Positions 1-64,000 of a stretch of 64,000 nt of DNA are shown in pieces. The stretch is from Paraflavitalea pollutisoli (GTDB lineage: Bacteria; Bacteroidota; Bacteroidia; Chitinophagales; Chitinophagaceae), in the NCBI RefSeq assembly GCF_029360705.1, contig NZ_JARKMX010000006.1:1-64000 (forward strand), read 5' to 3'. The first letter of the stretch is position 1. Each line of letters starts with the position of its first letter. The notes under the pieces were generated by a model that saw only the letters and a list, made by a program, of their open reading frames with translations, had not been told where the DNA came from and ran no database searches. A program made the position numbers and the translations under genes.

Positions 1-300
1 GTACAGTACTTCAGACTGAACGAGGCAAAGAGCGTATATGTCGAACTTGATAAGTGGGTTCGCTGCCGCCTTCGACAATGCTACTGGAAACAATGGAAGC
101 TGCCTTGGACGCGGGTGAAAAAGCTCGTCAGTTTGGGGACGCCCGACTGGCAGGCTTATCAATGGGGCAATAGTCGTAAAGGCTATTGGCGGCTGAGTCA
201 CAGTCCTATCCTGAAACGGGCACTGAACAGCTCTTTACTCAAAAGAGAAGGGTACCTATCCCTTACGGAATTAAGTACCCTTCCAACGTTTTTATTCTGA
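1..300 (+). CDS. ltrA: Group II intron maturase/reverse transcriptase, C-terminal fragment
   Basis: The frame is open from base 1, so only about 99 C-terminal residues are seen. They match the group II maturase X domain: a basic stretch with VRCRLRQCYWKQWK near the start, then a glycine-serine-arginine segment with RKGYWRLSHSP and a final GYLSL motif. The intact protein would join reverse transcriptase and maturase domains, help the intron RNA splice and drive its retrohoming. The stop codon lies four bases before domain V, the usual arrangement for an intron-encoded protein read from domain IV. The polymerase active site and any endonuclease domain are outside the window, so activity cannot be judged. 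Confidence 0.85.
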   Translation, partial: VQYFRLNEAKSVYVELDKWVRCRLRQCYWKQWKLPWTRVKKLVSLGTPDWQAYQWGNSRKGYWRLSHSPILKRALNSSLLKREGYLSLTELSTLPTFLF

Positions 301-303
301 TGT

Positions 304-375
304 GCCGCCGTATACGGGTCCGTACGTACGGTGGCTGGAGGGGACGGCGCGGCATAAACCGCGCCTCCTACTCAC
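304..375 (+). ncRNA. Group II intron domains V and VI
   Basis: Bases 304-335 fold into a domain V hairpin: a nine-pair lower stem containing a CGC catalytic triad with a G-U wobble (G307-U332), a two-base CG bulge at 325-326 on the 3' side, a four-pair upper stem and a tetraloop. Bases 338-373 form domain VI, with the perfect stem GGCGCGG/CCGCGCC and an unpaired A near 370 in the position of the branch-point adenosine. Both elements look intact, so the 3' half of the ribozyme may still work. Confidence 0.75.
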
Positions 376-393
376 TTACCATTCAGGAGGTGC

Positions 394-954
394 TTATTGT
401 GTAAGCAGCTTATGGCTGAAATGTTCTTTGTACATGCTGATGGCATCGTTGACGACTTTCAGGGCCATGGATTTGTCGCCAAACTCTTCTACTACTACGG
501 TCTTGTTTTCCAGCTTTTTGTACTCTTCGAAGAAATGACGGAGCTCTTCAAAGAAATGGCGGGGCAACTCTTCAATGTTGTTGTAGTGGTTTACACCGGG
601 ATCGTTGGCTGCTACAGCAATGATCTTATCATCGGCATCGCCGCTGTCGACCATTTGCATTACCCCGACTACTTTCGCTTCCATCAGACACAGGGCCTGT
701 ACGGGCAGCGACGTGATCACCAGGATATCCAGTGGATCCTTGTCATCGCCGTAGGTTTGAGGAATGAAGCCATAGTTGCAGGGATAATAGAACGATGAAT
801 ATATTACACGGTCGAGTTTTAGCAGACCGCTTTCTTTATCGATCTCATATTTGGCTCTCGAGCCTTGTGGAATTTCAATCACTGCATTTACGATCCTGGG
901 GGCATTTTCGCCATAAGGCACACCATGCCAGGGATGAGAAATTGTTGTGGTCAT
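394..954 (-). CDS. ppa: Soluble inorganic pyrophosphatase (family I)
   Basis: A cytoplasmic enzyme that splits pyrophosphate into two phosphates and so pulls biosynthetic reactions forward. The 186 residues match the short bacterial family I length. Visible motifs are YGFIPQT (61-67) and the metal-binding signature DDKDPLD (70-76), followed by further acidic metal ligands (SGDADDK near 104-110). The start ATG lies about 22 bp from a good Bacteroidota -7 element. It is a single-gene unit facing left. A group II intron sits immediately downstream and no ppa terminator is visible before it. Confidence 0.95.
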
Positions 955-976
955 GCTGATTTCTATTGATGTTGTA

Positions 977-1009
977 CTAAAGTAATATAGAATTGAATCA
1001 GGCAGTCAA
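977..1009 (-). promoter_or_regulatory. Bacteroidota-type promoter for ppa
   Basis: Read on the minus strand, TTG (1007-1009) is followed after 22 bp by TACTTTAG (977-984), one mismatch from TAnnTTTG. It lies just upstream of the ppa start. Confidence 0.5.
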
Positions 1010-1045
1010 TCGTTGGGGACGCAATTAGAACGTAATTCGCGGCAA

Positions 1046-1462
1046 TTAATTTTTCAAAGTCTCCATTTTGATCACAGATTTCAGGTCAACCAGCCATTCA
1101 CCGTTCACTTTTACGATGCGGATGGTGGTGGTGTCTGTGGGGTGAAAGGAGTTATTGTACTTATAGTTGGTTACGGAATCATTCACCGGTGTTACTTCGA
1201 TGGGCCGGATGCTGGCTTCACTGAACGAGTGTTTGTCTGCACTTGTCATTCCCTCGTAATTCTTATGTTGCTTTTTCAGCAGGATGAGGTTGTCGTCGTC
1301 TTTCAGCAGATAGAACTTCGCCTTTTGGTAATCGCCGTCGAGAGAGGCCCGGATAAATTCGCGACCGGCATCTTGTGCGTCCGTTGCTTTTTCATATCCT
1401 CCGTTGCCTCCGCAGGCAACCAGTACGATGGCCAGGGCAGCTGCAGTAACATATCTAATCAT
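1046..1462 (-). CDS. Small lipoprotein with DUF4878-like domain
   Basis: The start was placed at 1462 because the protein then opens with a lipoprotein signal: MIRYV, a hydrophobic stretch and the lipobox LVAC followed by GG. The longer frame to 1717 runs through non-coding sequence. The mature part of about 120 residues begins with an alpha-helical AGREFIRASLDGDYQKA segment and ends in beta strands with GEWLVDLK, the pattern of the NTF2-like DUF4878 family common in Bacteroidota lipoproteins. Probably anchored in the envelope facing the periplasm. No enzymatic residues are evident and the role is unknown. Confidence 0.75.
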   Translation of the reverse strand: MIRYVTAAALAIVLVACGGNGGYEKATDAQDAGREFIRASLDGDYQKAKFYLLKDDDNLILLKKQHKNYEGMTSADKHSFSEASIRPIEVTPVNDSVTNYKYNNSFHPTDTTTIRIVKVNGEWLVDLKSVIKMETLKN

Positions 1463-1765
1463 AGCGCAAAAGTAAAGGATTCGGGGTGAAAACCATCCCG
1501 GACTCTCGTAATGCCGTTTTAATTGGGGGGAGTGGGACATTAGGCGACCTGGCCGGCCAGGAGGGCGATGGGGCAGCATTGCCAAAAGGAGGCCTTTGGG
1601 CGGTTTAATGGCCTTTACGTATGAACCGGATCGCCATGGCGCATTTTGCCGGACTATTCCCAGGGTGTTTGGGTGAAATCCGGTAAATAGCCTTCCTGGT
1701 GTTAGGGGGGCGCACAATAAAAAGCCCTCCCGGTGGGGAGGGCTTAACGTATGTCTTTGTTATGC
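1463..1765. other. Intergenic stretch with phoH terminator
   Basis: No gene is seen. The stretch contains the upstream region of the lipoprotein gene and, at 1722-1745, the terminator annotated separately. Confidence 0.6.
1722..1745 (-). terminator. Rho-independent terminator of phoH
   Basis: A ten-pair stem AAGCCCTCCC/GGGAGGGCTT with a four-base loop. On the minus strand it is followed by a T-rich tail (TTTTATT). Confidence 0.85.
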
Positions 1766-2803
1766 TTAGCCTTCAGACTGTGGTCTTTCGTCGAATTTGT
1801 TGTGGCGATTGCCTTTCCAGTTGCCGGGGGTATATTCCGGCGGCGGATTGTCTTTGTGATCGCGGTCGTAGGCCTTGATGATGGCTTTTACCAGGCGGTG
1901 ACGTACTACGTCTTCTTCATCGAGCTCGATATGGGCAATGCCGTCGATGTTGCGCAGGATACGGACTGCCTTTTCCAAACCACTGCGTTGGTTTTTGGGC
2001 AGATCGACCTGGGTCATGTCGCCGGTGATGATCGCCTTGGCGTTGGCACCGATACGAGTCAGGAACATTTTGATCTGCAGGTCGGTGGCGTTCTGGGCCT
2101 CGTCAAGGATAATAAAGGCATTGTCCAGGGTACGGCCACGCATGTAAGCCAGCGGTGCGATCTCGATCACCCGTGTGCTCATATAATACCCCAGTTTGTC
2201 GGCGGGGATCATATCATCGAGCGCATCGTACAAAGGACGCAGGTAAGGATCGATCTTTTCCTTGAGGTCGCCGGGCAGGAAGCCGAGGCTTTCACCAGCT
2301 TCTACCGCAGGACGCGTGAGGATTATCTTCTTGACCATTTTGTTCTTCAGGGCGCGTACGGCCAGGGCTACCGCGGTATAGGTTTTACCTGTACCGGCAG
2401 GTCCGATGGCAAACACAATGTCGTTCTTTTCCCCTTCCTGCACCATCCGTTTCTGGTTGGCTGTGCGGGCGCGTACGGTTTTGCCATTTGGGCCAAATAC
2501 CAGTACATCGTTGGGATTGCGTTCGATAAAGTTATCAACGGTTTCCGCATCATCTCCGCCGAGTATCTGCTCAAAATAGTTCGAACTCATGTGGCCATTG
2601 CGCTGGAGGTATTGAACGATCAGATCGATCTTCTCCCGGGCTGTATCCACCTGTTCGGGCGAACCGCTTAATTTGAGTTGTGTACCACGTGAAAGAATTT
2701 TTAGTAGCGGGAATCTTTTTTTGAGGATATCTAATTTGCCGTTGTTAACACCGAAGAATTCAATAGGATTAACTGCGTCGAGGTTGATGATAGTTTCTGT
2801 CAA
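1766..2803 (-). CDS. phoH: PhoH family ATPase
   Basis: A cytoplasmic P-loop ATPase of 345 residues, the usual length for bacterial PhoH/PhoL, linked in other bacteria to RNA handling and phosphate or stress responses. Seen directly: Walker A GPAGTGKT (134-141), a Walker B segment FIILDEAQNA, a T-G-D motif (ITGDMTQVDLP) and the SGLEKAV helix. The N-terminal 80 residues carry the KH-like segment typical of the family (ILSRGTQLKLSG). A glycine/asparagine-rich tail ends the protein. Single-gene unit with its own promoter and terminator. Confidence 0.93.
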   Translation of the reverse strand: MTETIINLDAVNPIEFFGVNNGKLDILKKRFPLLKILSRGTQLKLSGSPEQVDTAREKIDLIVQYLQRNGHMSSNYFEQILGGDDAETVDNFIERNPNDVLVFGPNGKTVRARTANQKRMVQEGEKNDIVFAIGPAGTGKTYTAVALAVRALKNKMVKKIILTRPAVEAGESLGFLPGDLKEKIDPYLRPLYDALDDMIPADKLGYYMSTRVIEIAPLAYMRGRTLDNAFIILDEAQNATDLQIKMFLTRIGANAKAIITGDMTQVDLPKNQRSGLEKAVRILRNIDGIAHIELDEEDVVRHRLVKAIIKAYDRDHKDNPPPEYTPGNWKGNRHNKFDERPQSEG

Positions 2804-2872
2804 GGTGCATCAGTTTAAGTTCACAAGAGTGTACCGATTAATGCCGATACTACTTTCCCAATCCATCTATTC

Positions 2873-2905
2873 CAAATATAATTTTTAGAATAGGTTCAAC
2901 ACAAA
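2873..2905 (-). promoter_or_regulatory. Bacteroidota-type promoter for phoH
   Basis: Minus strand: TTTG (2902-2905), 21 bp, then a perfect TAnnTTTG element TATATTTG (2873-2880). This predicts a 5' leader of about 60 nt before the phoH start at 2803. Confidence 0.65.
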
Positions 2906-3018
2906 GTTACTTATTAACAACGTGTGGAAACCGGCTCTGTTCTTAAGTTTTTGTAAAACAATTTCATGCCAGCGGATCGAACCATTTACGGCCGGATTTG
3001 TTTGGTATATTTTCGTAA

Positions 3019-3040
3019 CCGGTTTTCCTACGGAAACCGG
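3019..3040 (+). promoter_or_regulatory. Candidate operator upstream of the HxlR gene
   Basis: Near-perfect inverted repeat CCGGTTTTCC-TAC-GGAAACCGG, about 30 bp before the HxlR start codon. HxlR proteins are winged-helix dimers that bind such palindromes, often at their own promoter. Autoregulation is inferred. Confidence 0.45.
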
Positions 3041-3071
3041 GTTTCCAAACGCTACCAATTTAATCGTCGTT

Positions 3072-3449
3072 ATGGCTTTTATGACTGAGATTCTTGAGAA
3101 GCAAAAAGTTAGTGGTCCGGAATGCAGAAACCGCATGATGCCTGTTCAGGATGCGCTGGACATTTTACACGGGAAGTGGAAATTACTCATCCTGATGTCA
3201 TTGTCTGACGGACCGATGCGCTTCAAAGAAATTCAGCGCCAGGTGGAAGGCATTACTGCTAAAATGCTGTCGAAAGAATTGAAAGATCTCGAGATCAATG
3301 AACTGGTAGCCCGGACTGTTTACGACACCACGCCTGTGGCTGTCGAGTACACAAGAACCCCTTATGGGCATAGCCTGAAAAAGGTGATCGATGAACTCCA
3401 TGCCTGGGGATTACAACACCGCAAACGCGTGATGCGCAAAAGCAATTAA
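3072..3449 (+). CDS. HxlR family winged-helix transcription regulator
   Basis: A 125-residue DNA-binding protein. The start at 3072 is chosen because the HxlR domain begins about 20 residues later (CRNRMMPVQDALDILHGKWKLLIL), whereas the longer frame starts within the putative promoter and palindrome region. Family marks seen: the GKWKLLIL helix, MRFKEIQRQVEGITAKMLSKELKDLE recognition region, and the YTRTPYGHSLKKVI wing and tail. The initial cysteine of the motif is present; in the HxlR/HypR group it can sense electrophiles. No obvious target gene is adjacent. The inverted repeat upstream suggests self-control. Confidence 0.88.
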   Translation: MAFMTEILEKQKVSGPECRNRMMPVQDALDILHGKWKLLILMSLSDGPMRFKEIQRQVEGITAKMLSKELKDLEINELVARTVYDTTPVAVEYTRTPYGHSLKKVIDELHAWGLQHRKRVMRKSN

Positions 3450-3540
3450 CGGGTCAATCAGGGAATGGGCGTAAAGAGGGGTACCAGTGACCCTGCCTTA
3501 GCCTGTTTGTAGCCCCTGGATATCCCCAGGGTAAAAACCC

Positions 3541-3589
3541 CTATAAGTACTCTATAAGGTCTCTATAAGTGCTCTATATGTTTACTATA
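3541..3589. repeat. Array of five 11-bp direct repeats
   Basis: The pentamer CTATA recurs exactly every 11 bp, at 3541, 3552, 3563, 3574 and 3585. The first three units are nearly identical (CTATAAGTACT, CTATAAGGTCT, CTATAAGTGCT) and the last two are degenerate. The array lies between the HxlR gene and a convergent YdeI-like gene, next to a small hairpin CCCTGG/CCAGGG. A related 11-bp array lies at 49348-49402. Confidence 0.9.
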
Positions 3590-3730
3590 GCCCACTACCG
3601 GTTGAATAACGAAGCGAAGGCCGTTGCCTGTTGTGGGTGAGGACATCCATTGTCATTGGCGCTGTTGAAGACGGCTGGCGTGGTGCTCCAGCTGGAAGGC
3701 TGGGCTATGTGGATGAGGGGCATGTTGTAA

Positions 3731-4237
3731 CTAATCTGTTTTCTTGAGGCTGCGTATCAGTTCCCCATAGCTCATGTTGCGTGAAAGGCCATTCACGGCC
3801 TCTGCGATGCGTTTTGTTTTGGTGGCCTCTGTTTTCGCACTTTCTATCCATTTACTGAAATAGGCCTGGTGCGAAGGTGCCAGCGATGTAAAGAACGTCA
3901 TGGCCGGGGGATCATCGCTGAGGCATTCCATCAACTCGGGCGAGATGGCCTGTGGTGTCTTGTCCTCCTGCAGTTGTACCTGCAGCATCGCTCCTTTTTT
4001 CTTGCTGATGGCCTTGCGCATGCCTGCGTTGACGGCCAGTATAAAGGAGCCTCCGCCATGAGGTATCAGGGCAACTCCCTTGATGGGGTGTTTGTCAAGT
4101 TTTCCTTTTACCCGGAAGCTTTTTTTGCAGCCGGGTTTCAGGGCGGTGGCGATGTCCGGAGTGATGTGGATGTACGTCCAGCCGGTTTTATCGCCTGCTT
4201 CTGCAAACTGTAATAATGTCGATGTGAATTGCACCAT
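3731..4237 (-). CDS. DUF1905/YdeI-OmdA family protein
   Basis: A 168-residue soluble protein with two recognisable parts: an N-terminal DUF1905 beta-barrel-like domain (about 1-90, with GWTYIHITPDIA and the FRVKGKLDKHPIKGVALIPHGGG segment) and a C-terminal YdeI/OmpD-associated segment (about 105-165), where SHQAYFSKWIESAKTEATKTKRI matches the family signature. Members have been linked to bacteriocin protection, but the biochemical role is not established. The gene stands alone and faces the HxlR gene across the 11-bp repeat array. Confidence 0.85.
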   Translation of the reverse strand: MVQFTSTLLQFAEAGDKTGWTYIHITPDIATALKPGCKKSFRVKGKLDKHPIKGVALIPHGGGSFILAVNAGMRKAISKKKGAMLQVQLQEDKTPQAISPELMECLSDDPPAMTFFTSLAPSHQAYFSKWIESAKTEATKTKRIAEAVNGLSRNMSYGELIRSLKKTD

Positions 4238-4355
4238 GGCTGACAGCTGCGATCACCTGGTTGGTGGCTGGTGAAGTGGCAGTACTTGCAATTTACTAAT
4301 CTGTGGGGAGTAATGAGTAGGGGCTGGAAGATCGGGGCTTCGGGAGGGGTATAAA

Positions 4356-4377
4356 ATAGAAAAGGGCCTACCGGCCC
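4356..4377 (-). terminator. Terminator of the 89-residue unknown gene
   Basis: Minus strand: GGGCC/GGCCC stem with a four-base loop, followed by CTTTTCTATTTT. It starts one base past the stop codon of the gene at 4379-4648. Confidence 0.7.
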
Positions 4378-4378
4378 A

Positions 4379-4648
4379 TTAAAGATTGCGAAGTTCTTCT
4401 TCTATTTGGTCGTGAAATTGTGCTTCCGTATCCATTATCCAGCGTGGCAGCGACTGCGGCATGATCTTCCAGTTGCCGTCTTCTTTTTGCATCCTGAACA
4501 GGATCCGGTTACCACGATCGTCCACCACATCAACGGTAAATATACCTTCATTTACACCGCCCAGCTTTCTGAAATTAAACTCTCTGAGGCGGCCTTCTAC
4601 TTTCAGCAGTTTGGTGAACTGAATGTTCTTTACAAATTGAATGCGCAT
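4379..4648 (-). CDS. Small conserved-looking protein of unknown function
   Basis: An 89-residue soluble protein without signal peptide or membrane segment. It reads as a small beta-rich domain (FTKLLKVEGRLREFNFRKLGG, then FTVDVVDDRGNRILFRMQKEDGNWKI) with an acidic C-terminal helix (AQFHDQIEEELRNL). The gene has its own terminator, which supports it being real. I do not recognise a named family and assign no function. Confidence 0.7.
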   Translation of the reverse strand: MRIQFVKNIQFTKLLKVEGRLREFNFRKLGGVNEGIFTVDVVDDRGNRILFRMQKEDGNWKIMPQSLPRWIMDTEAQFHDQIEEELRNL

Positions 4649-4840
4649 ATACTTCTATTAAACATTTGAGTTATCAATTCTCATGCTACACTTTGCCAAA
4701 ACCTTCTTAATAAACTGAAAAGTTTTGCACAGCAGTATTAGCCAAAGGCTTAAGGTATACGTGAGGGGATATTTGATGTGTTGGTAAGCAACATCAATGA
4801 GGTGTAAAGGTACGCATTATATTTCGTTTGCCGTGCAGGT

Positions 4841-4876
4841 AAAAATAACCCCCGCCTGGCAAAACCGGGCGGGGGG
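4841..4876 (-). terminator. Terminator of ahcY
   Basis: Stem CCCCCGCC/GGCGGGGG (4849-4856 with 4868-4875); on the minus strand it is followed by TTATTTTTA. Confidence 0.8.
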
Positions 4877-4901
4877 CTTATCTTAACGCTGTACAGCGTG
4901 A

Positions 4902-6230
4902 TTAGTACCTGTAATGTTCGGGCTTGAAAGGACCAGCCTTGGGGATACCCAGGTATTCGGACTGTGCATCGGTGAGCTCATCGAGTTCAACGCCGATCTT
5001 CTTGAGGTGCAGGCGGGCTACTTTCTCATCGAGGATCTTAGGCAGCACATATACTTTGTTCTCGTACTTGTCGGTATTTGTCCAAAGTTCCAGTTGGGCC
5101 AGGGTTTGGTTGGTGAAAGAGTTACTCATCACGAAGCTGGGGTGACCTGTAGCGCAACCGAGGTTTACGAGGCGACCTTCTGCGAGGATGATGATGTCTT
5201 TTCCGTCGATGTTGTAGATATCAACCTGTGGCTTGATGGTATCTTTGGTATTGCCATAGTTGGTGTTGATCCATGCCATATCGATTTCGATGTCGAAGTG
5301 GCCGATGTTACATACGATGGCTTTATCCTTCATGGCACGGAAATGCTTTTCAGTGATCAGGTCGCGGCAGCCAGAAGCGGTAACAACTATGTCAGCTTCT
5401 TTTACAGCGTCTATCATCTTTTTAACTTCAAATCCGTCCATAGCAGCTTGCAGGGCACAGATGGGGTCGATCTCGGTAACGATCACACGGCAACCTGCAC
5501 CAGCGAGGGAGGCGGCGGAACCTTTACCTACGTCACCATAGCTACCTACTACGGCTACTTTACCGGCGAGCATCACGTCGGTTGCACGACGGATGGCATC
5601 TACCAGTGATTCTTTACAACCATATTTGTTGTCGAATTTGCTCTTGGTTACGGAGTCGTTTACGTTGAAAGCGGGGATAGGCAGGGTACCTTTCGCCATT
5701 CTTTCGTACAGGCGGTGAACGCCGGTAGTTGTTTCTTCGCTAAGACCCTTGATGTGTTGAACCAGTTCGGGGTATTTGTCGAATACGATGTTGGTGAGGT
5801 CACCACCGTCGTCGAGGATCATGTTGAGGGGGCGGTCGGCAGCACCAAAAAACAGTGTTTGTTCGATACACCAATCGGCTTCTTCAATGCTTTGACCTTT
5901 CCAGGCATAAACACCGATGCCGGCAGCAGCGATGGCGGCGGCAGCGTGATCTTGTGTAGAGAAGATGTTGCAAGAGCTCCATTTTACTTCAGCACCAAGG
6001 GCAATGAGTGTTTCGATAAGAACGGCAGTCTGGATCGTCATATGTAAGCAACCGGCAATGCGGGCACCTTTCAGGGGTTGGGTGGGACCATATTCTGCGC
6101 GCAGCGACATAAGGCCTGGCATTTCAGCTTCGGCGAGGCGAATTTCTTTGCGGCCCCATTCTGCCAGACTGATGTCCTTTACCTTATAGGGTAAGGTGAA
6201 GTCAATGTTTTTTGATGAGATTGTTGACAT
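4902..6230 (-). CDS. ahcY: Adenosylhomocysteinase (S-adenosylhomocysteine hydrolase)
   Basis: NAD-dependent cytoplasmic enzyme that splits S-adenosylhomocysteine into adenosine and homocysteine, removing the inhibitor left by methyltransferases. The 442 residues are full length. Seen: the substrate region [16 protein letters not shown], the DDGGDLTN segment, the [13 protein letters not shown] region with the catalytic lysine, the NAD-binding [18 protein letters not shown] loop, [10 protein letters not shown], and the C-terminal KPEHYRY lysine-tyrosine tail that reaches the neighbouring subunit. Single-gene unit with a clear promoter and terminator. Confidence 0.97.
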
Positions 6231-6249
6231 ATTGTATTTATTTCGGTGC

Positions 6250-6280
6250 CAAAGCTACAATTTAGGGCTGTAACGGCCAA
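6250..6280 (-). promoter_or_regulatory. Bacteroidota-type promoter for ahcY
   Basis: Minus strand: TTG (6278-6280), 20 bp, then a perfect TAGCTTTG (6250-6257), about 20 nt before the ahcY start. Confidence 0.65.
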
Positions 6281-6389
6281 GTAGACAAACCTGATGTTCC
6301 CCGATATTACACTGGGCTGGCATTTGCAACCGGTTTAGGTCTTATTATTTAGTGAGAAGGCTGAATAATACGGGATAAACGATGATTTG

Positions 6390-6397
6390 TACCTTTA
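6390..6397 (+). promoter_or_regulatory. Possible -7 element of the 100-residue unknown gene
   Basis: TACCTTTA differs at one base from TAnnTTTG and lies 66 bp before the start at 6464. No clear -33 TTG was found. Confidence 0.3.
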
Positions 6398-6463
6398 ACA
6401 GCCTGAAGCATTGCCACCAAATGCCATTAATTTTGGGTCAATAATTTAATAAAAAGGTAGCCC

Positions 6464-6766
6464 ATGTATACTTATGATACCGTATCGGAGGCGCTCAATG
6501 GCCTGCGCCAGCGGGGATATTCAGTTGATTTCAACCGGGATTACGATTGTATCATCTGCAGTGAGCGGCAATTGAGCCTTCAACCCAATGAGTTTACTAT
6601 CACGGAGGTATACCGGTTTGAAGGGCCTTCGGACCCGGCCGATGAAGCGGTGGTCTATGCAATCGAATCCAGTAGCGGAGAGAAGGGCACCCTGGTAGAT
6701 GGTTTTGGACCCAGCTCCGAATCAGCCAGCGACGCCATGGTTCAAAAGCTGGCTGTTCGGCGATAG
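6464..6766 (+). CDS. Small conserved Bacteroidota protein, function unknown
   Basis: A 100-residue acidic soluble protein (MYTYDTVSEALNGLRQRGY opening, a DYDCIIC segment, then EVYRFEGPSDPADEAVVYAIES and KGTLVDGFG). Proteins of this size and pattern are widespread in Bacteroidota and are often labelled phosphoribosylpyrophosphate synthetase, but no PRPP synthetase motif is visible and the protein is far too short, so that label should not be used. It is monocistronic and converges with the Rrf2 regulator, with the stops 3 bp apart. Confidence 0.75.
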   Translation: MYTYDTVSEALNGLRQRGYSVDFNRDYDCIICSERQLSLQPNEFTITEVYRFEGPSDPADEAVVYAIESSSGEKGTLVDGFGPSSESASDAMVQKLAVRR

Positions 6767-6769
6767 GAT

Positions 6770-7180
6770 CTAGTGTTTGGCGATATCGGCCACCGTTTTC
6801 TTATCGAGGAGCTTGAGGGTGGCATCACGTACCTGGATCATGGTATCGTGCAGTCCACATTGCTTTTCATCGCAATTCTTACAACGCTCGTAGAAATAAA
6901 GACTTACACAGGGCAACATGGCTATTGGCCCGTCTATCAGGCGCATAATCTTGGCCATGCTCACTTCTTTGGGCGCTACTTTGAAAAAATAACCGCCTCC
7001 TTTTCCCTTTTTACTTTCCAGGATACCTGCTTTTTTCAGTTCGAGCAGGATATTCTCCAGAAACTTCAGGGGGATCTTCTTCTTTTTGGCGATCTCGGCG
7101 ATGAGTACCGGCTGATTGTCCTTTTTTTCAGCCATGTACATCAGGGCTTTGAAAGCATATTGGGCCTTTTTAGACAGCAT
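6770..7180 (-). CDS. Rrf2 family transcription regulator with four cysteines
   Basis: A 136-residue winged-helix protein. The N-terminal half has the Rrf2 pattern (MLSKKAQYAFKALMYMAE, IAEIAKKKKIPLKFLENILLELKKAGIL, GKGGGYFF). The C-terminal loop carries C91, C100, C103 and C108, close in layout to the cysteines that hold an iron-sulfur cluster in IscR and NsrR, so it may sense iron-sulfur status, redox or nitric oxide. No isc/suf or cysteine genes are adjacent, so the target cannot be read from context. In other Bacteroidota, relatives act as local repressors. Confidence 0.88.
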   Translation of the reverse strand: MLSKKAQYAFKALMYMAEKKDNQPVLIAEIAKKKKIPLKFLENILLELKKAGILESKKGKGGGYFFKVAPKEVSMAKIMRLIDGPIAMLPCVSLYFYERCKNCDEKQCGLHDTMIQVRDATLKLLDKKTVADIAKH

Positions 7181-7236
7181 GTGATGTATTGATTTGGCGG
7201 CGAGAAGTTATAATTTTTTTTTGATTGGTCATCAGC

Positions 7237-7461
7237 CTACACCAGCTTGTGCACATAGGCATATTTGATAAGCCCGATGACGTTATTGGTGTTGGTTTTT
7301 CTAAGGATGTTTTTCCGGTGTGTTTCTACCGTACGTTCACTAATACTTAGTTGGTCTGCGATCTGTTTGTTGTTCAATTCCTGTTCAATTAAACGAATCA
7401 CTTCCAGCTCACGATGGGTCAGGGAGGCACCCTCCATGGGTGATTGCAGCTGCTTTTTCAT
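7237..7461 (-). CDS. Free-standing LuxR-type HTH protein
   Basis: Only 74 residues, made almost wholly of a GerE/LuxR four-helix DNA-binding domain: LTHRELEVIRLIEQELNNKQIADQLSISERTVETHRKNILRKT. No receiver or ligand-binding domain precedes it; the 317-bp region upstream has no matching frame. The stand-alone receiver protein at 24529-24933 lacks exactly this domain. It could bind DNA constitutively or pair with a separate receiver; both are inference. It is upstream of nothing it is clearly co-transcribed with, and the Rrf2 gene follows 56 bp downstream on the same strand. Confidence 0.85.
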   Translation of the reverse strand: MKKQLQSPMEGASLTHRELEVIRLIEQELNNKQIADQLSISERTVETHRKNILRKTNTNNVIGLIKYAYVHKLV

Positions 7462-7746
7462 ACTATCAGATTAATTTTCAGATGATAAGGTTTGTGGTTT
7501 AACGGGCTGTTTACCGATTTATTTATGTTTAGATGCCGGATGAGGCCTTTAGGTTGCCTGAGCCGTCATAATAACGTGTGGCGGATGATGAACCTCCGGG
7601 TATCGATGTGCGGGCAAGCCGGTGATGGCCGGTTGGTTGGGTTGGTAGGGTCGGTTTAAGATAAAGGCGTTGGCAGCCATGACTCGAGTGTCCATGCAGC
7701 GCATTTTGGTTATTCCCGAAAAATTACATCAATTGTTCAATAGCAG
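7462..7746. other. Intergenic stretch, no gene seen
   Basis: Between the HTH gene start and the dapB terminator. I see no frame with coding character and no strong repeat. Confidence 0.5.
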
Positions 7747-7782
7747 GAAAAAAAACTGATCATTTTAGTCGACTATGATCAG
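7747..7782 (-). terminator. Terminator overlapping the dapB stop codon
   Basis: Minus strand: CTGATCA (7776-7782), loop, TGATCAG (7756-7762), then eight or more T residues. The 5' arm of the stem includes the dapB stop codon (7779-7781), so the last gene of the par operon ends inside its terminator. Confidence 0.7.
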
Positions 7783-8495
7783 ATCCCCAGTACATCACTC
7801 ATCGAGAATACACCTTGCTTGCCATGGATGAATTCTGCAGCCAGTACCGCACCCGTTGCAAAACCTGTACGGTTGTGGGCGGTATGCCGGATCTCGATAT
7901 CGTCTATCGCCGAGGTGTAGGAAATAATGTGCGTGCCGGGCGCGGGATCGATGCGTTCGCTGCGTATCACCAGGTCTTCCCGTTGCTGGCTGGGTTGGTT
8001 GACCCATTGCTTTTTGCTATCGCTGTTGTCCAGGATCTGCTCTGCCAGGGTAATGGCGGTGCCGCTCGGTGCATCCTTTTTCTGGGTGTGGTGCACCTCG
8101 GTCATGGATACATTGTACTCCTTGTGCGGGGCCATCAATTCGGCCAATCTTTTGTTGATGGCAAAAAAGATGTTGACGCCTACGCTGAAATTGCTGGCAT
8201 ACAACAAGGCGCCTTTGCGGGCCAGGCTGTAATTCTTGGCTTCTTCGTAGCGCGACAACCAACCAGTTGATCCGCATACTACGGGCACACCGGCATCTAC
8301 GCAGCGTAGTACATTTTCATAGGCACTTTCGGGACCGGTGAATTCAATCGCAACATCCGCCTTGCGGATATTATTGATGGTATTGTCTTCCAGGTTTTCG
8401 ATTCCCACCTTCAACACGATCTCGTGACCCCGTTGTACAGCGATCTCTTCGATGGCTTTACCCATTTTCCCGTATCCGATAAGGGCTATTTTCAT
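7779..8495 (-). CDS. dapB: 4-hydroxy-tetrahydrodipicolinate reductase
   Basis: Lysine/diaminopimelate pathway enzyme that reduces hydroxy-tetrahydrodipicolinate with NAD(P)H; it supplies the peptidoglycan cross-linking amino acid. Residues seen: nucleotide loop GYGKMGKAIE (7-16), the FTGPES segment, GSTGW, SNFSVGVN, and the catalytic signature EVHHTQKKDAPSGTA. The 238 residues are the short form common in Bacteroidota. It is the last gene of the leftward run parA-parB-DUF5683-dapB, 17 bp after the DUF5683 gene. Its placement with chromosome segregation genes is a recurring Bacteroidota arrangement. Confidence 0.95.
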   Translation of the reverse strand: MKIALIGYGKMGKAIEEIAVQRGHEIVLKVGIENLEDNTINNIRKADVAIEFTGPESAYENVLRCVDAGVPVVCGSTGWLSRYEEAKNYSLARKGALLYASNFSVGVNIFFAINKRLAELMAPHKEYNVSMTEVHHTQKKDAPSGTAITLAEQILDNSDSKKQWVNQPSQQREDLVIRSERIDPAPGTHIISYTSAIDDIEIRHTAHNRTGFATGAVLAAEFIHGKQGVFSMSDVLGI

Positions 8496-8512
8496 GTACA
8501 GTATGCCTTTTT

Positions 8513-9223
8513 TTAGCGCAGCGAAGATATATTTTTTGGTCGATTATTACCGATGGAGAGTACTAAACTTAAACCGGCTGCATTACCGGGTAGTAATGCA
8601 GGCTTGATGGAGAGCGACAGGTCATCGCTGACATCAAAGTCTTTGAGGTGGGCATCTACCGTGGCGTCTACCACATTGAGTCCCCAGAATACCAGGCCAA
8701 AAAGTATGGCATAGTCACGGTTCTTGCGAAAATCGTTGCGGTAATTGATGAGCGAAGAGGTTTGTCCGGCCTTTACCAGGGGGAGTAGCTGAGGATCGAC
8801 CTTGTTGAGTGTGTTGGGAGGAAAGGTCATGACGCTAGTATTCGTAATCGGATCCTGTTTGCTAACTCCCAGATCCGATACTTTCACCGCATAGCTCGTA
8901 CGTCTGTACCATTCCTGATTGTAATACACGAGGTATGCCGGTATGCCCACAGCGGCCCAGACGATCGGCACTTTCCAGTACTTTTTATTGTACACCTGAC
9001 CCCAGCCTGGTATGAGCGCCGAGCGAAGGGCGGCTTTACGGGGGCTGTGTTTTTTGATCGTATCTACCTTTTTGGCGGAATCAATGGGCGTTATTTCCTT
9101 CACCTTGCCACTGCGCTCGTCGACGAGGAGCGTGGGGCGGGGGGGGACGGTATCCTGTTTCTGTTGTGCCGAAGCCAACAGCGGACCAAACAGTACGATG
9201 ATTGCGAGGATTACTCTGAACAT
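8513..9223 (-). CDS. DUF5683 membrane protein of the par operon
   Basis: A 236-residue protein with an N-terminal signal sequence (MFRVILAIIVLFGPLLASAQ), a charged linker of about 50 residues, and a DUF5683 core that opens with KAALRSALIPGWGQVYNKKYWKVPI, followed by a hydrophobic segment (IVWAAVGIPAYLVYY) and a second one (YAILFGLVFWGLNVVDATVDAH). The core resembles the paired-helix membrane hairpins of small TM2-type proteins. The biochemical role is unknown. It sits 11 bp after parB and 17 bp before dapB, so it is very likely co-transcribed with them. A link to envelope growth or segregation is inference from context only. Confidence 0.85.
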   Translation of the reverse strand: MFRVILAIIVLFGPLLASAQQKQDTVPPRPTLLVDERSGKVKEITPIDSAKKVDTIKKHSPRKAALRSALIPGWGQVYNKKYWKVPIVWAAVGIPAYLVYYNQEWYRRTSYAVKVSDLGVSKQDPITNTSVMTFPPNTLNKVDPQLLPLVKAGQTSSLINYRNDFRKNRDYAILFGLVFWGLNVVDATVDAHLKDFDVSDDLSLSIKPALLPGNAAGLSLVLSIGNNRPKNISSLR

Positions 9224-9234
9224 GCAAAAGAAAC

Positions 9235-10155
9235 TTAGTTGGCATTCACACCAATCGCGTCCAGTATTTTGTTGAGATCCTGGATGGAGTAATACTCAAT
9301 GGAAATACTACCGTGTCCTGTTTTGTTGTGGTTGAGTTTTACTTTGGTGCTGAAATGCGATGCTAAATTATCTTCTATTTTCTTGTAGGTAGGGGGGAGG
9401 GAGCTTTTTACGCTATTTTTAACAGCGGCCCCTGTCTTATAAAGTCTGCGTACCAGGTCTTCCGTTTGTCTTACGGAAAGTCCCTTACTCTTGATCTCGT
9501 TGAAGATGAAGAGTTGCTTGTCGACGGTATCCACGTTGATGATAGCGCGCGCGTGGCCCATGCTGATCACGCCGGTGCGTACAGCTACCTGGATATCGGG
9601 TGGCAATTTGAGTAGGCGGATATAGTTGGCTACGGTACTTCTTTCCTTGCCCATGCGCTCTGCTACCTGCTCCTGGGTTTGGCTCAGCTCTTCCATCATA
9701 CGTTTGTAGCTGAGGGCGATCTCCATGGCGTTGAGGTCTTCGCGTTGCAGGTTTTCCAGCAGGGCGAGTTCCAGCAATTGCTGGTCATTGGCCTGGCGGA
9801 TATAAGCGGGTACATCGACGAGGCCTGCCAGTTTGGAAGCTCTCCACCGGCGTTCTCCCGATATGAGTCTGTATTTATTGTTGGGCAGGGTAGCCACGGT
9901 AATCGGCTGCACCAGGTCGTGCAGCTTGATGGAGGCCGCCAGTTCATTCAGGGCTGTTTCATCGAAGTCGCGACGTGGCTGCTTGGGATTGGGTTCAATA
10001 CTTTCCACGGGGATCCGCTGCATCGTAGTTACCTGCTCCACCACCTGGGTTTTGAGGCTACTGCCGGCCGTATTCTTCAGATCCGAATCAATGCTCTGCA
10101 AAAGAGACCTGATCCCTTTTCCCAATAACTCCTTGTTACCCTTTTCTTTTGACAT
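9235..10155 (-). CDS. parB: Chromosome partitioning protein ParB
   Basis: CTP-dependent DNA clamp that loads at parS sites near the origin and recruits ParA and SMC. The 306 residues contain the N-terminal nuclease-like CTP domain (PVESIEPNPKQPRRDFDETALNELAASI, then GERRWRASKLAG with the G-E-R-R motif), the helix-turn-helix parS reader (TQEQVAERMGKERSTVANYIRLLKLP) and a C-terminal dimer domain. The parA gene starts the operon; the gap between them is 75 bp. I looked for the classical parS palindrome in the window and did not find one. Confidence 0.95.
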   Translation of the reverse strand: MSKEKGNKELLGKGIRSLLQSIDSDLKNTAGSSLKTQVVEQVTTMQRIPVESIEPNPKQPRRDFDETALNELAASIKLHDLVQPITVATLPNNKYRLISGERRWRASKLAGLVDVPAYIRQANDQQLLELALLENLQREDLNAMEIALSYKRMMEELSQTQEQVAERMGKERSTVANYIRLLKLPPDIQVAVRTGVISMGHARAIINVDTVDKQLFIFNEIKSKGLSVRQTEDLVRRLYKTGAAVKNSVKSSLPPTYKKIEDNLASHFSTKVKLNHNKTGHGSISIEYYSIQDLNKILDAIGVNAN

Positions 10156-10230
10156 CTTTTATTTTTTATACGCCCAGCCTTGTTGATCACCGGCTGGTGA
10201 GGCTACCGGCGTGGCCGGTATTATTTGCTG

Positions 10231-11031
10231 CTATTCAAGTATTCTTTCTTCCTGTTTGATCTTCGTCATATCATTCTTCTGCAGGATCTCTTTGGCCAGG
10301 TTGAGGTAGTTCATGGCTCCCTTACTTTGACCATCGTACAGGATGACGGGTTTACCCACGCTGGGCGCTTCGCTGATCCGGCTATTGCGGTGGATGATGG
10401 TATTGAATACCATTTCGTCAAAGTGTTTACGTACTTCATTGACCACCTGGTTGCAAAGGCGCAGACGGCCATCGTACATGGTCATCAGAATTCCTTCGAT
10501 CACCAGCTCGGGGTTCAGTCTGCTTTGCACGATCTTGATCGTGTTGAGCAATTTACCTAGACCTTCCAGGGCGAAGAACTCGGTTTGTACGGGAACGATC
10601 ACGGAGTCGGAGGCTGTTAACGCATTGACGGTGATAAGACCCAGCGACGGAGAACAGTCGATGATCACAAAATCATAATCGTTCTTCACCGGCTCGAGAA
10701 TGCCTTTCAATACACTTTCCCGGTTGGGATAATTGATCATCTCAATTTCCGCACCAACCAGATCGATGTGGGAGGGGATCACATCGAGGTTCGGGATCTC
10801 CGATTTCAGGATCACATCTTTGGCCTGCGTACCGTTGACCATGCAATCATACAGGCTTTGCTGTATGTTGTGCAGGTCGAATCCTACACCGGTTGTGCTG
10901 TTGGCCTGCGGATCGGCATCTACCAGCAGGGTCCTGAATTCGAGGACGGCCAGACTGGCAGCTACATTGATCGCTGAAGTGGTTTTTCCTACACCGCCTT
11001 TTTGATTGGCTACTCCAATTACTCGCGCCAT
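10231..11031 (-). CDS. parA: Chromosome partitioning ATPase ParA (Soj)
   Basis: Walker-type ATPase of 266 residues that binds DNA non-specifically as an ATP dimer and drives ParB-parS movement. The deviant Walker A motif KGGVGKTT (10-17) begins almost at the N-terminus, so there is no extra HTH domain; this is the chromosomal Soj type. Also seen: the switch segment DADPQANSTTGVG and DFVIIDCSPSLGLITVNAL (Walker B). First gene of the leftward parA-parB-DUF5683-dapB run. No clear promoter match was found upstream. Confidence 0.95.
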   Translation of the reverse strand: MARVIGVANQKGGVGKTTSAINVAASLAVLEFRTLLVDADPQANSTTGVGFDLHNIQQSLYDCMVNGTQAKDVILKSEIPNLDVIPSHIDLVGAEIEMINYPNRESVLKGILEPVKNDYDFVIIDCSPSLGLITVNALTASDSVIVPVQTEFFALEGLGKLLNTIKIVQSRLNPELVIEGILMTMYDGRLRLCNQVVNEVRKHFDEMVFNTIIHRNSRISEAPSVGKPVILYDGQSKGAMNYLNLAKEILQKNDMTKIKQEERILE

Positions 11032-11184
11032 TGTTTGTATAAGGTTGTTATTTTTTACGTCTATCGTGAATCTTTTACCGGCCCTGCTGCGTCATTGATG
11101 AACATAGCTTTTTCGATCGGAGCGCCATAATACTCAATAATTCTTAAATCAGCCTGACTGATTTATTGTGTGATTGATGAAGTA

Positions 11185-11868
11185 TTACACATCGATCGTA
11201 TCGCCGATCTTTACCAGTTGCAATTGCGCACCGGTTGCTGCAAAAGTTTGAATGGCTTGCTGGTGGTCTATTTTTATATAACCAAAGGTGTCGTAATGCA
11301 CTCCCACCACCCTGGTGCATTGAACCATCCGGGCGCATTCAGCAGCATCGGCAGCATCCATAGTAAAGTTGTCCCCAATCGGTAAAACGGCAAAATTTAG
11401 TTTTGCCCAGCGGGGTATCAGTTGCATGTCGGTGGTGAGTGCTGTATCGCCACTATAGTAGAAGTTTCCTTCATCTGTATAGATAATGAATCCCATTGGA
11501 TTACCTCCATAACTGCCATCGGGCAGGCCCGATGAATGCTGTGCCACGACACATTTTACGGTGAAGTCGCCAAAGTTCCATTTACCGCCTGTATTCATCT
11601 GGTGTACGTTGGAAACTCCCTGTTTGGTCAGCCATTCTCCCACCTCCCAGGTAGCAATTACCTTGGCGCCGTTACGGGTAGCGATCCGTACGCAGTCGGC
11701 GATATGATCGGCATGTCCGTGCGAAACCAGGATATAGTCGGCGGCCACCTGATCGACATCTACAATATTATTAGCCAATTCGTTATAGGTAATAAAAGGA
11801 TCGAACAACAGTTTCTTACCTTTGACGATCACCGAAAAACAGGAATGGCCGTAATAGGTTAATTTCAT
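11185..11868 (-). CDS. UPF0173-type metal-dependent hydrolase
   Basis: A 227-residue metallo-beta-lactamase fold protein. The start at 11868 is chosen because the family begins MKLTYYGHSCF and because a good promoter lies 20 bp upstream; the longer frame crosses that promoter and the neighbouring gene. Zinc motif SHGHADHIAD and later metal ligands (AQHSSGLPDG, YSGDTAL, GVHYDTFG) are visible. Substrate unknown; the family (YtkL-like) lacks a proven role. Divergent from the FMN reductase gene. Confidence 0.9.
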   Translation of the reverse strand: MKLTYYGHSCFSVIVKGKKLLFDPFITYNELANNIVDVDQVAADYILVSHGHADHIADCVRIATRNGAKVIATWEVGEWLTKQGVSNVHQMNTGGKWNFGDFTVKCVVAQHSSGLPDGSYGGNPMGFIIYTDEGNFYYSGDTALTTDMQLIPRWAKLNFAVLPIGDNFTMDAADAAECARMVQCTRVVGVHYDTFGYIKIDHQQAIQTFAATGAQLQLVKIGDTIDV

Positions 11869-11887
11869 AAAAAGTTTTACAGGACGG

Positions 11888-11920
11888 CAAAAGTACGGCT
11901 TCGCTATAAAAAAGTAGCAA
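11888..11920 (-). promoter_or_regulatory. Bacteroidota-type promoter for the UPF0173 gene
   Basis: Minus strand: TTG (11918-11920), 22 bp, perfect TACTTTTG (11888-11895). Confidence 0.6.
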
Positions 11921-11952
11921 CCAAATACCGTCCAGGCGATTAATGCTTTAAC

Positions 11953-12462
11953 ATGAGCGAGTTTTACACGTTTATTTCCGGTACCAACCGCGTAGGCAGC
12001 AATACCATTAAAGTGGCGCAGCACTATCAGCACCTGCTGGAGACACAAGGCCTGGCAACCCGACTGGTGTCGCTGGAGGGGTTGAAATCGGTGGAGAGGA
12101 CACCCGAATACACGCAACTGGAGCAGGATATCCTGATCCCCGGCCGCAAATTTATCTTTGTATCACCCGAATACAACGGTAGTATTCCGGGCGTACTGAA
12201 GGTGATGCTCGATATCTCCGATTATAAAAAGGCCTGGTGGGGCAAAAAAGCTTTGCTGACCGGCGTTGCCCTGGGGCGTTCGGGCAATCAACGCGGTATG
12301 GATCACCTGACCAGTATACTACATTATCTTAAAGTGATCGTCCATCCCAACAAATTGCCCATCTCCTCTGTAGATAAACTGCTGAATGGCGCCGGTGCTA
12401 TCCATGACCAGGCAACGCTCGACGCCATCCGCCACCAGGTAGACGAATTCATTTCTTTTTAA
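11953..12462 (+). CDS. NADPH-dependent FMN reductase family protein
   Basis: A 169-residue flavodoxin-fold protein. The phosphate loop SGTNRVGSNT near the N-terminus and the FMN-binding SPEYNGSIPGVLK segment (about 74-86) match the chromate reductase/azoreductase-like FMN reductase family, which uses NAD(P)H to reduce quinones, azo dyes or metals. Cytoplasmic. It is divergent from the UPF0173 hydrolase and the two share an 84-bp intergenic region. The physiological electron acceptor cannot be read from the sequence. Confidence 0.88.
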   Translation: MSEFYTFISGTNRVGSNTIKVAQHYQHLLETQGLATRLVSLEGLKSVERTPEYTQLEQDILIPGRKFIFVSPEYNGSIPGVLKVMLDISDYKKAWWGKKALLTGVALGRSGNQRGMDHLTSILHYLKVIVHPNKLPISSVDKLLNGAGAIHDQATLDAIRHQVDEFISF

Positions 12463-12588
12463 GCCTGTTACAATATCCTCGTCTTTCGTACGTCTACCCC
12501 GGTAATCTTTCATGCAAATCAGGCCCATCGGCAATGGCCGTGGCTGTTAAAGGTATTTGCATGCTTTTAAAAGTTAAACTCTCTTTCA

Positions 12589-13827
12589 ATGCGTAATGCT
12601 GGTTTTACCTGGTTTTTGTTGGGACTCATGATCCTGCTGGATATTTATGTTTTCCAGGCCGTTAAAATGATCGCTCCGGCGTCGCCGAGAGGCCGCCTGA
12701 TCGTAACAGCGGTATACTGGCTACTGTCGGTGGCATCTATCGCCATGATCGTGGCCTTACCTTATAGTAATTCCGCCACCTGGCCCAAATGGATCAGGAG
12801 CTATGTCTTTGCCATCGTGATCGGTTTATTCGTCAGCAAACTGCTGGCTTCGCTGTTTATCGCGATCGACGATATCCGGCGGGCTGGTACCTGGGCCATT
12901 GCCAAGGTGAGTGGCCGGGCTGCTGCGGCGCCGGCCGAAGGGGGCATTTCCAGGTCTGTTTTCCTCAGCTGGATCAGTCTGGCCGTGGGTGGCGGATTGT
13001 TTGGCACCCTGCTGTACGGGTTCAACAATAAGTATAAATATCATGTCAATAAGCTGCGGCTCAGCTTTGCCAACCTGCCTGCTGCCTTCAAGGGACTGAA
13101 GATCGTGCACATCTCTGATATCCACTCAGGCAGCTTCACCGACCGTACTGCGGTGGAAAAAGGCATCAAAAAGATCATGGAACAAAAGCCTGACCTGATC
13201 CTGTTTACCGGTGACCTCGTCAACGACCGGGCCACGGAAATGGATGACTACAAGGAGGTGTTTGCCCAACTGAAAGCCCCGTTGGGTGTTTACTCTACCC
13301 TTGGCAACCATGATTACGGTGATTATGTTCATTGGGAAAGTGCGGAGGCGAAGTCGGCCAACCTGGAAAGCCTCAAAGCCGTGCACGGAGCAATGGGTTG
13401 GAGGCTGCTGATGAATGAGCACGTGGCTTTGGAAAAGGACGGACAGCATATCGCCCTGCTGGGTATCGAAAACTGGGGTGCCAAAGGTAATTTTCCCAAG
13501 TATGGTAAAATGGAAGAAGCACATGCGGGCTCCGGGCAATACCCTTTCAAAATATTAATGAGCCATGATCCCAGCCATTGGGAAGCGGAGGTGCTGGATA
13601 AATATAAAGATGTAGACCTGATGCTGGCAGGCCATACCCATGGTATGCAGTTTGGCCTCGAGGTGCCCGGTTTCAAATGGAGCCCTGTACAATATATGTA
13701 TAAGCAATGGGCTGGTTTGTATGAGATGGATAAGCAGCGATTGTATGTAAACCGTGGTTTTGGCTTTATTGGATACCCGGGCCGGGTAGGTATTTTACCG
13801 GAGATCACGGTGCTGGAATTGGCGTAA
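12589..13827 (+). CDS. Membrane-anchored metallophosphoesterase
   Basis: A 412-residue protein with about four N-terminal membrane segments (around residues 5-25, 35-55, 64-85 and 120-143) followed by a calcineurin-like phosphoesterase domain from about residue 165. All five metal/phosphate motifs are visible: HISDIHSG, FTGDLVND, LGNHDYGD, MSHDP and AGHTHGMQ. This is the YkuE/YaeI-like arrangement; some relatives cleave phospholipid or UDP-diacylglucosamine headgroups, but substrate assignment here would be a guess. Monocistronic, ending in a strong hairpin. Confidence 0.92.
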   Translation: MRNAGFTWFLLGLMILLDIYVFQAVKMIAPASPRGRLIVTAVYWLLSVASIAMIVALPYSNSATWPKWIRSYVFAIVIGLFVSKLLASLFIAIDDIRRAGTWAIAKVSGRAAAAPAEGGISRSVFLSWISLAVGGGLFGTLLYGFNNKYKYHVNKLRLSFANLPAAFKGLKIVHISDIHSGSFTDRTAVEKGIKKIMEQKPDLILFTGDLVNDRATEMDDYKEVFAQLKAPLGVYSTLGNHDYGDYVHWESAEAKSANLESLKAVHGAMGWRLLMNEHVALEKDGQHIALLGIENWGAKGNFPKYGKMEEAHAGSGQYPFKILMSHDPSHWEAEVLDKYKDVDLMLAGHTHGMQFGLEVPGFKWSPVQYMYKQWAGLYEMDKQRLYVNRGFGFIGYPGRVGILPEITVLELA

Positions 13828-13866
13828 CGCAGCATAAATAACTGGCCCATGGCCAACAACACACAA

Positions 13867-13891
13867 GGCGGTTTACCAGGGGTAAACCGCC
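13867..13891 (+). terminator. Hairpin after the metallophosphoesterase gene
   Basis: Perfect 11-pair stem GGCGGTTTACC/GGTAAACCGCC with a three-base loop, 39 bp after the stop codon. The tail TCTTCACCTT is only weakly T-rich, so it may also act as a 3' stabilising hairpin. Confidence 0.65.
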
Positions 13892-14487
13892 TCTTCACCT
13901 TCATCACGAAAAAAGTAAAAGCTACTAATGCCAGAGCCGAAACCAGTTAACATTAACCATTGTACCAATCCTTCAAATAAGTTTCGCTCACGAATCACTA
14001 CTGTTTGAACTGCATACTGTGTTTGGTTGGGTCACTGCATACTGAACAATTAACCTTTGGTACAGAAGAAGCACAGGAATCTTCAATGAGGTACGGGGAT
14101 TAAAAACGAGCACCCAGGATTAGCAATAATTTCAATTCGGCACATTGAACTCCACAAAAAAAGAATAAGGGTAAAACGGACTGATCAATTATCTCATGTG
14201 ACTTTAAAATCTTTCTCATGTGACCCGCGTCATTTATTGCTACGCCAGGTGTAGGGGTCGGGTCTTTCAGTCGGGCGAAATATGATTGGGAGCGTCTGGT
14301 AAAGTTTAGGGCTTAGGGGCGTAGGTTAAAAAATCTTTCCCTATTTGTTAACCTCTCGTTGTAATTACATTACAAATATACACCCGTGATCAGGGGGCCT
14401 GTGGCTGCAATCGGTGAGCCAGCCGTATTTGTAGCCAGAAACCTGGGAATGGCCGGTGAATGCGTTCACGGGACACAGTATCAGATA
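13892..14487. other. Gene-free gap with paired direct repeats
   Basis: This AT-rich stretch separates two convergent genes. It holds two pairs of 11-bp direct repeats: ACTGCATACTG at 14009-14019 and 14034-14044 (25 bp apart) and TCTCATGTGAC at 14192-14202 and 14214-14224 (22 bp apart). It also has the inverted repeat TTGTAAT-TAC-ATTACAA at 14359-14375. No protein-coding frame is convincing. It could hide a small RNA gene. Confidence 0.55.
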
Positions 14488-14521
14488 CAGAAAAACCTGC
14501 TCCACAGAGCAAGTTTTTCTG
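14488..14521 (-). terminator. Terminator between convergent ends (hybrid kinase)
   Basis: Fifteen-pair stem with one mismatch (CAGAAAAACCTGCTC with GAGCAAGTTTTTCTG) and a four-base loop. A T-run lies within the outer stem on each strand, so it may work in both directions. It follows the hybrid kinase stop codon. Confidence 0.65.
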
Positions 14522-14541
14522 TATTACATTGATTATTAGTG

Positions 14542-16752
<2,211 letters not shown>

Positions 16753-16843
16753 GTGCAGGTTCCATTTGTGCTTTAGATTCCAACTGTCGGGCTACCGGCA
16801 ACATGGGGTACTATGTTGCCAGCGAGCATCACGGCCATTCGTA

Positions 16844-17536
16844 TTACAAAAATTTCAACTTCTTCATAAGCTGGCTGCGATAACTGTCGGCTACGGGAAT
16901 GGGGGTGTTCATGATATTCAGTACCCCATCTTCAATACTGTCGATCTTGTCGAGGGATACTATATAGCTGCGGTGAATGCGCATTAGTTTTGCCGAGCGG
17001 ATCTTTTCTTCCACCGCCTTGAGCGTGGTATGTACAATATGCCATTTGCCGGGTGTATATATCTTGATGTAGTCACCCATGGCTTCTATCCATAATATTT
17101 CATCCAGCCTGATCTTCTTCAGCGCGCCATTGTCGCGAATGAAAATATTATCATCATCGACATTGTTGACTTCCGAATTATCGCGTTGTAACACTTCACG
17201 GGCTTTGTCGATGGCCTGTAGCAGCCGGGGCAGTGTAACCGGTTTCAGCAGGTAATCGGCCACATTCAATTCAAATGCTTCCAGTGCATAATCCTTATTG
17301 GAGGTGGTGAAAATTATCAGCGGTTTTTTGGGAAGGGAGCGCAACAACTCGATACCACTCATGCCCGGCATTTCAATGTCGAGAAACACGATATCGGGTG
17401 AGTGGCGCGTGATCTGCTGATGGGCTTCCATCGCATCGCGGCATTCTCCGATCACTTCTACCAGTCCCGTTTGCGTCACCAGATGGCTGAGCAGCATCCT
17501 GGCCATTTCATTGTCATCAACTATGAGGCATCTCAT
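16844..17536 (-). CDS. LytTR family response regulator
   Basis: A 230-residue regulator with a receiver domain (DD at 7-8, phosphoacceptor Asp53 in FLDIEMPGMSG, conserved lysine in LLKPV) and a C-terminal LytTR DNA-binding domain (from about 135, with LWIEAMGDYIKIYTPG and MRIHRSYIVSLDKID). LytTR proteins bind pairs of short direct repeats about two helical turns apart. It is transcribed with, and upstream of, the hybrid kinase. The outer-membrane protein gene diverges from it across 288 bp and is a candidate target by position. That intergenic region contains GTATGCA at 17679-17685, the reverse complement of a heptamer repeated twice downstream of the kinase gene. Confidence 0.93.
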   Translation of the reverse strand: MRCLIVDDNEMARMLLSHLVTQTGLVEVIGECRDAMEAHQQITRHSPDIVFLDIEMPGMSGIELLRSLPKKPLIIFTTSNKDYALEAFELNVADYLLKPVTLPRLLQAIDKAREVLQRDNSEVNNVDDDNIFIRDNGALKKIRLDEILWIEAMGDYIKIYTPGKWHIVHTTLKAVEEKIRSAKLMRIHRSYIVSLDKIDSIEDGVLNIMNTPIPVADSYRSQLMKKLKFL

Positions 17537-17824
17537 ATTTTTCAGAGGAATAGAAAACTTTGGTTAAAATGGTAATGTTGAAATTAAGGTATGAAAAATA
17601 TAGCAATGGAGCAGCCATCAATTATTTTTTTAATCCATTCCTGATGTCATTATCGCCTGTTTGGATGGTCCAATGCGGGTATGCATCTTGCATTTCATAC
17701 AGGACAGGTTGGCGAATTAATTTTTATATCTTTCTTCACGATCGATATAATGAATTAACAACCAATTTTGTTTCCTTGGCATATAAGTTGAATTTTCTTC
17801 TATGAACTAAACATCAATTGATTT

Positions 17825-18412
17825 ATGAAAAAGAAATCACTGGCTCTGCTATCCTTTGCGCTGGCCCTTTCAACCCTTACGTTCGCACAAGGTTTTCACA
17901 TTGGTGCCAAAGCAGGCGCCAACATTTTTAAAGTCGACGGTAAATCATTCAAGGAAGAGTATAAGTTTGGCTACAACCTGGGTGCATTTGCGGAGATCAA
18001 CTTTAATGAAAAATGGGGTATCCAACCCGAGTTGCTGTGGAGTCAAACCAACTACAGAACCGGCGATCAATTTTCCGATCTGTATCCCGGTGGTAAGGAA
18101 GATGTGGAAGGTAAACTCAATTACATCAATATTCCTTTGCTGCTGACCTTCCGTCCGGTAAAAATATTGTCGCTGCAGGCGGGACCTCAATTCGGTATCA
18201 TGACCAGCCAGGACAAAGACCTGCTGGGTGAAACCAAAGAGGCTTTCAAAAGCGGCGACTTCTCCATGTTGGGTGGCGCACAATTGAACCTGGGTGGTTT
18301 GCGTGCCGGTGCACGGTATGTGATCGGCCTCTCCAACATCAACGATATCGACAACAAAGACAAATGGAAAAATCAAGGTTGGCAGATCTATCTCGGTTTT
18401 GCGATCTTGTAA
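17825..18412 (+). CDS. Outer-membrane beta-barrel (porin family) protein
   Basis: A 195-residue secreted protein. The signal peptide MKKKSLALLSFALALSTLTFAQ ends in a typical A-x-A-like cleavage site. The mature part has alternating beta strands beginning GFHIGAKAGANIF, with FGYNLGAFAEINFNEKWGIQPELLWSQ and INIPLLLTFRP, the pattern of eight-strand outer-membrane barrels (OMP_b-brl family) of Bacteroidota, ending in an aromatic strand (GWQIYLGFAIL). Role unknown; relatives are structural or small-molecule pores. Own strong terminator. Divergent from the LytTR regulator, which may control it. Confidence 0.88.
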   Translation: MKKKSLALLSFALALSTLTFAQGFHIGAKAGANIFKVDGKSFKEEYKFGYNLGAFAEINFNEKWGIQPELLWSQTNYRTGDQFSDLYPGGKEDVEGKLNYINIPLLLTFRPVKILSLQAGPQFGIMTSQDKDLLGETKEAFKSGDFSMLGGAQLNLGGLRAGARYVIGLSNINDIDNKDKWKNQGWQIYLGFAIL

Positions 18413-18429
18413 TCCTGTCTACATACAGT

Positions 18430-18474
18430 AGCAAAAGGTCCTGTTGCCGCCGGCAACAGGACCTTTTGCTTTTC
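18430..18474 (+). terminator. Strong terminator after the barrel protein gene
   Basis: Perfect 19-pair stem (18430-18448 with 18452-18470), three-base loop, TTT tail. The A-rich 5' side makes it likely to act in both directions and to end the converging DoxX transcript as well. Confidence 0.88.
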
Positions 18475-18488
18475 AGGGCTATCTGTTC

Positions 18489-18983
18489 TTATCGTATAGC
18501 CGGCTGGTGGCGGGTTGATGTTTGCGCTCCGCTAGCAGCGCGACGTGTCGTGAGCCACCTGTCGATGGAGAACTTTCCACTGCCATTGATCGCGATCACC
18601 AGGGCGATGGCCCAGTACAGGATGTCGAACTCATACCCTTCGCCCGGGTGATTGCCAAACCAGTTCATGAAGAAGCCATTGGCGGCATGGTCCAGCACGA
18701 AAGCGCCGGCGATTACGATGCCAGTCAGTGCTGCATTGATACGGCCCGCAAAACCTATGATCAGCAAGAAAGCGCCCAATGATTCGATGAGTATGATCAG
18801 TGCGGCCAGCCAGGCTGGTAAGCCCACCGTACCGGTAAAATATGCTATGGTATTGTTCCATCCATAGCCACCAAACCATCCAAATGTTTTTTGTAATCCA
18901 TGGCCCAGCATCACGGTACCGAGCGCCACACGGAGAATAAGCCAGCTATAACTATCTGTCGTTGCTAATAGATCTTTGCGCAT
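18489..18983 (-). CDS. DoxX family membrane protein
   Basis: A 164-residue inner-membrane protein with about four helices. The start at 18983 gives MRKDLLATTDSYSWLILRVALGTVMLGHGLQK, the usual beginning of DoxX/DoxD proteins; the 29 extra residues in the longer frame are unlike the family. The segment GWNNTIAYFTGTVGLPAWLAALIILIESLGAFLLIIGFAGRI is the hallmark second and third helix region. Some relatives are parts of thiosulfate:quinone oxidoreductases or act with thiol redox partners, but most are uncharacterised. The Crp-type regulator gene lies 212 bp upstream on the same strand and may control it. Confidence 0.88.
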   Translation of the reverse strand: MRKDLLATTDSYSWLILRVALGTVMLGHGLQKTFGWFGGYGWNNTIAYFTGTVGLPAWLAALIILIESLGAFLLIIGFAGRINAALTGIVIAGAFVLDHAANGFFMNWFGNHPGEGYEFDILYWAIALVIAINGSGKFSIDRWLTTRRAASGAQTSTRHQPAIR

Positions 18984-19195
18984 ATGGGTATGTTTTTCTT
19001 GCTTGAATTGATACCACAAAATTGCACGCGGAAAGGGGGGCTTACCAATACCAGGAGATAAGAAAAACACTTAACATAGGATAAGTTTCCAGGTGATACC
19101 GGGTAGGCAGAAACCTGTTCGGAAATGGGTGACCAGGGTAACTGCAGACTGCCTTGGGGACGAAATCGTTTACTGCCGGATGGAAGATTGGCCAA

Positions 19196-19777
19196 TCAGG
19201 ACCGGTTGAGGCGGTGACGGCGTATACGGCTCAGCGATTCGGGGGTAATACCGAGGTAAGACGCGATGTGCTTTTGGGAAAGGCGTTGTTCAAATTGCGG
19301 GTATCGTTCCAGGAATTGCAGGTAGCGTTCCTCCGCCGAAAGCATCATATTGTCGCTGATCCGGCGCTGCATGGCGATATAGGCATTCTGTAGCAAAATA
19401 CGGTAGAAGCGATCAAATTTGGGTATATCTATGTACAACTGTTCAAGCTGCTCTTTCCCAATTAACAGCAATTCGCAGTCTTCCAGGGCGTCTACATGGT
19501 AGATTGCAGGTTGTCCGCTCAAAAAACTATACATATCCCCGGTCCACCAGCCCTCGAAAGCAAAGTTGATGATCCGTTCCTGGCCACTGTCATCGACCTG
19601 GTAAATTCGCAGGGAACCCTTATTCACAAAGCATTCCTGCCGAAATACATCACCCGCCTGGACGAGGTATTGGCGCCGCCGCAGGCTCCGGGGCTTCAGG
19701 ATCGAAGTAAATCGCTCGGTTTCCGCTGGTGTCAGGGTGATAAACCGGGCAATGTTTTTGAGAATAAGATCATACAT
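19196..19777 (-). CDS. Crp/Fnr family transcription regulator
   Basis: A 193-residue regulator with an N-terminal cyclic-nucleotide-type sensor domain (RRRQYLVQAGDVFRQECFVNKGSLRIY) and a C-terminal winged helix in which LSQKHIASYLGITPESLSRIRR is the recognition helix. The phosphate-binding arginine/serine set of true cAMP receptors is not obvious, as in many Bacteroidota members, so the ligand is unknown. Its start is only 17 bp from the start of the divergent PhzF-like gene, so each promoter must lie within or very near the other gene. Confidence 0.9.
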   Translation of the reverse strand: MYDLILKNIARFITLTPAETERFTSILKPRSLRRRQYLVQAGDVFRQECFVNKGSLRIYQVDDSGQERIINFAFEGWWTGDMYSFLSGQPAIYHVDALEDCELLLIGKEQLEQLYIDIPKFDRFYRILLQNAYIAMQRRISDNMMLSAEERYLQFLERYPQFEQRLSQKHIASYLGITPESLSRIRRHRLNRS

Positions 19778-19794
19778 CGGATAAAGATAGCCTT

Positions 19795-20355
19795 ATGGAT
19801 ACAAACAATCCCGGTCTCGTAGCGGGTGATACAACGGTGCTGCCTCCCCCCGCCTATACACCTGTTAGAGAAAATGAACAGGTGTTACTCTCATTGGGTA
19901 TAACGGCCGATCACATTGCGGCCCTGCCCCTGATCGTGCAGAATGGTGCAGCTGCCTTCCTGGTGCTGGAAATTCGCAGCGAGGAGGTTTTGCCTCTGTT
20001 ACAGCCGGTATCGTCCGTTATGCACATGCTGGCGGTGCAATACCAGCTGGCTGGCTATTGTCTCTTTTACCGCCACCAGGGCAGTCGGGACGAGGTGGTA
20101 GCCCTGCCTTACACCTTACCGCTGGCAGATGAAATGCCCACGGCAGACCATGCCGAAGTCGCGTTGACGATCGCCACCCCGGCGCTGGCCACTGCCGCGC
20201 TGGCCTGTTACCTGTACGATATTGCAATGATCAAGAAAGAGGTGGTACACCTGCACCTGATCGATCAAGCGGCAGGTGCAGAGGATGCCGTATCGGCGCG
20301 CCTTCACGTTCAAGACGGTAAGATCCAGGGTGTTTCGCCGATGATGAACCGATAG
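19795..20355 (+). CDS. PhzF-like protein reduced to the C-terminal half
   Basis: A 186-residue protein. LGITADHIAALPLIVQNGAAAFLVLEIRS, the following LLQPVSSVMHMLAV and AGYCLFYR resemble the opening of the second domain of PhzF-type isomerases, and the end (SARLHVQDGKIQGVS) resembles their last strands. The first domain with the catalytic glutamate and the usual EDPvTGSA motif is absent; the centre is replaced by a sequence I do not recognise. It is therefore unlikely to be a working PhzF enzyme. It may be a binding protein or a remnant. Divergent from the Crp-type gene, which probably regulates it. Family call tentative. Confidence 0.45.
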   Translation: MDTNNPGLVAGDTTVLPPPAYTPVRENEQVLLSLGITADHIAALPLIVQNGAAAFLVLEIRSEEVLPLLQPVSSVMHMLAVQYQLAGYCLFYRHQGSRDEVVALPYTLPLADEMPTADHAEVALTIATPALATAALACYLYDIAMIKKEVVHLHLIDQAAGAEDAVSARLHVQDGKIQGVSPMMNR

Positions 20356-20451
20356 CACAATCATACTGTTTTCGACTGAAAAATAGGCCTTTGGCCAGTT
20401 TTTGATGATAGATACGACAATTTAAGACAGTCGCTGACTGATACCAGTTTG

Positions 20452-20459
20452 TACCTTTG
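20452..20459 (+). promoter_or_regulatory. Possible -7 element of lon
   Basis: A perfect TAnnTTTG match, TACCTTTG, 160 bp before the lon start. No TTG was found at the expected -33 distance, so an activator or alternative sigma factor may be involved. Confidence 0.35.
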
Positions 20460-20619
20460 GATCGTCTGAAGGTCCCGTCCCGGTGGATAACCTGCCTGAT
20501 TAACCGGACGTTCTGTCCTCCCTTTCCGGTTGGCATCAAACTTGACCTATACACCCTTCACTCCAAAATCTGCGGATTTTAAGACGGGACGTGTTATTTT
20601 GTCATAGATAAACTGTAGT

Positions 20620-23031
20620 ATGAGTCGTATGAAAGAACCCTCAATCTTATTTCAGTCGGAAGACGATATGGACTTCATCCCTATAATTCCCCTCAATGAA
20701 AATGAAGGCGATAATGGACCAGAGATCCCCATCCCGGATGAGTTGCCTTTGTTGCCGCTTCGAAATACGGTATTGTTTCCCGGGGTGGTATTACCCATCA
20801 CGGTAGGTCGCGATAAAAGCATTAAAGCCATCAATGATGTCTATAAGGCTGACAAATTGGTAGGTGTAGTTGCTCAAAAAGACAGCAATGTCGAGGATCC
20901 AACGATCACCGACCTCGAAGATATTGGTACGGTAGCCCGCATCATCAAGATGATCAAGATGCCCGATGGGGGCACCACGGTGATCATCCAGGGTAAAAAG
21001 CGTTTTAAGATCGAAAGCATCCTCTCGGAAGATCCTTATTTCAAAGCCCGGATCTCCCTGCTGGAAGAAGACGATTCGCCCAAACTGGAAGATTTCGAAG
21101 CCTATGTGGCCAATATAAAGGATTTGGCCACGCAGATCATCAACCTGTCACCCAATATTCCTTCGGATGCGGCGATCATCCTCAAGAACATCGAAAATCC
21201 TTCTTTCCTGATCCATTTCATCTCCAGCAACCTTAACACCGAGTTGGTCGAGAAGCAAAGGTTGTTGGAAATGAACAATATAGAGGCTCGGGCCGACCTG
21301 CTGATGCAGCTTTTGCAGCGCGAACTGCAGTTTGCCGAACTGAAGAACAAAGTCACTACCAAAACCAAGACCGAGCTCGACAAGCAGCAACGGGAGTATT
21401 TCCTGCAGCAGCAAATGAAGAGCATCAAGGAAGAGCTGGGTGGTGATACCAATGACCGTGAGATCCGCGAAATGAAGAACAAAGCGGAGCACATGAAATG
21501 GTCGGAGGCGGCCAAAGAAATGTTCAAGAAGGGCGTAGAAAAGCTGGAGCGCATGCACCCCAGTACACCCGACTACTCGGTCGTCTACAATCACCTCGAT
21601 CTGATGCTTGACCTGCCCTGGGGCACCTTCACCAAAGATCTTTATGACCTGAAGAAGGCCCGGAAAGTGCTCGACCACGATCATTATGGTATGAACAAGG
21701 TGAAGGAACGGATACTCGAATACCTGGCCGTATTGAAACTGAAGGGCGATATGAAGAGCCCCATCCTTTGTTTCATCGGCCCTCCCGGTATTGGCAAAAC
21801 TTCCCTGGGTCGCAGCATCGCCAATGCCATCTCACGTAAATACGTTCGCATCAGCCTGGGTGGTTTACACGATGAAAGCGAAGTACGTGGCCACCGCAAA
21901 ACATATATTGGTGCCATGCCTGGCCGTATTATCCAATCTTTGCGCAAGATCAAATCTTCCAACCCGGTGATCATACTGGATGAGATCGACAAGGTGGGAT
22001 CCGACTTCCGCGGCGATCCGTCTTCGGCCCTGCTGGAAGTGCTCGATCCCGAACAAAACCACACATTTTACGATAACTACCTCGAGCTGGAGTATGACCT
22101 CAGCAAAGTGCTGTTCATCGCTACCGCCAATGATATCAACAATATCCAGCCGGCCTTGCGCGACAGACTCGAGATCATCGACCTCAGCGGCTATGCCGTA
22201 GAAGAGAAGATCGAGATCGCCAAACGGCACCTGCTGCCCAAACAGAAAGATGCCCATGGCCTGAAGAATATTCCCTTAAAGGTGGGCGACAAAGTATTGG
22301 AGAAGATCATACAGGACTATACCCGCGAAAGCGGTGTACGTGAGCTCGATAGGTACCTTGCTTCAGTAATGCGTTATGAAGCAAAGGAATATGCTCTGAA
22401 GGATAAGATCAAAAGTACCGTTACCGCAGGCGATATCGAAAAGATACTGGGCAAGCCCCGATTCAGCAATGAAATGTACAAAGTGGCTAATATGCCTGGT
22501 GTAGCAGTAGGATTGGCCTGGACCTATGTAGGCGGTGATATACTTTTTGTGGAGACGAGCCTGAGCGATGGAAAAGGGGAGTTGAAGCTGACCGGTAATC
22601 TCGGCAATGTGATGAAGGAAAGTGCTACTACTGCGCTGACCTGGCTGCAGTCGAACGCCCGCAAGCTCGATATCGATCCTGCCATCTTCGAAAAGAAGAC
22701 GATCCACGTGCACGTGCCGGAAGGAGCAACGCCCAAAGATGGCCCCAGTGCAGGCATTACCATGATGTCGGCTATTTGTTCGGCCCTCACAGGTCGTCGT
22801 ATCAAGTCGTACCTGGCCATGACCGGGGAGATCACCTTACGCGGTCAGGTATTGCCTGTAGGCGGTATCAAGGAAAAGGTATTGGCAGCCAGAAGAGCTG
22901 GTTTGAAAGAGATCATCCTTTGTTGGCAAAATGAAAAGGATATCCAGGAAATCGATAGCAGCTTTATCAAAGGCCTTAAGTTCCACTATGTGAAGACCAT
23001 GCAGCAGGTGTTGGAACTGGCGTTGGTGTAA
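20620..23031 (+). CDS. lon: ATP-dependent protease Lon
   Basis: Cytoplasmic AAA+ serine-lysine protease that degrades misfolded and regulatory proteins. The 803 residues show the N-terminal substrate domain (from about residue 40, [17 protein letters not shown]), a coiled region ([18 protein letters not shown]), the AAA+ module with Walker A GPPGIGKT (387-394) and Walker [10 protein letters not shown], and the protease domain with Ser710 in DGPSAGIT and Lys753 in GGIKEK. The acidic 40-residue N-terminal extension ([21 protein letters not shown]) is typical of Bacteroidota Lon. Monocistronic with a strong terminator. No HSE-like or CIRCE element was seen. Confidence 0.97.
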
Positions 23032-23182
23032 GGCTGTTTCCCTTTAATGGGATTTTAATGAAATAGCCTTTTCATCCGTGAACAAAAGAAAGCAGACCGC
23101 GTTATATTAGCATAGTGGTCATCACGAAGACAATTCAAGATTACTATAAATTTTTCATGTTGGTTGTTTTAAGGGTTAAAGG

Positions 23183-23214
23183 AATTCCTCCATATCCATG
23201 GAGGAATTTTTTTT
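23183..23214 (+). terminator. Terminator of lon
   Basis: Eleven-pair stem AATTCCTCCAT/ATGGAGGAATT, four-base loop, then further T residues to 23214. Confidence 0.9.
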
Positions 23215-23257
23215 GCTACCAGCTTGAGAATTATCACTTATTTTCGTCGCATACCAC

Positions 23258-24304
23258 ATGCGGAAACTACTGCTAATACCCGTTTTAGTGATGATCCAGT
23301 TGTATGGGGTGGCGCAGACCCTGGGTGGTAATACCGTTTACAATTTCCTTCGGCTGCCCAATACCCCGGAACTCACTGCATTAGGCGGCATCAATATCTC
23401 CAATCAAACGAACGACATCGGAATGGCCTGGCACAACCCGGCTTTGTTGAGGGCATCGATGCATACGCAAGCCAACTTCGTATTCAATGCTTTCTACGGC
23501 GATATCCGTAATTATCATCTCCAAATGGGGTATCGGCATGAAGCCTGGAAGACCGATTTTTCGATGGGGGTCAACTATTTCAACTATGGTTCAATACCCG
23601 CTACAGATATGCTGGGTAACCAATACGGTGATATACGTCCTGCCGATTACGTCGTTCAGCTATCCGCCAGCCGCCAATACCTCGAACGCTGGCACTATGG
23701 GGCAACTGTAAAATTTATCTATTCCAATTATGGGACCTATCGATCTTCGGGTATGGCCATGGATATCGGTATCAGTTATGCAGATACCGCCAACCTGTTG
23801 CAGGCTTCGCTGGTGATCAAAAATATGGGCACGCAACTGAGTGCTTATGCCGGTACTGCGCGTGGTGACCTTCCTTTTGATCTGCAAATGGGTATCTCCA
23901 AACGACTGGCTAAGGCGCCCTTGCAATTCTCCCTGACAGCGCACCGCCTGCATCAATTCGATATCCTGTACCGTGATACTGCTTTCAATCAGGAGAATGG
24001 GTTTGATCAGAATATCGGCGATAAAAAGTTTACGTTCGACAAGTTATTCCGTCATATAGTCTTGTCTATGCAGTTGTACATCACGGATAAGATCGAGGTG
24101 AGTGCAGGGTACAATCACCTGCGCCGCCAGGAACTTAAAGTGGGCAACACAGGCAATGGGATCAATGGATTTTCGTTGGGAGTAGGGGCGTTGTTCAAAA
24201 AGCTGCAGATCAGGTATGCCCGCAGCTACTACCAGAATAATACCGCCTATAATCAATTAGGTCTTTCGATGGCCCTGAAAGACCTGAAGACAAAACTGCA
24301 TTGA
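23258..24304 (+). CDS. porQ: Type IX secretion system protein PorQ
   Basis: A 348-residue outer-membrane barrel protein with signal peptide (MRKLLLIPVLVMIQLYGVAQ). TLGGNTVYNFLRLPNTPELTALGG followed by NDIGMAWHNPALL is the diagnostic opening of PorQ, a PorV/FadL-like barrel of the attachment complex that fixes type IX substrates to the cell surface in other Bacteroidota. The rest is a run of beta strands ending ARSYYQNNTAYNQLGLSMAL. Its presence implies a type IX system elsewhere in the genome. A TATTTTCG element lies about 20 bp before the start. Confidence 0.85.
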   Translation: MRKLLLIPVLVMIQLYGVAQTLGGNTVYNFLRLPNTPELTALGGINISNQTNDIGMAWHNPALLRASMHTQANFVFNAFYGDIRNYHLQMGYRHEAWKTDFSMGVNYFNYGSIPATDMLGNQYGDIRPADYVVQLSASRQYLERWHYGATVKFIYSNYGTYRSSGMAMDIGISYADTANLLQASLVIKNMGTQLSAYAGTARGDLPFDLQMGISKRLAKAPLQFSLTAHRLHQFDILYRDTAFNQENGFDQNIGDKKFTFDKLFRHIVLSMQLYITDKIEVSAGYNHLRRQELKVGNTGNGINGFSLGVGALFKKLQIRYARSYYQNNTAYNQLGLSMALKDLKTKLH

Positions 24305-24528
24305 GTGAACCTTAACGGGTATAATTGTTTACCCTTAGTCGTGTTTAACCGCTTTCTCAGTCTTTGTGAAATTTAACATACAAATTGCTTTCAATGGGCT
24401 GCTTTCCGTTATTTTTAAACACTATGAATAGCTGGGATAATTGCATGCACAGGTGTACCGGGAACAGGAATTGATTGTGCTAATAGGGAAGCACAATTGT
24501 GTAAGTATCTCAAAAAAAGAATTGTTGA

Positions 24529-24933
24529 ATGATCACAGTGGTTATTGCCGATGATCACCGCATGGTGCGGGAAGCATGGAAACTGGTACTGAATCGCGAC
24601 AACCGCTTGTCGGTGTCTGCACTTTGCGAAAACGGATTCAAGGTGGTAGAAGTTTGCCGGGACAATCCTCCCGATGTAGTATTGATGGATATCAATATGG
24701 ATCCGATGAATGGTATCGAAGCCACGAAAGCCATCCGGGAATTTTCGAACGATATCAAGATCATTGGTATTTCAGTCCATACTGATCTTTCCTATATACA
24801 TGCCCTGATGAAAGCCGGTGGCAACGGATACGTTACCAAGAACTCTTCCGGTGAAGAAATGATCAATGCCATCCTCGAGGTCATGGAAGGCCGCTCCTAT
24901 TATTGTAAAGAAATTGCTGAATATCATTTGTAA
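24529..24933 (+). CDS. Stand-alone receiver-domain protein (NarL-type, no HTH)
   Basis: A 134-residue single-domain response regulator. DDH at 8-10, phosphoacceptor Asp54 in LMDINMDPMNG, the conserved Thr/Ser strand (IIGISVHTD) and Lys in VTKNSS are all present, so it should accept phosphate. The sequence is of the NarL/FixJ class, in which a LuxR-type HTH normally follows after a short linker. Here the frame stops at the linker (CKEIAEYHL) and a terminator follows after 30 bp. No kinase gene is adjacent. Compare the HTH-only gene at 7237-7461. Confidence 0.9.
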   Translation: MITVVIADDHRMVREAWKLVLNRDNRLSVSALCENGFKVVEVCRDNPPDVVLMDINMDPMNGIEATKAIREFSNDIKIIGISVHTDLSYIHALMKAGGNGYVTKNSSGEEMINAILEVMEGRSYYCKEIAEYHL

Positions 24934-24962
24934 CAAGGTTGTCTTTGCCGACAGCCGATAAC

Positions 24963-24996
24963 AAAAAAGCCTGAAGCAGCTGCCTCAGGCTTTTTT
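24963..24996. terminator. Bidirectional terminator (receiver gene / bioB)
   Basis: AAAAAAGCCTGA and TCAGGCTTTTTT frame a short GCAGCTGC centre, giving an A-run and a T-run on either strand. It lies between the convergent receiver gene and bioB. Confidence 0.9.
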
Positions 24997-25013
24997 GTTA
25001 TCGGTCAATGATG

Positions 25014-26021
25014 TTAAATCGTTGTTGCAGCCATCGTATCATGGTGATGGTGGTGTGCAGCTGCTTCCGCTTTGAAAGCTTCTCTTGGTTTTAACCCCAG
25101 CATATCGAACATCGCCATGTCCTCGTCGAAAGTAGGGTTGGGCGTGGTGAGTAGTTTGTCTCCTGCAAAGATCGAGTTGGCCCCTGCCATAAAGCACAGC
25201 GCCTGATCGGATACACTCATGCTGGTGCGGCCTGCACTCAACCTTACCATGGCACGCGGCATCAGTATGCGTGCGGTGGCAATCATGCGTACCATATCCC
25301 ATACGTTTACTTTGTCGTTATGGGCCAGCGGGGTACCTGCTACCGGCACCAGCGCATTCACCGGCACACTCTCCGGATGTTCGGGCATGGTGGCCAGGGT
25401 ATGCAGCATATGGATCCTGTCTTCGTGGGTTTCTCCCAAGCCTACGATACCGCCGCAGCAAACAGATACACCAGCCTTCCGTACATTGTCGAGTGTTTGC
25501 AAACGATCGTCATAGGTGCGGGTGGAGATGATTTCCCCGTAGTATTCTGAAGAGGTGTCGAGGTTGTGGTTGTAGGCATACAGACCGGCATTGGCCAGCT
25601 TATGGGCCTGGTCTTCCGTGAGCATGCCTAGTGTACAACATACTTCCATTCCCATCGCGTTGACGCCTTTTACCATGTCCAATACACGATCGAAGTCGCG
25701 GTTGTCACGCACTTCCCGCCAGGCGGCGCCCATGCAAAAACGGGTAGATCCTGCCTCCTTGGCCTTTTGGGCATATGCCAGCACTTCCTCTTTTTTCATG
25801 AGGGCCTGCACATTGACACCTGTATTGTAGCGTGCCGCCTGCGGACAATAGGCACAGTCTTCGGAACAGCCACCGGTTTTGATGGATAAGAGTGTACATA
25901 CCTGTACCTCTCCGGTGTCATTGAATTCGCGGTGGATGGTCGCGGCGCGGTAGATCAGCTCCAACAGTGGTGTATCGTAGATGGCTTTTACTTCGCCTTT
26001 GGTCCAGGTTGTCTTTATCAT
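25014..26021 (-). CDS. bioB: Biotin synthase
   Basis: Radical SAM enzyme that inserts sulfur into dethiobiotin. The start at 26021 ([11 protein letters not shown]) fits the family and a promoter 36 bp upstream; the eight extra residues upstream are unlikely. It gives 335 residues. The radical SAM cluster cysteines are C52, C56 and C59 in [12 protein letters not shown]. The auxiliary cluster ligands are represented by [17 protein letters not shown] and the arginine of LSAGRTSMS. The C-terminal tail is odd: five consecutive histidines then DTMAATTI. No other biotin gene is adjacent. Ends at a terminator shared with the receiver gene. Confidence 0.96.
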
Positions 26022-26056
26022 GGTTATTTCACTTAACAGTGGCAAAAATGATGTGC

Positions 26057-26064
26057 CAAATGTA
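26057..26064 (-). promoter_or_regulatory. -7 element of bioB
   Basis: Minus strand TACATTTG, a perfect TAnnTTTG, 36 bp before the bioB start. No -33 TTG is evident. Confidence 0.45.
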
Positions 26065-26115
26065 TAAAAAATTATGGTGCCTATAAATGTATATCTTTAA
26101 TGGCAAAAGGCTCGA

Positions 26116-27408
26116 ATGAAGCGTTTCGTCGTGATGACCTTGCTCCTGGTAGTTGTTTTTTCCTTCAATTATATAACCCGAACCAGGTTGCCATTAGCTT
26201 ACGCGGATCTTGCAGACTATAGTTTGTTGTATACTACAGAAGACGGCCTTTATGTAAAAAAGCTCTGGCTTGAACATGACTCAATTGCCATGCAGGTGAA
26301 TGGCGTTGCGGATAAGCAAGACTATTCTATAGTGACTTTAGGGGCTCATGGAGAGAGAAGCGAGCCGGTAACCTATCGGGGTACTACTTTACGGTATAAG
26401 CCAGAGGCGGGTAAACCACGGGTCATGGTAACGGTAAATAACCAGGACTCTTTCAGGTTACAGCTATCCACCTCCTTCCCCGATACGTCGGAACCAATCG
26501 ATGCAACAGTCTCACAGGATTTTGAAATAAGCAGTCCTGATATCATGATAGAACCGGCCAGCATCAGGTCCATGGACGACTGGGCTGCATCGGCGTGGTG
26601 GAAGACGGAGCGGGTTACTCCGGCTCAGGTGCAGCAGGTGTTAAGAGATTCCATCCATATACAGGGCCAGGACAATTCGGAGCAAAGGATCATCAAGATC
26701 GCAGCTTTTATTTTGGCAAGAACCCGTGGCAAAGGCCCAAGGCCTGCCGCCTTTATGACATCTCTGCATCCCTTGGAGCAATTGCGGGAAGTTCAAAACA
26801 ACCGTTCGGGGCTTTGGTGTGGTAATTATACTGCGATGTTCTCGTCCCTGGCAACGATAGCGGGTATTCCCGTACGTACAGTGGGTACGGGAGGGGAATG
26901 GAGTGGAGTAGGGAAAGGCGTGCATATGTTTTGCGAGGCATACATCCGGGAAAAGAAATGCTGGGCTTATGTAGATCTGCTGGCCAACACTATGCTGATT
27001 AGTCAGCAGGGGCGGTATCTCAATGTACTCGATGTACACCGGTTGCTGCCTTTTCAATTGCCCGATTCGGCGATCAGCGCCTATACTTATCAAAATGATT
27101 CGGTAGTACTAAGACCATTCAACACTTTGCGCGAAATACCAGCCCTTTACTTCACACCCAATACAGTATTTACCTTTTACTATGACCGCTATTTCCGCAT
27201 GTACCCCGCAAATGGTTGGTCCAGCCGTATTGCCAATTTCTTCAGCATGGCACCCTATTATGCCTTGTACAGCGATAATATGAGCGTCGTTAAGACAAAC
27301 TACGAGTTTTACATGCGGCTTGTCTCCAATGGGCTGCTGGTAGCGGCTGCATTGATATGGAGTGTTTACCTCCTGTTGTGGTTTAGGAAAGGACGCAGGC
27401 GGCAATGA
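26116..27408 (+). CDS. Membrane protein with transglutaminase-like domain
   Basis: A 430-residue protein anchored at both ends: an N-terminal helix (about 4-20) and a C-terminal helix (about 405-425) before a basic tail. The middle is predicted to face the periplasm. A beta-rich region (about 40-140) is followed by a transglutaminase/peptidase-like core with a plausible triad: Cys235 in SGLWCGNYTAMF, His270 in GVHMFCEAYI and Asp287 in WAYVDLLANTM. Such domains act as proteases or cross-linkers; the substrate is unknown. Its stop directly abuts the stop of the convergent sulfatase-like gene. The leading half matches no family I can name. Confidence 0.75.
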   Translation: MKRFVVMTLLLVVVFSFNYITRTRLPLAYADLADYSLLYTTEDGLYVKKLWLEHDSIAMQVNGVADKQDYSIVTLGAHGERSEPVTYRGTTLRYKPEAGKPRVMVTVNNQDSFRLQLSTSFPDTSEPIDATVSQDFEISSPDIMIEPASIRSMDDWAASAWWKTERVTPAQVQQVLRDSIHIQGQDNSEQRIIKIAAFILARTRGKGPRPAAFMTSLHPLEQLREVQNNRSGLWCGNYTAMFSSLATIAGIPVRTVGTGGEWSGVGKGVHMFCEAYIREKKCWAYVDLLANTMLISQQGRYLNVLDVHRLLPFQLPDSAISAYTYQNDSVVLRPFNTLREIPALYFTPNTVFTFYYDRYFRMYPANGWSSRIANFFSMAPYYALYSDNMSVVKTNYEFYMRLVSNGLLVAAALIWSVYLLLWFRKGRRRQ

Positions 27409-28911
27409 TTACCACAATTTTTGAACGTCATGGTAACTAAAAATTGTCGAGTCTTTCTGTAGCGGAATTTTTGCCTTGAAATACTTATTGAATAACAATG
27501 GGAAGGTGTTCACCGTACTGATATGATCATACATGGCTGAATATTCTCCGTCCGGGTAGTAGATGGCAAACAGGTTGTTGTATTGATATTGTTTCGGGTC
27601 TACCTTTTCCAGTGCCCGATATCCATGATCGCTTACCAGGATGATGACCCTTGGTCTTGCGCCTGTATGCTTGATTTGATGTACCATCTTTTTAATGAGG
27701 GTATTGCAATATTTGAGTTGCGATAGGTAATACGCTTTATCACCCTCCGTCCTAAACCAGAGAGAATCGGGCGTACGTTGACCCGTGCTGTCGAAAAAAT
27801 AGGGGTCATGCGGCAATAGGAAATGAGTATAGACAAATGCAGGTCCCTGTTGCTCAGTGGCTGACGCATGAAGCAGTTGTTCTTCGGCTTTAAAGATCTG
27901 TTGAAGGTGCAGCTTGGATAAAGGGAGACGTCTTTCTATAAAGTCAGAAGTGCCCATTCCGAAATTCCACAAAACGTCCTTGGAAAATCTCGCTGGTAAC
28001 GTCTGAGATAGTAAGGTACTCGTTGGGTTTGCTGTAAAATTGATATCAAGGGCGGCATCATGTAGTGGTAGCGGGAAACAGGAGTTGTTGACTATCGAGT
28101 AGCCGTTGCTGATCAATAGCTCGATCACCTTACTTTGGCTGATGCTGCCTGTACCACGGCAAAACTCCTGCAGGTCATTGGTAGAGGGTGGGTGCTGGTG
28201 ATAGTCCATGTTCAAAATGCTGCCCAGGGAGAATGGGGTGAAATTATAGTTGCTGCTGGAATTCCGCGCATAAAAGAAGCCTTCCTTTCGAAAGAAGGTG
28301 TCCATAGAATTGTTGCTGAAGTCCCAGTATTCCTGCAAAGAACGTTGGCCGGCATAGCCGTCAAATACAATGAAATAGACGTCCGGCTTTACACAGGTAT
28401 CGCAAATGGCGGTTGTTAGCACCGGATCGCTGGTAACCTTGCTAGACAATTGATTGGTTAACCAAAGGTTGTTTTTAATCAGCACACGACCTGCTTCTAT
28501 CACGTTGAAAATAACCAGTAATAAATTGAGGTACAGGAATGCAACTGGAAATGAGTTCTTTTTTGATCTTTTTAAGATCATGAAAATGATCAAAGCACAA
28601 AGAGCCTGGAAAGGAAGTATAAATTTGAAATGGGCTAAAAAAGGCAGCACCTTCTTGCAACTGGCCAGTATACTGCCAAAGAAGAGGTACACAATCGATA
28701 AATAAAGCAGCAGCAAAGCATACCGGCTATAGCGGGGCCGGGCAATAAAAATTACCAGTATTACAACATGAATGCCCAGGATCAGCAGGCTGGCGGAATT
28801 GTAAAAATCGTCCGCCCGTAGTAACGGAAAGTAAAGATTGAGGGTATTTAGCACGTAGAAGATGGGCAGCAATACGATAAAGAGCGGATGCCTGCTAAAT
28901 AAATTCTTCAT
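27409..28911 (-). CDS. Membrane sulfatase/alkaline-phosphatase-like protein
   Basis: A 500-residue inner-membrane protein: about five N-terminal helices (8-30, 40-57, 62-83, 95-113, 121-138), then an alkaline-phosphatase superfamily domain. Metal motifs seen are DVYFIVFDGYAG (Asp184), HFLLPHDPYFFD and ILVSDHGYR. The layout resembles lipoteichoic acid synthase and phosphoethanolamine transferases. The usual catalytic Thr/Ser site is not obvious, as the residues after Asp184 read GYAGQRS. It is the last gene of a leftward operon, 25 bp after the NoeA-like methyltransferase. A role in modifying a lipid-linked or surface glycan is inferred. Confidence 0.82.
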   Translation of the reverse strand: MKNLFSRHPLFIVLLPIFYVLNTLNLYFPLLRADDFYNSASLLILGIHVVILVIFIARPRYSRYALLLLYLSIVYLFFGSILASCKKVLPFLAHFKFILPFQALCALIIFMILKRSKKNSFPVAFLYLNLLLVIFNVIEAGRVLIKNNLWLTNQLSSKVTSDPVLTTAICDTCVKPDVYFIVFDGYAGQRSLQEYWDFSNNSMDTFFRKEGFFYARNSSSNYNFTPFSLGSILNMDYHQHPPSTNDLQEFCRGTGSISQSKVIELLISNGYSIVNNSCFPLPLHDAALDINFTANPTSTLLSQTLPARFSKDVLWNFGMGTSDFIERRLPLSKLHLQQIFKAEEQLLHASATEQQGPAFVYTHFLLPHDPYFFDSTGQRTPDSLWFRTEGDKAYYLSQLKYCNTLIKKMVHQIKHTGARPRVIILVSDHGYRALEKVDPKQYQYNNLFAIYYPDGEYSAMYDHISTVNTFPLLFNKYFKAKIPLQKDSTIFSYHDVQKLW

Positions 28912-28936
28912 GGTAGCAACAATGGTTGGGTATTGT

Positions 28937-30313
28937 TCAGTTCTTTCTCCTCATCAGGTACAGCAAACGATGGGTGCCGGGCACAGGTTCTACGGCTGTG
29001 ATCGTGAAATGACGGGAAAATGTATCCTCGAATACGGGCCTGGTGTATTGCTGAAACACATCCTGGCGGCTGGCCAGCATTTGCTGTACCTTTTCATCTT
29101 CCCGCGGTACGAATTCTATGATCAATACGGGTGCAATATCGCGGAACCAATCGGCCAGTAAATCCAGCGGAATATTCTTACCGATCACCAGGTGGTGTAC
29201 CAGGGCGAGGGCCAGTACCAGGTCGGTTTGCAGCCTGCTGAAGAAAGCAGCTCTTTCCCGGTTATGAAAACCAATGGCCGGTGAAGGATTCGCCACGTCG
29301 AGGATCAGGGGCAGCAGGTTGGTGATATTCTTTTTGCGCACTTCCCGGTAAAGCCGGCTGATACACTGTCCATCCACATCAGACGCAATGACGGGAATGC
29401 CCTGCGCTGCCAGTAGCTTGGAAAAGTAGCCATCGTTGGCACCAAGGTCAAGGGCATTGCGGACTGACAGCTGCCCGATGAACCGGTTGAAGATGATCTC
29501 CTTGGCCTGCAGGTATTCCTGGCTAAGGATGCTGTCATCATAATAGTTGTTCCAGGTCGTTTTATAGGTTCGTTCGCCCGGAAATCTTTGCAGGATACTC
29601 TCGAGATGGCTCAGCAGGTCGAGTAGTTTCTTCTTTTGAAATTGTACGGTATGGGTGGCCGGCTTACGCGCACCCCGCTGTACGGTATTCTGCAGGTATA
29701 CATGCAGCCATACACCGAGATTGAGGTTGCTCTTCCAGGGCAACAGGCGGGCTGTTACATCCACCGGTACCCCTTCGATATAAACGCTCAGTATTTTTTG
29801 AACATCTTTTTTCAGGTAATGCTCCAGGTACAGGGGAAACAAGAAGCATTGGCAGAATTGCCGGTAGGCCACCCAGGGTTCGCTGGGGACATAGGGCTCG
29901 AAAGAAAGGGTATCTATGAAAACAGGTCTGCCGGCGACGAACTGAATGTTGAACGGTGTAGCGTCTTTCAGGATCATACCATGGTCCAGGGCCGTACGCA
30001 TGATCTGCAGGGTCAGCAGTGCTGCATCCCGCAGTTGCTCAAAGCTCCATTCGTACGGATAAGAAATGAAGGGTACCACTTCCGGCAATAAGGTCTTGTA
30101 ATGATCGGCGGTTACCGGGTGAGGTGCTGCTACTTCCCTATGGCCGATCAACTGTTTTTTGCCTGTCAGCTTTTGGTAGAGTCCGGAGCTCATGAGCTGA
30201 TCGTAAGCGGCTGCGTAAGACTGGTTGACCTGTCGGTACAGGTTTCCCTCCGCTTCATAGATAAAGCCGGAGGGGTCTTTAAAGGATGCCGGATGCTGCT
30301 GGTAGTTAGTCAT
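28937..30313 (-). CDS. NoeA-like SAM-dependent methyltransferase with kinase-like N-terminus
   Basis: A 458-residue protein. The C-terminal half is a class I methyltransferase: motif I NALDLGANDGYF (286-297), then VIASDVD and LVLALALVHHLVIG. The N-terminal half contains HGMILKDATPFNIQF (111-125) and VFIDT (131-135), spaced like the catalytic loop and metal motif of aminoglycoside-type kinases (H-x-D-x(4)-N and D). The aspartate of the first motif is replaced within LKDATPFN, so kinase activity is uncertain. The layout matches proteins related to NoeA, known from nodulation-factor loci. It overlaps the 60-residue membrane protein gene by 8 bases. Confidence 0.8.
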   Translation of the reverse strand: MTNYQQHPASFKDPSGFIYEAEGNLYRQVNQSYAAAYDQLMSSGLYQKLTGKKQLIGHREVAAPHPVTADHYKTLLPEVVPFISYPYEWSFEQLRDAALLTLQIMRTALDHGMILKDATPFNIQFVAGRPVFIDTLSFEPYVPSEPWVAYRQFCQCFLFPLYLEHYLKKDVQKILSVYIEGVPVDVTARLLPWKSNLNLGVWLHVYLQNTVQRGARKPATHTVQFQKKKLLDLLSHLESILQRFPGERTYKTTWNNYYDDSILSQEYLQAKEIIFNRFIGQLSVRNALDLGANDGYFSKLLAAQGIPVIASDVDGQCISRLYREVRKKNITNLLPLILDVANPSPAIGFHNRERAAFFSRLQTDLVLALALVHHLVIGKNIPLDLLADWFRDIAPVLIIEFVPREDEKVQQMLASRQDVFQQYTRPVFEDTFSRHFTITAVEPVPGTHRLLYLMRRKN

Positions 30314-30488
30314 TTACTGGGTCGTTCCCGGTCGTGTCTTCTTTTTTGGGCCTGAAAAAGAAGGCCTTTATCCGCCAGAATATGTTCCTGAAGTAGAACA
30401 TCGCGCCCAGCACGGCAGCAATAATGGCCTGTACCAGGTAGCTTCCGCTACCTGGATCGACATACAGAAAAAGTTGGTTCACTGTCAT
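30306..30488 (-). CDS. 60-residue membrane protein (DPGSGS type)
   Basis: One or possibly two helices: LFLYVDPGSGSYLVQAII is followed by AAVLGAMFYFRNIFWRI, then a basic and acidic tail (FFRPKKEDTTGNDPVND). The DPGSGS-hydrophobic pattern belongs to small membrane proteins that I recall next to sulfatase-like and methyltransferase genes in other bacteria; that is recollection, not a search. The gene overlaps the M42 peptidase stop by four bases (ATGA, 30485-30488) and the methyltransferase start by eight, so translation of all three is probably coupled. Function unknown. Confidence 0.8.
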   Translation of the reverse strand: MTVNQLFLYVDPGSGSYLVQAIIAAVLGAMFYFRNIFWRIKAFFFRPKKEDTTGNDPVND

Positions 30489-31597
30489 AGGTAGCTCAGA
30501 TTCGTTTTGGGCGTTAACGTCAGCAACGTCTCATACATCAGTTGGATCGTTTGCTCGATATCGCTTTTGTGCAGCATTTCAACGGTAGTGTGCATGTAAC
30601 GCAGCGGAATGGAAATGAGTACAGAAGGACAACCGTCATTCGCATAAGCAAATGAATCGGTATCGGTACCCGTACTACGCGAAACCGTTCTCAACTGCAC
30701 TGGTATCTTTTTCTTTTCTGCCACGTCCTGTACCAGGTTGAGCAGTTTATTGTGTACCGCCGGACCATAGGCGAGTGACGGACCTTTACCGCAGGCTACA
30801 TCGCCTTCGATCATCTTATTGACCATCGGGGTATAGGTGTCGTGGGTAACGTCAGTGATGATGGCAATATCGGGTTTGATGCGACGGGCGATCATCTCAG
30901 CGCCGCGCAGTCCGATCTCTTCCTGCACCGCATTCACTACATACAAGCCATAAGGCAGTGTTTTCTTGTTCTCTTTCAGCAGGCGCGCTACTTCAGCAAT
31001 CATGAAACCACCAATGCGGTTGTCGAAGGCGCGGGCGATATAATAGTCGTGGGCCAGTTCGTCGAAGCCATCCTGGTAGGTAACGACCGAGCCAATATGA
31101 ATACCCAGGTCTTCTACTTCTTTACGGGTGCGGGCACCGGTATCGAGAAACAGGTTGTCGACCTTGGGTTGTGGGTCTTTTACATCGGGATTGCCGAGGC
31201 GGGTATGGATAGCGGGCCATCCAAATACGCCTTTTACCATGCCTTTTTTGCCATGGATGAATACCCGTTGTCCGGGAGCGATCTGGTGATCGACGCCACC
31301 ATTGCGCTTCAGGTACAACAGACCTTCTGCCGTAATATAATTGACAAACCAGCTGATCTCGTCTGCATGTGCCTCGATCACTACTTTGAAGGGCGCTTTG
31401 GGATTGATCACACCTACTGCGGTACCATAAGGATCAACAAAGGTGGTGTCTACATATTGTTTGAGGTATTCCAGCCATATTTTCTGACCACTGTACTCAA
31501 AACCCACGGGGGAGGGGTTGTTGTGGTAGTTCTTCAGGAATTGCATGGATGTTTTCGTAATCACCGATTTGGACCCGGAGGTCTCCTTTTTAGCCAT
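30485..31597 (-). CDS. M42 family metallopeptidase
   Basis: A 370-residue cytoplasmic aminopeptidase of the M42 (FrvX/TET) family, which forms large tetrahedral assemblies in relatives. Metal and catalytic residues are visible in order: AHADE (77-81), RAFDNR, AVQEEIG, IITDVTHD and RYMHTTVE. Full length. It is the first gene of a leftward operon of four and its stop overlaps the next start. A soluble peptidase is not an obvious partner for the three envelope genes behind it, so the link may be transcriptional convenience. Confidence 0.92.
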   Translation of the reverse strand: MAKKETSGSKSVITKTSMQFLKNYHNNPSPVGFEYSGQKIWLEYLKQYVDTTFVDPYGTAVGVINPKAPFKVVIEAHADEISWFVNYITAEGLLYLKRNGGVDHQIAPGQRVFIHGKKGMVKGVFGWPAIHTRLGNPDVKDPQPKVDNLFLDTGARTRKEVEDLGIHIGSVVTYQDGFDELAHDYYIARAFDNRIGGFMIAEVARLLKENKKTLPYGLYVVNAVQEEIGLRGAEMIARRIKPDIAIITDVTHDTYTPMVNKMIEGDVACGKGPSLAYGPAVHNKLLNLVQDVAEKKKIPVQLRTVSRSTGTDTDSFAYANDGCPSVLISIPLRYMHTTVEMLHKSDIEQTIQLMYETLLTLTPKTNLSYL

Positions 31598-31616
31598 AGA
31601 ATATCTTTAGTAAGCT

Positions 31617-31624
31617 CAAATGTA
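31617..31624 (-). promoter_or_regulatory. -7 element of the M42 operon
   Basis: Minus strand TACATTTG, a perfect TAnnTTTG, about 20 bp before the M42 start. No TTG at -33 was found. Confidence 0.45.
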
Positions 31625-31751
31625 ATTAAATCTGCATTAAATAGACACATTGGTCCTTTTCGTGGCAGTATAGCTCCCGAAGCGGGCAGCGATACTGGTG
31701 AACGGGCCATTGGACAATAAAGTATGTAAAGCAGGAAGTATACCGGAAGGA

Positions 31752-32213
31752 TCAGCGAATGATGACTACCTGTTCCGAGATCACCGTATCGCTGACGTTA
31801 CCTGCACGGTCATGCAGGGCAAACCGGAAGCGGATCGAGTCGGGATAAAACCGGACGCTGTCAATCTTTTGGGGTGCTTCCGCATCTACGAGGTATCCAT
31901 GGTATTTCAGGGTCAGCAATATTTCTCCGTTTGCCTTGGAAGGAAAAGGAGGGATCATTTCGAAGAATTCGTCATTGGTGCGCTTATTGCCAAACTGCCC
32001 GTCGACCTTATTCAGGCGGTCACGCTTGATGTACAGGGTATCATCGACGTCGCCTTCTTTGTCGGCAAATTCCAGGGTAATGCTCAGGGGCTGTCCATCC
32101 TGCACTTCCATCGGGCTGATGGATTTAATTTTGATGGAGGGTTTCGTCTCCGGTTTATCTTTGCCACAGGACAGTGCCAACAATATGGCCGCACAAAAGG
32201 TTATATATCGCAT
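31752..32213 (-). CDS. Lipoprotein of unknown function
   Basis: The start at 32213 gives MRYITFCAAILLALSC, a compact lipoprotein signal with the lipidated cysteine at 16, and leaves a short leader after the -7 element at 32232-32239; 32225 is an alternative four codons upstream. The mature 137 residues form an Ig-like or cadherin-like beta domain: ISPMEVQDGQPLSITLEFADKEGDVDDTLYI contains the E-F-x-D-x-E-G-D-x-D calcium-binding-like pattern, and RFALHDRAGNVSDTV repeats it near the end. Probably envelope anchored. Divergent from the LuxE-like gene. Confidence 0.78.
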   Translation of the reverse strand: MRYITFCAAILLALSCGKDKPETKPSIKIKSISPMEVQDGQPLSITLEFADKEGDVDDTLYIKRDRLNKVDGQFGNKRTNDEFFEMIPPFPSKANGEILLTLKYHGYLVDAEAPQKIDSVRFYPDSIRFRFALHDRAGNVSDTVISEQVVIIR

Positions 32214-32231
32214 ATTTTTTAACATTGTGTA

Positions 32232-32239
32232 CAAATTTA
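32232..32239 (-). promoter_or_regulatory. -7 element of the lipoprotein gene
   Basis: Minus strand TAAATTTG, a perfect TAnnTTTG. Transcription would begin near 32227, which favours the lipoprotein start at 32213 over 32225. Confidence 0.45.
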
Positions 32240-32264
32240 ACTGCTCCCGGAGTATCGTTTTTTT

Positions 32265-33251
32265 ATGATTTGTGAACATGAAGATAAAGTTTTTTCAACG
32301 GACGAAGCCAATTTCGAACAACGGGCCGTCGAGCTGTTTCATTTTCAATACCAACACAATCCCGTTTATAATCAATACGTAAACAGCCTGCCGATCGTTG
32401 GGGCCGCTGTGCGTCGCCTGGCCGATATCCCTTTTCTGCCCATCCAGTGTTTCAAGACCCACACGATCAAGACCACCGAATTTGAGGCCGAAGCTGTTTT
32501 TGAGAGCAGCGGTACCACCGGGTCCGTCAACAGCCGCCATTATGTAAAAGACCTGGGCCTGTATAAGCAGAGCTTCGGGAAGGCTTTCGAACGCTTTTAC
32601 GGAGCTGTAGAAGACTGGTGTGTGATCGGCCTGCTCCCTTCTTACCTCGAACGGCAGCATTCATCCCTGGTGGTGATGGTCGACGAGCTTATCCGCCAGA
32701 GCCGGCACGAAGCCAGCGGTTTTTACCTCTACGAGCACGAAAAGCTGGCGGTAGTACTGCAGCAGCTGGAGGCCCGTGGCCAAAAGACCCTTCTGATCGG
32801 CGTCACCTTTGCCTTGCTCGATTTCGCAGAAAAATACCCCCTTGCCCTGCGCCATACCGTGGTGATGGAAACCGGCGGCATGAAAGGCCGTCGTGAAGAG
32901 ATCACCCGCCAACAGGTACACGATATCCTGAAAGCCGCCTTTCATTTGCCCGCGATCCATGCCGAATATGGGATGACGGAGTTGCTGTCGCAGGCATATG
33001 CTGCCGGGGCAGGCATTTTGCAGTGCCCACCCTGGATGAAAGTGCTGGTGCGGGAAGAAGATGACCCCTTTGCCATTCACCACGCCGGCAGCGGCGTACT
33101 CAATGTGATCGATCTGGCCAATATGTACTCCTGTTCCTTTATTGCTACCGAAGATGTAGGACGAGTGTATCCCGACGGTAGTTTTGAGGTACAGGGCCGG
33201 ATGGACAACAGCGATATCCGCGGATGCAGCCTCATGGTGGTCGGACTGTAG
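32265..33251 (+). CDS. LuxE/PaaK-like acyl-activating enzyme
   Basis: A 328-residue member of the adenylate-forming superfamily. The phosphate loop SSGTTGS (81-87), the HAEYGMTELLSQAY segment (A5-like motif) and the GRMDNSDIRGCSLM hinge all match LuxE-type acyl-protein synthetases. Such enzymes activate a carboxylic acid as an acyl-AMP and pass it to a protein or CoA. Bioluminescence genes are absent; Bacteroidota often carry this type alone or near envelope genes. Substrate unknown. Followed after 48 bp by a small lipoprotein gene on the same strand. Confidence 0.88.
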   Translation: MICEHEDKVFSTDEANFEQRAVELFHFQYQHNPVYNQYVNSLPIVGAAVRRLADIPFLPIQCFKTHTIKTTEFEAEAVFESSGTTGSVNSRHYVKDLGLYKQSFGKAFERFYGAVEDWCVIGLLPSYLERQHSSLVVMVDELIRQSRHEASGFYLYEHEKLAVVLQQLEARGQKTLLIGVTFALLDFAEKYPLALRHTVVMETGGMKGRREEITRQQVHDILKAAFHLPAIHAEYGMTELLSQAYAAGAGILQCPPWMKVLVREEDDPFAIHHAGSGVLNVIDLANMYSCSFIATEDVGRVYPDGSFEVQGRMDNSDIRGCSLMVVGL

Positions 33252-33299
33252 TGCAACGTTTTGCCTTCATCAATCATCAATAACCAAATTGTAATCGCT

Positions 33300-33683
33300 A
33301 TGAAGCAAACCATGTTGGCCGTCATCGCAATGGCCTTTGTATTTGTGCAATGTGGGGTAAACAAAAAACAACCAGCGCAGTCCTGCGTACAGGGCAAGAT
33401 CCTCCGCATCAGCTGTGCCAGCTATGTCGTACAGGCATTGAATGTAGATACGCTGGGTGAAAATGGCTGGAAGAACCAGCTGGACTCAGCGGCCCAGTCA
33501 TTTGACCATGTATTTGATGTCACGAACAAATGTAAATTGCCGGCCGACCTGAAAGCAGGCGACACCATCTATTTTACCGTGCATCCCACACAACCTTCCG
33601 ACTGTGTCAGCTGCATGATGTTCGACGCGCCGCCTGCTGTGAAATATGATCTTCAAAATGTGTCGAAAGAACCCTGTAAATAA
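33300..33683 (+). CDS. Small cysteine-rich lipoprotein
   Basis: Start at 33300 gives the signal MKQTMLAVIAMAFVFVQC with lipobox FVQC. The mature part of about 110 residues contains six further cysteines (SCVQGKILRISC, NKCKLP, SDCVSC, EPCK), likely forming disulfides in the periplasm. The hydrophobic-polar alternation suggests a small OB-like beta barrel (VQGKILRI, AGDTIYFTV). Not assignable to a named family. It ends exactly where the convergent oxidoreductase gene ends (33683/33684), leaving no spacer. Probably co-transcribed with the LuxE-like gene. Confidence 0.75.
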   Translation: MKQTMLAVIAMAFVFVQCGVNKKQPAQSCVQGKILRISCASYVVQALNVDTLGENGWKNQLDSAAQSFDHVFDVTNKCKLPADLKAGDTIYFTVHPTQPSDCVSCMMFDAPPAVKYDLQNVSKEPCK

Positions 33684-34757
33684 TTACCGGTAGGGAATAT
33701 CAAACAAGCCTGAACAAGGTACGGTACATTGGCGGGTATGGCTCTCAAAAGCCAGTTCCATCATCCGCACGGTATTGTAACCATGTTCAGGTTTTTCTTT
33801 GAGGGGCGCTCCGTTGCGGATGGTCTGATACAGGTTTTCGTAATAGCCGCCATAATGACCTGCTTTGGAAACGACCTTTTCCTTGATGATCTTACCGTCG
33901 ATCTCTGTATGCAATAGTCCAAAGATGCTTTCGTCTTCCCGGCCCCAATTATCGCCACCCGGTAATTCGCCCGCCCGCAACCGCGCTTCCTGCGGATCTT
34001 CGCCATACTTAATGAAGGAACCGGCTGTACCATGGATCATATACCGGGGACCGGGTTCCCGCACCAGCATACTGGCATGCAGGATCACTTTGGTAAAGCC
34101 ATAGTCGAGCCGCAGGTCAAAGTAGTCGTCGACCTTTGCATGCGGCCGCTGGCGGCGTATATCGGCGGTGATGGAGGTGGGCAGGCCAAACAGGTACAGT
34201 ACCTGGTCGATGAGGTGGGCACCCAGATCGTACAGAATGCCGCTGCCCGGCAAATCATGTTCGCGCCAGGCATTGGGGCGCGCTTCGGCCCGGTAACGAT
34301 CGTAGTGACCTTCAAATTCATGTATGGTGCCGAGCAATTGCTGGTCGAGCAGGTCGCGGATCGTGAAGAAATCACTCACATACCGGCGGTTTTGGTATAC
34401 GCTCAGTACCTGTTTGCTCACAGCCGCCAGCTCTACCAACTGCCTGGCTTCCGCCACGGTGGTCGTAAAAGGTTTTTCTACCACCACATGTTTACCGGCC
34501 TCCAGGGCTGCTATTGAATAGGGAAAATGCGTCTCGTTGGGCGACGTGATCACGATCAGGTCGGTGGAAGGATCGGCTACCAATTCTTCAAAGGTGCGCA
34601 CCACCTTTACCGACGGATATTGTTGTTGAGATAGGTTTTTGGTTCTTTCCAGTACGGCCACCAGTTCGTACTCCGGCATGGTGGCGAAAAACGGCGCGTG
34701 AAAAACGGTTGCAGAAATGCCATAGCCTGCTAAGCCTACGCGGATGGGATTTGCCAT
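33684..34757 (-). CDS. Gfo/Idh/MocA family oxidoreductase
   Basis: A 357-residue NAD(P)-dependent dehydrogenase for sugars or cyclitols. The Rossmann motif GLAGYGISATVFHAP (about 8-22), the ITSPNETHFPYSIAALEAGKHVVVEKPFTTT segment with the catalytic lysine of EKP, and the GSGILYDLGAHLIDQVLYLFG segment with the conserved Asp and His are all present. It follows the GntP permease gene by 45 bp, so the pair probably takes up and oxidises a sugar acid or related compound. Close family members act on gluconate-like or inositol-like substrates. Confidence 0.93.
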   Translation of the reverse strand: MANPIRVGLAGYGISATVFHAPFFATMPEYELVAVLERTKNLSQQQYPSVKVVRTFEELVADPSTDLIVITSPNETHFPYSIAALEAGKHVVVEKPFTTTVAEARQLVELAAVSKQVLSVYQNRRYVSDFFTIRDLLDQQLLGTIHEFEGHYDRYRAEARPNAWREHDLPGSGILYDLGAHLIDQVLYLFGLPTSITADIRRQRPHAKVDDYFDLRLDYGFTKVILHASMLVREPGPRYMIHGTAGSFIKYGEDPQEARLRAGELPGGDNWGREDESIFGLLHTEIDGKIIKEKVVSKAGHYGGYYENLYQTIRNGAPLKEKPEHGYNTVRMMELAFESHTRQCTVPCSGLFDIPYR

Positions 34758-34802
34758 GCTGTAATTTTTGGCAAGATAGCCAATTTGCTTTTGGCGTGCT
34801 AC

Positions 34803-36152
34803 CTACACCACCAGGTCGAGCAGCAATACGCCGATCAGCCCCATGATGCCAACGATGGTTTCCATCACCGACCAGCTACGCAGCGTATCCCGAATACTGA
34901 GGTTGAAATATTCCTTGTACATCCAGAAGCCACTGTCATTGACATGCGACAGCATCAGGCTGCCGGCGCCGATCGACAATACCATCAGGTTGGGGTCTAC
35001 ATTGAGTTGGGGCATTACCGGGGCGATGATACCGGCCGTGGTCAATCCGGCTACGGTAGCAGAACCGATGCATACGCGGATGATGGCGGCTATCAGCCAG
35101 CCCAGTACCAGCGGATGGATAGCCCAGCCCTTGAGTAGCCCAGCAATTTCGCCGCTGACACCGCTGTCAACGAATACCTGCTTCAAAATACCGGCTCCCG
35201 CCACGATGAGAACAATGAGGGCTACGTCTTTTACCGCTTCACCAAAAACATCCATCACCGCTTTCATGCTTTTACCCTGGGCAATACCGAGGGTAAAAAT
35301 GGATGCCAGCAGGGCCAGCAGCATTACGATATTGGCATCGCCGAAAAATGCCAGCAGGGTATTGTTCGTTTCGTTGGTACTGACGAGGTAGGGTAGTACC
35401 GTGGTCAGGGCCAGCAGGATGACGGGCAACAGGGAGGTAATAAAACTATTGAAGGTGCCGGGCAGTTGCTTCTCGGGGATCGATTTGGGCCGGAAGGTTT
35501 GCAGCGGTTGGGAAGGGATTTTTTTGAGGGTGCTGGCGAATACAGGGCCTGCCACAATGATCGCTGGGATGGCCACCACCAGGCCGTACAGCAACGTCAA
35601 TCCCAGGCTGGCATGAAACTGACCGGCCAGCGCAGTAGGCGAGGGGTGGGGAGGCAGAAAGCCATGCGTTACCGACAGTGCGGCCAGCATCGGCAGGCCG
35701 ATATACACCGCCGGCAATTTAAATTGATACACGACCGAGAAGATCAGGGGCACCATCAGCACAAAACCTACATTGTAGAACAAGGGAATGCCGGCTACAA
35801 AGCCCGTGATCATCAGCGCCCACTGAATATATTTTTCGCCAAAGGCCTTCATCAGTACGGACGTGATCTTTTGCGCCGCGCCACTTTCCACCACCAGTTT
35901 GCCCAGCATGGCGCCCAGCATAATGATGATCGTCAGCGAACCAAGGGTATCGCCAATCCCTTTCTGGATCGACTGGTTGATCTTGTTGACGGGAATGCCC
36001 AGCCACCAGGCTGCCAGGATCGACACGATCAGGAAAGCGAGAAATGGATTGCACTTGCCCCAGGTGATGAGCAGTATCAGCAACAGAATGCACAGCAAAA
36101 CAGTCAGGATATGCTGATAGGGCTGCAAGGTCGTTATTTGTAGTTGGAGCAT
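34803..36152 (-). CDS. gntP: GntP family gluconate:proton symporter
   Basis: A 449-residue inner-membrane permease with about 12-14 helices. Family marks are LAWWLGIPVNKINQSIQKGIGDTLGSLTIIIMLGAMLGKL, TGFVAGIPLFYNVGFVLMVPL, the HGFLPPHPSPTALA loop and GSATVAGLTTAGI. It imports gluconate or a similar sugar acid with protons. It precedes the Gfo/Idh dehydrogenase on the same strand. No gluconokinase is adjacent, so the true substrate may be oxidised first. The gene symbol is by family, not by proven substrate. Confidence 0.92.
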   Translation of the reverse strand: MLQLQITTLQPYQHILTVLLCILLLILLITWGKCNPFLAFLIVSILAAWWLGIPVNKINQSIQKGIGDTLGSLTIIIMLGAMLGKLVVESGAAQKITSVLMKAFGEKYIQWALMITGFVAGIPLFYNVGFVLMVPLIFSVVYQFKLPAVYIGLPMLAALSVTHGFLPPHPSPTALAGQFHASLGLTLLYGLVVAIPAIIVAGPVFASTLKKIPSQPLQTFRPKSIPEKQLPGTFNSFITSLLPVILLALTTVLPYLVSTNETNNTLLAFFGDANIVMLLALLASIFTLGIAQGKSMKAVMDVFGEAVKDVALIVLIVAGAGILKQVFVDSGVSGEIAGLLKGWAIHPLVLGWLIAAIIRVCIGSATVAGLTTAGIIAPVMPQLNVDPNLMVLSIGAGSLMLSHVNDSGFWMYKEYFNLSIRDTLRSWSVMETIVGIMGLIGVLLLDLVV

Positions 36153-36252
36153 GACACGTACTTTAGGCGATGTTACTTGCTGACTAATTTAGTCAATTAT
36201 TGGTATCGCTACCCTGGTAAATGAATTGCTATCAGTAACTTGCTACAAGGAT

Positions 36253-37269
36253 ATGGATTCGTTGACACATATCGTACTGGGGGCCTGCATCGGTGAAGCG
36301 ATCGCGGGCAGGCAACTTGGTAAAAAGGCGATGTTCTGGGGAATATTGACACAGAGCTTGCCCGATATCGACTTCATCGCCTCTTTCTGGATGACACCCG
36401 CCGATGAGCTGTTGGCGCATCGCGGATTTACCCACTCGTTTTTATTTGTGGCCATGGTAGCGCCGCTGCTGGCGCTTGCCGCCGACCGATGGCACCGGCC
36501 ACACAATTACAGCTGGCGGAAGTGGACGGTCTTTTTTACCATCGAAATGCTGGTGCATGTATTGCTCGACGGTTGCAATGCGTATGGAACAGGCTGGTTT
36601 GAGCCCTTCTCGCACTACCGTGTTTCGTTTCACCTGTTGTTCGTGGCCGATCCCTTGTTTTCCATCTGGCCTGGTATCGCTTTCGCGGTATTGCTGTTTT
36701 CCCGTACTACATATACCGCGCGCCTTAAATGGGCCCTGGCTGGGGTAGCCGTCAGCCTGCTGTATATCTTCATCAGTGTCTACAATAAAAGCGCCGTCGA
36801 CCAATCTGTTCGGGAGATCGCCCGGCAGCAGGGTATCCGGTACAACCGATTGCTGAGCACGCCAACCCCGCTCAACAACATGCTGTGGTTCGTAGTACTG
36901 CAGGATGAGCGGGGATTCTATATCGGGCACCGTTCGGTACTCGATCCACCCGGCGATACCAGTTTACTGCATTACCAATTACAGCACAAGGAGTATCTGG
37001 AACCGGTGAAGGACGTAGAAGAGGTGCATCGGCTACTCCGGTTTTCGCAGGGCTATTACGTGATCGAGCGGGTCGATAGTGCCCTGCTCTTCAATGACCT
37101 TCGATTTGGCCAAATGGTTGGCTGGCAAAATCCCAACCATGGATTTGTATTCCACTATTACCTGCAGCGACCCGATGAGAATCTGCTGGTCATGCAGCGG
37201 GGGCGGTTCAGCAACTGGAACAAGGAGGCTGTGCGCTCACTTTTTCGCCGAATTCGCGGCCTTAAATGA
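36253..37269 (+). CDS. YdjM/DUF457-type membrane-bound metal-dependent hydrolase
   Basis: The start at 36253 (MDSLTHIVLGACIGEAIAGR) fits the family start and has an AAGGA-like ribosome site; the longer frame adds nine unlikely residues. The 338-residue protein has several helices in its first 190 residues. The family signature histidines are in MDSLTHIVLG, HRGFTHSFLF and the HVLLDGCNAYG segment. The last 150 residues form a soluble domain. Often annotated as an inner-membrane hydrolase, and some relatives respond to DNA damage; the substrate is unknown. Its 3' end overlaps the convergent synthase gene by 33 bases. Confidence 0.85.
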   Translation: MDSLTHIVLGACIGEAIAGRQLGKKAMFWGILTQSLPDIDFIASFWMTPADELLAHRGFTHSFLFVAMVAPLLALAADRWHRPHNYSWRKWTVFFTIEMLVHVLLDGCNAYGTGWFEPFSHYRVSFHLLFVADPLFSIWPGIAFAVLLFSRTTYTARLKWALAGVAVSLLYIFISVYNKSAVDQSVREIARQQGIRYNRLLSTPTPLNNMLWFVVLQDERGFYIGHRSVLDPPGDTSLLHYQLQHKEYLEPVKDVEEVHRLLRFSQGYYVIERVDSALLFNDLRFGQMVGWQNPNHGFVFHYYLQRPDENLLVMQRGRFSNWNKEAVRSLFRRIRGLK

Positions 37270-38439
37270 TCGTTGCTTGAAGTAAAAGGTAAAAAGAAAG
37301 AAGAGCATCCTCACGATCTGGTAGCAGGCATGCTGATACAGGCGCTTGAAATAATTGTACCGGGTACGGTAATCTTCTTCGGTCACCAGCTCACAGTCGC
37401 GGTCGATGATCTGTTCGATATGTCGCTGCATGGAGTGGGCAAAGGCTTCCTGTTTTACATCGAGGTTACATTCGATGGTCGCAAAAGCGCTGATGTTATT
37501 CACATTGTAGGAGCCGATCGTACACCACTTCCCGTCGTAGGTAGCGATCTTGGCATGCAGTACACTTTGATTGTATTCGTATACCTCGATATTGTTATTG
37601 AATATCCACCGGTAAATGTATCGTTCGGCATGTTTGGCGAGCATCACGTCCGATACGCCTGCCAGCACCAGTTTAATACGTACCCCTTTTTTGGCGGCAC
37701 GCGCCATCTTTTTGCGGAGTAGCATGCCGGGCAGAAAGTAGCTGCACATGATATAGATATGAGACCGGGCGTCTTTGAACATTTCGAGATAGCTGGTCGT
37801 GATCTGGCTTCTCTTCTGCACCCAGTCATTGCGGCGCAGACGTACGGCGCAGTCCTGGAGCGTGATACCTTCTACGGCTTGTGTCTGCCACAGCAGTTTG
37901 CGGCGTTCTTTGCCGAAGCGTGTGAACAGCTCGAGGCACACCCGGGTGAGCTCGGGCACGATGTCACCCTGGGCATAAATGGCCCAGTCGAGCCAGGCCG
38001 GATGGCCAAATCCATCATTGTATTTGTTGCTGATGTTGACGCCGCCGATGAGGCTGTGAAGTCCATCTACCACGAGTATTTTGTGGTGCAGGCGCCGGCC
38101 AAAATAGAAGTATTCGCTTTTCAGGATGGGTTGAAAGAAGCGGAAATGGATGCCTGCGGCCTCCAGCTGGTGTACAAAAGCTGTCGACATATCCTGGGAG
38201 GCATAGCCATCCGGCAGCAGATATACCGCTACACCACGCCGCGCGGCGGCCATCAGGGCGTCTGCTACCAGTTGGCCGGTGTCATCTTCGTCGTAAATAT
38301 AGACCTGCAGGTGAATGAACTGCCTGGCCTGGTTGATCAAGTCTACCAGGAGCGCAAAATACTCCTTGCCGCCACGTACCAGCCGGGTATTGTTGTGGTG
38401 GGTATACGAGTAGGATGGTTTCGATCTTACCAGGGCCAT
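37237..38439 (-). CDS. Phospholipase D family cardiolipin synthase
   Basis: A 400-residue enzyme that transfers phosphatidyl groups in the membrane, forming cardiolipin. Two HKD motifs are complete: HHKILVVDGLHSLIGGVN (His118, Lys120, Asp125) and HAKIATYDGKWCTIGSYN in the second half. The protein lacks the two N-terminal membrane helices of ClsA and so resembles ClsB/ClsC; a hydrophobic C-terminal stretch (QIVRMLFFLFTFYF) may tether it. The single-gene unit converges on and overlaps the YdjM-like gene. Confidence 0.88.
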   Translation of the reverse strand: MALVRSKPSYSYTHHNNTRLVRGGKEYFALLVDLINQARQFIHLQVYIYDEDDTGQLVADALMAAARRGVAVYLLPDGYASQDMSTAFVHQLEAAGIHFRFFQPILKSEYFYFGRRLHHKILVVDGLHSLIGGVNISNKYNDGFGHPAWLDWAIYAQGDIVPELTRVCLELFTRFGKERRKLLWQTQAVEGITLQDCAVRLRRNDWVQKRSQITTSYLEMFKDARSHIYIMCSYFLPGMLLRKKMARAAKKGVRIKLVLAGVSDVMLAKHAERYIYRWIFNNNIEVYEYNQSVLHAKIATYDGKWCTIGSYNVNNISAFATIECNLDVKQEAFAHSMQRHIEQIIDRDCELVTEEDYRTRYNYFKRLYQHACYQIVRMLFFLFTFYFKQRSFKAANSAKK

Positions 38440-38864
38440 AGACTACAAGCTACTGAAATAATTAATGCTGCTATTGAACCAGGATCCGTGTGCCTGGCGG
38501 CGGTGCGGGTTTGTTGCGTTGGGCATAACCCATCGCGCTACTGGTTGCATCATGACTCTGCAGTATAAAATCCATGCCGCCCCCGATTGGTTGCTGATCC
38601 GCCCCGCCCGGTGTTCCACACATAGGGCTGGTATCGTCCCACCTTGGCTTGGTGTACGGTCAACAGTGGCTGTCTGCACGGCGCAGTGATGCGAACGTAT
38701 CCGGCACAGGACTTGTCCTGCATCAATAAAGTGCCGGGTTAGGTTGAATGCCTTATCCCTATTTAGTAGTAAGCTCTTATCGATTGATGAATAGGTTGTC
38801 CATAACTGCTATATTATAAGTGCTTTGTTGTGGAAGTTGCTGATGAGAGAGATAAAGTAATCCT
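38440..38864. other. Divergent intergenic region, no gene seen
   Basis: 425 bp between the starts of the synthase and AraC genes. It should hold both promoters, but I found no strong TAnnTTTG match with a proper -33 and no repeat. Confidence 0.5.
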
Positions 38865-39869
38865 ATGGATATAAACATTATGACGCGTGAACAGGTGCCT
38901 GTGACCCCTACGCACCACCTTCCTGTTTCGCTAGCCCGCATTACAGTACCCCATGCACGGCCCACGTACAGTGTCGGGGATTTTGGTGCTTTGCTGCTGC
39001 TTGAGCAAACCGCTCCCGGTCTAAGCATTTTATACAAGACGTATTACATCCGGCATACCACCAGTTTGTACGAAACAACGGGCACAGCTACTTTTTACCT
39101 GTGTATGCCGGTCAATAGGGCATTGCGTTGTCAGCAGCAGGGTTTGTCCAGGCTGCGAATACCGGAGGGGCAGTTCAATATCTTTTATGCCAACCCGGTG
39201 CATACTCAGTACTGGTTCGAAAAGGGTAGGAAATACCAGGTGTATGAGCTGCATTATACGGCAGCGATGCTGGAGCCTTTGCGGGCAGCTTTTCCGATTG
39301 TAGATGAGTTTTTGCTCAAGACTGAGCTGGCCTTCTCCGGTCAGTTAGGGACTACCCATACCCATATCACGCCGGAGATGTTGCGGCTGCTGGAGCAGAT
39401 ATGCACCTGCCCGTTTACAGGTGTGATCAAGGATCTATACCTGCATAGCCTGGCAGCACGATTGCTTTTGCTGGCCGTTACCAGGCTTTCGCTCGTGAAA
39501 ACGCCAGCAATGGACTTGAAACTGCAGCCTTATGAGCTGTCGCGGCTGCGGGAAGCCTGGGAGTATTTGGTGCAGCACCTCGATCAACCCGGCACGTTGA
39601 CGGAGTTGTCGCAGGTGGTAGGCCTCAATTCTTTTAAGTTGAAACGTGGGTTTAAGCAGTTGTATGGGATCACCATTTTTGAGTTCCTGCTGGAAGCTAG
39701 GATGGAAAAAGCAAAACGCCTGTTGCGGGAGAGCGATATGTCGGTACATGCTGTCGCCATCAGCGTGGGCTACCGGAATATTTCGAGTTTTACGGTGGCG
39801 TTCAAAAAAAAGTATGGGATACTGCCGAGTGAAACACAGAAGATCGGGCGTGGTGCATGGCCCGGTTGA
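38865..39869 (+). CDS. AraC family transcription regulator
   Basis: A 334-residue regulator. The N-terminal 200 residues are a cupin-like sensor domain of the XylS/AraC_binding_2 type. The C-terminal 100 residues contain the two helix-turn-helix units: LTELSQVVGLNSFKLKRGFKQLYGITIFEFLLEARM, and MSVHAVAISVGYRNISSFTVAFKKKYGILPSE, the AraC signature. An alternative start exists five codons later. No co-transcribed gene follows. The target and ligand are not evident; the neighbours (synthase, FecR fragment) are only positional candidates. Confidence 0.9.
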   Translation: MDINIMTREQVPVTPTHHLPVSLARITVPHARPTYSVGDFGALLLLEQTAPGLSILYKTYYIRHTTSLYETTGTATFYLCMPVNRALRCQQQGLSRLRIPEGQFNIFYANPVHTQYWFEKGRKYQVYELHYTAAMLEPLRAAFPIVDEFLLKTELAFSGQLGTTHTHITPEMLRLLEQICTCPFTGVIKDLYLHSLAARLLLLAVTRLSLVKTPAMDLKLQPYELSRLREAWEYLVQHLDQPGTLTELSQVVGLNSFKLKRGFKQLYGITIFEFLLEARMEKAKRLLRESDMSVHAVAISVGYRNISSFTVAFKKKYGILPSETQKIGRGAWPG

Positions 39870-39917
39870 GGCATCTGTAAAATGCCATTGGTCCGGGATA
39901 CAGGTGATATCCGGAGC

Positions 39918-40196
39918 CTACTCTACTTCGGTGGTAGTAGTAGCTGACCGGCCTTGCCGTTGTATCATGGCGGTGACACGCTCGAATCCGGCTACGACGT
40001 TGAACTTGTTCATGGCAGGAAGCGTAGCCTGCAAATAATAGATATTGGTCAGATCGGCCACCAGTTGCTGATGAGAGGGACTTTCTGCTTCCCACATGGC
40101 CAGTGTAGTGGCTTCTTCTGTGCTGAGTGTGGTGCACAGCTTGCGCTTGATAAGTCTGGCGATAAAGAATTCCTTCTTAAATAGCTCTTCTTTCAT
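39918..40196 (-). CDS. FecR-type anti-sigma N-terminal domain only
   Basis: The start at 40196 (MKEELFKKEFFIARLIKRKL) fits the cytoplasmic sigma-binding domain of Bacteroidota FecR-like anti-sigma factors: a helix, then LSTEEATTLAMWEAESPSHQQLVADLTN and a further helix (NKFNVVAGFERVTAMIQRQ). The frame then stops after 92 residues; the membrane helix and periplasmic FecR domain are absent in all frames downstream. It could be a truncated remnant or a soluble anti-sigma protein. The ECF sigma gene lies 1.4 kb upstream on the same strand instead of directly adjacent. Confidence 0.55.
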   Translation of the reverse strand: MKEELFKKEFFIARLIKRKLCTTLSTEEATTLAMWEAESPSHQQLVADLTNIYYLQATLPAMNKFNVVAGFERVTAMIQRQGRSATTTTEVE

Positions 40197-41618
40197 TGGA
40201 TGAATGTTGTTTGTTGTATGCCGGCGGAACATACAACAGATCGTACTGATTGGTATGTTAGCCAATCCACCGTTGGCCGGTTTTACCAGGATGAGGGAGA
40301 GAGGAAGGAGCCGCAACTATTAATATAACAACTGGAGCAGCACTTTGTACTAAAAGAAGTGGCAAAAAATATCATTAAAATTTTCAGGCTCAACAAACGG
40401 TCTATTGAGGAAAAAGATACATGGCAAGGATTGCCTTGATTTATTCTTCTGGTTAATAACGTATAAGCCAACGTGTAATTACAAATTGTATTATTCTTGA
40501 TACAGGAATACTAATGGTTTACCCCTAATTGGCAATAATTATTAGGTTAAGCGTCATTCATGGAAATTTTTATCCCGGTAACATAAACAAGAAGGCTTAA
40601 TCGGTTGGATATTTAGGGGGTAAAGAATAGTAGGATACGCGGCCAGCCGGCAGATGGATCTCCAACTTGCCGGGCCTGCGTTGAAAAACGGTTGTATGAT
40701 AGTAACTCTTCTTACAATCCGGGTGACTGGCCATGGTTTGTTGCAGCACTTGTTCCAGGGACCCATGTTATGTTTAGGTTAGAGGGTCAACATAACACCA
40801 GGGTAAATAGGTAGCCGCAGTGTCTGTTTTCCCTGCTCTGTCGCTCCTGGCAGCGAAATCAAAAAAAAGTAAAGAGGTTTACCAGGCCGGGCACCCGGAT
40901 TATAATGCAAAAAAAGTTCATTCCTGTACGACAGGTCTATGAACTTCTATAAAGCGAGGGTTGTGAAATCTTGATGGGTGAAACGCCAGTATGGAAAAGG
41001 GAGCATGTCGGGTGTCCTGGCAGCGAGGGGCCTGGTTGCCGCACAGCCTGTGCTGTTAAAAGTAAATCCTTCAGTGCTTCAGGCCTGTTACGCTGGTGAA
41101 TGGAAAAAAAGAGCCAGGTAAGATTACCCGGCTGTGGGGATTCCTGCACCTCTTCTGTACCCTGAAGAGTGCATGATGCACATGAGGAAACATAAGTGAA
41201 CATCGTTCACAATATCTTGAATTGGTTGCCCAAAACTTGTAAGGATAATGTAGTACTGTGTGTTGGTTGATGTTGGTAAGTAACCTTTCGAGAACAAAAA
41301 TTGAAGGGAGAGTAGAAACACTCCCTTGTTGTGACCCAACCAAACAGTCACATGAGATCAAAACTAACTGCTTTAATACAACAAAAGAGTGCTTTATTTG
41401 AGCAGTTGTTCTGGTTCTGATATAAAAAGCTTTACATGCCTATACGATCCCTTGTTGACTGATACAATGTTGACGATTCCTCTTCTCCTACTTCTTCTCA
41501 ACTTTTGTGGTATCAGTCCTCTTTCTATTTATAAAACAACTATTGTAACATTTCGTACTAAAGAAAAGTCAAATATATTTTTATTGAACTGATTCAGGTA
41601 TAATTGTCAACAATACAG
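40197..41618. other. Long AT-rich stretch without a clear gene
   Basis: 1.42 kb between the ECF sigma gene and the FecR-like fragment. Short open frames exist on both strands but none shows family-like sequence. Small palindromes are seen at 41169-41181 (GTGCATGATGCAC) and 41196-41210 (GTGAAC-ATC-GTTCAC). Base composition is clearly more AT-rich than in neighbouring genes. Nothing resembling rRNA, tRNA, tmRNA or RNase P was found. Confidence 0.5.
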
Positions 41619-42188
41619 TTATCCTAACAGTTCCTTACTATCGAACTTGGTGCGCAGTAATTGTAGGCCACGTGATTTCTGGTTCCTGACCGTATTGATG
41701 GATATGTCAAGTTTGTTGGCGATCTCCTGGTTTTTTAGCCCGCTGAGAAAGCTCATTTCAAGTATCGTGCGGCATTGTATGGGTAACCGGTTCAATTCTT
41801 TACCCACTACACCCAGTACCTCGGCCCGTATCATCTCGTTTAACGCAAAACTTTCTTTCTTCTCCGAGATGTACAACAATTCGGCCTGGGATACATAATC
41901 GCGCTGGTTTTGTTTCAACATGTTGAGGCAGGCATTCCGGGTGGTTACATACAGGAATGCCTTCACGCCATGCTCCGTTTCGAAGGCATGCCGTTTGTCC
42001 CACAACTTCATAAAAGACTCCTCGACAATATCTTCTGCTACGAGTGGGTCCTTCACGATGCGCTCGGCAAAGTAGCAAAGCGAGTTGTAATGACGGTCAA
42101 AGAAAAACGCGAAGGCTTTTTGATTATCTTCTTTCAGCTCGGTCAACAAGTTTGAACTTGTGCAAGTTTCCTCTTGATACATCAGCAA
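41619..42188 (-). CDS. ECF RNA polymerase sigma-70 factor
   Basis: A 189-residue ECF sigma factor. Region 2 (DNQKAFAFFFDRHYNSLCYFAERIVKDPLVAEDIVEESFMKLWDKR) and region 4 (LNRLPIQCRTILEMSFLSGLKNQEIANKLDISINTVRNQKSRGLQLLR) are both complete. It is of the FecI-like group that in Bacteroidota is usually followed by a FecR anti-sigma gene and a SusC/SusD pair. Here those partners are missing nearby; only a FecR N-terminal domain 1.4 kb away is seen. Its regulon cannot be deduced. Confidence 0.92.
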   Translation of the reverse strand: MLMYQEETCTSSNLLTELKEDNQKAFAFFFDRHYNSLCYFAERIVKDPLVAEDIVEESFMKLWDKRHAFETEHGVKAFLYVTTRNACLNMLKQNQRDYVSQAELLYISEKKESFALNEMIRAEVLGVVGKELNRLPIQCRTILEMSFLSGLKNQEIANKLDISINTVRNQKSRGLQLLRTKFDSKELLG

Positions 42189-42753
42189 CGGGTTTTTTTA
42201 ACGGTTTAAACAAATAACGTACGAGCAATAGGCATCAACTACAGGATGGAGCAATACATTATTGCCAATCCCGGCGGTGAATACTTTTTTGTAAGGAAAT
42301 AAAAAGGACAAGTAATGCTCAATCAGAACATTCAAACATTGTTTCGATGAATTGCTTAACCAGAAAAGGAATATTCAAAAGGGTGTATCCAGGCGATACC
42401 TACCCAATGAATACTTGCTACCAGAGAGCTTACTTTTACCAAAAAAGGAGGAGGAATACTATTTTCAGCAACAATACTACCTATATTCTTTAAAATGACA
42501 AAATCATCCGCCGGGTTTTGTAACGAATGTGATCAATTTTAATTTGACTAACCGGATACACTAGATGATTTTCAGAAAATACGACCGGTTTTTGATCATT
42601 TTAGACAATTTGCCACGATAATTTAGAAGTTCCCATAGCTCACCATAACTGTATGACTGACTGGCACAACCGTTGTAGCAAAATCAACGAGAGTCGTTGA
42701 TTTTACGGTAACTTATTAAGTGTCAACTTGAATTTTAAAACCTACAATGATAA
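42189..42753. other. AT-rich intergenic region, no gene seen
   Basis: 565 bp upstream of the sigma gene and downstream of the sugar-phosphate transferase gene. No coding frame and no clear promoter or terminator was recognised. Confidence 0.45.
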
Positions 42754-43473
42754 TTAATCAATCCCCCCAATAAGGGTCTTGATCAGGATCATGAAATCGA
42801 GCCGGGATGAGGCATTGCGCAGATAATATAGATCCCATTGATACCGCAACACGGCATGCCGGCGGTCGGTAACCGGGCCATGAAACCCTTTTACCTGGGC
42901 TAGTCCGGTAATACCAGGTCTCACCAGGTTGCGTAGTTTATAACCAGGAATGAGGAGGGCAAACCGCCTGCAATCTGAATACATATGTGGCCGTGGTCCT
43001 ACCACACTCATATCTCCCAGCAATACATTGACAAACTGTGGCAGTTCATCGATATGCCAGTTGCGCAACCAGGCTCCCACACGGGTAATCCGTTTGTCAC
43101 CTGGGCAGGCTGCCTGGTAGTCGGCTGCCCGGTTCACCACCATCGTGCGGAATTTATAGCAGAGGAAGCTGCGGCCACCGCGGCCTACTCTTCGTTGAAG
43201 GAAGAATACCGGCCCTTTCGAGTCTGCATACAACAACAGTGACAACAGCGGAGTCATCCAACTCAGTAACAACAGTAAAACCAGCAAGGCAAGCCCGATA
43301 TCAAAACAGCGTTTCAGCATAAAGAAGCCGGGCTTGCCCGCCACCATCGGGCGATAGCATACCTGCGTATGCGGGGCAGCTATATCAATAACTGGCGATG
43401 AGCCGATGAGTACATCCATGGTGAACCAATCAGATAGTGAAGCCGGATCGTTGCAAACCATCGTTCCATACAA
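42754..43473 (-). CDS. Initiating sugar-phosphate transferase (polyprenyl-phosphate)
   Basis: A 239-residue membrane enzyme that transfers a sugar-phosphate from a nucleotide sugar to undecaprenyl phosphate, the first step of capsule, exopolysaccharide or glycan assembly. The catalytic domain is full: [24 protein letters not shown] (membrane hairpin), [47 protein letters not shown] and [10 protein letters not shown]. It is the short monotopic type (PglC-like) without the multi-helix N-terminal domain of WcaJ; a 55-residue N-terminal extension precedes the helix. Divergent from the nucleotidyltransferase gene. Confidence 0.92.
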
Positions 43474-43539
43474 GCAACCTTTTTAGCACAGACCCGGTAT
43501 TGAATAGGAATACGGACTCCTTTCAAAAACAGTTGCCTG

Positions 43540-44475
43540 ATGTACGCCATTCAACCACCCGCGATCAATACCAACAAAATACTTGAGGCCAGCATACTGC
43601 GCACCCTGGCGTGGTTCGATCTGTTTCGATATCCCATCACCGCAAACGAGTTGTTATATTTCCTCGACCGACCGGCGACACCCGATGCATTGAAGAAGTC
43701 ATTGACACAACTGCAGGCGTCCCGGCAGGTGTATATGTTGGGTGGCTTTTATGCCCTGCACAATGATCCTGCTTTGGTGATAAGGCGCCGGAAAGGAAAT
43801 GAAAAGGCAACCCGTATGTTGCGAAAAGCCTACCGCATAGGGCGGTTGTTGTACTGCTTCCCCTTTGTTCGGGCCGTGTGTATTTCGGGTTCGCTGTCCA
43901 AGTGTTTCGCTGATGAACAGGCAGATATCGATTTCTTTATCGTTACCAGCGCTAACCGGTTGTGGATTGCCCGTACTGCCATGCACGTGTTGAAGAAGTT
44001 GTCCTATTGTTGGGGTGGACAGCATAGTTTTTGCATGAATTTTTATATCGATGAACAGGCGTTGGAGATTCCCGAGCAAAATTATTTTACCGCCATTGAA
44101 ATGATTACCCTGCTGCCGGTATGTGGAGAGGCGACTACGAACAATATGATGGCTGCCAATTCGTGGATACAGCAATATTTTCCCGCGGCACGTAATAAGG
44201 AAGCATTTTATACCAATAACCAGCGCGTCGACCAGCTTAAACATGGCATCGAATGGTTGATCGATCGGTTGCCGGGAGCTGCCCGCCTGGATGATTACCT
44301 GATGCGTATCACCGCCAGCCGATGGCAGGAGAAGGAAGCTGCTGGCCTTACCAACATGCGTGGTGGAAAAATGGCCTTGCTAACGGCGAAGCATTTCTCC
44401 AAACCCAATCCACGTTATTTTCAGGTGGAGATCCTGGAGCGATACCGGCGAAAACTGGAGATGGTTTTGAAGTAG
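43540..44475 (+). CDS. Nucleotidyltransferase-fold protein
   Basis: A 311-residue protein. An N-terminal winged-helix-like region (SILRTLAWFDLFRYPITANELLYFL, about 18-42) is followed by a polymerase-beta-type nucleotidyltransferase motif: VCISGSLSKCFADEQADIDFFIVT, with the G-S and D-x-D residues that bind metal and nucleotide. The remainder is helical. Such proteins occur in polysaccharide and radical SAM loci of Bacteroidota without a proven reaction. Its place between the sugar-phosphate transferase and the radical SAM/glycosyltransferase genes suggests a role in that pathway. Confidence 0.8.
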   Translation: MYAIQPPAINTNKILEASILRTLAWFDLFRYPITANELLYFLDRPATPDALKKSLTQLQASRQVYMLGGFYALHNDPALVIRRRKGNEKATRMLRKAYRIGRLLYCFPFVRAVCISGSLSKCFADEQADIDFFIVTSANRLWIARTAMHVLKKLSYCWGGQHSFCMNFYIDEQALEIPEQNYFTAIEMITLLPVCGEATTNNMMAANSWIQQYFPAARNKEAFYTNNQRVDQLKHGIEWLIDRLPGAARLDDYLMRITASRWQEKEAAGLTNMRGGKMALLTAKHFSKPNPRYFQVEILERYRRKLEMVLK

Positions 44476-44655
44476 GCGGGGCTGTTGCTTCCCCAATGCC
44501 TGTACACCTCGTTGTCTGGTAGCCTTGTTGCCTGTGGCCGTGCTAGCTCGTTGCCTTTCTTCCTCGTGCCTCACTTCCTTTCCTCGTTGCCTTGCTGCCT
44601 CGATGCCTTGTTGCCTCGGTTCCTCACTGCCTGATGGCCTCGTTGCCTTTCTTCC
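44476..44655. repeat. Pyrimidine-rich degenerate repeat (TGCCTCGT-like)
   Basis: From about 44500 to 44655 the plus strand repeats short units such as CTCGTTGCCT, TGCTGCCTCGA, TGCCTTGTTGCCTCGG and TTCCTCACTGCCTGA, with a period near 8-9 bp. The other strand reads as GAGGCAA repeats. The array covers the region between convergent genes and enters the last codons of the radical SAM gene, encoding its GRKKGNEAIRQ tail. Confidence 0.75.
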
Positions 44656-46048
44656 TGCCTTCCTCCAACGACATGCGCCGCTGCGCCAATATCGAACGTA
44701 ACTTGAACATGGGTAGCTTGAATAGATTGGCCAACGGCTTCTTCAATGCCTTGTGGTAATACATTTCATTGTTGATCATCTCGATCGCATAATCATAGTA
44801 CCGCCGCGTATACGTGCGCTGAAAATCGATATCGCGGTCGGTACTGGTTTCCCAGGGCAGGCTCGTGACGAACCGCTCTTCTACCTCTGCATACAGCGGC
44901 GTGCCCTTGATGGGGTAGGTGACGGTAATGGTAAAAAGGTCGGGGTCGGAGGTCTTCAGGTGATGCACGGTTTCGAAGATGTCTTCCTTCGTCTCACCAG
45001 GATAACCAACCATAATGAAGGTGCCTGCTTGTAAACCATGATGCCGGGCCAGCCGTATCATATCGCGTACCTGCTGCACCTCCACCCGGCGGTCCATCAG
45101 GTCGATGACCTTTTGCGAACCACTTTCTGCACCGATCCACACCCGGTAACATCCACTGGCTTTCAGTTGCAGGATCACCTCCTCATTCATCCGGTCGGCC
45201 CTGGTGATGCATTCGTAGGGCATTACAATTCCCCGCCTGGTCACTTCATCGGTGAAATCACTCAACCATTTATGACTTACAGTAAACACATCGTCCACAA
45301 ACCAGATACTGTCTACGGTATAATGTGCCTGGATCCAAGCGATCTCATCGGCCACGGCCTGTGGGCTGCGTCGCCGGTAGCTTTGCCCGTATACCGCCCG
45401 GCTGCACCATTTGCAGGAGTAAGGGCATCCGCGCATCGTGCTCACCGATATCGTGTTGGTGCCGTGTTTGCCTTTCCACGCATCGAAGTACAATTGCAGG
45501 TCAACCTGCTGCCGGTTGGGCATGGGTAGTTCATCGAGGTTCTTTTGTTTGGCTCGCTCCCTATTCTGCATCACGCCACCGTGTTCGTCGGTATAAGCGA
45601 TGCCATCGATGGCAGAACGGTTGGGCATACCGGTGCCCGCCTCGTATTGCACAATCTCCAACATGGTTTGTTCTCCTTCTCCCAGTACCAGGTAGTCGGC
45701 TCCCTGCTCCAGGAAATTGACGATGTGGTTGCGTACTTCCGGTCCACCCAAGACGATCTTTGTATGGGAGAGTGCAGGTGATTGGCGGATAAAACGAATG
45801 ATGCGCAATACATTGAGTTTTGTCATCAGGTTCGTATAGATGCCCACTACCTGCGGTTGGTCGTGCAGGAGTGCCGAACATAGTTTGTCGAAGGAAGAAA
45901 AGGTGCTGTCGAAAACCCGGTTGTTATAACCAAACTGTTCGAGGTAGGCGGATATATAGAGAATGCCCAGGGGCACATAAGGCCGCATGATGGCCTGTTC
46001 TTTCGCATCCTCTTCAATAAAATATCCATGAGTGAGCAGGATATTCAT
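44624..46048 (-). CDS. B12-binding-type radical SAM protein (first copy)
   Basis: The start at 46048 (MNILLTHGYF) overlaps the methyltransferase stop by four bases and matches its paralogue at 46847-48307. The 474 residues comprise a cobalamin-binding-type N-terminal domain (about 1-150, with PYVPLGILYISAYLEQFGY and LVLGEGEQTMLEIV), the radical SAM core with C208, C212 and C215 in MRGCPYSCKWCSRAVYG, and a C-terminal helical part. The DxHxxG motif for base-off B12 binding is not seen. Relatives methylate or rearrange lipids, sugars and natural products. Third gene of a leftward trio; its end runs into a degenerate repeat. Confidence 0.88.
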   Translation of the reverse strand: MNILLTHGYFIEEDAKEQAIMRPYVPLGILYISAYLEQFGYNNRVFDSTFSSFDKLCSALLHDQPQVVGIYTNLMTKLNVLRIIRFIRQSPALSHTKIVLGGPEVRNHIVNFLEQGADYLVLGEGEQTMLEIVQYEAGTGMPNRSAIDGIAYTDEHGGVMQNRERAKQKNLDELPMPNRQQVDLQLYFDAWKGKHGTNTISVSTMRGCPYSCKWCSRAVYGQSYRRRSPQAVADEIAWIQAHYTVDSIWFVDDVFTVSHKWLSDFTDEVTRRGIVMPYECITRADRMNEEVILQLKASGCYRVWIGAESGSQKVIDLMDRRVEVQQVRDMIRLARHHGLQAGTFIMVGYPGETKEDIFETVHHLKTSDPDLFTITVTYPIKGTPLYAEVEERFVTSLPWETSTDRDIDFQRTYTRRYYDYAIEMINNEMYYHKALKKPLANLFKLPMFKLRSILAQRRMSLEEGRKKGNEAIRQ

Positions 46049-46854
46049 GGTACATTCTTTTTTAGTAAAACATAGGTGTGATCGGCCAGGGCGCTTAATA
46101 GGGGTAGTGGTTGACTTTTTGTGTCGAGCCATACCAGCAGGTGAAAAAGCCGGGGGTGTTTACGCATGGCGGGTTCCAGGTACGAGGGAGGGATGAATAA
46201 ACCAACCGGTTTGGCCGTGAGCAGCCTGAAGGTTGGTAGCCTTCTTGAGAATTGCCGTACCGAATAATAGCTGATCGACTGTTGCACGGTATCGGTGAGT
46301 CGTGCCAGTTGTGGCCGTTGCGTCCATCGCCTGCCTGCTTGTCGCCAATGGCCCTTGAGCAGGTAGTAGCAGGATTCCCACCAGCAATATTTACCAAACA
46401 GTACCAGCGCCAGGTGCCCCTCGGGTTGCAGCAGGGCCTGAAAGGTTTTACCCAGTTGATGGAGTTGCGGAGGCGTGATACAGTTCAGTCCGGCAAAGTT
46501 GGAGAAAACCAGGTCGAATGGTACATGGTCCTGCAAGCTGCCCAGTTCATGGAAAGCGCAGGTGAGAAATTGCGGGGCCACTACGTCGTTGTGTTGTGGT
46601 CCTTTGGCATTGGCAGCGTCGATCATGGCGGCACTTTGGTCTGTAGCTACAACCTGGTGTCCCAGGGAAGCCAGCCACCAGGCATCATCACCGGTACCGC
46701 AATTGATCTCCAGGATACGCAGCGAGCCTTTGCCTGCCAGGAATTGCAGCAGCCAGCGGCGGGCGACCTGACGTTGGGCTTGTCCTGTCAGACTTTGACC
46801 GAAACCCAGGTCATACCCGGCTGCCAAGGCATCAAAGGCGGCCATTTTATTCAT
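46045..46854 (-). CDS. Class I SAM-dependent methyltransferase
   Basis: A 269-residue soluble methyltransferase. Motif I is LRILEINCGTGDDAWWLASLG, followed by VVATDQSAAMIDAA and a post-core FDLVFSNFAGLNCI. It lies between two radical SAM genes, overlapping one by eight bases and the other by four, so the three products are probably made in fixed ratio and act on one substrate. The C-terminal 90 residues contain SYYSVRQFSRRLPTFRLLTAKPVGLFIPPSYLEP, a segment seen in methyltransferases next to glycan genes. Substrate unknown. Confidence 0.85.
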   Translation of the reverse strand: MNKMAAFDALAAGYDLGFGQSLTGQAQRQVARRWLLQFLAGKGSLRILEINCGTGDDAWWLASLGHQVVATDQSAAMIDAANAKGPQHNDVVAPQFLTCAFHELGSLQDHVPFDLVFSNFAGLNCITPPQLHQLGKTFQALLQPEGHLALVLFGKYCWWESCYYLLKGHWRQAGRRWTQRPQLARLTDTVQQSISYYSVRQFSRRLPTFRLLTAKPVGLFIPPSYLEPAMRKHPRLFHLLVWLDTKSQPLPLLSALADHTYVLLKKNVP

Positions 46855-48307
46855 ACGACAGTTGTTTCAGTTGCCAACGCCCCAGCACCGTGCGGGGAAG
46901 ATACAGGCAGGCAGCAGCGATCTTTTTGAAGTCGGTGCCCTGCAAAGAGAAGGGATGGCGCAGTCCTTTGCGTAATAACTGCCAGCCCTGTTCGGTGCGC
47001 AATACATGGTGTACATGGCGGTGCAGCTTTTTATAAAATGCCGGGGAGTATTTATTGCGGAACATCAGTTGCAATTCGTCGGAGTCGGTCCAGTTGGCTT
47101 TGCTGTGCAAATCATGTTTCACCCGTTCGTAAAACAAGGTGCCGGGCAAGGGATAGGATACCGAAATGCCGAGCTCGGCCGGCATTAGTTCGCGGATCAG
47201 CTGAATGGTCTTTTCAATATCTTCCCTCGTTTCTCCGGGATAGCCAAACTGAATAAAGAAACCTGGCCGTATATGGTGTTGCTTCAGCAATTGGGTGGCC
47301 TGCCTGATCTGGTCGATGGTAGTGCCTTTGTCCATCGCATCGAGAATGGCCTGTGAGCCACTTTCGGCACCCATCCAGGCGTTTTCGCAACCAGCTTTGG
47401 CCAGCCAGTATACATAGTCTTCCTGCACCAGCAGATCGGCCCTCGATTGGATCTTGAAGCGGAGGGACAGTTGTTCCTGTTCGCAGAGCGTGGCAAACTC
47501 TTGCACCCAGCCTGGCTTCAGGCCAAAGATGTCGTCACAGAACCAGATATGATCGAATTGGAATTGTGCTTTGAGCAGTTGTAATTCACGTACCACGTGG
47601 CGGGGAGAGCGGGAGTGATAACGATTGCCATAGATCGGTTTGGCGCACCAGTTACACTTGAAGGGGCAACCACGGGTGGTGCCCATATTCATCGAGAAAT
47701 AGCCGGTGCTTTTCAGCCACATAGCCCGATAAGGGGTAATGTCTACCAGGTCCCAGGCAGGCAGTGGCAGGCTGTCGAGGTCACGGATCACGCCCCGTTT
47801 GCCGGTTTTAACTACCGTGTCTGCTGACCGGTAGGCAAGTCCTGGTATATGGCTGCAGGAGGTAGTACCGGCCTGAAGGGCATTGACCAGTTCCAGCAAC
47901 GTCATTTCGCCTTCGCCGAGAATGATATAATCGGCCCCTTCCTGGAGGTATTGCTCGTAGTGATCGGTGGAATCGGAACTGCACACGATCACCGTACATC
48001 CCCTGTCCTTTGCCAGGCGTGCCATGCGAAAAGCTGCTTCCCGCATATTGGTGAGGCACATTTTGGTCAGGTAATTGAAGCCGTCATCATACAGCACAAA
48101 AAAGTTGGGCGCAGCCCGGTCAAGGTGCGGCACCACATCGGTTGCTGCGGTGGCAAACATGGTATCGAACAAGCTCACGGCATAGCCATGTTCCCGTAGC
48201 TGTGCGGCGGCATACAAAGTGCCCAGCGGGGCATAGGGTTGACCGGTAGCCCATTGCTTGGGGTCGAATCGAAGGAAATAGGAATGGCTCAATAAGATCT
48301 TCTTCAT
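46847..48307 (-). CDS. B12-binding-type radical SAM protein (second copy)
   Basis: A 486-residue paralogue of the protein at 44624-46048, with the same layout: cobalamin-binding-type domain (PYAPLGTLYAAAQLREHGY, then IILGEGEMTLLELV), radical SAM core with C214, C218 and C221 in TRGCPFKCNWCAKPIYGNRY, and a C-terminal helical part. The two copies share the cluster motif followed by YG and RSP but differ strongly elsewhere. It is the first gene of the trio. Likely catalyses a radical methylation or C-C bond reaction in a glycan, lipid or secondary product; the substrate is not known. Confidence 0.88.
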   Translation of the reverse strand: MKKILLSHSYFLRFDPKQWATGQPYAPLGTLYAAAQLREHGYAVSLFDTMFATAATDVVPHLDRAAPNFFVLYDDGFNYLTKMCLTNMREAAFRMARLAKDRGCTVIVCSSDSTDHYEQYLQEGADYIILGEGEMTLLELVNALQAGTTSCSHIPGLAYRSADTVVKTGKRGVIRDLDSLPLPAWDLVDITPYRAMWLKSTGYFSMNMGTTRGCPFKCNWCAKPIYGNRYHSRSPRHVVRELQLLKAQFQFDHIWFCDDIFGLKPGWVQEFATLCEQEQLSLRFKIQSRADLLVQEDYVYWLAKAGCENAWMGAESGSQAILDAMDKGTTIDQIRQATQLLKQHHIRPGFFIQFGYPGETREDIEKTIQLIRELMPAELGISVSYPLPGTLFYERVKHDLHSKANWTDSDELQLMFRNKYSPAFYKKLHRHVHHVLRTEQGWQLLRKGLRHPFSLQGTDFKKIAAACLYLPRTVLGRWQLKQLSYE

Positions 48308-48399
48308 AATCCGTTCAGCGCAAAGGGTAGGTACACAGTGCTACTAATAGTACGGCTACCGGAAGCGCAGGTTGCCTGGACCAACAAAGAAGTATGATC

Positions 48400-49200
48400 T
48401 TACCGTACGGCCAGTATTTTAGCAGCACCAGCCCGCGGCACCTGGTCTACCTGTTGGTTGTATTGCAGGCGGCCGTAGCGGATGCCGATCGCCAGTACCA
48501 TCGAATGGTGACTGTCTGGCATATCCAACGGATATTCCAACGTAAACGTGAAGGGAGGCGCTCCTTCCGTACAGGGAAACCAATCTCCCAGCACCAGTTG
48601 GGTTCCCATTTCCTCATACTGTTCTGCACTCGCTGTATACCTGCCTACTGGCTGGGAATACAGATCGGGTACTACGCCGAAGGTGACCATCAGGCTGCAC
48701 AGCGGGTAATAAGGCGAAGGGTGGAAGTTGATGCCGGTGGTCAATTGAGGAATGTGGATACTCGCCTTCCTGTTGGCTTTGTCCAGCGTCCATTCGAGGT
48801 GGTTGCGTACAATGCCATCGAAATGCACCAGCCGGTTGAGTGAATAGCCAGCCAGTACAGCAGGCCAGTGCGATAGTTCAATACTACGCTGTCCGAGTTT
48901 ACTGGTTTTATCCATTTCCTGTACTGGCTTTAGCAAGGCGTTGAGGGGACCGGCGATATTCTTGTCGGCCAGGGCTTTCAATGGCATGATGGTGTGCATG
49001 ATAAAGCTGGCGGACCGTGATCGGCCGCCAAATTCGGCATTGATGCGCCGGGTCTCTTCAAACTGTGGATCGTTCTTGATCTTGTCTCGGGAGGCGCCAC
49101 CTTTTCTCCGCCGCACCGTGCGGTTTACACCATACATCTTGTAAAACGAATAGTTGCCATCGCCGTCCCTTGGGGTGGGATCTTCCTGATTACGTGCCAT
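48400..49200 (-). CDS. Conserved-looking protein of unknown function
   Basis: A 266-residue soluble protein. The N-terminal part is basic and contains RRKGGASRDKIKNDPQFEETRRINAEFGGRSRSA, a pattern I have met in uncharacterised Bacteroidota proteins but cannot name. The middle and C-terminal parts are beta-rich (KASIHIPQLTTGINFHPSPYYPLCSLMVTFGVVPDL, FTFTLEYPLDMPDSHHSMVLAIGIRYG). No catalytic motif, signal or membrane helix is evident. It stands 92 bp downstream of nothing on its strand and 93 bp before the radical SAM trio, and may share regulation with it. The 11-bp repeat array lies upstream. Confidence 0.7.
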   Translation of the reverse strand: MARNQEDPTPRDGDGNYSFYKMYGVNRTVRRRKGGASRDKIKNDPQFEETRRINAEFGGRSRSASFIMHTIMPLKALADKNIAGPLNALLKPVQEMDKTSKLGQRSIELSHWPAVLAGYSLNRLVHFDGIVRNHLEWTLDKANRKASIHIPQLTTGINFHPSPYYPLCSLMVTFGVVPDLYSQPVGRYTASAEQYEEMGTQLVLGDWFPCTEGAPPFTFTLEYPLDMPDSHHSMVLAIGIRYGRLQYNQQVDQVPRAGAAKILAVR

Positions 49201-49318
49201 AAGTCGGTAATAATTGTGGTGATTGAATACAGTAGCTGACCTCAGGCGTGGTTGGTTGGGACACGTAACTACTCCCTAAGATAAGCAGAATATAACCTGA
49301 TAACAAATTGTTCATGAC

Positions 49319-49402
49319 CCGTAGATAAGCTGTACCTATACAAGGACGGGTTATCTACAGCTTATCTACGGCTTATCTACGGGTTATCTACGGCTTATCT
49401 TC
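49319..49402. repeat. Array of five 11-bp direct repeats with inverted copy
   Basis: Five head-to-tail units of 11 bp occupy 49348-49402: GGGTTATCTAC, AGCTTATCTAC, GGCTTATCTAC, GGGTTATCTAC and GGCTTATCTTC. Just before them, 49319-49334 (CCGTAGATAAGCTGTA) is the exact reverse complement of 49356-49371, so a 16-pair hairpin can form with part of the array. It lies between divergent genes. The reverse-strand unit (GTAGATAAGCC) shares the ATAAG core with the array at 3541-3589. Confidence 0.92.
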
Positions 49403-49648
49403 CAGATTGGCGGTCAAGTAGAGGCCATTCGTTGACCCGATAGGGGTGTAATGACCGAAAAAAAGTGGAAATTTTTGTGCAGGTAGTGCGGAGCAGGGGT
49501 TGTAGCGGCAGGCAGCCCGATACGTAGTCGTGACTGACTGGGTTGCCTGTGCGAACCTTTAATTAAATTATTGTCGGATAGGCGATTGCGTGCAACCGGA
49601 ATACGCTAACATTGTGGGGAAGGCTACCTGTACGGGGCCTGGCCAAGT

Positions 49649-50656
49649 ATGGACATCAGTGTTGTTATTCCCACCTGCAACCGGAAACAGCGTTTGCTGC
49701 AATTACTGCACAACCTGCAGCAATCGGTGTATCCGCTGCATGAAATCATCGTTGTCGATGCGGGGGAAGACAGGCTGACCGTAGAAGACCTGGCGCCCTA
49801 TGCCCACCTGACTATTCATTATCTCTCTTCAGAAAAATCGGTTTGCATACAACGGAACAAAGGTATACAGGTAGCCCGGGGCGAATGGATATTCCTGTGT
49901 GACGATGATATGGAAGTGCCGGCCGATTACCTGCACCTGCTTGCGCAGCATGTGTCGTTGCATCCATCGGCCGGCGCGGTATCCGGTCAGGTGTTGCAGC
50001 AGTACCACGGTAAGTGGACGGCCAGCTATGCGATACAGTCATCGAGGGCCTTGTTGTTTCATTATATCTTTCAGCTCAGCATTTGGGGAGAGATCCGTTG
50101 CGCAGGGAATAACCTGTTGGTGAGGCGGGTGCTGCAATACTACCAACGCAAAGGTAATCACATCACGCGGGCAGGCTGGCCGGTGATCACTGATTTCAGG
50201 GGCGACTATTTCACCACGCCGGTATATGGATTGGGGGCTTCGCTGGTGCGGCGTGCCTGGCTATTACAATCGCCTTACGAAGAGGTGCTCGACCGGCATG
50301 GTATCGGCGACAATTATGGCGTCAACCTCGGTTTCCCCGTACCGGGCGTGCAGGTGCTCAATAAGGCGTTCGTATATCACCACCATGCTCCCGAGAACCG
50401 CCTGCAACGCCCCTTACAATACTATCGCCGTATGCTGGCTTTGCATTATTTTACAAGAACCCGTCGGGAACTTCGATCGGTGAAAAAGGGGTGGCTGCTC
50501 TGGTCGCTGGCAGGTAACCTGTTGGGGTTTGTACGGCGCGGTGACTGGTACATGATCCGCGCTGTGGTGAAAACCGGTTGGCGTATCACCTGGGAGCAGA
50601 ATCCTTACACCCGTGCGGCCAAAAACAACCAAAAAGTAGTGGAACCTTTGCTATGA
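49649..50656 (+). CDS. Family 2 glycosyltransferase
   Basis: A 335-residue GT-A fold enzyme. MDISVVIPTCNRKQRLLQLLHNLQQS opens the nucleotide-sugar domain; CDDDMEVP (around 87-94) holds the metal-binding D-x-D; and a later acidic residue is present in ITDFRGDYF. It transfers a sugar from a nucleotide donor to a glycan or lipid-linked acceptor in the cytoplasm. The start is the first ATG of the domain. It is coupled by an ATGA overlap to the following membrane glycosyltransferase, so the two probably work in one pathway. Confidence 0.9.
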   Translation: MDISVVIPTCNRKQRLLQLLHNLQQSVYPLHEIIVVDAGEDRLTVEDLAPYAHLTIHYLSSEKSVCIQRNKGIQVARGEWIFLCDDDMEVPADYLHLLAQHVSLHPSAGAVSGQVLQQYHGKWTASYAIQSSRALLFHYIFQLSIWGEIRCAGNNLLVRRVLQYYQRKGNHITRAGWPVITDFRGDYFTTPVYGLGASLVRRAWLLQSPYEEVLDRHGIGDNYGVNLGFPVPGVQVLNKAFVYHHHAPENRLQRPLQYYRRMLALHYFTRTRRELRSVKKGWLLWSLAGNLLGFVRRGDWYMIRAVVKTGWRITWEQNPYTRAAKNNQKVVEPLL

Positions 50657-52200
50657 CTTCTTTTGCAACTGTTATGCCTGGTCGCACCGGAAAGATACTG
50701 TCTTACGAGCAACTGGCATTGTGGACGGTCTTTGGTATGTACCTGCTGTTGCTGGGATTGGCCATCGTTCACCACGAACCCTGGGGCGATGAAGTGCATA
50801 GTTGGAATATTGCCAAGGGCAGTGCTACCTACCTGGATGTGATCCGTAACAGCCGTTTTGAAGGGCATCCTCCTACCTGGTACACCGTGATGTGGCTGGT
50901 ATCGAAATGCACCCACCATTTCGTGTATGTGCAAGTGGTACATGGCATACTGGCAGCGACGAGTGTGTGGCTGATCCTGTTTTATGCACCTCTGCCATTT
51001 TGGTCGCGGCTATTGGCTCCCTTCGGTTACTTTTTGCTGTTTGAGTATGCTACACTGACCCGCAATTATGCGATTGGGGTACTGTTGGCTTGTTGCATCT
51101 GTGTGGTGATGCACCGGCCATTCAAGGGACAATTGTTGTGTTATTATGCATTGCTCCTATTGCTGTCCAACACCCATTTGCTGGGGCTGCTATTGGCTGG
51201 TAGCATTCATGTCTATTATATCCTTGATCGCTACGCAAAACAACCGGGAGCGGCAAAACAGGCAGGTAGCTTCCTGCTTGGTCTGTTGTGCTTACTGCCT
51301 GCTGGTTATTTTATCACGCCTCCTACCGGCAGTGCCCTTGATTTCGATTTTTGGCTCAAAAGGATGTTCTCCTCGGCCCAATCCAATTTCATGATCACGG
51401 TGCAGGCGCCACTCCGCGTGTTGGTACCATTGCCCGCCTGGTGGCAGGATCATTGGTGGAATACACAATTCCTGCTCGACTGGCAAGGCAGCTATCGGTG
51501 GCTCAAATACGGTACCCCATTGCTGGCTTTGTTCATTGCAGGGGCCATGATCTACGTATTGCGCCGGCACCGGCCGTCGCTTTGGTTGTTCCTGACCAAC
51601 TTGTCGGTCACGGCTTTGCTGAGCATGACCATCTTTCCCATTGGTTGTGCCCGGTATGGTGGCTATATTTTCATCAGTTGGATCGTGGCGTGGTGGCTAT
51701 CCTGCTACCACGTAGCGCCGTTACCGCGGAAACAGCGAATGGCCAATGGCTTGTTGATCATGCAGGCGCTGGCTGCACTGGTGGCCATCGGCCTCGACTG
51801 GAACCGGCCCTTTTCCAATTTCAACCGGGTGGGTGAATTGGCGCAAAAAGTTCCTGCGAGTCGAACGCTGGTATGCGATTACTGGGGGCTGAATGCCGTG
51901 GCGGCCTTTATGGACCAGCCCATGTACTGCATGGACCTGCAGCAGGAAACCGCTTACTTATTGTGGAATGAACGCATGGCGGAACTGATGCGATCCCCTT
52001 ACCGTTATTCGCTGGGGGCGCAACAATTGAACAAGCAGGGCGTAGCCCAATTTTATATGATCTCTTCCAATCCGCCGCCAACGATAATCCGCCTCGATGA
52101 CCGGTTGGAAAAGCTATATGCCGTAACGCTGGTCGACAAGCGGGAAGGTGCCGTTGAATCGGGTGGTAACCTGTATCTGTACAGTATACAGCCTCGTTGA
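50653..52200 (+). CDS. GT-C type membrane glycosyltransferase
   Basis: The start at 50653 overlaps the preceding stop (ATGA), and the longer frame lies inside the previous gene. The 515 residues form about 11 membrane helices with a first external loop HHEPWGDEVHSWNIAKGS, whose D46-E47 pair is the metal-binding signature of polyprenyl-phosphate-sugar-dependent GT-C enzymes. A further loop reads FEGHPPTWYTVMWL. The C-terminal 100 residues are periplasmic. It probably adds a sugar from a lipid-linked donor on the outer face of the inner membrane. It stops 10 bp from the convergent GT4 gene. Confidence 0.82.
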   Translation: MTSFATVMPGRTGKILSYEQLALWTVFGMYLLLLGLAIVHHEPWGDEVHSWNIAKGSATYLDVIRNSRFEGHPPTWYTVMWLVSKCTHHFVYVQVVHGILAATSVWLILFYAPLPFWSRLLAPFGYFLLFEYATLTRNYAIGVLLACCICVVMHRPFKGQLLCYYALLLLLSNTHLLGLLLAGSIHVYYILDRYAKQPGAAKQAGSFLLGLLCLLPAGYFITPPTGSALDFDFWLKRMFSSAQSNFMITVQAPLRVLVPLPAWWQDHWWNTQFLLDWQGSYRWLKYGTPLLALFIAGAMIYVLRRHRPSLWLFLTNLSVTALLSMTIFPIGCARYGGYIFISWIVAWWLSCYHVAPLPRKQRMANGLLIMQALAALVAIGLDWNRPFSNFNRVGELAQKVPASRTLVCDYWGLNAVAAFMDQPMYCMDLQQETAYLLWNERMAELMRSPYRYSLGAQQLNKQGVAQFYMISSNPPPTIIRLDDRLEKLYAVTLVDKREGAVESGGNLYLYSIQPR

Positions 52201-52210
52201 TTTGCCCTGG

Positions 52211-53458
52211 TTATTTCAGGGCCATCCTGCGTGTAGGGAAAGGCTGCCGGGCAGCCACTACCTGCCGGTAGTGGGCCGCTGCCACCCGGGCAATGGCTTC
52301 AAAAGAAAGCTGGTCGTGCCACCAGGCCATACAAGCCTCTCCGGTTGGTTGCAGCGGCTGGCGCATCGCCTGCCCGGCAGCTGTCACGAACGAAGAAGCA
52401 TCACCCGGTTGCCAGAACGCTCCCAACCTTCCTCCATCGGTCATCATCCGGAAACTGGGAATAGCCGTTACGATGGGCACGCAACCACAGCGCAACGCTT
52501 CACTCAACGCATAACCACTGCCTTCATGGTGACTGCCCAGGATAAAGTAATCGGCACTGTGGTAGTAGTTCATCATTTTTTCATGCCCGATCCTGCCCAG
52601 CAAATGGACACTGTTCTGCAATGTGGGGTGCTGTTGTATACGCTGGCGTACGGCTTCTTCCAATACCCCTTCGTGGTAGATCATATACAGGCGGGCTTGC
52701 GGGTGTTGTGCGGCCACTTGGGCAAACCCCTCTAAAATAGTGAGCGGGTCTTTGTTGTCATCGAGCCGGCCCACCCACAGAAAAACCGGGGCACCTGACA
52801 GGCCGGTTAGTTGGCGCATGGCAATTCTGTTGGTAAAGACAGTACCATCGTTCTTGCGAAATGTTTCGGCCTTCAACCCACCGCTGTTTCCACCGGGTTG
52901 GAGAATAGGAGCCTTATCACGTGTGTCATAATCAAAGAAGGTGGCGCCTTCCATCACGGGCATAATCTTGTGGTAGGGGGCGGCACGCATGAACCATTCG
53001 GCCCCCTGCTCATGGGTAGTGAAAAAGAAAGCATCGGCCACGCTGTTGAGCAGGTTGTGCAGCAGGCGTTTGATCCGGCCGGGCGACCGGCCACCATGGT
53101 GTTGCACAATGATGGCTGTTTTACGGGGCAGCATCCAACGCAATACAAAGGTGGGCAGGGATAAGGTCAGGCTGTGCACCTGCACCACATCGGCATCGAG
53201 TTGCTTCACCTGTCGCACCAATTTCCAGGGCACCTGCCAGGCGCGGAAGTTGCCTCCCCGTTTGTCTGCACAGAAATGATGCTGGATACCACGCTCTTCA
53301 TAATAACCATCCCGGCCAAACCGGGTTACGATCCTACTTTGTACGCCTTCGGCCAGGAGCGCCTCCGACCAGCCTGTGGTCGTATAATATTGCCGAATGA
53401 ATGCCCTTTCGTCGTGGAGGCGTTCGTCATAAAAATAAAAGAGTTGGATGACTTTCAT
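52211..53458 (-). CDS. Family 4 glycosyltransferase
   Basis: A 415-residue GT-B fold enzyme. The N-terminal domain begins MKVIQLFYFYDERLHDERAF; the donor-binding domain shows FLWVGRLDDNKDPLTILEGF, LLGRIGHEKMMNYYHSADYFILGSHHEGSGYALSEAL, with the E-x(7)-E-type signature, and CVPIVTAIPSFRMM. Last of three overlapping leftward genes (ABC exporter, GT4, GT4), with a four-base overlap to the preceding one. Retaining transfer of a hexose to a growing glycan is the family reaction; donor and acceptor are unknown. Confidence 0.9.
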   Translation of the reverse strand: MKVIQLFYFYDERLHDERAFIRQYYTTTGWSEALLAEGVQSRIVTRFGRDGYYEERGIQHHFCADKRGGNFRAWQVPWKLVRQVKQLDADVVQVHSLTLSLPTFVLRWMLPRKTAIIVQHHGGRSPGRIKRLLHNLLNSVADAFFFTTHEQGAEWFMRAAPYHKIMPVMEGATFFDYDTRDKAPILQPGGNSGGLKAETFRKNDGTVFTNRIAMRQLTGLSGAPVFLWVGRLDDNKDPLTILEGFAQVAAQHPQARLYMIYHEGVLEEAVRQRIQQHPTLQNSVHLLGRIGHEKMMNYYHSADYFILGSHHEGSGYALSEALRCGCVPIVTAIPSFRMMTDGGRLGAFWQPGDASSFVTAAGQAMRQPLQPTGEACMAWWHDQLSFEAIARVAAAHYRQVVAARQPFPTRRMALK

Positions 53459-54579
53459 GTGCGTAGTTTTTCATAGGAGGCAGTTAGCGTGGGGAATTTG
53501 TATTCACTGTCAACGGTAGTTTCCGGGCGGAATAGTTGCATCAGGGCCCGTGCACTGTCTTCCATGGTCTGATACAGTATTCGTTCATGCACCAGCTGTG
53601 CATCCTGCAACAGCTCCAGGGCTTTGGCTTCCATCTCAGCGGCATCCTTTACTACATGCCAATGTGGTACGGCATGGTCAAACGGATAACAATAGCTGAT
53701 GACATGAGCGCCGCCATACAATGCCTCGAGGCATACCGTGCTGCAACCTTCATAGTGGGAGGTGTGCAGGAAGAGGCGGCTGCGCTGCATCAGGGCCAGT
53801 ATGTCGGCATGTGGTTTTCCGCCCAGCAAGCGGAGATGGTCGTGCAGTTGCAACTCGTTGATCAGGGCTTCCACTTTCGGTTGCTCACGGCCGATGCCGC
53901 AATGGATTGCCTGGAGCCCGGGCAGGGTTTGCCGCAACCGGTTAATGATATAGGTATATTGATCATATTGTTTGAGCGGCTCGAAGGAGCCGGCGGCCAT
54001 GATATCGATATCGCGCGTAGCGGGCCATACAGCGGGAAAGCTGCGTGGGTCGATGGCGTTGGGAACCAGGTGGCGTGGCCGGATGCCGTGGCTGCGCTCA
54101 TAGCGATCACGCAGGGTAGTACCCATGGCAGCGAGCTGGTCACCGTGTGGGCGGATGAGTTTTACCCACCAATTGGATCTTTTTGCATCCTGCCCGCAGA
54201 TCCAACTAATATGTGGAATGCCGTACCGCTTACCGAAATACTGTGCCAGCAAAGCGCTTTCTCCATTCCAGCAACTGAACAATCCGATGATATGGCATTG
54301 CTGCTGTAATTGCTGCAAGGCCCGCCATACTTTTCGGTAAAGCACCCATTTTTTGATATTGGGTTTGTGCAGGCCATCGAATGCCTGCACGGTGATCCCA
54401 TGCCATTGGTAGATGGCTTCGTGACAGGGATGCAGCAAGGATAGCACGGTGATCCTGGTATCGGGATGGTTTTCCTGCAGGGCTTTTACCATCAACTGTT
54501 GAGAGGGTACCCACCAGGTGGCTGACTCGTGCTCGGGAAAGGCGGGGGTAATGACGACCAGTGTGTTGGGCTTAGGCAT
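53455..54579 (-). CDS. Family 4 glycosyltransferase
   Basis: A 374-residue GT-B fold enzyme. MAAGSFEPLKQYDQYTYIINRL and LLGGKPHADILALMQRSRLFLHTSHYEGCSTVCLEALYGGAHVISY carry the donor-binding and double-glutamate signatures of the family. The first domain begins NTLVVITPAFPEHESATWWVPSQQ, as in capsule and O-antigen enzymes. It overlaps the ABC exporter gene by eight bases upstream and the second GT4 gene by four downstream, so the three are co-translated. Confidence 0.9.
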   Translation of the reverse strand: MPKPNTLVVITPAFPEHESATWWVPSQQLMVKALQENHPDTRITVLSLLHPCHEAIYQWHGITVQAFDGLHKPNIKKWVLYRKVWRALQQLQQQCHIIGLFSCWNGESALLAQYFGKRYGIPHISWICGQDAKRSNWWVKLIRPHGDQLAAMGTTLRDRYERSHGIRPRHLVPNAIDPRSFPAVWPATRDIDIMAAGSFEPLKQYDQYTYIINRLRQTLPGLQAIHCGIGREQPKVEALINELQLHDHLRLLGGKPHADILALMQRSRLFLHTSHYEGCSTVCLEALYGGAHVISYCYPFDHAVPHWHVVKDAAEMEAKALELLQDAQLVHERILYQTMEDSARALMQLFRPETTVDSEYKFPTLTASYEKLRT

Positions 54580-56335
54580 CGAGTCGGAGTATTTTGTTAC
54601 AAAAAGAAAGGCTTTGCTGGTGGTGGGTAATGAGGATCACTATACGACCCTGTTGGCACAGTGACTGGAAGTGTTGCAACAATGCCAACTCGGCAGCAGC
54701 GTCGAGTTCGTTGAAGGGTTCATCGAGTATGATGAGGTCGGCATCTTTGTACAGGGCGCGGGCGATGGCAATGCGTTGGCGTTGGCCTCCGCTGATATTG
54801 CGTCCCTGCTCGGCAATAAGGTTGTCGGCGCTATCTTGTTGAAACAGGGTAGATAGTCCGGCCGAATGCAGGGAGTGTTGCAGCTTTTGGGTGTGGTGTG
54901 GCGCTTGCTGCAGGGTAACGTTGTGCTGTAAGGTATCGTTGACCAGGAATGGCTGTTGCTTTACATATGAGATCGAAGGCCAGTATTGACGGCGTTGCTG
55001 TCTGTCGGCCGGTTGGCCATTGATCAGTATCCTGCCTTGTTGCGGCTGGAGAAAACCGAGCAGCAGGTTCAGGATGGTGGTTTTGCCCTGTCCCGAATGG
55101 CCGGAGATGCCCAGGAAATCACCGGCTTCGAGCGACCAGCTCAAGTGGCGGAGTACAGTTCGCTGGCCAAAGCTGAAAGACACCTGGTCGAAAGCGATAT
55201 GCCGGATGGGGGAGGGAATGTGCGCGGTAGCGGCGCCGTTGGGATCGGGAGTGGTCGTTTGGTGTCCGACGGATTGGCTTGCCTCGCTCGGGAAGCTATT
55301 AGGCTGTTCTTGTTCTTTCTTTACGCCATTCTGATGGTCGGTCGATGTTGGTGGGATATCCTGCAAATCATCTGCGGTATAACCATAGGTTTGTATCTGC
55401 CCGATGGTGTTGAGTATTTTAACGATGCCGGGAATGATCTTGTACGCGGCGGCCATAAAAGCGCCGATCGTGATGATGGCTTCAGGCCCCGCATAGCCAC
55501 CCCATTGGTGCAGGGCGATCAGCAGGAAGAGTCCGGTCAAGGCAAATACTTCCATCAACCGGGTGGGTAGGCCCTGCGCGATCAGGGTGTTGGCAAAATG
55601 GGTGTTAAACTGCTGTTGCCGTTGCATATACCTTTCCAGAAAGTCCTTATTGCGGTTGTAGATATTGCTTTCCACGAAACCGTTCAGGGCCTCTTGCAGG
55701 TGTTGCAGCGCTTTTTCGCTGCTGTGGCGGGTTTCGCTGCGCACCTGGCGCAGGCGCCGTTTTACGAGGTAAGAGATCCCGATGACGGGAGGTAACAGCA
55801 GGAGGAAAAGCAAAAGAAACAATTGTGCATTGAATAGCAGGATGGCTGTGATGGTTAGCACGATCAGCCCGGTTTGGGTGATCACGGTTTGCAGGCCGGC
55901 CAGGATATGCTGGCAGAAATCGATGGGTTGATAACTGATGCGGCGGATGTGGACCGAAGAGTCGACGTTGATGAAGTTGGTATAGGCGCCTTCGAGGTAT
56001 TGCAGCAGTCTGGACCGGGCCATGCGGGTAGCCACGGTAGCCAGGAAGCGGCACTGACGGCGGTACAGGTCAAAGCCGGCGAAATTCTTGACGGCAAATA
56101 GTAGCAGGAAGCTGGCAATGGGCAGCAGTCTATGGCGGTCTTGCATAGGGGTGGGTAGCCAGGGGATGCCGGGAGCGGTGGCCGGCTGGGTGTACAGGCG
56201 CACGATCAGCAGCAGCAAGGCCAGGCAGGCGATGTCGGCGAGGGCCACGAAAAGGTCGAGCAGGGCGAGCAGACCCAGGCGCCGTCGCTCGTCCTGGCTA
56301 AGGATGGAAATAGTTTTTTGGATAATATGTTTCAA
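54572..56335 (-). CDS. ABC exporter (permease fused to ATPase)
   Basis: A 587-residue half-transporter: a permease domain with about six helices (residues 1-310), a long polar linker and an ATPase domain. Seen: Walker A GHSGQGKTT, signature ISGGQRQRIAIARAL, Walker B LIILDEP and a switch histidine in ILITHHQQ. The layout is that of PglK/MsbA-type lipid-linked oligosaccharide flippases. The 60-residue linker (about 325-385) is rich in Gln, Ser, Thr and Pro and is unusually long. First gene of the leftward operon with two glycosyltransferases, which suggests it moves their glycolipid product across the inner membrane. Confidence 0.9.
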   Translation of the reverse strand: MKHIIQKTISILSQDERRRLGLLALLDLFVALADIACLALLLLIVRLYTQPATAPGIPWLPTPMQDRHRLLPIASFLLLFAVKNFAGFDLYRRQCRFLATVATRMARSRLLQYLEGAYTNFINVDSSVHIRRISYQPIDFCQHILAGLQTVITQTGLIVLTITAILLFNAQLFLLLFLLLLPPVIGISYLVKRRLRQVRSETRHSSEKALQHLQEALNGFVESNIYNRNKDFLERYMQRQQQFNTHFANTLIAQGLPTRLMEVFALTGLFLLIALHQWGGYAGPEAIITIGAFMAAAYKIIPGIVKILNTIGQIQTYGYTADDLQDIPPTSTDHQNGVKKEQEQPNSFPSEASQSVGHQTTTPDPNGAATAHIPSPIRHIAFDQVSFSFGQRTVLRHLSWSLEAGDFLGISGHSGQGKTTILNLLLGFLQPQQGRILINGQPADRQQRRQYWPSISYVKQQPFLVNDTLQHNVTLQQAPHHTQKLQHSLHSAGLSTLFQQDSADNLIAEQGRNISGGQRQRIAIARALYKDADLIILDEPFNELDAAAELALLQHFQSLCQQGRIVILITHHQQSLSFCNKILRLDA

Positions 56336-56796
56336 CCGGTACTGGTTTGTTTTAGCTGGCTAACAGTCCCTTTCCATACGCAGGCGAAGCAGGGGCGGTT
56401 GCCGACGGGGGAAATTGAGGCGCCCGGGTCGCAAGGATGGCCGACAGAACTGCCTGATCCGCTGGCCGTCAGTGGCTTGGCGGCCGGGAAAACCTGCCTA
56501 ATGGTGGCAATGATTAGCCTGTATTGACGTTATGGGGAAACCCGCGGCACCCTCGAACCAGCCGGAGTGTTGTAGCTGCTGCAAACCGTTTTCGGCGCTG
56601 CAAACAGGCTTGCTAAAACGTGTTGCCTTTACGATCTGTTAACAGCCGGCGCTGGCGGCAGGCATTTGGGTAGGCTATAATAATATTAGCTAAAACGGTA
56701 TAGTTAGCGATCCGGCGAGTATATTTGCAGTCGCAACCAACATTTGACCCAACAGTAAAACCAGAACGATAGGCAAGACCTAAAATTGATTTGCCC
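56336..56796. other. Divergent intergenic region with ROK promoter element
   Basis: 461 bp between the ABC exporter and ROK genes. No convincing gene is seen. TATATTTG at 56720-56727 is a perfect TAnnTTTG, 70 bp before the ROK start; no TTG at -33 was found. No operator was recognised. Confidence 0.5.
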
Positions 56797-57669
56797 ATGA
56801 ACAACCCTTTAGTGGCCGGTGTCGATATCGGTGGATCCCATATCACAGCGGCCCTGGTGGACCTCGAGGTCCGCAGTGTGTTACCTGCTTTTTCCGTACG
56901 CAAGCACATCAATGCGCAGGAAGATGCTGCCAGCATCGTAGCTGATTGGTGCGCTGCCATCAAAGATGTTTTTGATGGCCAACCTGGTTTGCCACGTCGT
57001 GTGGGCATTGCGATGCCAGGTCCTTTCGACTACGAGAATGGTATTTCCTTTATCAAAGACCAGAATAAATACGAAGCGCTGTATGGCCTCAATGTGAAAG
57101 CCATGATGGCCGAGCGGCTCGACATCAGTCCCGACCAGATTCGGTTGATGAACGATGCCGGTTGCTTTTTGCAGGGAGAAGTCGTAGGCGGCGCCGCCCG
57201 TGGCTACAAAAGTGCCATCGGCGTTACCCTGGGCACCGGCCTGGGAACAGCCACGTTTGTACAGGGAGTAGCTAAAGATGCCAACCTGTGGTGCGCTCCG
57301 TTCCGCGATGGTATTGCCGAAGATTATATTTCTGCCCGCTGGCTGATCAACACGTATGCGGAGCGCAGTGGTACTACCGTCGACAATGTAAAAGGACTGG
57401 TAGCGCTGATCCCCACCAATCCCGGTATCAAGGAGATCTTCAAAGAATTTGGGCAGAACTTCGCTGCTTTCCTGACCGATTTTATCCGCGACATCAACCC
57501 CGAAGTGGTGGTCATCGGTGGTAATATCGCTAAAACATCCGAGTGGTTCCTGGCCCATACGGAGGCTGCTTTGCTGGCGCAATCCATCGCTACGCCCCTG
57601 CGCATTGCCCGTCTTGGCGAAAACGCCCAGATCATGGGCGCTGCTGGCTGCTGGATGGAAAGCTTCTAA
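56797..57669 (+). CDS. ROK family sugar kinase-like protein
   Basis: A 290-residue actin-fold protein. The phosphate-1 loop VDIGGSHITAALV, the AMPGPFDYENG segment, and the NDAGCFLQGE, GVTLGTGLGTATF and VVVIGGNIAK loops fit ROK sugar kinases. Most ROK kinases have N-D-A-N at the catalytic loop; here it is NDAGC, so the catalytic Asp is kept. The zinc-binding CxCGxxGC motif of classical ROK enzymes is absent (NLWCAPFRDG at the expected place), which is common in Bacteroidota members. The N-terminal HTH of ROK repressors is also missing, so it is a kinase-type protein. Start at the ATG of MNNPLV; the frame six bases upstream would need TTG. Confidence 0.87.
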   Translation: MNNPLVAGVDIGGSHITAALVDLEVRSVLPAFSVRKHINAQEDAASIVADWCAAIKDVFDGQPGLPRRVGIAMPGPFDYENGISFIKDQNKYEALYGLNVKAMMAERLDISPDQIRLMNDAGCFLQGEVVGGAARGYKSAIGVTLGTGLGTATFVQGVAKDANLWCAPFRDGIAEDYISARWLINTYAERSGTTVDNVKGLVALIPTNPGIKEIFKEFGQNFAAFLTDFIRDINPEVVVIGGNIAKTSEWFLAHTEAALLAQSIATPLRIARLGENAQIMGAAGCWMESF

Positions 57670-57698
57670 TCAACCCACATCATTGTATCAATATATTG

Positions 57699-57736
57699 CT
57701 GCACAGGTCTTCCCGGCCTGTGCAGTTTTGTTTTTG
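57699..57736 (+). terminator. Terminator of the ROK gene
   Basis: Stem CTGCACAGG (57699-57707) with CCTGTGCAG (57717-57725), then TTTTGTTTTTG. Confidence 0.88.
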
Positions 57737-57959
57737 GGCCTATTCAGGAGCCATATCACGTTGTGCGTTATAGGGTGGATAAACCAACGCCTGTCAGGTT
57801 GTGGCTACTCCGGCAATACATTGCCTACAGACCCAATTAACACGTTTCCGCAAGACCAACGTTATTAAGTGATTGTCCTTATTTTGCTGTGGAAGGGTGG
57901 AAGGCACCCCCCAATTTTTCTTCATTCAACCAAAAAGGCGTAATTTTTTGCAGTCGCTT

Positions 57960-60900
57960 ATGAGGAAGCTTGCTATTATAGTTATGCTCAGCGCCCTCCT
58001 GGGGCGTCTGTCAGCACAGACCCAACAGTACCAGTTCGCACGGATTGATATCAGCGAGGGACTCTCGCATAGTCAGGTCAATACCATTTTCCGGGACAGC
58101 AAAGGTTTTATGTGGATCGGCACCATGAGCGGCCTCAACCGCTACGACGGCTATGCCTTCACCACCTACCGCCACAACCTGCACGACTCCACCTCCCTCA
58201 GCGACGACTTTATCGTACGGGTTTTCGACGGACCCGATAATACACTCTGGATTGAGAACCGCAATGGCCTCAACGTATACGATCGCACCACGGAGCAGTT
58301 TAACCGCAATGCATCAGCCTCTCTGGCGCGTTATGCACTGCCGCCTGCCTCCGTCACCAGTATCCTGCACGACAGCCGCGATGCCTTCTGGTTTGTAATG
58401 GGACAGGCCGGCCTATATAAATATGACCCGGCCACGCGTAAAACCGTTCGCATCGTACACCATGACGCGATGACGGCCAACCCCGTGTCCATCGGCGAAG
58501 ACAGCAAGGGCAATATCTGGGTCGTCTTCAACAATGGTCATATCGAACAACTGGAAGGAAGAACCGGCAGCCTGCTCTTCAAAACCGATCAGCTCGCCAC
58601 GTATGGCCATTTCGAATTGCTCAACTATTCCTTGTATATCGACGCTGAAAGCGAACTCTGGTGTTTCGTGCCCAACGATCCACGCGGCGTCTACCACTTT
58701 GATCCTGCCACCAACAAACTGGAGCATATCACCGAAACCGGACCGCTGCGCCTAAACAACAATCTGGTCACCGGCCTGGTGCAAGCCAATAAAGGACAGA
58801 TCTGGGTGTTTACCGATCACGGCGGCATCAATGTGCTCGACAAACAACGCCGTACCAGCCAGTACGTGATGCACAACGACGATGATCCGCGCAGCCTCAG
58901 TCAGAACAGTCTTACCACCGGCTATAAAGACAAAGCCGGCAATATCTGGGTAGGCACCTACAAAAAAGGACTGAACTTTTACCGGGAGCGTACTGCCCGT
59001 TTTCCCTTATACGATCACCAGCCTGCCAATCCCCGCAGCCTTCCTTATAGTGATGTCAACAAATTTGTGGAAGATGCGGCCGGTAATCTCTGGATCGGCA
59101 CCAATGGTGGTGGTCTGCTGTATTTCGACCGCACACAGCAAACCTTCCGCCAATTCCTGCACAACCCACGCGACGCCAACAGCATCAGCAACAATGTGAT
59201 CGTGAGCCTCTTCATCGACCACACCCAGCGCCTGTGGATCGGTTCTTATTACGGCGGATTGGATTGTTACGACGGCAAACGGTTTACGCATTACCGGCAC
59301 AGCGATGACCCGCGTAGTCTGGCCGATAACCGGGTCTGGGAGATCTTTGAAGATTCGCGCCGCGAACTCTGGGTGGGTACGCTCAATGGCGGCCTCGACC
59401 GGTTTGACCGGCAAAAGAATATTTTCTATCACCACCTGCCCACCGGTGGCAACTCGGTCAGCTCGGGATACATTGCCGCACTGACCGAAGACAAGGCCGG
59501 GAAACTATGGATCGGTACCGCCAACGGTGTCGACGTACTGATCAGGCAACCCAACAAGGCCGATAGCTTCGCGCATTACTACAATATTCCGGGTAATACC
59601 ACCAGCCTCAGTAACAACAATGTGATCACCATCCTGGAAGATAAAAAAGGGCAGATCTGGATTGGTACCCGTGATGGACTCAACCTGTTTGATCCCAAAC
59701 GCAACGCCTTCCACATCTTCCGGCGCGATGATGGCCTGCCCGATAATGCCGTGCTTACCTTGCTCGAAGATGATGCCGGCGATCTCTGGGCCGGTACGCC
59801 CAATGGCATTACCCGTTTCAATGCCCACTATGATGAACGCAAGCAGGGTTATGTGTTGCAAAGCCATCATTACGATGAGCTCGATGGTCTGCAGGGTACC
59901 GCTTTCAATGAAAATGCGGCTTTCAAGACCAGCCGTGGCGAACTGATCTTTGGGGGTGCCAATGGATTCAACTTGTTTCAGCCCGGTGCCATCACCCCCG
60001 ACAAGCAACAATCGCCCCTGGTATTTACCGACTTGCGCATCTTCAATAAAAGCATCGGCATTGGAGAAGCTGTCAATGGCCGGGTCATATTGCCACGCAG
60101 CGTATCGCAGACAGAAAATATCACGCTCCGCTACAACGAAAATGTGTTGTCGATCGAGTTTGCTGCGCTCAATTTTGTCAATGCCGACCGCAATAAATAT
60201 GCGTATAAGCTGGAGGGCTTCAACGAAGACTGGACCTATACCGACGGTAAAATGCGGGTAGCTACCTATACCAACCTCGATCCGGGCGATTATGTATTCC
60301 GGGTGAAAGCCTCTACCAGCAATGATATTTGGAATGCGGGCGAACTGGCCTTACAGGTGAAAATATTACCCCCATTTTGGAAAACGCCGCTGGCCTATGT
60401 GTTGTACGCGCTGGTACTGGGGGGCATCCTGTGGTTTAGCCGACATATGATCGTACAACGGGCCCGCATCCGATTTCAGCTGGAGCAGCAGCGCAAGGAA
60501 GCGCAGCGGATGCACGAACTGGATATGATGAAGATCCGTTTCTTTACCAATGTGAGCCACGAGTTCCGCACTCCGCTATCGCTGATCCTTACCCCGGTCG
60601 AGAAAATGCTGCAACACGCGGAAGATGAAACGCAACAGAAGCAATACAGCCTCATTCACCGCAATGCCCGCCGCTTGCTCAACCTCGTCAACCAACTGCT
60701 CGATTTTCGTAAAATGGAGGTACAGGAGCTACGGCTGAACCCTGCCGCGGGTGATATCGTACGATTTACCAAAGACATCAGTACCTCTTTCAGTGATATC
60801 GCCGATAAAAAGAATATCCGCTTTAATTTTCATACGACGGTCGATACCCTTGTCACTTACTTCGACCACGACAAGCTGGAACGTATTCTTTTCAACCTGG

Positions 60901-62141
60901 TGTCTAATGCTTTCAAGTTTACCCCGGCCAACGGCAGTGTGACCGTTTCCGTGCACCAGGAGGATGGGGAAGCGGGCAAGACCAACCTGGCCATCCAGGT
61001 CAAGGATACCGGCATCGGCATTCCCAAAGAAAAGCAAGAGTTGATCTTTGAACGATTCTTCCAGCACGAGACGCCGGGCAGTATCGTGAACCAGGGCAGT
61101 GGTATCGGGCTGTCCATCACCCGCGAGTTTGTAAAGCTACACCAGGGCACGATCACCGTGGCCAGCGAACCGGAGCAGGGTAGCTGCTTTACGGTGAAGT
61201 TGCCGCTCGAGGTATTGCCGGCAACGGCTATCAACCCGCTGGTAAAGCAGGGAAACGAAACAGCTCCTGATAATAATATATATACCTGGCAGCCCCAAGA
61301 AGCGGCGCTCGCCACCAAAGACATTCCTGTGCCGGTAACCGCCGAGCTGTCGACGATGTCGGACGGAGAAGCCGGCAACCGGAAGAAAATGCTATTGCTG
61401 GTAGAAGACAATGAGGATTTCCGCTTCTACCTCAAAGACAATCTCCGGCAGCATTTTACCATCATTGAAGCGGCCAATGGCCGGGAAGGGTGGCAGAAAT
61501 CGCTCGGCCATCACCCCGACCTGGTGGTGACCGATATCAGTATGCCCGAGATGAACGGCATCGAACTGTGTAAGAAGATCAAGAAAGACCAGCGCACTTC
61601 GCATATTCCCGTGATCCTGCTAACCGCCCTGGCGGGTGAAGAACAGCAGCTGAAGGGATTGGAGACGGGGGCCAACGACTATCTCACCAAACCTTTCAAT
61701 TTCGAGATCCTGTTGTCGCGCATCCGGAACCAGTTGTCGCAACAGGCCCTGGCCCGCAAAACCTTCGAAAAGCGCATCGACCTGCGGCCAGCCGAACTGC
61801 TAACCACTTCGCCCGATGAACAATTCCTGCACCAGGTGATGGAGCTGATCGAGAAGAATATCGCCAATCCCGATTTCTCGGTCGAGGAATTGAGCAAAGG
61901 AGTATACATGAGTCGTGTGGCCCTGTATAAGAAGATCCTGGCGCTGACGGGCAAAACGCCGATCGAATTCATCCGCTCGGTGCGGTTGAAACGGGCAGCT
62001 CAGTTGCTGGAAAAATCACATATGACCGTGGCCGAAATTGCCTACGAAGTTGGCTTCAATAACCCCAAATACTTCTCCAAATACTTCAAGCTGGAGTACC
62101 ACGTATTACCCAGTCAATGGGGCGCAGGACCCGCCCGCTGA
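57960..62141 (+). CDS. Hybrid two-component system regulator (HTCS)
   Basis: One polypeptide holding a whole signalling pathway. The start at 57960 gives a signal/anchor sequence (MRKLAIIVMLSALLGRLSAQ) and 1,393 residues. Order: periplasmic double seven-blade propeller with about 14 WIGT-type repeats (about 25-715), a Y_Y_Y domain (about 735-800), a membrane helix (about 806-828), histidine kinase with His867 in NVSHEFRTP and a full ATPase domain, a receiver domain with Asp1192 in VVTDISMPEMNG, and a C-terminal AraC-type HTH (GVYMSRVALYKKILALTGKTPIEF). In characterised relatives such proteins bind an oligosaccharide breakdown product and activate the adjacent polysaccharide locus; here the GH31 gene is adjacent. 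Confidence 0.95.
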   Translation: MRKLAIIVMLSALLGRLSAQTQQYQFARIDISEGLSHSQVNTIFRDSKGFMWIGTMSGLNRYDGYAFTTYRHNLHDSTSLSDDFIVRVFDGPDNTLWIENRNGLNVYDRTTEQFNRNASASLARYALPPASVTSILHDSRDAFWFVMGQAGLYKYDPATRKTVRIVHHDAMTANPVSIGEDSKGNIWVVFNNGHIEQLEGRTGSLLFKTDQLATYGHFELLNYSLYIDAESELWCFVPNDPRGVYHFDPATNKLEHITETGPLRLNNNLVTGLVQANKGQIWVFTDHGGINVLDKQRRTSQYVMHNDDDPRSLSQNSLTTGYKDKAGNIWVGTYKKGLNFYRERTARFPLYDHQPANPRSLPYSDVNKFVEDAAGNLWIGTNGGGLLYFDRTQQTFRQFLHNPRDANSISNNVIVSLFIDHTQRLWIGSYYGGLDCYDGKRFTHYRHSDDPRSLADNRVWEIFEDSRRELWVGTLNGGLDRFDRQKNIFYHHLPTGGNSVSSGYIAALTEDKAGKLWIGTANGVDVLIRQPNKADSFAHYYNIPGNTTSLSNNNVITILEDKKGQIWIGTRDGLNLFDPKRNAFHIFRRDDGLPDNAVLTLLEDDAGDLWAGTPNGITRFNAHYDERKQGYVLQSHHYDELDGLQGTAFNENAAFKTSRGELIFGGANGFNLFQPGAITPDKQQSPLVFTDLRIFNKSIGIGEAVNGRVILPRSVSQTENITLRYNENVLSIEFAALNFVNADRNKYAYKLEGFNEDWTYTDGKMRVATYTNLDPGDYVFRVKASTSNDIWNAGELALQVKILPPFWKTPLAYVLYALVLGGILWFSRHMIVQRARIRFQLEQQRKEAQRMHELDMMKIRFFTNVSHEFRTPLSLILTPVEKMLQHAEDETQQKQYSLIHRNARRLLNLVNQLLDFRKMEVQELRLNPAAGDIVRFTKDISTSFSDIADKKNIRFNFHTTVDTLVTYFDHDKLERILFNLVSNAFKFTPANGSVTVSVHQEDGEAGKTNLAIQVKDTGIGIPKEKQELIFERFFQHETPGSIVNQGSGIGLSITREFVKLHQGTITVASEPEQGSCFTVKLPLEVLPATAINPLVKQGNETAPDNNIYTWQPQEAALATKDIPVPVTAELSTMSDGEAGNRKKMLLLVEDNEDFRFYLKDNLRQHFTIIEAANGREGWQKSLGHHPDLVVTDISMPEMNGIELCKKIKKDQRTSHIPVILLTALAGEEQQLKGLETGANDYLTKPFNFEILLSRIRNQLSQQALARKTFEKRIDLRPAELLTTSPDEQFLHQVMELIEKNIANPDFSVEELSKGVYMSRVALYKKILALTGKTPIEFIRSVRLKRAAQLLEKSHMTVAEIAYEVGFNNPKYFSKYFKLEYHVLPSQWGAGPAR

Positions 62142-62194
62142 AACATTTTATATACAAGTTTTTATTGACAATCAATGAGTTGATGCTAGCGGTT

Positions 62195-62231
62195 AACATT
62201 TGCATACCCATTCATAAACATCTGCATACCC
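62195..62231 (+). promoter_or_regulatory. Candidate HTCS operator: two direct repeats
   Basis: AACATTTGCATACCC (62195-62209) and AACATCTGCATACCC (62217-62231) differ at one base and lie 22 bp apart, two helical turns. They stand between the HTCS and GH31 genes, directly ahead of a -7-like TACATTTA (62252-62259). The second copy would cover the -33 region, where no TTG is found, as expected for an activator-dependent promoter. Binding by the HTCS AraC-type domain is inferred. Confidence 0.6.
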
Positions 62232-62330
62232 TGTAAAACCAGTCGTGTATCTACATTTATGGAGCAGGCCCGGGCTACTTCAGCCGACCACTGTCCGAGG
62301 CCGGATTGTAAACAAAACGAACTGATTGCT

Positions 62331-64000
62331 ATGTGGAAGATCACGACTTCTTTATCTTTTTTAGTGGCCGCCCTATTGGCTGTATCCACCCTTTCGGCCC
62401 ACTCCATCCAACCCGGTGACTACTCAAAACTCGATGATGGTATTATTGTAAACGTCAAGCGTAGGGTCACCAACGGGGTTCGCCTCGTGCGCCTGCAGGC
62501 GGTGACCGATCGCATCATTCATATTACAGCCACCCCGCTCGACAGCTTCACCAACGTACAAAGCCTGATGGTATTACCGCGTAAAAGAATGCCGGTAAAA
62601 TGGGACGTTAAAGACGAAAAGGAGCAGGTGGTCCTGTCTACACCCGCCTTGCGGGCCATTGTATCCTTAACGACCGGCGAGATCAGTTTTACCGATCTTT
62701 CGGGTAAATTATTACTGGCCGAACCCCGGGAAGGAGGGAAGTCATTTGACCCCGTGGTGGAAGAAGGGGAGCCTTCTTTTCAATTGCGCCAGACCTTTCT
62801 CCAGACACCCGGCGAGGCTTTTTACGGATTGGGCCAGCACCAGCAAGGGCTGATGAACCAACGAGGCTACCAGGTCGATCTGGCGCAAAACAATACCGAG
62901 ATCGCAATTCCTTTTCTGTTGTCTACCAATAATTATGGCATCCTCTGGGATAATTACTCCATCACCAAATGGGGCGATACCCGTCCATACCAACCGTTGG
63001 GTAACCTGAAGCTCTATGCGGCCGACGGTAGTAAAGGCTGGCTCACGGCTACCTATGCGAAAAAAGGAACCCCCGACCAGGTCATCGTGAAGCGTCCGGA
63101 ATCGGCCTTGTCTTATGATTGGTTGAGCTCGCAAAAGGATTTTCCGGCAGGCATTCAGTTGGGGCAAACGGTGGTGAACTGGACCGGCGCCATCGAATCG
63201 TCTTTTACCGGTGTACACAATTTCTTATTACGTTATGGTGGTTATTGTAAGATCTGGATCGATGGAAAGTTACTGGCTGATCGTTGGCGGCAGCCCTGGA
63301 TGCCCGGCACAGCTGTATTGCCGGTTGCAATGGAGCGAGGTAGAAAATACGCCCTCCGCATTGAATGGAACCCCGATGGGGATGTTTCCTATATATCCTG
63401 CAATTGGTTAAGCCCGCTGCAGGGTGATCTTCAACAACAATATGGTTTCAGTGCCGAATCGGGTAGTCAGCTGGATTACTATTTTATCCAGGGTAAGAAC
63501 CTGGATGAAGTGATCGGTGGTTACCGCGAGGTGACCGGCCAAAGTTCTATTATGCCCAAATGGGCGATGGGCCTGTGGCAAAGCCGCGAGCGGTACAAAA
63601 CGCAGGACGAGATACTAAACACCGTGAAGGAATTTCGCCAGCGCAAGATCCCACTGGATAATATCGTACTCGACTGGTCGTACTGGAAACAGAACGATTG
63701 GGGCAGCCAGGATTTCGACAGTGCCCGTTTTGCCGATCCGGTGGGCCTGATCAACACCCTGCATAAGCAGTACAATACGAAGTTCATGATCTCGGTTTGG
63801 CCCAAGTTTTACGAGGGGCTACCTATCTACGACACCTTCAATAAACAAGGCTGGTTGTACAAACGTAATGTGGCCGAGCAGCGGCGAGACTGGATTGGTA
63901 CGGGGTATACCTCTACCTTCTACGACGCGCTCAATCCACAGGCGCGGCAAGCATTCTGGAACCTGATCAACAGGAAACTGTATGCCAAAGGTGTGGATGC
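62331..64000 (+). CDS. GH31 glycosidase with PA14 insert, 5' part
   Basis: An open frame of at least 556 codons that runs off the window end. A signal peptide (MWKITTSLSFLVAALLAVSTLSA) marks export. The N-terminal beta-sandwich (GQHQQGLMNQRGY, NTEIAIPFLLSTNNYGILWDNYS) is followed by a PA14-like insert (about 275-375, GVHNFLLRYGGYCKIWIDGKLLADRW) and the start of the TIM barrel (PKWAMGLWQSRERYKTQDE, DNIVLDWSYW, FMISVWPKFY). The catalytic aspartate segment, expected right after AKGVDA, is beyond the edge. The PA14 insert recalls Bacteroidota alpha-xylosidases such as BoGH31A, so an alpha-xylosidase acting on xyloglucan fragments is likely, but alpha-glucosidase cannot be excluded. Confidence 0.9.
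   Translation, partial: MWKITTSLSFLVAALLAVSTLSAHSIQPGDYSKLDDGIIVNVKRRVTNGVRLVRLQAVTDRIIHITATPLDSFTNVQSLMVLPRKRMPVKWDVKDEKEQVVLSTPALRAIVSLTTGEISFTDLSGKLLLAEPREGGKSFDPVVEEGEPSFQLRQTFLQTPGEAFYGLGQHQQGLMNQRGYQVDLAQNNTEIAIPFLLSTNNYGILWDNYSITKWGDTRPYQPLGNLKLYAADGSKGWLTATYAKKGTPDQVIVKRPESALSYDWLSSQKDFPAGIQLGQTVVNWTGAIESSFTGVHNFLLRYGGYCKIWIDGKLLADRWRQPWMPGTAVLPVAMERGRKYALRIEWNPDGDVSYISCNWLSPLQGDLQQQYGFSAESGSQLDYYFIQGKNLDEVIGGYREVTGQSSIMPKWAMGLWQSRERYKTQDEILNTVKEFRQRKIPLDNIVLDWSYWKQNDWGSQDFDSARFADPVGLINTLHKQYNTKFMISVWPKFYEGLPIYDTFNKQGWLYKRNVAEQRRDWIGTGYTSTFYDALNPQARQAFWNLINRKLYAKGVD

Follow-up and report, generated by a model that had tools for sequence, protein, structure and literature searches.

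Small DPGSGS membrane proteins accompany NoeA-like and NoeB-like proteins in a recurrent three-gene module, with a proposed role in glycan modification

A stretch of 64,000 nucleotides from Paraflavitalea pollutisoli (assembly GCF_029360705.1, contig NZ_JARKMX010000006.1, positions 1 to 64,000; hereafter, the window) carries four closely packed genes on its minus strand (Table 1). This locus raises the question which of the four products work together, and in what process. A reading of the sequence alone (the sequence-only reading) had described the products as an M42 peptidase, a 60-residue DPGSGS protein, a methyltransferase and a sulfatase-like protein. Upon analysis, these identities hold in the window, and all coordinates agree: the peptidase gene and the small gene overlap by 4 bases (30485-30488), the small gene and the methyltransferase gene overlap by 8 bases (30306-30313), and a gap of 25 bases (28912-28936) precedes the gene for the sulfatase-like protein.

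Table 1. Genes, domains and motif of the locus (positions refer to the window).
Feature	Position	Strand	Basis or remark
M42 aminopeptidase	30485..31597	-	Peptidase_M42, E 9e-76; overlapping upstream neighbour, judged to be outside the module
Small DPGSGS membrane protein, 60 aa	30306..30488	-	no Pfam or NCBIfam family
DPGSGS motif of the small protein, residues 11-16	30441..30458	-	alignment of 54 relatives
NoeA-like kinase-methyltransferase fusion, 458 aa	28937..30313	-	full-length homologue of Sinorhizobium NoeA
N-terminal kinase-like domain, about residues 1-215	29669..30313	-	kinase assignment from PMC9758233
C-terminal class I SAM methyltransferase domain, residues 250-458	28940..29566	-	profile and structure comparisons
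NoeB-like membrane protein, alkaline phosphatase superfamily, 500 aa	27409..28911	-	Sulfatase PF00884, E 4e-7, passes the cut-off
N-terminal membrane part (residues 1-156), modelled with five long helices	28444..28911	-	predicted structure
Catalytic domain, residues 174-500	27412..28392	-	placed outside by analogy with EptA

The 60-aa frame evolves in the manner of a gene: dN is low compared to dS among relatives from Niastella and Longitalea (dN 0.018-0.062 and dS 0.23-2.05 for the 8 computable pairs from five relatives; dS is saturated in 7 of 15 pairs, among them all five with the window sequence). Its product has no match to a Pfam or NCBIfam family above the curated cut-off, with Pfam matches sought up to E 0.1; a weak match to DUF5453 (E 0.11) is below the cut-off. 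Among 54 members of the family, the most common Pfam match is AtpR, which was obtained for four (best E 1e-5). A literature search with the letters of the motif returned nothing relevant, as judged by title. When 54 relatives are aligned, Tyr9 and Gln20, which are close to the DPGSGS motif, are invariant. Within the motif, D11 is conserved in 53, P12 in 51, G13 in 52, G15 in 51 and S16 in 52 of the sequences. On average, the 20 residues past the motif are hydrophobic in each of the 83 relatives that were scored (Kyte-Doolittle values: mean 1.77, lowest 0.73; one of 84, L046, was excluded because it does not match the motif expression), which bears out the description as a membrane protein. The tail beyond the hydrophobic stretch has a net positive charge in all 83. 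A hydrophobic leader is found in 37 of the 44 small proteins from outside a Chitinophagaceae-like group (see below), and in 28 of these 37 a signal-peptidase-like -3/-1 pattern is positioned immediately ahead of the Tyr. The small protein from the window has no such leader.

The two larger proteins have named relatives. The methyltransferase and Sinorhizobium NoeA share about 32% identity at 98% coverage (E 8e-53 to 2e-53 among the matches listed). The window pair is NoeA-NoeB, a host-range gene pair of Sinorhizobium, for which the source paper reportedly dates from 1995. The window codes for a full-length NoeA homologue with both the kinase and the methyltransferase part and, alongside it, for a NoeB-like membrane protein with a predicted alkaline phosphatase fold. 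According to PMC9758233, noeA and noeB are known by genetics as host-range nodulation genes of Sinorhizobium, and a chemical role is put forward as a hypothesis. The same paper described, in 2022, the Lani_1194 family of kinase-methyltransferases, which shares with the window locus the domain architecture, the homology to NoeA and conserved neighbours on the same strand, one of them NoeB-like. Methanoculleus is named there for this family and was also found here. In the literature since 2019 on NoeA or kinase-methyltransferases, this was the only paper on the family itself among the matches listed, as judged by title. The earlier statement that no described pathway was known for this set is only half true, as the genes have a genetic record and belong to a described family. 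The other conserved neighbour, Lani_1193, is reported for 65% of 816 neighbourhoods (PMC9758233). The passages on the family in that paper do not describe it as a small membrane protein, and it may be the same gene as the small DPGSGS gene.

In Sinorhizobium, Ensifer and Rhizobium, the pair is part of what has been described as the host-range nodulation operon nodL-noeA-noeB. We found the same small gene between nodL and noeA in rhizobia, where it is annotated only as "hypothetical protein". It codes for 71 residues, including AYLDPGTGS; in Ensifer canadensis and in S. meliloti ml47, its overlap with noeA amounts to 23 bases. The gene order (small gene, noeA, noeB) is that of the window. The window differs in that nodL is not alongside and no nodulation context was seen, and the rhizobial small protein, unlike that from the window, has a leader. 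In a set of 68 loci, no NoeB-like protein from outside the rhizobia exceeds 22% identity to rhizobial NoeB. The data indicate that NoeA and NoeB act with a third partner, in rhizobia the 71-aa membrane protein, and that the trio is distributed far more widely than nodulation.

The module is also present in very distantly related bacteria and in one archaeon, and its most constant element beside the NoeA-like gene is the small gene. The small gene is directly upstream (within 300 bases) of the methyltransferase gene in 76 of the 82 loci with enough flank, and a NoeB-/sulfatase-like gene is directly downstream (within 400 bases) in 70 of 83 methyltransferase loci. In the other 13, no NoeB-like gene lies within this distance, and nine lack one even when 1500 bases upstream are counted. 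Overlaps in this survey are upper estimates, as the longest possible gene starts were used; with the nearest ATG as start, the overlap between the small gene and the noeA-like gene persists in 60 of 78 loci. Of 198 Bacteroidota genomes, exactly five code for the small protein, and these are the five with a full-length NoeA-like protein. A NoeB-like protein (E<=1e-20) was found in four of the 198, all of them among these five and including G033, in which its gene is unlinked from the other two and is located after genes for a flippase and a glycosyltransferase. When 395 genomes were searched, 13 of the 14 NoeA-positive ones had the small protein. The genome searches scored a limited number of candidates per genome (4, 15 and 7 in three of them), so that misses are possible. 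One genome (G222) codes for a NoeA-like protein with neither partner adjoining. The sequence-only reading had taken the last three genes as a set and had named rare co-occurrence across bacteria as the outcome that would speak against it; the search returned the opposite. That unrelated genes became neighbours by chance is practically out of the question: we found no point in favour of it, and it is ruled out by the recurrence of the locus and by the genome-wide co-occurrence.

The peptidase fared differently. Its gene overlaps the small gene and is present in 33 of 92 loci, as would be expected if all four genes formed one operon to whose function the M42 peptidase contributes. However, all 33 are confined to the Chitinophagaceae-like group (42 loci, assigned by hand from record titles and including many metagenome bins), and there are none among the 50 loci elsewhere, six of which are from other Bacteroidota. 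In addition, 7 of 8 genomes from the family which lack the trio retain the M42 gene, and in G007 it is directly followed by the biotin-synthase-like gene that, in the window, stands beyond the trio. We consider a functional role of the peptidase in the set to be highly improbable, and its inclusion had to be given up; it is a fixed neighbour in Chitinophagaceae and outside the module. Outside the Chitinophagaceae-like group, and among proteins of at least 120 aa, no family other than the NoeB type occurs in more than 4 of the 50 loci.

For the NoeA-like protein, Pfam returns only matches below the cut-off (best: Methyltransf_23, E 4e-4); for the kinase part, 14 members were scanned, and one of them gave a single weak match (RIO1, E 0.09). 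That the front domain is kinase-like, as had been noticed from the sequence, is published for the family (PMC9758233), and R27, D117, N122 and D134 are invariant in all 66 relatives. An Arg is found at the position where Lys is usual. For the methyltransferase domain, the best solved match by profile is WbdD from E. coli O9a (E 0.001), which is nearly equalled in profile score by phosphomethylethanolamine N-methyltransferase (E 0.003). WbdD is also the first Foldseek match of this domain (E 6e-9), at a TM-score of only 0.30 over the whole model. A second structure alignment does not have it among the best 50 matches listed, which are led by other methyltransferases; this alignment spanned the methyltransferase domain only, so that kinases could not appear and their absence excludes nothing. 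By two of the three comparisons, the modelled methyltransferase is nearest to WbdD. The two proteins also resemble each other in having a kinase and a SAM methyltransferase on one chain, judged by conserved residues and, for the kinase, by the published assignment. The order is reversed, however: WbdD is arranged as methyltransferase, kinase and C-terminal coiled coil, whereas the window protein ends with the methyltransferase (residue 458) and has no coiled coil. WbdD is described in PMC3482155 as adding a methyl-phosphate cap to a glycan, the polymannose O antigen.

The predicted model of the NoeB-like protein combines N-terminal membrane helices with an alkaline phosphatase fold. Its top Foldseek match is EptA (TM-score only 0.38 over the whole model, with about 12% of residues identical in the structurally matched part), and the modelled fold is of the EptA type. 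With EptA, EptC and MCR, and with the LTA synthases, it appears to share the membrane helices, an outer domain of the alkaline phosphatase type and a Thr at the likely place of the nucleophile. T225, H363, H368, D428 and G430 are invariant in all 52 NoeB-like proteins, D184 is conserved in 50 and H429 in 48. T225 may correspond to the Thr nucleophile of EptA, and H363, H368, D428, D184 and H429 may correspond to its metal-binding Asp/His set. It could be argued that the protein is not a transferase and that, as a phosphodiesterase, a sulfatase or a YejM-type sensor, it trims or monitors the NoeA product. In the second structure alignment, the domains of choline sulfatase, YejM and EptC are tied (Z about 20), and profile matches in the PDB are mostly to sulfatases. 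However, sulfatases carry Cys/Ser in the formylglycine motif, and the invariant T225 occupies the place expected for this residue, which is thus not there. H363, H368 and D428 are also invariant, which makes a dead sensor unlikely, and EptA leads the Foldseek list. We therefore judge a non-transferase function to be unlikely. Acetylcholine receptor chains were also matched by the NoeB profile, via the membrane part, and this was taken as chance. A second NoeB-like gene is encoded in the same genome (C15:3986439), with neither partner adjoining.

We propose that the trio is a self-contained module in which a phospho/methyl step by NoeA on the inside is followed by transfer by NoeB on the outside, and in which the small protein connects the two sides of the membrane (estimated probability: roughly 0.45). 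The gene set, its recurrence, the genome-wide co-occurrence, the conserved residues and the predicted folds are observations, from which the substrate, the methyl-phosphate product, the direction of transfer and the orientation and role of the small protein are inferred. The NoeA-like enzyme would be cytosolic and would phosphorylate a membrane-bound carrier or a lipid-linked glycan; it would probably also methylate the added phosphate. The NoeB-like protein, with five predicted membrane helices and an EptA-type domain that presumably faces outward, would hand the phospho group over to an external acceptor. In the window organism this may be a surface glycan; in rhizobia, it may be the Nod factor or an envelope glycan. 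The small protein would cross the membrane once, with Y-x-DPGSGS at the outer face beside NoeB and the basic tail inside beside NoeA, and it may keep both together or aid the crossing of the intermediate. The earlier suggestion that it anchors or guides the other two is compatible with this orientation. The NoeA-like protein is 66% identical to its nearest relative and the NoeB-like protein only 32%, a difference to be expected from an inner chemistry that stays the same and an acceptor that changes.

Alternatively, the two enzymes may decorate the same polymer independently. NoeA would then cap a lipid-linked glycan in the cytosol in the manner of WbdD, NoeB would separately add a phosphoethanolamine- or phosphoglycerol-type group outside, and the sole job of the small protein would be to recruit NoeA to the membrane. 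The matches to WbdD by profile and Foldseek and the EptA-type fold of the NoeB model fit this equally. In line with both readings, a divergent NoeA relative with retained kinase residues is encoded in a glycan cluster, directly downstream of genes for an ABC2-membrane and a Wzt_C protein and without small gene or NoeB. In G033, the NoeB-like gene lies far from NoeA, as would suit independent steps. However, the genome-wide co-occurrence of the three is stronger than two independent steps need. The same applies to the divergence of their sequences, which is correlated across 68 loci (Mantel r 0.34-0.59; for each comparison, 0 of 1000 permutations; species relatedness not removed). We thus hold independent decoration to be rather doubtful. 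Modification of the envelope, as had been envisaged from the sequence, or of an exported glycan is the most plausible role of the trio. The inner half of the trio resembles a methyl-phosphate capping enzyme and the outer half a phosphotransferase, and a "host-specific nodulation protein" becomes a three-part system with a concrete prediction for mass spectrometry.

A look-alike of the small protein is encoded in sulfotransferase and arylsulfotransferase clusters, on plasmids from Alphaproteobacteria and in one Bacteroidota genome. It has a leader, the motif Y-[IV]-GPG-x-G, a single hydrophobic segment and a basic tail, and it adjoins a group-adding enzyme and an arylsulfotransferase. These enzymes are, however, unrelated to NoeA and NoeB. 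With the full DPGSGS profile, six proteins score 30.6, 24.8, 21.9, 20.2, 18.1 and 6.8 bits. From the motif onward, they reach 13.9 bits at best, compared to 15.0 for an unrelated frame (among 6917), which is why we call them look-alikes and set homology aside. For this comparison, the top of the background list was passed over, as it consists of family members missed by the motif filter (L153, L147 and copies) and of the look-alikes themselves. Five sequences (three from plasmids, one from G374 and the rhizobial one) were scanned. Three of the four look-alikes among them have a Pfam match to CysZ, a family of sulfate transporters (17-20 bits, cut-off 32; E 7e-4 to 8e-3), and one matches an undecaprenyl-phosphate translocase family (E 0.01, below the cut-off); these weak matches were disregarded, as short hydrophobic sequences match by chance. 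The sulfotransferase loci L173 (plasmid), L174 and L175 (Bacteroidota) have no such small protein, which counts against a strict rule.

One may speculate, with considerable reserve, that Y-x-[DG]PGxG proteins are a general class of adaptors or carriers which move charged groups across the cytoplasmic membrane, encoded in a layout of small protein, inner enzyme and outer enzyme. The look-alike hints at such a class: one form would serve a kinase-methyltransferase and NoeB, and another a sulfotransferase and an arylsulfotransferase. If this is true, the nodL-noeA-noeB operon has been described minus one component ever since its naming. If the look-alike from the sulfotransferase clusters is a true parallel, it points to a common route by which charged groups are attached to extracellular molecules. 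In the boldest form of this speculation, the group would be accepted by the Tyr itself, which is invariant and is predicted to form the N-terminus of the mature protein.

The small DPGSGS membrane protein, the NoeA-like kinase-methyltransferase and the NoeB-like sulfatase-like membrane protein form a real, widespread three-gene module of the NoeA-NoeB type. When coordinates were re-derived, the gene joints were as claimed in the sequence-only reading (a 4-base overlap, an 8-base overlap and a 25-base gap). The genome (8.76 Mb, 16 contigs) has 25 sulfatase family matches, including the NoeB-like gene. Coordinates are collected in the table.

Features of the trio region, related loci and look-alike clusters
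Feature	Location	Strand	Remarks
M42 peptidase, 370 aa	upper end of block 31597-27409	minus	firm Pfam match
Small protein with motif DPGSGS, 60 aa	within 31597-27409	minus	no Pfam name
Methyltransferase (NoeA-like), 458 aa	within 31597-27409	minus	Pfam below cut-off only
Sulfatase-like membrane protein (NoeB-like), 500 aa	lower end of block 31597-27409	minus	Pfam sulfatase domain above cut-off
Transglutaminase-like protein (PF01841)	window 26116-27408	plus	stop abuts that of the NoeB-like gene (27408/27409)
Gene near the trio, taken by us to be PorQ-like	window 23258-24304
Glycan/natural-product-like cluster	window 42754-54579		sugar transferase, two radical-SAM/B12-type proteins, glycosyltransferases, ABC exporter (labels by eye)
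Second NoeB-like gene of the window's genome	G000:C15:3986439-3987902 (L142:7434-8912)		adjoins deoxynucleoside kinase gene
Divergent NoeA-like gene, genome G222	L143:5293-8867		directly after ABC2-type permease and Wzt_C ATPase genes, in a glycan cluster
Cluster with 78-aa look-alike protein, genome G374	L144:7587-11328		small protein between arylsulfotransferase and sulfotransferase
Small gene and NoeB-like pairs with no NoeA-like gene between	L075:10572-14983, L029:4929-6750, L046:9875-11564		adjoin a NoeA-like gene that has its own small gene; variant motif YIDPNTGG in L075
Two tandem NoeB-like genes behind a single NoeA-like gene	L020, L025, L038, L043, L047, L051, L067, L071, L072, L096
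Plasmid loci with small Y-x-GPGxG protein beside sulfotransferase and arylsulfotransferase	L170, L171, L172, L176, L177, L178

A methyltransferase profile (an alignment of five relatives) was scanned against one genome per species, which confirmed at least 575 relatives. The record titles of the best 80, many of them metagenome bins, name Bacteroidota, Chloroflexi, WOR-3, Nitrospirae, Omnitrophota, Aminicenantes, Saccharibacteria and the archaeon Methanoculleus, among others. These 80, the window, four Bacteroidota loci and four plasmid loci made up the locus set. The small gene lies at most 300 bases upstream on the same strand in 76 of the 82 loci having at least 300 bases upstream, and a NoeB-like gene lies at most 400 bases downstream in 70 of the 83 having at least 1000 bases downstream (65 on the same strand); the counted loci are the nearest relatives of the methyltransferase and hence non-independent. 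A genome-wide co-occurrence test is independent of gene neighbourhood. Among 198 Bacteroidota genomes, five code for a full-length NoeA-like protein (a sixth match, in G162, spans just 66 residues), and the identical five code for the small protein (the match in G078 is weak, E 5e-4). A NoeB-like protein scoring E<=1e-20 is confined to four of these five; in the remaining one, G172, the adjacent NoeB-like gene is longer and divergent. With both partners present in 61 of the 76 loci that have both flanks and a genome-wide overlap of 5/5 for the NoeA-like and small proteins, the proposal that the last three genes are a real set, for which co-occurrence across bacteria was searched, is upheld.

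In a set of 395 genomes, the NoeA-like protein and the small protein (E<=0.001) were each found in 14, with 13 in common. The exceptions are G222, whose divergent NoeA-like gene has neither a small gene nor noeB alongside, and G374, whose small gene is a look-alike (genome estimated at 80% completeness). At E<=0.01, three more small-protein matches lie in frames of 427-585 aa (G184, G367, G373). In G033, a NoeB-like gene is present yet about 400 kb away from its two partners; a polysaccharide flippase and a glycosyltransferase precede it. Neither partner gene is near the second NoeB-like gene of the window's genome.

The peptidase, listed as the first gene of the coupled operon, is not part of the module. 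The M42 gene occurs in 33 of 92 loci, all within the Chitinophagaceae-like group (33/42, versus 0/50 elsewhere; grouping by hand from record titles), and of 13 genomes of the family that were checked, 12 carry a gene of the window's kind, including 7 of 8 without the trio. In G007, it is directly followed by the gene that in the window lies past the trio and one convergent gene, presumably biotin synthase by its motif. PorQ-like (17/92 loci) and presumed Lon-like neighbours (24/92) all belong to the Chitinophagaceae-like group as well, and probably reflect old gene order only. NoeB-type proteins excepted, no other neighbour family of at least 120 aa recurs in more than four of the 50 loci elsewhere; the rare recurring ones include sugar-nucleotide enzymes and glycosyltransferases (by eye).

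The small membrane protein is an overlooked third member of the NoeA-NoeB module. A plasmid-record search with the methyltransferase gave 65 matches. Record names place 61 of these in rhizobia (57 Sinorhizobium, 3 Rhizobium, 1 Ensifer); of the 25 matches listed, some are annotated as noeA, some as SAM-dependent methyltransferase and many not at all. In Ensifer canadensis, nodL is followed by a gene for a 71-aa "hypothetical protein" and then by noeA and noeB; S. meliloti ml47 repeats this order, and Rhizobium sp. T136 has an equal layout. In the 71-aa protein a leader precedes AYLDPGTGS, and behind it come a hydrophobic stretch and then a basic tail. A search with it returned 61 plasmid records, including S. 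meliloti 1021 pSymA, with genus counts equal to those of the NoeA search (compared at the level of counts). The operon is given as nodL, noeA, noeB in the title of a 1995 paper, as quoted in citing papers (including PMC9758233). That 2022 Legionella kinase survey assigns a kinase-methyltransferase architecture to the NoeA family and reports two conserved neighbours: a NoeB-like one (38% of 816) and Lani_1193 (65% of 816), the latter not described in the text of section 8 (PMC9758233). Lani_1193 may be the DPGSGS-type small protein.

In the small protein, Tyr9 and Gln20 are invariant (54/54 relatives), and net charge behind the hydrophobic stretch is positive in 83/83. A hydrophobic leader is present in 37 of 44 proteins outside the Chitinophagaceae-like group, 28 of these 37 having a signal-peptidase-like end just ahead of the Tyr. 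By the positive-inside rule, the DPGSGS motif is predicted to face out and the tail in.

In the NoeA-like protein (AlphaFold model, mean pLDDT 92.4), four residues of the kinase part (R27, D117, N122, D134) and four of the methyltransferase part (D289, G291, N293, G295) are invariant in 66/66 relatives. WbdD of E. coli is the first match of the methyltransferase part by profile against solved structures (E 0.001, then phosphomethylethanolamine methyltransferase, E 0.003) and by Foldseek (E 6e-9, TM-score 0.30), but is absent from the 50 rows of a second structure alignment, which is led by other methyltransferases, with two methyl-phosphate capping enzyme entries tied with the leaders. The divergent protein of G222 has 25% identity over the kinase part and keeps the four kinase residues. 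WbdD adds a phosphate to the terminal mannose of the O9a antigen and then a methyl group to that phosphate, its partner system being an exporter of the ABC2-membrane/Wzt_C kind (PMC3482155).

The NoeB-like model (mean pLDDT 88.1) has five long helices followed by an alkaline-phosphatase-type domain; T225, H363, H368 and D428 are invariant (52/52). Neisseria EptA, a phosphoethanolamine transferase, is its top Foldseek match (E 2e-7, TM-score 0.38), and in the second alignment sulfatases, YejM and EptC score alike (Z ~20) for the outer domain.

The module likely decorates envelope or exported molecules. In the proposed chemistry, the inner NoeA-like enzyme would attach phosphate and methyl groups to a carrier or a lipid-linked glycan, the outer NoeB-like enzyme would perform the transfer, and the small protein would bridge the two. 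We put this mechanism at slightly below even odds (about 0.45), since the resemblance to WbdD is uneven across comparisons. By analogy only, the layout resembles a three-part glycosylation outside the cytosol by a GT-A enzyme, a small GtrA flippase and a GT-C enzyme, as outlined in PMC13390465. Identity to near relatives is 66% for the NoeA-like and 61-68% for the small protein, and 32% at best for the NoeB-like protein. Because the first two are conserved while NoeB-type proteins, in third place of the loci, are not and range from 480 to 825 aa, the acceptor probably varies. Pairwise distances of the three proteins correlate over 68 loci (Mantel r 0.47, 0.34, 0.59; each 0/1000 permutations), uncorrected for species relatedness.

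Most surprising is an anatomical parallel with sulfotransferase-arylsulfotransferase clusters. In the G374 protein, a leader, YIGPGLGTG and a hydrophobic stretch come before a basic tail, and the cluster adjoins a gene which we take to be APS-kinase-like by its motif. A plasmid search with the sulfotransferase of this cluster gave seven records. In six of them (Sagittula, Rhodobacter, Novosphingobium, Tateyamaria, Paracoccus, Paroceanicella), the sulfotransferase is accompanied by an arylsulfotransferase and by a small Y-[IV]-GPG-x-G protein; no such small protein was found in the seventh (SC52) or in two Bacteroidota sulfotransferase genomes. Four look-alikes scanned had no family match above cut-off. 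From the motif onward, likeness between the DPGSGS and GPGxG families does not exceed background, so the GPGxG proteins are classed as look-alikes. In Tateyamaria and Paracoccus the small gene comes first and overlaps the gene of the inner enzyme by 4 bases, and the outer enzyme follows; the remaining four plasmids have, in this order, the arylsulfotransferase, the small gene, a further gene that is hydrophobic or unknown, and the sulfotransferase.
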